Positions 1 to 22,873 of a stretch of DNA of 22,873 nt are shown piece after piece (within the stretch, counting starts at the first letter, position 1; each line of letters begins with the position of its first letter). A program made the position numbers and the translations under genes. The stretch is from the IMG/VR virus record IMGVR_UViG_3300046011_006925, positions 1 to 22,873 of that record. The stretch is one strand, 5' to 3'. Under the pieces are notes generated by a model. It saw only the letters and a program-made list of their open reading frames with translations, was not told where the DNA came from and did no database searches. Source of the stretch: a virus.

Positions 1-297
1 GAAACGAACAGGCCAGCGCTCGAAGGACAGGATGGCTCCGACGGAGCCAGGAGAGACGATCTCGGGTACATCAGTGATGGTGCACTCGATTCCGGTTACA
101 GCCCAGTTGGAGGGAACCATGGCCTCGCCGACGACGTAGACCGCAGGGATGCGGGTGTTGTTGGGCAAGGTGTAGTAGCCGGGCCAGCTGGCTTGCGACT
201 TGAGCGTGGTGCCATCGGCCTCGTAGAGATCGAGGATGTAGCGCTCGATGGTGGTGCGCAGGGAGCGCACCTCGGGGCAGCTGGTTGAGATCGTCAT
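1..297 (-). CDS. Neck/tail-junction hypothetical protein, 3' end cut by window edge
   Basis: An ATG at 297 opens a frame with no stop down to base 1, giving 99 residues that begin MTISTSCPEVRSLRT. The start overlaps the stop of the gp10-like gene upstream as ATGA, which implies translational coupling. The visible part is a mixed alpha/beta sequence without recognisable motifs. Its place directly after the gp10-like gene is where tail terminator or tail completion proteins usually lie in this kind of module, so that role is likely but inferred from order alone. Confidence 0.75.
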   Translation of the reverse strand, partial: MTISTSCPEVRSLRTTIERYILDLYEADGTTLKSQASWPGYYTLPNNTRIPAVYVVGEAMVPSNWAVTGIECTITDVPEIVSPGSVGAILSFERWPVRF

Positions 298-665
298 GAC
301 TGCTCAGCGCGGAGAGCGTTGCGCAGGAAGCGGTCGAACTGGGCTTGTGCTTCTTCAAGAGGAGCCTTAGTCCAAGGTCGGCCGGGGAAGCGGAGGCCGG
401 TGATGGCAACTCCGCCCTCGTGGACCTGGGCGGCATATTCCACCGGCCAGGTGAAGGTGACTGACCCATCAGCGTTGACGGATCGAGTCTGGCTGGCACG
501 GAGGCGGCCGGTATCCACGATGTCCCGCACCTTCGGAGGTGTGGGGTAGTCCCATTTGGCCGACGAGATCTCCGCGGTGAAGCGGGTGTCGAGCCAAGTG
601 GCAAGCTGCCGGGTCGCCTGGGCGGTGGCAGCGCGGAGCTGTGCGTCGAGTGGGCGTCTAGCCAT
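294..665 (-). CDS. HK97 gp10-like head-tail joining protein
   Basis: This 123-residue protein begins MARRPLDAQLRAATAQATRQ. It contains the pattern VDTGRLRASQTRSV, then a beta-rich stretch ending in YAAQVHEGG. The DTG-x-LR-x-S and Y-x3-V-x-E/G signatures are typical of the HK97 gp10-like family of neck/tail completion proteins. The ATG at 665 lies inside the previous gene by 8 bp. A longer open frame runs upstream to 1016, but it would overlap the previous gene almost completely and has shadow-like composition, so the short start is preferred. It sits between the connector genes and the presumed tail terminator, as expected for the family. Confidence 0.8.
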   Translation of the reverse strand: MARRPLDAQLRAATAQATRQLATWLDTRFTAEISSAKWDYPTPPKVRDIVDTGRLRASQTRSVNADGSVTFTWPVEYAAQVHEGGVAITGLRFPGRPWTKAPLEEAQAQFDRFLRNALRAEQS

Positions 666-1062
666 CGATGAAGCCTCCGATGACACGGAACGTGCCTTGG
701 ATGGACTGGCGGATGTCCTGGTAGGCAGCGGCGTCCATATCGAGATCGAAAACGAGCTCGAAACGACCGCGGTAGCCATTGATGATGGCTTCCGCCTGGC
801 TGCCGTTGGTAATCCGAAGGTCCAGGCGATCAGGGCTGAGCAGGCGCCCGCTGCAGCGGTAGCTCGAGTTGTCGGCTCCTGGTTGGCCATCCCACGAGGG
901 GGCCTCGAGTTTGAGCGCAGCCAGGTATTCGACGGTCTCGACGGTTTGCACCGTGTTGCCCGTGCTGGCGTCCGTAGTGAGGGTGGTTCCGCCAACCTCG
1001 AATGCCAGCTGGGCATTGCCCCAGGGGGCGTAGCTGGCGATCGTGGCGGCGGAGATAGCCAT
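658..1062 (-). CDS. Putative head-closure / neck protein
   Basis: This 134-residue protein begins MAISAATIASYAPWG. No motif identifies it firmly. The sequence is rich in predicted beta strand (FEVGGTTLTTDASTGNTV, GRFELVFDLDMDAAAY) and lies between a DUF4054-like connector and a gp10-like protein. In comparable phages that slot holds a head-closure (stopper) or minor neck component. It starts 2 bp after the DUF4054-like gene ends, consistent with one transcript. The function is inferred from position. Confidence 0.75.
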   Translation of the reverse strand: MAISAATIASYAPWGNAQLAFEVGGTTLTTDASTGNTVQTVETVEYLAALKLEAPSWDGQPGADNSSYRCSGRLLSPDRLDLRITNGSQAEAIINGYRGRFELVFDLDMDAAAYQDIRQSIQGTFRVIGGFIDG

Positions 1063-1064
1063 GA

Positions 1065-1373
1065 CTACAGCGCGAATCCAGAAAGAGCGAGGTTGCCTTT
1101 GAGGCGTTCGTACTCCTGGCCGTACAAGCTGGCGGTCAGACCGGTGCCGAGGGGCTGGCCGGCCTGACTACCGACCTGAAGGCCGATCTGCATGACACGG
1201 GTGGAGAGGATGTGGGCCGCCAGATTGCTGACGGCCTCGGTGTGAACGGTGCCCCAGTTGGCCGCAGGGGTGGAACGGCCAGCCTCCGTGAGGGCGCTCT
1301 GGACTACGGGGAGCGAAAGCTCGCCGAACTCGGGGAAGCGGGTAAGGAACTCACTGGAGGTGGGGACAGCCAT
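1065..1373 (-). CDS. DUF4054-like head-tail connector (adaptor)
   Basis: This 102-residue protein shows the DUF4054 layout: an N-terminal FLTRFPEFGELS, a helical middle with WGTVHTEAVSNLAAHILSTR, and a C-terminal GQEYERLKGNLALSGF. DUF4054 proteins are small helical adaptors on the portal ring of HK97-type heads. The start codon overlaps the previous stop by one base (TAATG on the coding strand). Order after the major capsid gene fits this role. Confidence 0.82.
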   Translation of the reverse strand: MAVPTSSEFLTRFPEFGELSLPVVQSALTEAGRSTPAANWGTVHTEAVSNLAAHILSTRVMQIGLQVGSQAGQPLGTGLTASLYGQEYERLKGNLALSGFAL

Positions 1374-1786
1374 TAGCCGTTACCCTCTGTGATGGCAGAG
1401 ATGCGCTTGCTGATGGCGTTGCGGATGCGGATCCGCTGCTCACCTGACTCCCAACGTTGGAGCTGGGCGACATCGAAGCTGTCCTCCACGAGACGGAGTG
1501 CCTGCGTGACAGGCATGTCTGCGATGGAGTCCACGTCAGCGGCTGCTGCAGGATCGGACACGAAGGCCTGATCCTCTTCGACGCGCAGGGCGCCGAGTTT
1601 CAGCATGTTCTTGACGACGTCGTAGTCCTTGATCTGCTCCCACACTTTCTCGGGGAAGCCGCGGTTGACACCGGACTTCACCTGGATGCTTTCCGGTTGT
1701 CCTGTGTGTTGGACAAAGGAGAAGCCAATCGTGCACTCGGGGTCCATTGGAGGACTTTCGAGTTCGGGGCGATAGACGAGGATCAT
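1373..1786 (-). CDS. Hypothetical protein between major capsid and connector
   Basis: This 137-residue protein begins MILVYRPELESPPMDPECTI. An internal Met (MDPECTI, start at 1747) is an alternative start, and neither has a clear Shine-Dalgarno sequence. The C-terminal half is helical and charged, ending RIRNAISKRISAITEGNG. No family is recognised. A small unassigned protein is common at this point of head modules with DUF2184 capsids. A head accessory or connector role is only suggested by position. Confidence 0.75.
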   Translation of the reverse strand: MILVYRPELESPPMDPECTIGFSFVQHTGQPESIQVKSGVNRGFPEKVWEQIKDYDVVKNMLKLGALRVEEDQAFVSDPAAAADVDSIADMPVTQALRLVEDSFDVAQLQRWESGEQRIRIRNAISKRISAITEGNG

Positions 1787-1831
1787 GATCAGAAAGGTGA
1801 AAGAGCCAACAAAGCAAGCGCGCAGCCTGGA

Positions 1832-2749
1832 TCAGGCTTTCTCGAGCACGATGGCGCTCTTGGGGTAGTAGAGCGCGAGGCCGCCGATGCGAGCGTGAGC
1901 GGCGACGGAGAACTCGAGCTCGGCGCGCACGGGCGGGAAGAACTCGAGGGGCTGCGGGATGTGCAGCTGCAGCTTGTCGGGGCTGCGGTCGTAGCAGATC
2001 ACGCGGTCCTTGGACAGGACACCACCAGACTTGGAGGCTTCGAGCTCGTTGATGGGCTCGATCGCGGTGATCATCGGGTTGGTGCGCAGGAAGAACTCCA
2101 TCACCGTGGTGTCGGAGGTGGTGCTGCGCGGGGTGGTGGAGATGATGCGGTACACGTTGTAGGGCACCAGCATCGTGTTGGGCATCTCCTTCATGTTGCT
2201 GTTCTGCACGATCCGCGTGGCGGGCTCGTTGAGCAGCTGCAGCATCTCGTCGGTGGTGATGTCCACGGTGTCGAACCAGTGGTCCGGCACCAGCTTGTCC
2301 ACCTGATTGTTGTTGAAGAAGCCCTTCATGCCGGAGGGGGCATCGCCGAAGTAGGCGATCTCCTGCACTTTCTCCTCGTAGGCGCGGCGCACGGCGTTAG
2401 CGCGGCGCTGCTCCAGGTTCATGCCGGGCACCATGGAGGCGGCACGGGTTTCCTGGACGGTGTAGGCGAAGGAAGCACCGAGGCTGCGGACCGGGTGGGT
2501 CACTTCCTTGCGGAGGACGTCAGCACGGGGCAGGTCTTGGGCTTTGTCGCCAATGACCTTCATCGAGCCTTGCTTGTCGAAGACGCGATAGGTGAAGGAA
2601 TCAGCGCCGTTACCGACCTCGGAGGAGACGGGGATGACGGTGCTGTACTTGATGTCGGCGTACTCAACCTCGAAGGCGCGAGCGAGGATGGACTCCAGCT
2701 CGCGAGCAAGAAAGAGGCCGACCGAGTCGTTACGGATGTCGGTGGTCAT
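1832..2749 (-). CDS. Major capsid protein, DUF2184-like HK97 fold
   Basis: This 305-residue protein begins MTTDIRNDSVGLFLARELES. It has the order of elements I associate with the DUF2184 capsid family: an N-terminal helix, the SEVGNGADSFTYRVFDKQGS strand region, PRADV...THPVRSLGASFAYTVQE, the helix RRANAVRRAYEEKVQEIAYFG followed by KGFFNN, and a C-terminal region with PPVRAELEFSVAAHARIGGL and a YYPKS segment. A GGAG lies about 9 bases before the ATG. It follows the decoration gene by 17 bp. There is no long N-terminal scaffold extension, consistent with a separate scaffold in the fused protease gene upstream. Confidence 0.88.
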   Translation of the reverse strand: MTTDIRNDSVGLFLARELESILARAFEVEYADIKYSTVIPVSSEVGNGADSFTYRVFDKQGSMKVIGDKAQDLPRADVLRKEVTHPVRSLGASFAYTVQETRAASMVPGMNLEQRRANAVRRAYEEKVQEIAYFGDAPSGMKGFFNNNQVDKLVPDHWFDTVDITTDEMLQLLNEPATRIVQNSNMKEMPNTMLVPYNVYRIISTTPRSTTSDTTVMEFFLRTNPMITAIEPINELEASKSGGVLSKDRVICYDRSPDKLQLHIPQPLEFFPPVRAELEFSVAAHARIGGLALYYPKSAIVLEKA

Positions 2750-2766
2750 GGGATGGGGCTCCGGGA

Positions 2767-3387
2767 TCAGGTGTCGGCGGTGAAGGTGATCCCCGGGATG
2801 TCAATCTCGAGGAGGACCAGGCCGGCGCCGCTGGTTTCAGACAGCCAGCGAGCCCCGCCAGTCATGGCGAAGGTCTTGTTGGCCACGGCGGTCTTGGTGA
2901 AGCGACCCACGAAAGCACCGGTGACGGTGGACGAGTGGTCGACGCCGAAGAAACGCACAGCATCACCGAGGGCGATGGCGGCGGTGCTGTAGACCCAGAC
3001 GACGCCTTTGGAGACGACGTTCATGGTCTGGCCATTCGGGTAGCCCACGCGAAGGGAGCCATCACCGATGATGTTGGTGGGGTTGGGGGTGTAGGCAGAG
3101 CTGCCGGCCACGCCCTCGAAGGTCAGACCGTCGACGGACAGACCCACGACACCGGTGCCACTGGTTGCCAGCAGCACAGCAAAGGGATCGTTGCTGGTGG
3201 GGTCGTTATCGATGGCGACCAGCGAGCCGAAGGGGATGGCAACGCCGGACTGGTTGTAGTAGCTGCGGGACACATAGGCCTGCAGGTCAGCGATCATGCC
3301 CTCGTGGCCCACGGTCAGCTCCAGGGGGTAGCTGCCTTGAGCGCCGGTCGGGTTGCTGACGACAGTAGGGGTGAAAGATACGGCCAT
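2767..3387 (-). CDS. Head decoration / structural cement protein
   Basis: This 206-residue protein begins MAVSFTPTVV and is rich in Gly, Ser, Thr and Val. Its pattern, GMIADLQAYVSRSYYNQSG then IPFGSLVAIDND and repeated short beta segments, resembles structural cement or capsid decoration proteins. An AAGGAG lies nine bases before the ATG, a strong ribosome binding site that suits a protein needed in high copy. The position between protease-scaffold and major capsid protein matches the usual order. Confidence 0.82.
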   Translation of the reverse strand: MAVSFTPTVVSNPTGAQGSYPLELTVGHEGMIADLQAYVSRSYYNQSGVAIPFGSLVAIDNDPTSNDPFAVLLATSGTGVVGLSVDGLTFEGVAGSSAYTPNPTNIIGDGSLRVGYPNGQTMNVVSKGVVWVYSTAAIALGDAVRFFGVDHSSTVTGAFVGRFTKTAVANKTFAMTGGARWLSETSGAGLVLLEIDIPGITFTADT

Positions 3388-3400
3388 TGGAAGGAACTCC

Positions 3401-4681
3401 TTACTTGGTAGCGGTGAGGGGACGTTTCCAAGCGTCAGTCACCTTGCTGCGATAGGCAGCGATGGGGCTGTCGGTGGAGCGGCCGGCACCTTTCAGCGCG
3501 TCACGCAGGGTGGCGGTGCTGTCGGCGCGATCGGAATCGGCGTCCTCTTTGGTTTCGCCGTCGGCATCCTCGGAGTCGTCGTCCTCGGGGTCGCCATCTT
3601 CGTCGCCTTCGGCGTCAGCACGGGCGGCGAGGATGCCTTCAACCACGCCCTGGATGTAGGCGGGTTCGGCGTCGTCGCGGGGTGCGGAGCCGGTGAGGTT
3701 CTCGAAAGCCTGTACGTACAGGGAGGCGTCGTCGATACCGTCGAACTTGAAGTCCTCGGTGAACGCGGGGGCGAGGCGTTGCAGGGTTGCGAGGCGCTCG
3801 GCGACCAGCTGGTCGAGCTCGGCGGTGTCGATGCGGGCGTCGCCGGAGGCAGCGAGCTGCTCCTCGAGTGCATCGGCACGACCTTCAGCGGCCTCTTTGT
3901 CGTAGGCCAGAGCGTCGAAGTCGGCCTGCAGAGTGTCGAGCTTGGTGGCAAGCTCGTCGCGCTCGGTGGTGAGTGCTTGCAGTTGGCGCCCCATGTCCCG
4001 GGAGTAGGACTGGACCGCGCTGGCTGCTTCTGCGGGCAGATCGATCTCCAGGCCGTCGAGTTTGACGGTTGCCATAACGGGAGATGCAGTTGAACTGGAC
4101 TGGGGCGCCATTTCGTGCTCGGGGAAGGCGGCTACAGCATCAGCTGCATCCATTCGATCGAGCAAGAGTCGTACCTCCGGGCCAGCCCGGCCGCGGGGGA
4201 CAATGGCGATGTGGTTCACCCGGATGTTGCGCTGGACGCCGGCGTACTCTTCGCCCTCGGGGGTGATTCCGGGGGTGGGGTCAAAGTCGACCTTGTAGCC
4301 GGCAGATACCTCGGTGGCATCCTTGCGCTTGATCTTCTCGATGGCGTCCTGGTCGGTGACGACGAGGGCAACTTCGACAAAACCGTCGTTGTACCGAACT
4401 TGGCTACCGGAGTAGCCGACTTGGTACTGCTTGGTGTTGGCGGAGTCGAGAAGAACCGGTGGGTGACCCCACGTTGCGGGTTTCATGCCGAACGTGGAGA
4501 GGGAGTCCGGGTTACTGACCTCCTCAGGGGGTCGGTATTCGCGGACTTGGGAGCCATCAGACCGGCGGTAGAGCTGCGTACCCGAGCGGGCGGCGCGACA
4601 CCAAACCCGGAGGTAGCCCTCGGGGGTGGTTTCGCTGCCCGTGATGGGAGCGAAGTCGTACCTGGACACTGATGTTTCCAT
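3401..4681 (-). CDS. Prohead protease (DUF2213-like) fused to scaffold
   Basis: In this 426-residue protein, residues 1-180 match the DUF2213 pattern: WGHPPVLLDS at 71-80, DGFVEVALVVTDQDAIEKI at 99-117, a serine in TEVSAGYKVD (S126), then GVQRNIRVNHIAIVPRGRAG at 148-167 with H157. I expect S126 and H157 to be catalytic candidates, by analogy with herpes/HK97-type assembly proteases. Residues about 220-300 form a heptad-like charged coiled coil. Residues 350-385 are very acidic (DGDPEDDDSEDADGE), followed by a basic C terminus (RSKVTDAWKRPLTATK), a layout typical of scaffolds. It could also process the modular proteins encoded upstream. Confidence 0.87.
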   Translation of the reverse strand: METSVSRYDFAPITGSETTPEGYLRVWCRAARSGTQLYRRSDGSQVREYRPPEEVSNPDSLSTFGMKPATWGHPPVLLDSANTKQYQVGYSGSQVRYNDGFVEVALVVTDQDAIEKIKRKDATEVSAGYKVDFDPTPGITPEGEEYAGVQRNIRVNHIAIVPRGRAGPEVRLLLDRMDAADAVAAFPEHEMAPQSSSTASPVMATVKLDGLEIDLPAEAASAVQSYSRDMGRQLQALTTERDELATKLDTLQADFDALAYDKEAAEGRADALEEQLAASGDARIDTAELDQLVAERLATLQRLAPAFTEDFKFDGIDDASLYVQAFENLTGSAPRDDAEPAYIQGVVEGILAARADAEGDEDGDPEDDDSEDADGETKEDADSDRADSTATLRDALKGAGRSTDSPIAAYRSKVTDAWKRPLTATK

Positions 4682-4959
4682 GCTTAAGAGCTTACCGGTT
4701 CTTGTGCGTTTGCTTAGCTTTATGCACAGAGCGGTTACAGCACTTGGCGATTCATAGGCAGTTGACGTTGTGTCGGCGTATCAGGGCGCTACGGGAATAC
4801 CATAAGTTTACGCAGTTTGAAGTTGCAGAGAGGTTAGGCGTTAGCCAAGCTGCATATTCGCGGTTGGAGAAAGGAGAGATAGAGGTGTCAGTTATGAAGC
4901 TGATAGCTTTGAGCGAGATCTACGATGTTAGGTTGCAGGAATTAGTAAAAGATATCTAG
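4672..4959 (+). CDS. Small XRE-type helix-turn-helix regulator
   Basis: A plus-strand gene in a minus-strand head module. The frame from the ATG at 4672 gives 95 residues, but the recognisable part begins near residue 33: CRRIRALREYHKFTQFEVAE, then RLGVSQAAYSRLEKGEIEVS, a classic XRE/Cro helix-turn-helix. The ATG overlaps the start of the divergent protease gene by 10 bases and has no ribosome binding site. A TTG at 4744, 4762 or 4768 may be the true start, giving about 64-71 residues. The stop (TAG, 4957-4959) overlaps that of the facing gene in a CTAG tetranucleotide. Base composition is lower in GC than the neighbours. The target is unknown. Confidence 0.8.
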   Translation: MFPCLRAYRFLCVCLALCTERLQHLAIHRQLTLCRRIRALREYHKFTQFEVAERLGVSQAAYSRLEKGEIEVSVMKLIALSEIYDVRLQELVKDI

Positions 4960-6221
4960 ACGATCTCGAACCACGCGAGGTCGAGGAATAGCTTGGCGGC
5001 GTTGTTGGTGGGAGTAGCGGCGATCAGTAGTACGTCGCTTACGCCAGCGAGGGTGCGACCGAGCTGGAAATTGAAGTCTGTAATGCTCCCGAGGTCTAGT
5101 GAAGAAGAGCTTGTGAGATAGCCTCCTGCGATCTCGGTACCACCGGTGAAGCTGGTGATTGTGGTGTTGTATTGGACGTTGTTATTGACGTGAGTGGACC
5201 AGGTGCCTCCTGTGATTGTGGGGTTAAGCAAAACATGGTACTGGACAATGTCTAGCTTGTTATTTGTCGTCTGTTCGACAGCCGCGTTTAAGTTGGATGG
5301 AACAACTACACTATCTAAACGGGTGCTGTTTAAGCGCAGCGCCAGTACGGGGTAGATCGTGCCGGCAGTGGCGAGTGTGACTGCGGTGGAGCCGGTGGCG
5401 ATGTTGTAGCGGCGGCTGAAGCCTTCGTATCCGCCCTCGGAGGCGACGGTGTTGCAGATCTGCTTTGCGGTAGCTGAGGTCGCAATAGTTCCTGTGTTCT
5501 CGATCTCCTGGCGTAGGGGGAGGATCGCGGTGGTCATGTAGCTGGTGAGGTTGATGTTGTCGCCGTGGAAGGTGTGAGCGATGACCATGCGGCCGTCTAC
5601 GACGAAACCGCATCGGACATCGCCGACACCGAGCCACTCGATGTCAATCCAGAAGATCTGGGTTTTGGATAGGTCGAGAGTGCGGCCGGAAAGGCCGGTG
5701 CCATCGAATTTGTCGTTGTTCCAGTCGGCCTGGGCTATGCGGGTATTGACGACGCTGCCGGTGACGTAGCTGCGGCGAACGAGGTAGGTAGCAGTGCCAT
5801 CGCTCTCGAGATAGATGCCATTTTGGGTGCCGAAGTAGCCGATGCGTTGGCGCAGGTTGGTTCGAGGCGCGGCGAAAGCGAAGGATGTCATCACCAGCAT
5901 CGATTTACCGGGCTGGTAAGGGAAGACGCGTTTGGTTTCGCGGTAGACGTAAGCGCCAGAGGTTGTTGGGACGGTGAGATTGACGCAGCTTTCGTTGGCG
6001 GCGTATGTCTTGGAGCCGCCACCATTTAATGCTGTGTCCCATTTGTCGTTTTCTTGGTAACGATGTTGGCTGTCAAACAGCGTGAATGGGGAGCTTGTAC
6101 GGAGACGGCCGAAGGCGTCACCACTGGTGCCGGTGTTAGCGAGGACGGGTACGGGATAATCGTCATCGCTGCGTACGTAGACGAGCTCGTAGCGGTCGTT
6201 ATTGACAATGCGTTGGCCCAC
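4956..6221 (-). CDS. Cyanophage-type virion structural protein
   Basis: This 421-residue protein starts with GTG at 6221. It carries segments I recognise from a virion protein widespread in cyanophages: DAFGRLRTSSPFTLFDSQHR, VFPYQPGKSMLVMTSF, ATYLVRRSYVTGSVV, WNNDKFDGTG, QIFWIDIEWLGVGDVRCGFV and MTTAILPLRQEIENTG. The rest is beta-rich with many Asn, Thr and Ser. The family's exact place in the virion is not known to me; a surface or tail-associated structural role is likely. It lies between the modular payload genes and the prohead protease, separated from the latter by the inserted HTH gene. Confidence 0.83.
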   Translation of the reverse strand: MGQRIVNNDRYELVYVRSDDDYPVPVLANTGTSGDAFGRLRTSSPFTLFDSQHRYQENDKWDTALNGGGSKTYAANESCVNLTVPTTSGAYVYRETKRVFPYQPGKSMLVMTSFAFAAPRTNLRQRIGYFGTQNGIYLESDGTATYLVRRSYVTGSVVNTRIAQADWNNDKFDGTGLSGRTLDLSKTQIFWIDIEWLGVGDVRCGFVVDGRMVIAHTFHGDNINLTSYMTTAILPLRQEIENTGTIATSATAKQICNTVASEGGYEGFSRRYNIATGSTAVTLATAGTIYPVLALRLNSTRLDSVVVPSNLNAAVEQTTNNKLDIVQYHVLLNPTITGGTWSTHVNNNVQYNTTITSFTGGTEIAGGYLTSSSSLDLGSITDFNFQLGRTLAGVSDVLLIAATPTNNAAKLFLDLAWFEIV

Positions 6222-6256
6222 GGGTAGATAGCGCTGCTGCTATCAGGCTAGGGGCG

Positions 6257-7768
6257 CTACAGCGGAGTACCGAAGGGCTGCTTGCGCATGCGGGCAGGGC
6301 GGGCCACACGTTTTGGCTTTAGGGCTAGTCGTAGCCGTGGGGTTTTGACACCGAGAGCCTTTGCTACATCACTCATTTGAATGAGTCCACGCTCCATGGC
6401 TGCTCGCGGCGCAGTGTTGGCGTTGGCAGTCAGGATGCGGCGTGTGAGTCCAGGAATGCGCGGTTGATCGGCCCCGCTTACGAAGCGTGAGCGGGGCATC
6501 CGGTCGGCAGCCAAGAGTTCGCGCTCGAGAGCGTCGTGGTAACGCTTGACTGCGATCTCGAAGCGCTCGGTGTTGGCAGCGCCTCCGTAAGTCGATAGTG
6601 CCTTTGCCTGCTTCTCAACGTTAGCTAGTACACCTTTGTATTTATTAGTAAAATCAGCACCGCGTGAATTAAACCCTAAAAAGTCGGGAAGCCTATTCAT
6701 ATCATACATCAAGTTCATTACACCATTGCGGTAATGCGCTGGTTGCCGTGGATCATGCAGCTCTGTAGCATAACCAAAGTCTATCAATGCTACTTTTTTA
6801 CTTTTAGCATTAACCATAAGATTTCCGTTATGAATGTCTCCATGTGCTAAGCCTGCTGTGTGTAACTTGCGAAACTCACGTGCGATTTTTGTTTTAACAA
6901 TTAAGGGTGCGTTTGAGGCGTTACCATTAGAGTCACGGTATTCTTTACCTAAAGTCTTGTAGCCACTCATATGAGTCAAAATAAGAGTCTGCGACCTTAC
7001 CTGGCCATCCGCGTCGCTGATTGCTTGCATACGAAGCGGAGCGGGGACGTTGACACCGGCATAGTCGGCCAGGTCTAGGCGGCGGAACTCGCTAGCAACG
7101 TCGTCCTCGTCGCCATTGCGGAAGAGCTTGATGCCGTACTTCTCAGAAGGATGGACAAAGTAAGTGCCGAAAGCTCCTGCGCCTGCTTGGCAGCGGGGTT
7201 GATTGACGTAGCCTCCTGCCGATGCAAGACCCTGGCTGCCGGTAGACACCAAGGCGCGGGCGTGCATAGCCCCGGTGGAAAGGCCGTACCAATCGGTGTC
7301 GGCGTCAAACTTCCCCGGGGCTTGGATCTTTCCCAGACCACCGCCACATTCAGCAGCGCGGCGACGCTGGTTGATCTGCTCCTGGACGTCCCACTCTTGG
7401 CCCTCCGCGATGGCTTCGTCGACGATGCGTTGAGCTTCGTCCTCGGTGAGTTTGGGGTGTTTTAGTTTGTTGACAGGGTCGTTATCCCAGGCCTCCTTGG
7501 TCCTGTACTTACTGGCGATGGCAGCACCTCCTGCTACTACACCTGCGACAAGCGCGACTTTAGCAGCAGTCTTAAGCGTTTCTGCGGTTATACCGCCTGC
7601 TTGTTTTGTGCACTTATGCGTGCGAGGAATATGCGACTCGCCGCAGGGCTTTCCCTTGCCGCCCTTAAGGGCGTCGATTCGCGCTAGGCCGAGGACTTTC
7701 CCGGCGTGAGAGCTCCATCGCGGCGGCTGGTCTTGCCGGAGCAGCGCCACTTTGCCCGCGACAAGCAC
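6257..7768 (-). CDS. Modular protein with protein-kinase-fold domain; probably made by -1 frameshift
   Basis: The open frame runs from a GTG at 7768 (503 residues). No start near the beginning has a ribosome binding site and the first 28 residues overlap the upstream gene. Expression as a -1 frameshift extension of that gene, entering at 7696, is more likely. Numbering from 7768, the CG box CGESHIPRTHKC is at 42-53 and a small-residue hydrophobic segment at about 64-86. The kinase fold follows: Lys214 in YGIKLF (beta-3), Glu227 in the alpha-C region, HGDIHNGN at 309-316 and IDFG at 329-332. HGDxxxxN resembles RIO, Kdo and aminoglycoside kinases more than classical Ser/Thr kinases. All catalytic residues appear present. 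The C terminus is basic (RPARMRKQPFGTPL). The substrate is unknown. Confidence 0.85.
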   Translation of the reverse strand: MLVAGKVALLRQDQPPRWSSHAGKVLGLARIDALKGGKGKPCGESHIPRTHKCTKQAGGITAETLKTAAKVALVAGVVAGGAAIASKYRTKEAWDNDPVNKLKHPKLTEDEAQRIVDEAIAEGQEWDVQEQINQRRRAAECGGGLGKIQAPGKFDADTDWYGLSTGAMHARALVSTGSQGLASAGGYVNQPRCQAGAGAFGTYFVHPSEKYGIKLFRNGDEDDVASEFRRLDLADYAGVNVPAPLRMQAISDADGQVRSQTLILTHMSGYKTLGKEYRDSNGNASNAPLIVKTKIAREFRKLHTAGLAHGDIHNGNLMVNAKSKKVALIDFGYATELHDPRQPAHYRNGVMNLMYDMNRLPDFLGFNSRGADFTNKYKGVLANVEKQAKALSTYGGAANTERFEIAVKRYHDALERELLAADRMPRSRFVSGADQPRIPGLTRRILTANANTAPRAAMERGLIQMSDVAKALGVKTPRLRLALKPKRVARPARMRKQPFGTPL

Positions 7769-8400
7769 AGCGGGGTGTTGCGTTCAGCGCCGGCGCAGTT
7801 GTAGCCCTCGGATTTCATGTCGCCGAAGCTGCGGGCGCAGTAGCGGTCGCCTTTGTCGGTGCCCGGGGCGATGGTGTAGCCCTTGGCTCCGTAGCGGATG
7901 CGGTTCTTGCGGCCCGTTTCGGGGTTGGTCACCACCTTGGTGTACTTCTTGCCGTCCTCGGTGTCGAAACCGGCGGCCCAGACGTCGGTTTTGGAGCTCA
8001 CCATGACAGGGGCGCCGGTGCGCTCTTTGCATGGGTCTTCGCGGCGCTTGCGCGCGACGAGCCGGCGGCGCTCCGCAGGAGAAAGGGCCAGAGCTTTGGC
8101 GGAAGGTAGGCACTTTGGCTTACCTTCGCCCTCGGTGCGGTCACCGCAAGGGCCGAGGATGCGGCCGCTGCTGTTCATGCGGACCCACTTTTCTTTGAAC
8201 CACTTGTCGAGGGCGTCATTACGGAAGGTTCCGCCGCGCTTTTTGTATTCGCGGACCATCCAAGCGTTGGCATATGCGCTCGGGTAGATCTTGAACTTGC
8301 GCTTGGCCTCTGCTTTTACTGCGGCGTGCAGCTTTTTGTCAGCAAAAATGACCCCGCGGGCGTCGGCGCGGATGCGCAGCGTTGCGGGGGTGAGGTTCAT
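7684..8400 (-). CDS. DUF5872-like modular protein (zero-frame product)
   Basis: This 238-residue protein begins MNLTPATLRIRADARGVIFA. Residues about 21-125 (KIYPSAYANAWMVREYKKRG, KWFKEKWVRM, CGDRTEGEGKPKCLPSAKAL, LSPAERRRLVARKRREDP) resemble DUF5872, known from large algal viruses and some phages. A TDVWAAGFD at 138-146 matches the tail motif of its neighbours. A second Cys-containing segment follows (GAKGYTIAPGTDKGDRYCAR, NTPLCLSRAKWRC). The last residues are SRRDGALTPGKSSA. The GGGAAAG heptamer sits in frame just before the stop, so a fraction of ribosomes may read on into the kinase domain. The start overlaps the previous stop as ATGA. Confidence 0.82.
   Translation of the reverse strand: MNLTPATLRIRADARGVIFADKKLHAAVKAEAKRKFKIYPSAYANAWMVREYKKRGGTFRNDALDKWFKEKWVRMNSSGRILGPCGDRTEGEGKPKCLPSAKALALSPAERRRLVARKRREDPCKERTGAPVMVSSKTDVWAAGFDTEDGKKYTKVVTNPETGRKNRIRYGAKGYTIAPGTDKGDRYCARSFGDMKSEGYNCAGAERNTPLCLSRAKWRCSGKTSRRDGALTPGKSSA
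7696..7702 (-). promoter_or_regulatory. Candidate -1 ribosomal frameshift site GGGAAAG
   Basis: On the coding strand the zero-frame codons are ccG GGA AAG tcc tcg gcc tag, so G GGA AAG fits the X XXY YYZ rule. It is the heptamer used in phage lambda tail gene G-GT frameshifting. A GGAG lies 10 bases upstream (7713-7716), the spacing of the stimulatory Shine-Dalgarno in dnaX. A perfect palindrome GCCCTTAAGGGC (7661-7672) lies 23 bases downstream. A -1 slip enters the kinase frame at GTC 7696-7694, four codons before the zero-frame stop. This is a sequence-based prediction. Confidence 0.7.
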
Positions 8401-8906
8401 GGCTCGAAACCGGCGGCCCAGATGGAGTCAGAGCGCTTCATCTTGGCAGCGCCCTTGCGGGTGGTCTTGCTGCCCTTCTTGTAGCCCATCTTGTTGAGGG
8501 TGCCGTAGATGTAAGCGGCGGCGCGTTCACCTTTAAGGCCGCGAGCGGCGGCTTGCTTGGCGAGCTCGGCTTCCATGGCGGCGACTTTGGTGCCGCGGGG
8601 GTCCATGCGGGACTCAGTGGTACCGGCATCCCGGCGTTTCCCCCGCATATCCTCGAGTGCTAGCTCGAGTTCATTGCGAGCTAACGCGTCACGAGCCGGG
8701 AACAGACCCATAGCACTCAGTTTTTGTTTCTCTTCTGAGGTTAAGCGCAGGTTGCGGCTACTACCCGCCTTTCCCCACTTGCGTGCGCTAGGACGTGAGG
8801 TTGGTTCAACTTTAGTTGCTGGACCTTTAGTGCACTTTTCGCCCTCGGAGATAGCTCCTTTACCACATTTGAGGTCGAGGCGGAGGGAGGCGTGGGTCAG
8901 GGTCAT
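8397..8906 (-). CDS. Modular tag protein E, payload unknown
   Basis: This 169-residue protein begins MTLTHASLRLDLKCGKGAIS. The CG box CGKGAISEGEKC is at 14-25. There is no clear hydrophobic segment, unlike its neighbours. The body is helical and charged (LTSEEKQKLSAMGLFPARDA). A second conserved-looking helix, LAKQAAARGLKGERAAAYIY plus GTLNKMG, lies at about 115-141. The C terminus KRSDSIWAAGFEP (157-169) is the shared tail. Start and stop lie within a few bases of neighbouring genes, implying one operon. No function is recognised for the payload. Confidence 0.85.
   Translation of the reverse strand: MTLTHASLRLDLKCGKGAISEGEKCTKGPATKVEPTSRPSARKWGKAGSSRNLRLTSEEKQKLSAMGLFPARDALARNELELALEDMRGKRRDAGTTESRMDPRGTKVAAMEAELAKQAAARGLKGERAAAYIYGTLNKMGYKKGSKTTRKGAAKMKRSDSIWAAGFEP
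8830..8852 (-). repeat. 23-bp direct repeat, copy 1 of 3 (CG box)
   Basis: Bases identical to those at 10147-10169 and 10555-10577. They encode the ISEGEKC part of the CG box in three neighbouring genes. Identity at wobble positions suggests recent duplication or recombination. Confidence 0.85.
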
Positions 8907-8909
8907 GGC

Positions 8910-9401
8910 TCAGATAGCAAGTTGATCGAGCTCGGGGGAGAAACCGTCGGCGTACACAGAGTCGCGCCGCTTGGATGCGGCGTTTCGGCCTCGGGTGACA
9001 AACCCTTTGATGTCGGTGCCGTAGCCCTTAGCCAGGGTGCTGAGGTTGCGGCCCATGCCTTCACCAGTTGCTGCGACGTTAGCGGCGTTTTTTGCTGCTC
9101 CAGACCAGTTGCCTCGAGCAACGTTGCCCACGCCAAAGCCAGCCTGCAATGCGGGCTCAACTACTGCGCGGGCGGCTGCCCTCATCCCGGAACGGGGATG
9201 CAGAAAAGCAGTTCCTACGATGGCGGCGCCAGTCAAAGCCGCAGCTCCAGCCGCGAGCTTGACGGGCTTGTTCCAAGAGGCGCGACACTGGTGATCACGG
9301 GGAATGCAAGCATTGCCACAGGCCTTAGAAGTTGAACCGCAGTTGAGCTTTTTGTTGCCTACGAAAACATCGGTGCGAAGAGTGGTGGGGGTCAAGGTCA
9401 T
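8910..9401 (-). CDS. Modular tag protein D, Gly/Ala-rich membrane-type payload
   Basis: This 163-residue protein begins MTLTPTTLRTDVFVGNKKLN. The CG box appears as CGNACIPRDHQC at 28-39, with an additional Cys at 21. A hydrophobic small-residue segment LAAGAAALTGAAIVGTAFL lies at 49-67. The rest is a low-complexity Gly/Ala/Asn/Arg sequence with no recognised domain. The C terminus SKRRDSVYADGFSPELDQLA carries the tail motif at 147-154. It may be a unit whose payload is only the membrane-active segment. It is packed 3 bp from both neighbours in the modular operon. Confidence 0.82.
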   Translation of the reverse strand: MTLTPTTLRTDVFVGNKKLNCGSTSKACGNACIPRDHQCRASWNKPVKLAAGAAALTGAAIVGTAFLHPRSGMRAAARAVVEPALQAGFGVGNVARGNWSGAAKNAANVAATGEGMGRNLSTLAKGYGTDIKGFVTRGRNAASKRRDSVYADGFSPELDQLAI

Positions 9402-9404
9402 GGC

Positions 9405-10223
9405 TTACAACGCGATGGTGTCCCAGTCGATGTCGAAACCGTCGGCGTAAATCGAATCGAGCTTGCCGCGGCGCCGCAGGATCTCTTGGTAGGCGGCGTT
9501 GATCTTCTGGGCTTTGCGAACGTCACCACCAACGTCAGGGTGGTTTTCTCGCATCAGCTGTAGCCACTTCTTTTTGATCTCTGCTTCGGATGCATTTTCA
9601 GAAATGCCGAGATCTTTGAAAGGATCTTTTACTGCTTTGTTAGTTCCGACGTTGCGACTTCCTGAGGATGCGTTTTGCTTGGCTCTATCACGCGCGGAGT
9701 TCCACTGGCGCTTGTAGTCCTCGGCGCCCATAGCCCATTCACGCTCGGCGGCAGCCAAGTTGGTACGCAAAGAACGACCTGCCGTGATGCTGCCACCACC
9801 TAAATACATGAGTGCGCTGCCAGCAGCAAGGCTTCCGGCCTGGCGCTTATTGGGTTTTTTGGCGTACTCGTTGGCGAGTAGCCCGGCTCCGGCAATGCCT
9901 AAGCCAACACCTGCAATCTCGGCTCCGAGAGCCATACCGCGAGCCTTCTTGAAGGCCGCTTTACCTTGAGCAATACTTTCATCAGGAGTGGCCTTCGCTC
10001 CCAGAGGTGTCGAAAGGATGCGTTGGCTCGCGCGAGCTTTTGCAGCACCAAATGCAACGCCACCTAGAACAGCAGCGCCTCCCACTCCGAGAGCAACGTT
10101 GCGGATGGTGTTGTTGTTGGTTTTAGCAGGCGTAGCGGGGCCCTTGGTGCACTTTTCGCCCTCGGAGATCGAGCCGCGGCCGCACTTGAGGTCAGAGCGG
10201 ATGCTGGATGGGGTGAGCACCAT
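9405..10223 (-). CDS. Modular tag protein C with C-terminal DnaJ (J) domain
   Basis: This 272-residue protein begins MVLTPSSIRSDLKCGRGSIS. The CG box CGRGSISEGEKC is at 14-25. Two or three hydrophobic Gly/Ala segments follow (about 42-60, 97-117, 131-147). A J domain occupies about 198-252: DPFKDLGISENASEAEIKKK, helix II WLQLMRENHPD with the invariant HPD at 228-230, and helix III AQKINAAYQEILRRRG. The tail LDSIYADGF follows at 255-263. J domains stimulate the ATPase of Hsp70 (DnaK), so the protein probably recruits host DnaK, at the membrane if the hydrophobic segments insert. Full J-domain proteins usually have this domain at the N terminus; here it is C-terminal. Confidence 0.88.
   Translation of the reverse strand: MVLTPSSIRSDLKCGRGSISEGEKCTKGPATPAKTNNNTIRNVALGVGGAAVLGGVAFGAAKARASQRILSTPLGAKATPDESIAQGKAAFKKARGMALGAEIAGVGLGIAGAGLLANEYAKKPNKRQAGSLAAGSALMYLGGGSITAGRSLRTNLAAAEREWAMGAEDYKRQWNSARDRAKQNASSGSRNVGTNKAVKDPFKDLGISENASEAEIKKKWLQLMRENHPDVGGDVRKAQKINAAYQEILRRRGKLDSIYADGFDIDWDTIAL
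10147..10169 (-). repeat. 23-bp direct repeat, copy 2 of 3 (CG box)
   Basis: Identical to 8830-8852 and 10555-10577. It lies in the CG box codons of the J-domain gene. Confidence 0.85.
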
Positions 10224-10226
10224 GGT

Positions 10227-10994
10227 TCAGATGTCGAAGGAGCCGGAGTCAGCGGAGAAGCCATCTGCCCAAGCGTCACGGACAGAGGGGCGCTTGGTTT
10301 TTTTCCATGCAGCTTCTCTGGCTTTCATAACAGCAGCCAACTGAGTCTTCTTTGAAGGTGCTGGAGCTCCTGCTTTTGCGCGTGCTGCAGGATCCAGTGC
10401 GCGGCGCAGGTCAGTGTTGCGCTTAGCTGTTTGCTGCATGTAAGCAGCACCCCCAATCAGAGCCGCTGCGCCTGCAATCTTTGCGGCGGTCTTGAGACCG
10501 CGAACTTTGGAGCCACCGCGCTGCTGCGGCTGTACTCGCTGAGCTGGCCCCTTGGTGCACTTTTCGCCCTCGGAGATGCTGCCTTTGCCACACTTCAGGT
10601 CGAGGCGCTCAGCGGTGTCGAGGCGGGCTCGGATGTAGGTAGGGCTGCGGTCTTGGATGCCGAGCTCGCAGGCGTCGAGGTACTCGAGGGGTGTCAGTGA
10701 GTCGCCGCGCTTGCGCATGGAGCCGCAGTTGCCATCGCACTTGGCGCCCTTCTTGCCCTTACAGCCGCACTCGGCATCCATGGGCTTTTTGCCGTAGCCG
10801 TCGGCAGCGGGCTTGGTGTGTTTGGCGCCCTTAGCGCTGCGCTTACGGCTGTGGCTGGCGGCCATGTCCATTTCCTCCTCCTCTTCTTCCTCTTCGGGGG
10901 ACTCCATGTTGCGGGCGCGAGCTGCCATGGCGCGGCCTTCGCGGATGCCTTCTTCGTAGGCCTCGGATTTAGCGCGGCGTGTGGTGGCGGGCAT
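10227..10994 (-). CDS. Modular tag protein B, Cys-rich with acidic segment
   Basis: This 255-residue protein begins MPATTRRAKSEAYEEGIREG. A run of eight Glu lies at 34-41. A Cys-rich stretch follows (CGCKGKKGAKCDGNC, 76-90) that could bind metal. At 97-104 the junction GDSLTPLE starts a leader, followed by the CG box CGKGSISEGEKC at 135-146 and a hydrophobic segment GLKTAAKIAGAAALIGGAAY at 166-185. The C terminus SVRDAWADGFSADSGSFDI has the tail motif. The N-terminal 95 residues look like a separate domain fused in front of a standard unit. It is the first gene of the series after the inserted plus-strand gene. Function unknown. Confidence 0.82.
   Translation of the reverse strand: MPATTRRAKSEAYEEGIREGRAMAARARNMESPEEEEEEEEMDMAASHSRKRSAKGAKHTKPAADGYGKKPMDAECGCKGKKGAKCDGNCGSMRKRGDSLTPLEYLDACELGIQDRSPTYIRARLDTAERLDLKCGKGSISEGEKCTKGPAQRVQPQQRGGSKVRGLKTAAKIAGAAALIGGAAYMQQTAKRNTDLRRALDPAARAKAGAPAPSKKTQLAAVMKAREAAWKKTKRPSVRDAWADGFSADSGSFDI
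10555..10577 (-). repeat. 23-bp direct repeat, copy 3 of 3 (CG box)
   Basis: Identical to 8830-8852 and 10147-10169. It lies in the CG box codons of the Cys-rich modular gene. Confidence 0.85.
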
Positions 10995-11082
10995 GGCGTA
11001 GAGCCCCGAGTATTGCTTCCCACAGCGTAGCTGCCTTGTGCTATAGGGCTCGATAGGCTGAGAGCATCTATCTGTTCTAGTT

Positions 11083-11322
11083 GTGAACTTGCTTCGCTTA
11101 GTTGCTGGGAGTGGTGCGGCCTCGGGATTGCTGATTGGTCAGCTCGTTTTTGCTGCTTTCTTTGTCGGATCTTGTGAGATACCAAATGTGCTCAACAGGG
11201 GTAGCGCTAATGCCTGTCTTGATCGTTGGATGACTACAGCTGCTCTGTTCTTTCCTTCAGGTGTAGCAAGTGCTGGTACAGCAGTTGCGCTGGATAAAGC
11301 AAAAAGGCGCTTTCTTGGCTGA
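11083..11322 (+). CDS. Small membrane protein or lipoprotein on the plus strand
   Basis: A GTG at 11083 gives 79 residues. A hydrophobic N-terminal segment (LLIGQLVFAAFFVGSC) ends at a Cys in a lipobox-like VGSC. A second hydrophobic stretch (MTTAALFFPSGVASAGTAVA) and a basic C terminus (DKAKRRFLG) follow. The stop TGA directly abuts the stop of the MuF gene on the other strand (TGATCA), as expected for real convergent genes. The minus strand here has no competing gene. It could be a holin-, spanin- or superinfection-exclusion-type protein. No family is recognised and the start is uncertain. Confidence 0.6.
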   Translation: MNLLRLVAGSGAASGLLIGQLVFAAFFVGSCEIPNVLNRGSANACLDRWMTTAALFFPSGVASAGTAVALDKAKRRFLG

Positions 11323-12186
11323 TCAGTCGAAGGGCTGAGGCGCGAACTGCTCGAAGACTGCAGCTTTGTTGAGGTCGGCCGGGCCGACGGTGGCTACGCG
11401 GGATACTTCTTCGCGGTGAGTGCGGGGAAGCGCGGCGTACTCGGGGTCGATCGCGGCGATCTCGGGGTCCCAGGGGGCTAGGTAGCAACGGCAGCGGGGG
11501 TGTGCGGGTGCGTTTGTACTAGCGCGCTTGTAGATGCGGCCGGCCCGGGCGTTGCAGATGGGGCAAGTGCGGTCATCGCTGGTGGCGTACCACATGACGA
11601 GGTCGATGCCGTTGGCTGCGTAGTACTGGTTGCTGGCAGCGTTGTATGCGCGTAGCGACTCGGTGCGGGCGATGACGTCAGCGCGAGACTTCACCACGCC
11701 GAGGCGCAGACGCAGGTCGTTGGTGATGGCGTCGGTAGGGCGGCCTTCAGCGATGCCTTGGGCGACGAGATCGGTGGCCGTGGTTGCGAAGGCTTCGCCA
11801 TGGCGGCGGAGGTAGCCGCGGGCTTGGGCTGCAGCAGCCACGGTGGCTTCGATCGGAATGGAGACGTTGATCAGGCGGCGCTGGGAGCCGGAGTCGCGGA
11901 GAAGCTCTCGGGCGACGGTGACGCCTTTGCCTTCGGAGCTGCGGAGTAGGGAGCGCAGCACGCGGTCATAGGCGTCGGTTCGGTCGGGGCGGAAAGCGGG
12001 AACGAGCTGACGGAACTCCTGCAGTAGGGCGACGTTGCGGTCGGCTGCGGGGGCTCCGCTGCGGAGCTGGATGCGGGTGCGCCGCAGTAGGCGGTTGAAG
12101 CTGCTGTCGAGGATGCGGTTGAGCTGGGCGATGGTGACGTCCTCGGAGCGACGCAGGGCGGCGTTGTAGCGCTCAAGGAGTTGCAT
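11323..12186 (-). CDS. MuF-type phage head morphogenesis protein
   Basis: In this 287-residue protein, the C-terminal half carries the Phage_Mu_F signature: ARTESLRAYNAASNQYYAAN at 173-192, then the zinc-binding-like TSDDRTCPICNARAGRIY (C208, C211) and HPRCRCYLAPW (H229, C232, C234). MuF/SPP1 gp7-like proteins associate with portal, enter the head in few copies and can leave with the DNA. MuF proteins often carry C-terminal toxins; this one ends about 50 residues after the domain with no extra domain. Its start overlaps the 890-residue gene by 14 bp. Confidence 0.9.
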   Translation of the reverse strand: MQLLERYNAALRRSEDVTIAQLNRILDSSFNRLLRRTRIQLRSGAPAADRNVALLQEFRQLVPAFRPDRTDAYDRVLRSLLRSSEGKGVTVARELLRDSGSQRRLINVSIPIEATVAAAAQARGYLRRHGEAFATTATDLVAQGIAEGRPTDAITNDLRLRLGVVKSRADVIARTESLRAYNAASNQYYAANGIDLVMWYATSDDRTCPICNARAGRIYKRASTNAPAHPRCRCYLAPWDPEIAAIDPEYAALPRTHREEVSRVATVGPADLNKAAVFEQFAPQPFD

Positions 12187-14845
12187 CAGCCCTGTCGTTG
12201 CGGATGAGGTCGGCGATCTGCTCCACCTGCGAATCCTGCATGCGCATGAATTTGCCTCCGCGCTTCATTGCGAATAGCCGTTCGTCAGAGGACAGTGCTG
12301 GGCGGAACCCGTATTTTTCGTAGACAGAACGGCGTTTTGCACCTTTGGTGTCATTAGAGTAGGGAATAGCATAGATAATTGAGTTGTCGGGTAGTTGGTC
12401 TACCTGCTCCTGGAACATCTTTTTGACGGTGGAGGCTACACCACGGGCGTTGCGGGACGCTGCTTCTGACTTTGCGTCAAATTCTCCATCTACTCGGAAC
12501 TGAGTTGAGTAAGTGCGCGCACCTCCGATGCTTTCCTGCGGTTTTGTTGAGTAAATAAGAAGTGTTTCCCCGACGGAGCCTGTGCTGAGCAAGCTACCGT
12601 CTTTCATTTTCCAGTTGGTGAAGTTATCTTTTGTGTTTACTGAAGTGATTTCACCTCCTTTGGACTTCAGAGCCATGTAAGCAGCACTTGCTTTAGCGTC
12701 TCCAACCAGCCCACGCACCGACTTTTGGAACTGTTTAGGTATGCGGTTTATGCCAGCGTCTATTTCCGCGCTCGACAACGATTTAATCACCCGCTTGCTG
12801 ATCGCGGGTACCACTACCTCTTTGTTTTTGTATGCAATCGCTCCACCGGCAGCCAAAGCAGCACCAGCACCGATAGCAGCCGCGATAGCAACACGGTTGC
12901 GCGTTTTATTATCGCTCTCGGGGGGTTGTTTTTCTTGGCTGGCTACTCCTGCGCCCTTACGGCACTCATGTGCCTTTGGGATGTGTGAGGCTCCGCAAGG
13001 CTTACCCTGCAGGTCCTGCCGGACAGCCAGATAAGTAGTGGCACGGATCAGACCAGGGGGCAACGCGTCACCCCTCTGGCGGCGGGCTATTTCAGCGCGG
13101 GCGGCACGGTAGGAGGCCTCGAGGCTCATATCTTCGCCGCGGCCTTTAGCAGCCTCGCGCAGGGAGCGGGCAAGGTCGGTGATCTGCGCTTGGGCGCTGC
13201 GGCGGCCGCGGGGTGGGGTGGTAGCTGCAGGAGCTGCGCCTGTCGCAGCGCGACCCGCTGTCTGTACCGGAACCAGGCGCTCAAAGCCGTTCTGCTGCAA
13301 GTAGCGGGTGGCGTCGCTCAGGCTGGTGATGTCGCGACCAGCGAGCTCGGAGGCGGCAACCCGGGTTTCGCGATCCGAGAGTGTGAACGTGCTGCTCTTG
13401 CTGACCTGGCGGGCGAAGTACTCCTTGGAGATGGCGTCGCTGAGGCCCTGGCCGATGCGTCCGGTGACGTTCGCGGGCTTTGCCAGGCGCTGTGCTAGGT
13501 AGCGGGAGTGGCCGATGCGGGCGCTGTTCATCAGGTCGCCGTAGCCAGCGCGGCGCTGCTCCGTGGGCATAGCGGCGCCCGGGGTTTGGCGCACTTCGTC
13601 GGCGATGCGGCCGAAGTACTGATCGAACCCGTCACGGGTCTCTCGGTACAGGCGATTGGCGAGCTCGGTGCGGCTGACAGCAGCTTCGCGGCCACGAGGG
13701 GCGGCGCCAAGGATCTGGTTGAGGTTGCCGACGGCGCGCTCGCGGACGTTCTCGGGGAAGTTGTCCGTACTGGGTCCGACCAGGCGATTCAAGAAAGTGC
13801 TGCGCTGCGTGGCGTCGTTGAGGTTGACGCCTTGTTGACGGGCCAGGGCTTGCAGGCTGGCTGCTTCGCGGTTCAGTGCGCTAGTGAGTTGCCGACGTAC
13901 GTCAGTGTCGGAAGCGCCGGAGCCCAGGCGGAAGCCGAACTGCCGCGAGAGGAACTCATGGGTAGCGGGCTCGGAGAAGGTGCTGCCATCTCCGGCGCCT
14001 GCGGCGTTGGTGCGCTTGGTGCCCCAGAAGGCCTCGAGGCTCTGTTGGCGCCAGGTTTCGGCGTTGGTGCCACGGCCAGCGGCATCGACGTCGACAGAGC
14101 TGATGCGATTCAGCAGGATGCGGCTGTTGGCGTAGTCGGTGGCGCGACGCTCGAGCTCGGTGGGTGTGCGGAGAAGCGATTCGCGGAGGGCAGCCGGGCC
14201 TGTAGCGGCTTCGCCGGCGGCGCGGGCTACGGCGGCGCTGGCAGCGGCGGCACCAGCAGCGCGGCGTTCGCGGCGAGCTCCAGCGATACCTGGGGTGGCG
14301 TCAAGGATGCGGCCAATGCCGGCGGCTACGGCGTCATCGATCTGGCGGCCAACGCCGTCCCGGTAGAAGGGTGCCCGCTTGAGCTGACTGTGGCTGAAGA
14401 GGCCGAAGCCGACGATGCTGAGGCCGAGGGCAATGCCGCCGGCCCGGCGCTCGAGTTGGGCCTGGAGCGCCTGCTTGCGCTGGAGGTCGCCCGGGATGGC
14501 CTTAACGATGCCCCGGACGATGGAGCGTTTACCGCCCTCGATCTCGGAGAAGCTGCCCTTGCGCACGCCTTTACCGAGGCGTTTGACGCCACGCTCGATG
14601 TTGGCCAGGCCACTGACGGGGTCGGTGCGTACGGCGCGGAGGTGAGGGTCAACACCTTCACCTTTGAGCCGGCAGTCCCAGTTAGGCGGGATGCAGCGGC
14701 CACCGCACTTGACGTTGGGTGGGTTGCAGTCAACGGCGCGGGCAGTCTTACCGGTGCGGCTGCGGGCGGGGGCGTCGAGGCGTGCCTTGGTGGCTAGGTA
14801 AGCCGCGGTGCGGAAGCCTTCGGGAGTGGTGTTGCGCGGCGTCAT
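12173..14845 (-). CDS. Large two-unit modular protein with C-terminal GNAT-like domain
   Basis: This 890-residue protein lies between portal and MuF. A first CG box CGGRCIPPNWDC is at 47-58 and a hydrophobic segment at about 136-152. A long helical, Arg/Ala-rich middle (180-590) follows with no recognised domain. At 591-600 the junction RGDALPPGLI starts a second unit: CG box CGASHIPKAHEC at 617-628, hydrophobic segment VAIAAAIGAGAALAAGGAIA at 652-671, then a domain at about 755-865 resembling GNAT acyltransferases (ARGVASTVKKMFQEQ, PDNSIIYAIPYSND, SVYEKYGFRP). The second unit is visibly poorer in GC. The N-terminal part may be an ejection or internal head protein, with a delivered enzyme fused behind it. 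The acyl substrate is unknown. Confidence 0.82.
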   Translation of the reverse strand: MTPRNTTPEGFRTAAYLATKARLDAPARSRTGKTARAVDCNPPNVKCGGRCIPPNWDCRLKGEGVDPHLRAVRTDPVSGLANIERGVKRLGKGVRKGSFSEIEGGKRSIVRGIVKAIPGDLQRKQALQAQLERRAGGIALGLSIVGFGLFSHSQLKRAPFYRDGVGRQIDDAVAAGIGRILDATPGIAGARRERRAAGAAAASAAVARAAGEAATGPAALRESLLRTPTELERRATDYANSRILLNRISSVDVDAAGRGTNAETWRQQSLEAFWGTKRTNAAGAGDGSTFSEPATHEFLSRQFGFRLGSGASDTDVRRQLTSALNREAASLQALARQQGVNLNDATQRSTFLNRLVGPSTDNFPENVRERAVGNLNQILGAAPRGREAAVSRTELANRLYRETRDGFDQYFGRIADEVRQTPGAAMPTEQRRAGYGDLMNSARIGHSRYLAQRLAKPANVTGRIGQGLSDAISKEYFARQVSKSSTFTLSDRETRVAASELAGRDITSLSDATRYLQQNGFERLVPVQTAGRAATGAAPAATTPPRGRRSAQAQITDLARSLREAAKGRGEDMSLEASYRAARAEIARRQRGDALPPGLIRATTYLAVRQDLQGKPCGASHIPKAHECRKGAGVASQEKQPPESDNKTRNRVAIAAAIGAGAALAAGGAIAYKNKEVVVPAISKRVIKSLSSAEIDAGINRIPKQFQKSVRGLVGDAKASAAYMALKSKGGEITSVNTKDNFTNWKMKDGSLLSTGSVGETLLIYSTKPQESIGGARTYSTQFRVDGEFDAKSEAASRNARGVASTVKKMFQEQVDQLPDNSIIYAIPYSNDTKGAKRRSVYEKYGFRPALSSDERLFAMKRGGKFMRMQDSQVEQIADLIRNDRADATP

Positions 14846-14847
14846 CG

Positions 14848-16674
14848 TCAGTAGCCCTCGTTGTAGGCGCGGAAGGCGTCAGCCTCGGCGTCGGGCACTG
14901 GAGATAGCCCTGCCACATTCTGACCGGGGAAGAAGTGCTGAACGGCGACTTTGGCGGCGCGGAGTGAGTTGAAGCCTGTGGTGTAGGGGCCGTCCGTGAT
15001 AGCGCTGTCGAGGGCGAAGCGAGCTCGGTAGAGCTTGCGCGCTCGGGTGCGGTGTGGGCCGAGGATCAGCACAGGGGCGGCAGCGCTGCTGTCGATCCGC
15101 TGCCCGTCGGGGCCGACGAGTGGGCCGGCGACGACATCGCCGTGGCGGTGGGTGATGGCGATGCGAAGGCCGTCGGCGTCGTCGAACAGGAAGTCGCCGC
15201 GACCACCTTCGGCAGGGGGCAGGACAGCGCCACCTTCAGCGGCAGGCTCCTCCTCGCCCTCGGGGAGTGCCGGAGGCTGCGTGGCGGCCTGCAGTTGGGC
15301 GTCGTAGCCCGCCATCTGCGACTGGAATTGAGCGTCGGTGCTGGCGATGAGCTGCTCGGTGACAGCTTCGTTGAGTTTTGTATCAATCGAGTAATCGGTG
15401 CCGCCAAAGCGGGACTCGCGCACTTCCAGCGGGTTCAGGACGCCGAGCTGGATGTACTGCGCGTCTGAAGTTGCCTTGAGCTGGTGGAGCTCGGCCTTTT
15501 CCTTTTCGGTCTGGGTGAAGACAGAGGGGAAAAGGACGGACCAGGATTCGGGAATGCGGCCGCGGGTTGGACCTTCGCGCGAGGCGAGGATGTAGGTGAA
15601 GACCTCGGTGATTGGGGTGCGGCAGTAGACCTCCTGCCACTGCTCAACGAGAGAGGCCCAGACACGCTCTTCGTATCGGCCTTCTTTACCGAGGCCTCCG
15701 GGGCTATCACCCATGAGGATGGAGGCGGGCCATCCGGTAGCTGCCTGCAGATCCTTGATGAAGGGGTCAGTGGCGGTGGCGATGTTGCTCAGTGCTCGGT
15801 TGATGAAGCTGATCTCTTCTTCGACGTCAACGACCATGCCGCCGTAGACACTACGGCTGAGGTTGTTGGCTTCGAGACGCTTGCGGAGATCGGACTCATT
15901 GCCTGCGGCGATGCGGTTGAACAGGCCTGGGATCTTGTGAACGAAGACGTCTGAATCGGAGGTCATCGACTCGAGGCCGGACATCGCGGTCTCGTAGCGC
16001 TTGAAGGCGTTCCAGACGAGCTGGAGGACGGACTGGCCCCAGCCGGTGTTGCGAGAGCGGAGATTCCAGGGCAGGTAGAGGCCGTCGAAGCGCGCTACGC
16101 GGGTGTGGTGGACGCGGATGTTGACGTAGCCGCTGGTCTGATCAGGGGTAATGCGCTGCGACGTGGTGATCCGGTAGTGCGAAGGACGGGAGTAGTCCGT
16201 GATGGAGAAGTCCTCGGGGATCAGTTCGTGTCGCGAAAGCGGGATGTATCCGCGGACAGCGCGGATGCGGCTCATCTCGACAGGCTCATCGGGCTGGCCG
16301 CCGTCGTCGATGAGCAGCACAAGGCCGGCGCCGCCGTAGAGGCGCTGAAGCTTGATGACTTCGGCGAGGGCGAAGTGGAACTGGGTGGCCTGAAGGAACT
16401 GGTTGAACCGAGTGAGAAGGTCGGCGTTGTCTGCAGCGGCGTCACCGCCTAGGGCGATGCTCGGTTGGTGGCGCAGGATCTCGTCAGCAATGCAGTCGAC
16501 GTAGCGACGAGGGATGCCGTTGGTATATAGGGATTCGAGTTCGGCTTCGGTCAGCAGAGTCTGAAAGCTGACACTTGTAGCGGTTGTTTTATCTTTTGCG
16601 GGTACACCTAGGCCCGTTAGCGCATTAACTAATGCACCATCATTCCGGTATTTGTCTGAGGATGCAGTGGTCAT
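14848..16674 (-). CDS. Portal protein, DUF1073-like
   Basis: This 608-residue protein begins at an ATG at 16674. The portal core shows IPRRYVDCIADEIL, QRLYGGAGLVLLIDDGGQP, VHHTRVARFDGLYLPW, GWGQSVLQLVWNAFKRYETA, a VDVEEEISFINRAL segment and GWPASILMGDSPGGLGKEGR, all typical of DUF1073 portals. An upstream extension of the frame to 16944 crosses the repeat array and is not credible. After a Pro/Glu-rich linker (ALPEGEEEPAAEGGAV) there is an extra C-terminal domain of about 110 residues whose role is not recognised. It forms the dodecameric channel at the head vertex and the terminase docking site. Confidence 0.9.
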   Translation of the reverse strand: MTTASSDKYRNDGALVNALTGLGVPAKDKTTATSVSFQTLLTEAELESLYTNGIPRRYVDCIADEILRHQPSIALGGDAAADNADLLTRFNQFLQATQFHFALAEVIKLQRLYGGAGLVLLIDDGGQPDEPVEMSRIRAVRGYIPLSRHELIPEDFSITDYSRPSHYRITTSQRITPDQTSGYVNIRVHHTRVARFDGLYLPWNLRSRNTGWGQSVLQLVWNAFKRYETAMSGLESMTSDSDVFVHKIPGLFNRIAAGNESDLRKRLEANNLSRSVYGGMVVDVEEEISFINRALSNIATATDPFIKDLQAATGWPASILMGDSPGGLGKEGRYEERVWASLVEQWQEVYCRTPITEVFTYILASREGPTRGRIPESWSVLFPSVFTQTEKEKAELHQLKATSDAQYIQLGVLNPLEVRESRFGGTDYSIDTKLNEAVTEQLIASTDAQFQSQMAGYDAQLQAATQPPALPEGEEEPAAEGGAVLPPAEGGRGDFLFDDADGLRIAITHRHGDVVAGPLVGPDGQRIDSSAAAPVLILGPHRTRARKLYRARFALDSAITDGPYTTGFNSLRAAKVAVQHFFPGQNVAGLSPVPDAEADAFRAYNEGY

Positions 16675-16728
16675 AGCACAAACAGGCTCGGGGAGAGCTG
16701 TGCTCAGAGTAGCGGTATGCAGCAAAAG

Positions 16729-16755
16729 ATCATAGATATCGGTTACCAGATGCAA
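16729..16755 (-). promoter_or_regulatory. Candidate promoter for portal and downstream head genes
   Basis: On the minus strand, TTGCAT (16755-16750) and TATGAT (16734-16729) are separated by 15 bases that contain a GGTAAC box. The spacer is short for a sigma-70 promoter and the -35 is imperfect, so this is tentative. A protein bound to the box would sit between the two elements, as a repressor does. The portal ATG is 55 bp downstream. Confidence 0.4.
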
Positions 16756-16833
16756 GTGAATATGGTAACTGATATCTGTATCTGGTAACGTGATTCTGCA
16801 TCTGGTAACCGATATTGGTATCTGGTAACGTAC
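16735..16833. repeat. GGTAAC operator-like array, 20-bp periodic
   Basis: GGTAAC occurs at 16764, 16784, 16804 and 16824, exactly 20 bp apart, and once inverted (GTTACC) at 16742. The wider unit is about KCATCTGGTAACCGATAT. The inverted copy (16735-16754) and the copy at 16797-16815 match over 19 bases. Copies at 16784 and 16824 share GTATCTGGTAACGT. The 13-base arms 16735-16747 and 16764-16776 form an inverted repeat with one mismatch. Two-helical-turn spacing places the boxes on nearly the same DNA face, which suggests cooperative protein binding between divergent genes. Confidence 0.85.
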
Positions 16834-16891
16834 CTGTGCAGGAGTTGACAGCCGGATGGTTGGGTAGGCTGGTGCAGCCACCTCCCAGGGC

Positions 16892-17221
16892 ATGGTTGAC
16901 CATCGGATCGATGGATCAAGTCTCCTGACCAAACGGCAAGCCAAACAGCAATTCCGCGAAGGGATCCTCAGTAGTTGGGGATCCCTTTGTGCTTATTGCG
17001 GGCAGCCAGGGGACACGTTGGATCACGTCCGGCCTCGGTGCCGGGGAGGGCGGACAGACCGGGCGAACTTGGTCTGCTGTTGTGCTCCGTGCAATCGAGC
17101 CAAAGGCAGTGAGCTCGACTGGCAGCATTGGTTCAGACAGCAAAGCTGGTGGTCGCCACACCGGGAACACGCCATCCGTCTGTGGATAGGCGAAGCAACT
17201 CAGGGATGGATAGCCGCCTGA
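16892..17221 (+). CDS. HNH endonuclease
   Basis: In this 109-residue protein, CAYCGQPG supplies C33 and C36, DTLDHVRPRCRGG the first catalytic DH (D44, H45), and RANLVCCCAPCNRAKG the Asn59 and the second Cys pair (C64, C67) with N68. This is the compact zinc-stabilised HNH nuclease. HNH proteins beside terminase in other tailed phages stimulate specific DNA cutting during packaging, so that role is likely. It is on the opposite strand to the terminase genes and reads toward them, with the GGTAAC array upstream. A TTGACA at 16845-16850 may be part of its promoter; no convincing -10 was seen. Confidence 0.87.
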   Translation: MVDHRIDGSSLLTKRQAKQQFREGILSSWGSLCAYCGQPGDTLDHVRPRCRGGRTDRANLVCCCAPCNRAKGSELDWQHWFRQQSWWSPHREHAIRLWIGEATQGWIAA

Positions 17222-17247
17222 GTTACCTGCGAGGCGTTCCTCTGCCG

Positions 17248-17269
17248 ACGCTCTCGGTGATTAGAGCGT
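17248..17269. terminator. Hairpin between convergent HNH and terL genes
   Basis: A perfect 7-bp stem ACGCTCT/AGAGCGT encloses an 8-base loop in the 58-bp gap between the two stops. Neither strand has a T-run after the stem, so it would be a weak or factor-dependent terminator, or only mRNA 3' protection. Confidence 0.35.
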
Positions 17270-17279
17270 AGCGGTGGTG

Positions 17280-18683
17280 CTAGATGTTGTCGAAGAAGCT
17301 AGCAGTAGCAGGTGTTTCGGGGATTAGCGAACACGCGAAGGCGAGCGCCATGACAGTGTCGTCGTGGGCGCCACTTACGGCTTGACGGGCGCCGCTTTCC
17401 TGTTGCTGAAACGCGCGGAGTTCGTCCGCGATGATGCCGGGAGGGAATACCAGCTCGTCGCGCTCGAGCAGATACAGAAGCCTGTCGGTGGCTACGGTCT
17501 TGGACGCGCGGCTGGTGTTGAACGTCTCAATGGCGTAGTTTGGTAACACATGTTGTAGCGCTTCGGCGATCACGGAACCCATCGCTTGCTTCTCTACTAT
17601 TACGCGCTGCGGCATGTAGTCCTCAATCAAGGTTTTTACATGTTTCAAGCTATAGTCTGTGCTTTTGCCGTTTTCGCGGTACATACCAACGATCTCGTAA
17701 GGCGTAGTGGTGATGTCCAGCACCATTGCTACGAAGTAATCGTTGCCCCCAGCGTTGGGGTCAATGCCGATGACGTAGCTGCGATTGATCGAACCACACT
17801 CGCGCCAATGTCCGCGAGAAGCGCGGGTGATCAGCTCGTTTGGGTAGATCTGGGTGTCGGTAGCACCGAACTGCAGCTCGTACTCGGAGTTCCATGCCGC
17901 GAGCGTCATGCGGCGCGACTCGCGAGTGCGGCGGGCCCAATCGGGGTCAGCGCCGTAGATCGGGTGCTGCGAGTAGTGGATGGCGACCTTGTTCCAGTCA
18001 CCCTCGTCGGAATGCCAGAGCTGACCGAACCAGTCGAGCTCGGTGTCGGGGGTGGAGACGACGATGACCTTGGCCGCGTCGCCCACCATGGAGAGCGTGG
18101 GCATGGCACCGCGGTAGATCTCGGCGGCACCCTCGAGGAAGGCGGCCTCGTCCATGAAGAGGACGGAGCAGCTCGGGATGCCGCGAGCGGCGCGGGGTGA
18201 GGCGGGTAAAAAGTACAGCGTGCCGCGACCCTCGAAGGCGAGCTGCGTGTTGCTGTCGGTGAGGTAGCGGACGGTTTCGCCACGGAGGCTGTTAGCCATG
18301 GCGCGCACGCGGCGGCCGAGCTCGGAAGCGTCCTGCTGTGTCTTGCTGAAGATCACGGCAGCGAAGCCGCGCTCGGTGAGGGCGCGGCAGAGCAGGTAGT
18401 TGCAGACGGTCTCGGATACGCCGGTCTGGCGGGACTTGTTGACGAGGGTGTTGGGGTTGGCGTTGATGGAGCGGATGAGCTCTATCTGGTACTCGTAGGG
18501 ATCAAAGGGGGCGACGGTGCCGCTGGTGCGGATCCATGTGCCTCGTGCGAACGACGGCCAGCGATCGACGCTAGGCAGCGAGGTAGCAGTGGAGGTCTCG
18601 TAAAGGGCAGCCCGCGCCTGACGGCGAGCTAGCTCGGTTTGGAGGCGTTCGACGCGCTTGCGCAGGGTGGAAACGGACGGCAT
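17280..18683 (-). CDS. terL: Terminase large subunit
   Basis: In this 467-residue protein, the ATPase part has a Walker A-like NKSRQTGVSE (82-91), the Walker B VLFMDEAAF (174-182) and a coupling-motif-like VIVVSTPD (206-213). The nuclease part has VIGIDPNAGGNDYF with D308, RVIVEKQAMG with E364, and AHDDTVMALA with D441/D442, forming an RNase H-type acidic triad. The protein drives DNA translocation into the prohead through the portal and cuts the concatemer. Its start overlaps the terS stop by one base (TGATG). Length is normal. Confidence 0.95.
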   Translation of the reverse strand: MPSVSTLRKRVERLQTELARRQARAALYETSTATSLPSVDRWPSFARGTWIRTSGTVAPFDPYEYQIELIRSINANPNTLVNKSRQTGVSETVCNYLLCRALTERGFAAVIFSKTQQDASELGRRVRAMANSLRGETVRYLTDSNTQLAFEGRGTLYFLPASPRAARGIPSCSVLFMDEAAFLEGAAEIYRGAMPTLSMVGDAAKVIVVSTPDTELDWFGQLWHSDEGDWNKVAIHYSQHPIYGADPDWARRTRESRRMTLAAWNSEYELQFGATDTQIYPNELITRASRGHWRECGSINRSYVIGIDPNAGGNDYFVAMVLDITTTPYEIVGMYRENGKSTDYSLKHVKTLIEDYMPQRVIVEKQAMGSVIAEALQHVLPNYAIETFNTSRASKTVATDRLLYLLERDELVFPPGIIADELRAFQQQESGARQAVSGAHDDTVMALAFACSLIPETPATASFFDNI

Positions 18684-19177
18684 CAGCTGTCGAAGTCCTC
18701 GGGGTCGGCAGAGGGGAGCAGCAGGTCGTCGGGATCGAGGTCTTCAGCCGGCGGAGGTACAGCGGTGGTGTCGACGTCGGCGGGCGCCGTGAGGCGGAGG
18801 AGCTGGCGCTCGAGGTCGGCGATTTGGCGCTCCAGGATGCGGCGCTCTTGGTAGGCCTGGGCTCCGCTCATCAGCGTGCGGGCGGCGGAGATGCGGTCGG
18901 CAGCCCGGGCGCCGTCGTCGTTGATGATGCTGTCGAGGACCTGGATGGCAGCGGGGATTGTGCTGATGTTCATCCCGCCGGTCTCGGAGAGGAGTTCCTG
19001 CTGAATGCGGGAGATGGCTTGCTGGACGGCGGGGCGCTGACGCCAGGTGTAGACGGACTTTTCGCTGACGCCAATCTTGCGCGCGGTTTCACGGATGGTG
19101 GTGCCGCGCGCGAGAAAGTTGGCAGCGATGCGTTGGCGCTCGTTAAGGCCGTCGGGGCCGTAGACGCGATCAACCAC
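18683..19177 (-). CDS. terS: Terminase small subunit
   Basis: This 164-residue protein starts with GTG at 19177. The N-terminal helix-turn-helix GTTIRETARKIGVSEKSVYT is typical of small terminases that recognise the packaging site. A helical oligomerisation core (QAISRIQQELLSETGG, ERRILERQIADLERQLLRLT) follows, then an acidic, Pro-rich C-terminal tail (PPPAEDLDPDDLLLPSADPE). It lies directly upstream of and coupled to terL. No clear ribosome binding site was seen before the GTG. The 63-bp gap to the dcd stop upstream holds nothing I can identify. Confidence 0.88.
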   Translation of the reverse strand: MVDRVYGPDGLNERQRIAANFLARGTTIRETARKIGVSEKSVYTWRQRPAVQQAISRIQQELLSETGGMNISTIPAAIQVLDSIINDDGARAADRISAARTLMSGAQAYQERRILERQIADLERQLLRLTAPADVDTTAVPPPAEDLDPDDLLLPSADPEDFDS

Positions 19178-19240
19178 TGGGCGTAAGTGTTCCGATAGGT
19201 TCAGACTAGCGGAAGAATATACGGGTGAGATTGAAGTTGG

Positions 19241-19849
19241 CTAGATGCGTGCGGTTACGACGCGCTCGGGTTGATCCTGATACTTACCGGCGCGGGTTTC
19301 GTAGCAGGTGGAGCAAGGAGCTCCGCGGTAGAACAGCGCCTGGACAATGCCTTCGTTGGCATAGATGCGGCAGGGAGAGTCAGAGCTGTTGCTGAATTCG
19401 AGTGTGAGGTGCCCTTTCCAGCCGGCTTCTCCGGGCGTTAAGTTAGCAATTACTCCGCAGCGTGCATAAGTGCTTTTGCCAATAAATTGTGCAGTAATGT
19501 CTGACGGTATTTGTAAGCATTCGACGGCAACACCAAGGCCGTAGCTGTGTGCGGGTAGCACAAAGTACGAATCGCCCTCGGAGGTGTTGTGGAGGGGTAC
19601 AGGCTTCAGGTGAGCTGGATTGAAGTCCTTGGGGTCAACCACAGCGTGGTTGTTAGTTCCGGGCTCGCGTAGCGGCTGGAAGACGAGGAACTCACGGTCG
19701 CTGAGGCGGAGGTCGTATCCGTAGCTGGAGAGGCCGTAGCTGAGGACACGGCGCTCGTCGCGGCGGGTGCGGACCAGGGCGGGGATGAAGGGTGTGATCA
19801 TGCCGGCCTCGGTGGCCAGGGCGGTGATCTCGGTGTCGGAGAGGAGCAT
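19241..19849 (-). CDS. dcd: dCTP deaminase
   Basis: This 202-residue protein begins MLLSDTEITALATEAGMITP, preceded closely by GGAG-poor sequence. The dCTP deaminase/dUTPase fold motifs are present: SYGYDLRLSDREFLVF near residue 50, VLPAHSYGLGVAVECLQIPS, the active-site GKSTYARCGVIANLTPGEAG and WKGHLTLEFSNSSDSPCRIY with the catalytic Glu in LEF. The enzyme converts dCTP to dUTP, the precursor of dUMP used by thymidylate synthase. The sequence is close to the type found in cyanobacteria. Together with ThyX three genes upstream it supports a dTTP supply route. A much longer upstream extension of the frame is a shadow of the zinc-ribbon gene. Confidence 0.92.
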   Translation of the reverse strand: MLLSDTEITALATEAGMITPFIPALVRTRRDERRVLSYGLSSYGYDLRLSDREFLVFQPLREPGTNNHAVVDPKDFNPAHLKPVPLHNTSEGDSYFVLPAHSYGLGVAVECLQIPSDITAQFIGKSTYARCGVIANLTPGEAGWKGHLTLEFSNSSDSPCRIYANEGIVQALFYRGAPCSTCYETRAGKYQDQPERVVTARI

Positions 19850-19868
19850 TAACGGTAGCGTGATGGTG

Positions 19869-20348
19869 TTATGCGGCCAAGTAGAGGTCGCAGTCCTGGG
19901 CGAAGCGGGGGTCTTCGGCGGCCTCGGGGTAGCCGAAGCCGCAGCGGGAGCCGCTCCAGTGGGAGCAGCTGGCGCAAGTGGGGCCGTCCGCGGAGTATTG
20001 ATGGCGCGGAGAGCGCCGGGGGATGTCAGGGCGGACTGTGGCAAAGCTGCGGCCGCTGCGGATGTTGGAGATGGATTGGCGGCTGCAGCTGTAGAGGGGT
20101 GCGAGAGCGGTGTCGGAGAGAGGGGAGCGGAGGATGTGGACGATGTCGCTCTCGGTGAGGCCGATCCAACTGTGGTGACTTGAGCGGGGTGCGGGGGCGG
20201 CGCGTGGTGGGAGGGGGCCGTCGAGTGTGGTCCAGCGGTGAGTGCAGGAGTGGCAGGCGTGGCGGCGGCGGATGGTGCCGTTGCGGAGGTGATCAGTGCG
20301 GATGACGTGGGTGTGGGTGGTGCCGCACTCGGGGCAGGGGGTTGTCAC
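19869..20348 (-). CDS. NrdR-like zinc-ribbon protein with putative HTH
   Basis: This 159-residue protein starts with GTG at 20348, overlapping the previous stop as GTGA. Residues 5-42 (CPECGTTHTHVIRTDHL, GTIRRRHACHSCTHRWTTLD) follow the NrdR zinc-ribbon pattern CPxC...RRRxxCxxCxxRxTT. The ATP-cone of real NrdR is absent. A possible helix-turn-helix lies at 64-97 (LTESDIVHILRS, LYSCSRQSISNIRSGRS). A second Cys set (C125, C128, C136, C153) near the C terminus could bind another metal. A DNA-binding regulator is likely. An alternative is a nucleic-acid-binding accessory of replication. Confidence 0.78.
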   Translation of the reverse strand: MTTPCPECGTTHTHVIRTDHLRNGTIRRRHACHSCTHRWTTLDGPLPPRAAPAPRSSHHSWIGLTESDIVHILRSPLSDTALAPLYSCSRQSISNIRSGRSFATVRPDIPRRSPRHQYSADGPTCASCSHWSGSRCGFGYPEAAEDPRFAQDCDLYLAA

Positions 20349-20527
20349 GCGGTGAGGTGTGCGGCTAGGGCCCACTGGGCGCGGATGATGTCCTCGAAAC
20401 AGCGCTCGAGGAGGGGTGCGGTGCCGGCGTAGGTGAAGGCGCCGTCAGGGCCGTCGTGGAGTTCCCAGCGGTAGTAGCCGTCGGGGGTGGAGCGGATGGT
20501 GATGAGGAGGGGGGAGGTGTAGGTCAT
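20345..20527 (-). CDS. Hypothetical 60-residue protein
   Basis: It begins MTYTSPLLITIRSTPDGYYR and ends CFEDIIRAQWALAAHLTA. Both ends overlap neighbours by 4 bases (ATGA and GTGA), which is good evidence for a real coupled gene. A beta-hairpin-like N-terminal half is followed by one helix. No family is recognised. Confidence 0.75.
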   Translation of the reverse strand: MTYTSPLLITIRSTPDGYYRWELHDGPDGAFTYAGTAPLLERCFEDIIRAQWALAAHLTA

Positions 20528-21141
20528 TGCTGCGGTGTGACGATGTAATGACCGCGTATATGGGCCCGGACAATGGGGCAGTCTTTCCAAATAGATGTGT
20601 TTAGGGCGTTGCCCACTTGTTGATTCCAGCGTTTCCCGCCATTGCCCTTTATGACGTGATCGTCAGAACGTAAAGTAGTGTAGCGCTGAAGGTGATCGCA
20701 CAATGCAGAGAGTGACACTTCACGCGTACCGAAGTAGTCTTGTATCTCTGCAAGGTGCTCTTTTATTATGTCTCTTATTTCGCTGGCACTATGGTAAGCT
20801 GGTACGTAACTATTAGTAGTACTACTGTCTTCGAGTTCTTTTAATGTTTGTGGGATCTTGAGCTCGCGTAGGTAACTCTCTACGACATTGCGTATCAGTG
20901 TCTCGGCCGGAAGCGTGGACAGCGTGTTTAATGTAACTTGCTTTACTGCTTTTTTCTGTTGACCAGGGGTTCCTATGTGTTCCTCGATTACTTTCCTAGC
21001 CAGCTCTTCTGTCTTCTTTTGTAAATGTAATATGGCGCGGTCAAATAAGGCGGCAATAAGTTCTTTGACTTCGGGTTGAACGCTGTCGTACTTGTTTTGC
21101 GAATTCATCCAATCAAGGGCAGTAAGGAGTTGTGTCATCAT
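20524..21141 (-). CDS. Hypothetical protein, AT-rich gene, possible DNA-binding C terminus
   Basis: This 205-residue protein begins MMTQLLTALDWMNSQNKYDS. Residues 1-150 are helical and charged. The C-terminal part (CDHLQRYTTLRSDD, GGKRWNQQVGNALNTSIWKD, HIRGHYIVTP) has the look of a compact winged-helix-like or endonuclease-associated DNA-binding domain, but I cannot name it. The gene is clearly richer in A and T than its neighbours (for example 20700-21070), which suggests separate origin. It ends 4 bp inside the next gene's start and begins 3 bp after thyX, so it has been fitted into the operon. Confidence 0.8.
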   Translation of the reverse strand: MMTQLLTALDWMNSQNKYDSVQPEVKELIAALFDRAILHLQKKTEELARKVIEEHIGTPGQQKKAVKQVTLNTLSTLPAETLIRNVVESYLRELKIPQTLKELEDSSTTNSYVPAYHSASEIRDIIKEHLAEIQDYFGTREVSLSALCDHLQRYTTLRSDDHVIKGNGGKRWNQQVGNALNTSIWKDCPIVRAHIRGHYIVTPQQ

Positions 21142-21143
21142 TT

Positions 21144-21878
21144 TTAAGGTGCAAGACGGGCTTTGTGGAGGCGGGAAGTGGCGTACCAGGAGGCGATCTC
21201 GGGGGCCCAGGCTTCCAAATGGGGCCAGAGGAGATCGCACAGTTGTTGGATCTCTAGTTGCGCGTCGCGTTTGGAGCGCAGATCCAAAAAGTGGAGTAGA
21301 GAGCGGAGGTTGAAGCTGACGACGAAGTCCTGGCGTATGGCGTAGGGGATGATGTCCCGGGCGTGTTCTTCGCTGAAGCCGTTCTCGATGGCGAGTTTGT
21401 AGCGGGCGGCGGAGTCGATGCAGATGATGCGGTGGATGATCCGTTGGTCTTCGGTGTAGTCGTACTTCTTGCCTTGGCGGTCTCGGTAGGTACCGACGGG
21501 GCGGAGGTAGAAGACTTCTTCGGCGTCGCGGGTGCCGGTGCAGACGTCGAGGATGCGGCGGCCGGTGTAGCGGCCGGATTGAACGTCGAAGCTGACGCCG
21601 ACGCGGTGGGTGCGAGCTTGCTGCATCACCGAGTGGGGGAAGCCGCCGACGTTGAAGGTGATGGCGGGGTGTTCGAGGGGTCCGTAGTGGCCTCGCTCGC
21701 CGGCGAGGAGGTGTTTGACGATGAGGGCGCCGGCCTCGGATTCGGATGGGGGGTCTTCATCAAAGACGAAGTTCTCGGAGTAGTCCTGGTGCATGGCCCA
21801 CCAGCAGAGCGTTTGGGGGTGCTCAGTGCGGGATAAAACTTCGACGCGGAAGTGAGGGTCGATGGGAGAGGTACTCAT
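21144..21878 (-). CDS. thyX: FAD-dependent thymidylate synthase ThyX
   Basis: This 244-residue protein begins MSTSPIDPHFRVEVLSRTEH. The ThyX signature region is ARTHRVGVSFDVQSGRYTGR (88-107) with R89, H91, R92 and the Ser at 101. GHYGPLEHPAITF (63-75) and the C-terminal NLRSLLHFLDLRSKRDAQLE are also characteristic. It methylates dUMP to dTMP with methylenetetrahydrofolate and NADPH. The core reads R-T-H-R-x8-S, one residue longer than the textbook RHR-x7-S; this variant is what I recall from cyanobacterial enzymes. The start overlaps the previous stop as ATGA. Confidence 0.93.
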   Translation of the reverse strand: MSTSPIDPHFRVEVLSRTEHPQTLCWWAMHQDYSENFVFDEDPPSESEAGALIVKHLLAGERGHYGPLEHPAITFNVGGFPHSVMQQARTHRVGVSFDVQSGRYTGRRILDVCTGTRDAEEVFYLRPVGTYRDRQGKKYDYTEDQRIIHRIICIDSAARYKLAIENGFSEEHARDIIPYAIRQDFVVSFNLRSLLHFLDLRSKRDAQLEIQQLCDLLWPHLEAWAPEIASWYATSRLHKARLAP

Positions 21879-22081
21879 GCGACGGTTTTGCAGGTGTGGA
21901 GGTCGATGATGGTGACGTAGCCTTCGCCGCCCTCGGTGTCCCAGGTGCTGGGGTGGGAGGTGGCTACGGATTTGGCTTCGTCGAGGGTTGCGCAGGTCTT
22001 GATGGGATAAGAGCTGACGCCGCACTCGATGCAGCCGACTTGATAGACGAGGTAGTTGGGGTCGTAATCCATGGAAGTCAC
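21875..22081 (-). CDS. Hypothetical 68-residue protein
   Basis: Start GTG at 22081 overlaps the previous stop as GTGA; an ATG at 22072 (MDYDPNYLVYQ) is an alternative. It contains a CxxC (GCIECGVSSYP) and single Cys residues later (KTC, HTCK), so metal binding is possible. It ends inside the thyX start. No family is recognised. Confidence 0.72.
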   Translation of the reverse strand: MTSMDYDPNYLVYQVGCIECGVSSYPIKTCATLDEAKSVATSHPSTWDTEGGEGYVTIIDLHTCKTVA

Positions 22082-22473
22082 TTTTCGATGCCGAGGGTGG
22101 GGATAGGGAGGCCGCCCTCGGTGGGGACGTAGATGGTGCGGTTGCCTTTTTCGCTGCCTTCTTGGAGGCCAACGATGTAGAGGTATTGGAGGTAGCGAGG
22201 GTTGTCCTTGAGGGAGTCGCCGATGATGCGGTTGGCTTCGGCGACGCCTTTGGCGCGCTCGATCTCGGCTTCGGCCTCGAGAGAGGCGGAATCTTTCTTG
22301 GCTTTGGCTTCGAGGACTTTCACCTGGCGGGTGCTCTCGGCTTCCATCAGTGCGGCTTTACCGGCGAGGGTGCGGTTGTAGACGCCGAGTTGTGGCAGGC
22401 CCCAGAGGATGAAAGCGAGCGCGGCGAGACTCGCGATGGTGACGCTGATGGTGAAGGTGGTGTTGTTTTTCAT
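22078..22473 (-). CDS. SPFH/prohibitin-like membrane protein, C-terminal half only
   Basis: In this 131-residue protein, a short cytoplasmic N terminus is followed by one membrane helix at about 8-26 (ISVTIASLAALAFILWGL). An Ala/Glu/Lys-rich coiled coil spans about 36-85 (KVLEAKAKKDSASLEAEAEI, ERAKGVAEANRIIGDSL). The segment NPRYLQYLYIVGLQEG resembles the region after the coiled coil of stomatin/prohibitin/HflK proteins, and a beta-rich end is IYVPTEGGLPIPTLG. The SPFH (band 7) domain itself, normally about 150 residues, is missing. In bacteria such proteins control the FtsH protease or membrane domains. A phage version might modulate host FtsH or lysis timing; this is inferred. Confidence 0.8.
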   Translation of the reverse strand: MKNNTTFTISVTIASLAALAFILWGLPQLGVYNRTLAGKAALMEAESTRQVKVLEAKAKKDSASLEAEAEIERAKGVAEANRIIGDSLKDNPRYLQYLYIVGLQEGSEKGNRTIYVPTEGGLPIPTLGIEK

Positions 22474-22772
22474 TTGGTTAGTGATTCAAGGGCGTAATTA
22501 CTGGGCTCAAGCTCAGTGGCAAGAGCAAGGAGTTGGTTGCGGATAGCCTGGCATTGGCGCCAATGTGCATGGGTGATGAAATGGCCCATGTGCGGTGAGC
22601 TGGCTGGCTCTTGTTGATCTGGCACCACCTGATCAGCAGCAGCGCGAAAGGCGGCGGCGACATCGGATTTGATCTGGTCAATCGACTTCGGACAGGCGTA
22701 GTAAGGTACGTCGTAGCGATTAAGTGTTACGGCGTTCAGTACTGCTTGCGCGGCGGGAGAGAAGTCAGTCAT
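22470..22772 (-). CDS. Hypothetical 100-residue protein
   Basis: The ATG at 22772 lies 8 bases inside the end of the preceding gene, so the protein begins MTDFSPAAQAVLNAVTLNRY. It is mostly helical (IKSDVAAAFRAAADQVVPDQ, QCQAIRNQLLALATELEPSN) with several His residues in HMGHFITHAHW. The pattern of a short hydrophilic helical protein with a DVAAAFRAAADQV element is frequent among small cyanophage proteins of unknown role. The stop overlaps the start of the SPFH-like gene by 4 bases. Confidence 0.75.
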   Translation of the reverse strand: MTDFSPAAQAVLNAVTLNRYDVPYYACPKSIDQIKSDVAAAFRAAADQVVPDQQEPASSPHMGHFITHAHWRQCQAIRNQLLALATELEPSNYALESLTK

Positions 22773-22872
22773 TGGACTGCTCCTCCACAAGCGGCAGTGT
22801 GGGGCCAAGGCTTTCAAGCCAACACAACATGCACCAGTGCCCTTCGTGGCCTTCGATGTCGCTGCTGATGTA
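22765..22872 (-). CDS. C-terminal end of a gene cut by the right window edge
   Basis: An open frame enters from the edge and reads 35 residues to a TGA at 22765. It includes GHWCMLCWLESLGPTLPL, with a CxxC between aromatic residues. The stop overlaps the next start by 8 bases in the same coupled style as the rest of the operon. Too little is visible to name a family; a small zinc-binding protein is possible. Confidence 0.6.
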   Translation of the reverse strand, partial: YISSDIEGHEGHWCMLCWLESLGPTLPLVEEQSND

Positions 22873-22873
22873 G

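Follow-up and report, generated by a model that had tools for sequence, protein, structure and literature searches.

Organisation of the locus

The window analysed here is a stretch of 22,873 nucleotides of viral DNA (IMG/VR record IMGVR_UViG_3300046011_006925) that carries a series of genes set among those of a phage head, all of them on the minus strand. The portal protein (14848..16944; PF06381, 2.2e-55) forms the upstream border of what we term the cargo block. On its other side lie a head maturation protease-scaffold protein (3401..4681), which belongs to the DUF2213 family (PF09979, 5e-42; phrog_530, 3.6e-86), and the major capsid protein (1832..2749; PF09950, 3.1e-55) with the N-terminus MTTDIRNDSVGLF.

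The first gene of the block, gene A (12173..14845), encodes 890 aa. It begins with a helical module and a first Cys box, CGGRCIPPNWDC (14672..14707), which together with an upstream Cys takes the four-Cys form CNPPNVKCGGRCIPPNWDC; there follow a second box, CGASHIPKAHEC (12962..12997), a hydrophobic segment and a GNAT-like domain, and the C-terminus is a leftover leader, LIRNDRADATP. Gene A matches no Pfam, PHROG or NCBIfam entry at the limits used. Its AlphaFold model is mostly helical and renders box A1, with low confidence, as a short hairpin at residues 45-52. The 50 PDB matches listed by a fold search cover mainly residues 679-868 and are nearly all acetyltransferases; the best among those listed has a Z score of 7.9 (121 residues aligned, rmsd 3.1), and ‘GNAT-like’ is therefore to be taken as a lead. 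Gene B (11323..12186) encodes a boxless MuF head protein (PF04233, 2e-16) and is the only one of the ten window proteins scanned to contain this domain; a MuF domain and an effector joined in one polypeptide were not found among them.

Gene C (10227..10994; box CGKGSISEGEKC, 10557..10592) ends in a shorter variant, RDAWADGF, of a C-terminal tag discussed below. Gene D (9405..10223; box CGRGSISEGEKC, 10149..10184) carries a J-domain payload (DnaJ, PF00226, 4.6e-8) and the tag LDSIYADGF. Gene E (8910..9401) has an Ala/Gly-rich hydrophobic segment, the tag RDSVYADGF and the box CGNACIPRDHQC (9285..9320), again with a four-Cys form when the upstream Cys is included (NCGSTSKACGNACIPRDHQC), while gene F (8397..8906; box CGKGAISEGEKC, 8832..8867) terminates in SDSIWAAGF. 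Gene G (7684..8400) encodes a DUF5872 protein (PF19197, 1.5e-11) without a strict box, and gene H (6257..7768; box CGESHIPRTHKC, 7610..7645) bears an APH/RIO-type kinase payload. Most window genes have one recognisable domain or none.

A recurrent Cys box and its R-x-D leader

An earlier note on this DNA had drawn attention to a twelve-residue box occurring seven times in six genes, and all seven copies are present with the spelling and spacing it gave. The pattern C-G-x3-I-x5-C begins at minus-strand positions 14707, 12997, 10592, 10184, 9320, 8867 and 7645, the first two falling within the one 890-aa gene, whereas residue shuffling of these six frames (2000 rounds) yields a mean of 0.059 boxes and a maximum of 2. 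Together with 80 related viral loci the window provides 81 records holding 344 boxes. These records are related to one another, in some cases almost to identity (L011 matches the window at 100% across 11.5 kb), and several of the 43 loci L092-L134 derive from the same contigs; the number of distinct 36-residue leader-box strings is 201. The two outer Cys and the Gly are invariant and the Ile is nearly so.

No PHROG, Pfam or NCBIfam entry that we found describes the box itself, and searches of open-access literature brought up neither a description of it nor an R-x-D motif for a head protease. A tblastn search with genes E and A and one adaptor N-terminus against 50,697 phage records returned no match. 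Genome contigs were scanned with an adaptor alignment (49 pattern matches) and with an alignment of boxes from the Planktothrix phage PaV-LD (13 pattern matches), and at the sensitivity of these patterns neither scan gave a confirmed relative. A cellular or prophage origin was rejected on these two scans, nor did they reveal the general motif unlinked to phage heads that had been named as the finding that would count against the proposal.

The constant feature upstream of the box is R-x-D. It occurs within 40 aa in 342 of the 344 boxes, a count that falls to 95 when the upstream stretch is shuffled once, and provides a common short N-terminal leader, reminiscent of T4, on the unrelated proteins of 40 payload clusters. 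Inner boxes of multi-box proteins have an R-x-D of their own in 105 of 105 cases. The leader had previously been described as LTP...R, a wording that applies literally to the genes at 9405-10223, 8910-9401 and 8397-8906 (there as LTH) and not elsewhere. Among the 342 cases, the R-x-D nearest to the box is followed by Leu 146 times, by Ala 124, Phe 34, Val 15 and Ser 11 times; with Leu commonest and Ser so rare, the S/A rule of the scaffold, described below, holds only partly for cargo leaders.

A small-residue hydrophobic segment behind the box, likewise proposed earlier, is common without being universal. The threshold, a Kyte-Doolittle mean of at least 1.6 over 19 residues inside 110 aa, is reached by half or more of the complete members in 16 of the 34 payload clusters and not in the other 18; of the control segments, which include non-coding ORFs, 1.7% reach it. 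A further feature, absent from the earlier note, is a C-terminal tag, D-[SATV]-x-[YWF]-A-x-G-[FW], which is present in genes D, E and F, shortened in gene C and missing from genes A and H. It is itself marked by R-x-D. The tag is found no more than 30 aa from the C-terminus in 93 of 239 box ORFs, equivalent to 93 of the 212 with an intact 3' end, and is missing from the remaining 119 of these; boxless ORFs furnish five matches.

Location and exchange of payloads

Boxes keep to one strand and one place. All 344 share the strand of the portal gene, they lie downstream of it in each of the 75 portal-bearing records, and wherever a record has the portal as well as the protease gene (35 records, window included) all 175 boxes fall between the two, which bears out the proposed tie between an adaptor with swapped payloads and head genes. 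The 12 records of 32-72 kb that were searched whole each contain a single box block of at most 10 kb.

The box proteins are modular. Their payloads comprise kinases, ADP-ribosyltransferase (ART), LRAT, J-domain, GNAT-like and DUF5872 domains as well as domains of no named family, and a Pfam scan of 20 of the 40 cluster representatives and the window genes gave matches to kinases, LRAT, ADP-ribosyltransferase, DnaJ and DUF5872. Among the 40 clusters are the adaptor module and some truncated single members, and complete members are available for 34. The ADP-ribosyltransferase payload also matches a PHROG named for an RNA-polymerase ADP-ribosylase. Cluster 15 has sub-threshold Pfam matches only, and its label ‘metallopeptidase’ derives from the letters HELGH. 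In relatives the DUF5872 domain does follow a box (for example L041, 10371-11657, 2e-10), and in some relatives of gene A the GNAT-like unit is joined to a unit of the kinase cluster.

Payloads differ between phages while head proteins are mostly 75-98% identical among the matches listed. In L001 the kinase of gene H is replaced by an ADP-ribosyltransferase; the box H region has 96.7% DNA identity between window and L001, ending 5 nt past the box, and the swap extends from there to the stop codon. The DNA homology of L009 and L043 likewise stops 8-49 nt past box A2. Homology breaks coincide with box ends in 52 of 238 cases against 19.5 expected, yet 42 of the 52 fall at one box, box C, the strongest homology-block boundary among relatives with 42 block ends. 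Stretches of about 60-66 nt around boxes C, D and F share 83-88% identity when boxes of the window are set against non-corresponding boxes of the near-identical L011.

Related boxes in isolated cyanophages

Related boxes, mostly of the four-Cys form and with the same R-x-D, occur in the Aphanizomenon phage CL131 and in PaV-LD. Two box proteins of PaV-LD were deposited under names that refer to the particle, ORF081 (HExxH payload) as ‘virion structural protein’ and ORF085 (ART-like payload) as ‘minor virion protein’, and these names lend indirect support to tagged virion cargo, one of the functions suggested in the earlier note and the best reading of the data. PaV-LD box proteins match PHROG 16619, ‘minor head protein’, and PHROG 33618, neither of which is matched by the window box proteins at E values up to 0.1. 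CL131 gp048 has lipase/esterase model matches at more than one place. The virion proteome of CL131 has been determined, and the main text of that report (PMC6293099) mentions none of ORF044, 045, 047 or 048. Boxes had been expected always to lie near portal or MuF genes, and CL131 is an exception: there they sit some 26 kb away from the portal gene, with the capsid/connector genes on one side and the tape measure gene on the other. A profile search of the whole records of S-CBS4, 2AV2, kac65v151, PSS2, S-SKS1, Mic1 and PA-SR01 detected no box, although S-CBS4 is the nearest isolate match by portal.

R-x-D-[SA] occurs in 7 of 9 portal, capsid and box ORFs of PaV-LD against 2 of 98 others (p 5e-8) and in 5 of 6 against 8 of 101 in CL131 (p 7e-5), the protease being excluded in both. 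Since R-x-D had been spotted in the window kin ahead of counting and its ranking drew on three scaffold proteins (see below), these protease-free tests are the fairer ones. Plain R-x-D and seven altered patterns all separate head and box ORFs from others less well than R-x-D-[SA]. Some altered patterns still reach p < 0.05 (K-x-D-[SA], D-x-R-[SA] and R-x2-D-[SA] in PaV-LD; D-x-R-[SA] and [SA]-D-x-R in CL131), probably because head and box ORFs are long. Two of the seven PaV-LD box proteins are without R-x-D-[SA]: ORF081 reads RED-K, and ORF080 starts five residues ahead of its first Cys. Separate comparisons by annotated gene, which also bear on the co-occurrence of R-x-D in scaffold, capsid and cargo, covered 133 of 142 features in PaV-LD and 144 of 149 genes in CL131, short, cut and locus-spanning genes being omitted.

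The head protease-scaffold and the capsid

The same motif recurs in the head proteins themselves. The window protease-scaffold contains seven [KR]xD[SA] sites where 1.07 are expected, and across three divergent protease-scaffold proteins R-x-D is the top residue pair (29 against 9.6 expected, z 6.8) in a ranking of pairs seen at least four times with gaps of 0-4; D-S is enriched in the scaffold as well. Near its own N-terminus the window protease reads RYD at residues 7-9, and R7 and D9 are invariant in 17 of 17 aligned sequences, the window included. Capsid N-termini with R-x-D are found in the window kin, S-CBS4, CL131 and PaV-LD, and the R-x-D of the window capsid is retained in each of the 14 homologues listed. 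The AlphaFold model of the protease domain (pLDDT 53.7) is of too low a quality for a protease fold to be recognised with confidence, and a PDB search with the protease gave no meaningful match; that with the capsid protein recovered relatives and nothing on N-terminal processing.

A proposed cargo-loading module

We consider it probable that the block is a cargo-loading module of the phage head, in which R-x-D would be trimmed by the head protease and the cargo would be ejected into the host. Each unit is taken to consist of an R-x-D leader, the Cys box, often a small-residue hydrophobic segment and a variable enzyme or effector domain, with many units ending in the tag [KR]-x-D-S-[IV]-[YW]-A-x-G-F. 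Leader and tag may interact with the scaffold/protease and so draw the units into the prohead as it assembles. Next, the head protease would cut after R-x-D in the scaffold, at the capsid N-terminus and in the cargo leader, thereby splitting polyprotein forms into units, and probably cuts the C-terminal tag too. Mature box proteins would remain in the head, and it is likely that they leave it together with the DNA and act on the host. We picture the box as a compact loop, closed by its Cys residues and close to the new N-terminus, that might serve for docking or stabilise the fold in front of the membrane-type segment, and recombination at the conserved leader/box DNA may account for the exchange of payloads between phages.

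Scaffold repeats of a short motif are also compatible with binding, and R-x-D could be a scaffold-binding or core-targeting motif by which cargo is loaded uncut; such a role fits the cargo leaders, in which Leu is the most frequent residue after R-x-D whereas the scaffold is enriched in D-S. We judge this unlikely, given that R-x-D at the N-termini of capsid and protease and at both ends of many cargos is the pattern described for known prohead protease substrates, and that the separate R-x-D of every inner box is as expected if units are separated by cutting. It is also unlikely that the box proteins are ordinary minor head or neck proteins, with the Cys loop as a staple (disulphide or metal) and the payloads as retained decorations. 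The ‘minor head protein’ PHROG and the position of the block among head genes favour such a structural role; payload identity nevertheless differs between phages with nearly identical heads, and kinase, ART, LRAT and lipase-like enzymes are typical of host-directed effectors.

Zinc binding was suggested in the earlier note for those boxes in which positions 4 and 9 are His or Cys. The mostly four-Cys boxes of the isolates would suit zinc knuckles of the CHHC or CCHC kind as well, which by binding nucleic acid would tether cargo to the packaged DNA. A knuckle has to supply four ligands at fixed spacing in every copy, however, and the common class CG[KRN]G[SA]ISEGEKC lacks the inner Cys/His and offers two potential ligands only. 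CCHC knuckles have the spacing C-x2-C-x4-H-x4-C, from which the box differs. The zinc knuckle is rejected as the common function because of the GEKC class; zinc binding, judged from the residues present, is not general to the boxes, and the tethering role appears quite improbable. More improbable still is a leader and box that serve mainly as a recombination seam, DNA kept for cassette exchange without a targeting role. The near-repeats around boxes C, D and F and the homology blocks that often stop just past a box are what a seam would produce, but protein-level conservation spans window kin, CL131 and PaV-LD despite different DNA and box spellings and reaches the R-x-D and, in window kin, the C-terminal tag.

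To return to the cargo-loading module, the shared Cys tag and likely protease cut site on many unrelated enzymes in this family of phages, itself related to cyanobacterial viruses, suggest a previously unrecognised loading of host-takeover proteins into the particle. Whether R-x-D and the Cys loop form a general cargo code in several cyanophage-type lineages, directing head loading, trimming by DUF2213 proteases and delivery to the host, seems to us evenly balanced. Such a code would imply an exchangeable arsenal of pre-made host-modifying enzymes, many with a membrane-type segment of their own, including kinases, ADP-ribosyltransferases, LRAT-type and lipase-like hydrolases and peptidases. 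If correct, it would furnish a sequence rule (R-x-D, then Cys box) for spotting injected effectors among hypothetical phage proteins. It would also predict the specificity with which DUF2213 head proteases cleave, and supply a natural tag with which chosen proteins might be loaded into phage heads. Early phage delivery to cyanobacteria, within the first minutes, would be testable in the isolates CL131 and PaV-LD.

Comparison with known systems

By analogy, the block is best read as a cargo module akin to the internal proteins and Alt of T4, with different signals. In the T4 system, as summarised in PMC9026906, gp21 cleaves after L/I-X-E, the internal-protein propeptides span 10-19 residues and Alt is cut at both ends. 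As far as these accounts go, IPI, IPII, IPIII and Alt resemble the window kin in that unrelated, exchangeable proteins bear a short common N-terminal propeptide, with an acidic motif of the short P3-x-P1 type. ADP-ribosyltransferases occur on both sides, as Alt in T4 and as a payload in the window kin, and the T4 protease has its own motif near the N-terminus (LIE-9) as the window protease does (RYD-9). The motif itself differs, the enriched pair here being R-x-D and not L/I-X-E, and unlike T4 the window kin add a Cys box after the motif, multi-box proteins, the hydrophobic segment and a DUF2213 protease.

Polyvalent and MuF-fused effectors (Iyer et al. 2017, PMC5512222), for which packaging and injection are predicted, similarly place ART and other effector domains beside portal, MuF and terminase, in so far as that account describes them; a word search of its main text found no ‘cysteine’, ‘DnaJ’ or ‘cyanophage’. 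The common element of the window is instead the Cys box with R-x-D, and its MuF gene is separate and boxless. Polyvalent proteins join two or more effector-type domains in a single chain of a mobile element; gene A of some relatives and CL131 gp048 may be built in this way. In available descriptions of phiKZ and SPN3US a single protease trims the portal, the capsid and ejected proteins at a short motif, as proposed here, with SPN3US preferring Ser after the cut; their motifs end in Glu, unlike R-x-D, and these descriptions mention no Cys tag common to the cargo. Among protein families, PHROG 16619 and PHROG 33618 contain the four-Cys box with the ART or peptidase payloads of PaV-LD.

A recurrent Cys box in the head gene block

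A 12-residue Cys box (C-G-x3-I-x5-C) had been described in the earlier note as recurring seven times across six genes with different payloads, and this is borne out exactly. All six genes lie on the minus strand between the portal gene (14848–16944) and the DUF2213 head protease gene (3401–4681), and shuffling of residues in six frames yielded a mean of only 0.059 chance boxes, with a maximum of two in 2000 rounds. The 22.9-kb IMG/VR record encodes a portal, terminase, MuF protein, DUF2213 protease, PF09950 capsid protein and a cement protein that matches the E217 gp24/Pam3 gp6 family. Among the matches listed, the nearest isolate portals belong to Synechococcus phage S-CBS4 (38% identity) and to Aphanizomenon phage CL131 (27%), which makes a cyanobacterial host likely.

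A conserved, boxless virion structural protein gene (phrog_1645, 1.6e-116; 4956–6221, minus strand) stands between the block of box genes and the protease gene. Directly upstream of the latter, and divergent from it, a small gene (4672–4959, plus strand) encodes what appears by eye to be an HTH-like regulator; a small gene, either hypothetical or with a regulator annotation, has the same divergent position in CL131 (gp037/gp038), the Planktothrix phage PaV-LD (ORF070L/071R, hypothetical) and S-CBS4 (gp021/gp022). An HNH endonuclease ORF (PF14279, 3e-10; 16892–17221, plus strand), located between the portal and terminase genes, overlaps the portal ORF at its 5' end.

Viral contigs were scanned with the 890-residue product of gene A (12173–14845), which carries two boxes, and the best 80 of 110 relatives were made into loci. 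Together with the window, these 81 records hold 344 boxes in 239 ORFs, and without exception the boxes are on the same strand as the portal gene. The boxes are all downstream of the portal in 75/75 portal-bearing records, and 175 of 175 lie between portal and protease in the 35 records with both (window included). A box profile applied to 12 whole records (32–72 kb) found a single block of at most 10 kb in each. Over the loci, four confident profile matches break the strict pattern (one Ile to Val, two Ile to Gln, one cut by the locus end) and all complete copies keep both outer Cys and the Gly; since the profile weights Cys, boxes devoid of it could be missed. Pfam, PHROG and NCBIfam models gave no match to the box region of the window at the limits used. 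That the box is a real modular tag we consider virtually certain.

Payloads and their exchange

The sequences following the box form 40 clusters, and 20 cluster representatives were scanned with Pfam. APH/RIO-type kinases occur in three clusters, one just below the cut-offs; further matches are LRAT (2.2e-6), DUF5872, DnaJ, with a second DnaJ cluster contributed by gene D (9405–10223), and an ADP-ribosyltransferase (PF03496, 3.4e-6) that hits PHROG 832 as well (2.1e-5; annotated as RNA polymerase ADP-ribosylase). The remaining scanned representatives had no accepted Pfam match. An AlphaFold model of the gene A product and its PDB matches (best Z 7.9, short of what counts as a safe match) suggest that its payload may be GNAT-like. 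The window's DUF5872 protein (7684–8400, minus strand) has a CG...KCLP element of its own and an internal SKTDVWAAGF stretch resembling the C-terminal tag described below; in relatives the domain stands after a true box.

In the rows listed, the relatives mostly share about 75–98% identity with the window in their head proteins; payloads nonetheless differ. Between the window and one related locus (L001), the DNA is 96.7% identical across the leader and box of gene H (6257–7768; box 7610–7645); this identity ends 5 nt past the box and returns 1 nt after the stop codon, the kinase being replaced by an ADP-ribosyltransferase. Homology blocks in the 80 loci have 238 right-hand ends, of which 52 are close to the end of a box (19.5 expected; maximum 37 in 2000 random draws), the box of gene C (10227–10994; box 10557–10592) alone accounting for 42. 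Of their 186 left-hand ends, 97 are close to a gene stop (30.8 expected), and 64 of these are where gene A terminates. Non-corresponding boxes in the window and the near-identical locus L011 share 83–88% identity over 60–66 nt, which might suffice for a recombination seam.

In L047 (~5454–5458) gene H is absent, and homology jumps from just upstream of its box to its stop codon. Elsewhere units are fused (L043, 11987–13459; L052, 13582–15549; L032, 8045–8500), a tag-like or R-x-D stretch running directly into the leader and box of the following unit, suggestive of the joining or splitting of neighbouring genes.

Leader, C-terminal tag and candidate protease site

An R-x-D motif stands within 40 residues upstream of 342 of the 344 boxes, compared with 95 after shuffling, and precedes the inner boxes of multi-box proteins in 105/105 cases. 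In an alignment of 36 gene A sequences the invariant columns include R22/D24 and R609/D611, preceding the two boxes. Of the 342 residues that directly follow the box-nearest R-x-D, 146 are Leu, 124 Ala, 34 Phe, 15 Val and 11 Ser. In 93 of the 239 box ORFs (93/212 uncut) the last 30 residues contain a C-terminal tag, D-[SATV]-x-[YWF]-A-x-G-[FW]; boxless ORFs gave five matches, one with a degenerate box. Two residues before the Asp of the tag matches in box proteins (n = 97), Arg is found in 59 and Lys in 19. In 16/34 clusters, at least half of the complete members have a hydrophobic Ala/Gly-rich segment after the box, versus 1.7% of control segments.

When residue pairs (gaps 0–4, seen at least four times) were ranked in three DUF2213 proteins (window, CL131 and PaV-LD), R-x-D came top (29 versus 9.6 expected, z 6.8) and D-S was also high. 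These proteins contain 7, 6 and 9 copies of [KR]-x-D-[SA], respectively, against about one in shuffles, a count reached by 0/300 shuffles. The window protease has RYD at residues 7–9, R and D being invariant in 17 aligned sequences, and capsid N-termini read EIRND (typical of the window's kin), EFRMD (S-CBS4), EIRMD (CL131) and TTRLD (PaV-LD). With the protease excluded, R-x-D-[SA] occurs in 7/9 portal, capsid and box ORFs versus 2/98 others in PaV-LD (2.27 versus 0.14 per 1000 residues), and in 5/6 versus 8/101 in CL131 (2.41 versus 0.34); by annotated genes, protease included, the counts are 8/10 versus 4/123 and 6/7 versus 6/137. Seven altered patterns separated the groups more weakly, yet reached p < 0.05 in 5/14 tests, probably through ORF length. 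This distribution is what would be expected of a prohead protease site, and we infer from sequence that cleavage by the head protease at R-x-D is likely; the AlphaFold model of the DUF2213 protease is too poor to bear on the matter.

Box proteins in cultivated cyanophages

CL131 has boxes in gp044, gp045 (Ile to Leu), gp047 and gp048 (five boxes), and PaV-LD in ORF061, 065, 078, 079, 080, 081 and 085; none was found in the whole records of seven other cyanophage isolates. CL131 gp048 matches lipase/esterase models at several places, and gp047, which had no Pfam match, has by eye a similar GHSAG-type stretch. PaV-LD payloads include ADP-ribosyltransferases (ORF079 by Pfam, ORF085 by eye and shared PHROG) and, by eye, HExxH proteins (ORF080, ORF081). 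The boxes of both isolates are mostly of a four-Cys form, C-x5-9-C-G-x2-C-I-x5-C, of which 117 occur in another 43 viral loci, some of them sharing a contig, all boxes being on the plus strand of the loci; R-x-D lies upstream of 108/117, or 35/39 distinct strings.

In the PaV-LD paper, gel analysis and mass spectrometry reportedly identified thirteen virion proteins. The deposited PaV-LD record gives ORF081 the name 'virion structural protein' and ORF085 that of 'minor virion protein'. Thirteen structural proteins are mentioned, with reference to earlier work, in PMC10286775, and 23 CL131 virion proteins by LC-MS/MS are reported in PMC6293099. The part of CL131 gp044 (9277–9957 of its locus) beyond the box has relatives (29–32% identity) in a further three phage records, of which two derive from human faecal samples and one is a Dorea phage.

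A proposed head cargo system and its known counterparts

The most economical account is that the boxed proteins are a head cargo system. The leader would bring the protein to the scaffold, the head protease would trim it at R-x-D, and the boxed unit would stay with the DNA and reach the host, in which its payload would act. Packaging in virions is very probable, and ejection somewhat probable. Early host modification would be expected to use payloads of these types (ADP-ribosyltransferase, kinase, LRAT, lipase-like). The least certain point is the box itself: our tentative guess is a Cys-closed loop for docking or stability, and metal binding may be limited to the four-ligand forms.

The proposed system would work like the T4 internal proteins and Alt. 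T4 gp21 is described as cutting after L/I-X-E, fragmenting its scaffold and carrying its own motif near the N-terminus, with propeptides of 10–19 residues on internal proteins and Alt cut at both ends (PMC9026906); SPN3US gp245 as favouring Ser after the cut (PMC10052503); and Alt as a known packaged ADP-ribosyltransferase (PMC5512222). The box leaders, however, carry R-x-D in place of the T4 sequence motif. Polyvalent and MuF effectors have like payloads, but among the ten window proteins scanned the MuF domain (PF04233) occurs only in a boxless one. PHROG 16619 ('minor head protein') and 33618 ('unknown') contain PaV-LD box forms. The window's boxless MuF protein (11323–12186) matches columns 198–272 of the 1440 in PHROG 16619 and PaV-LD box proteins match it from about column 593, so a phage protein that unites MuF and box may exist.
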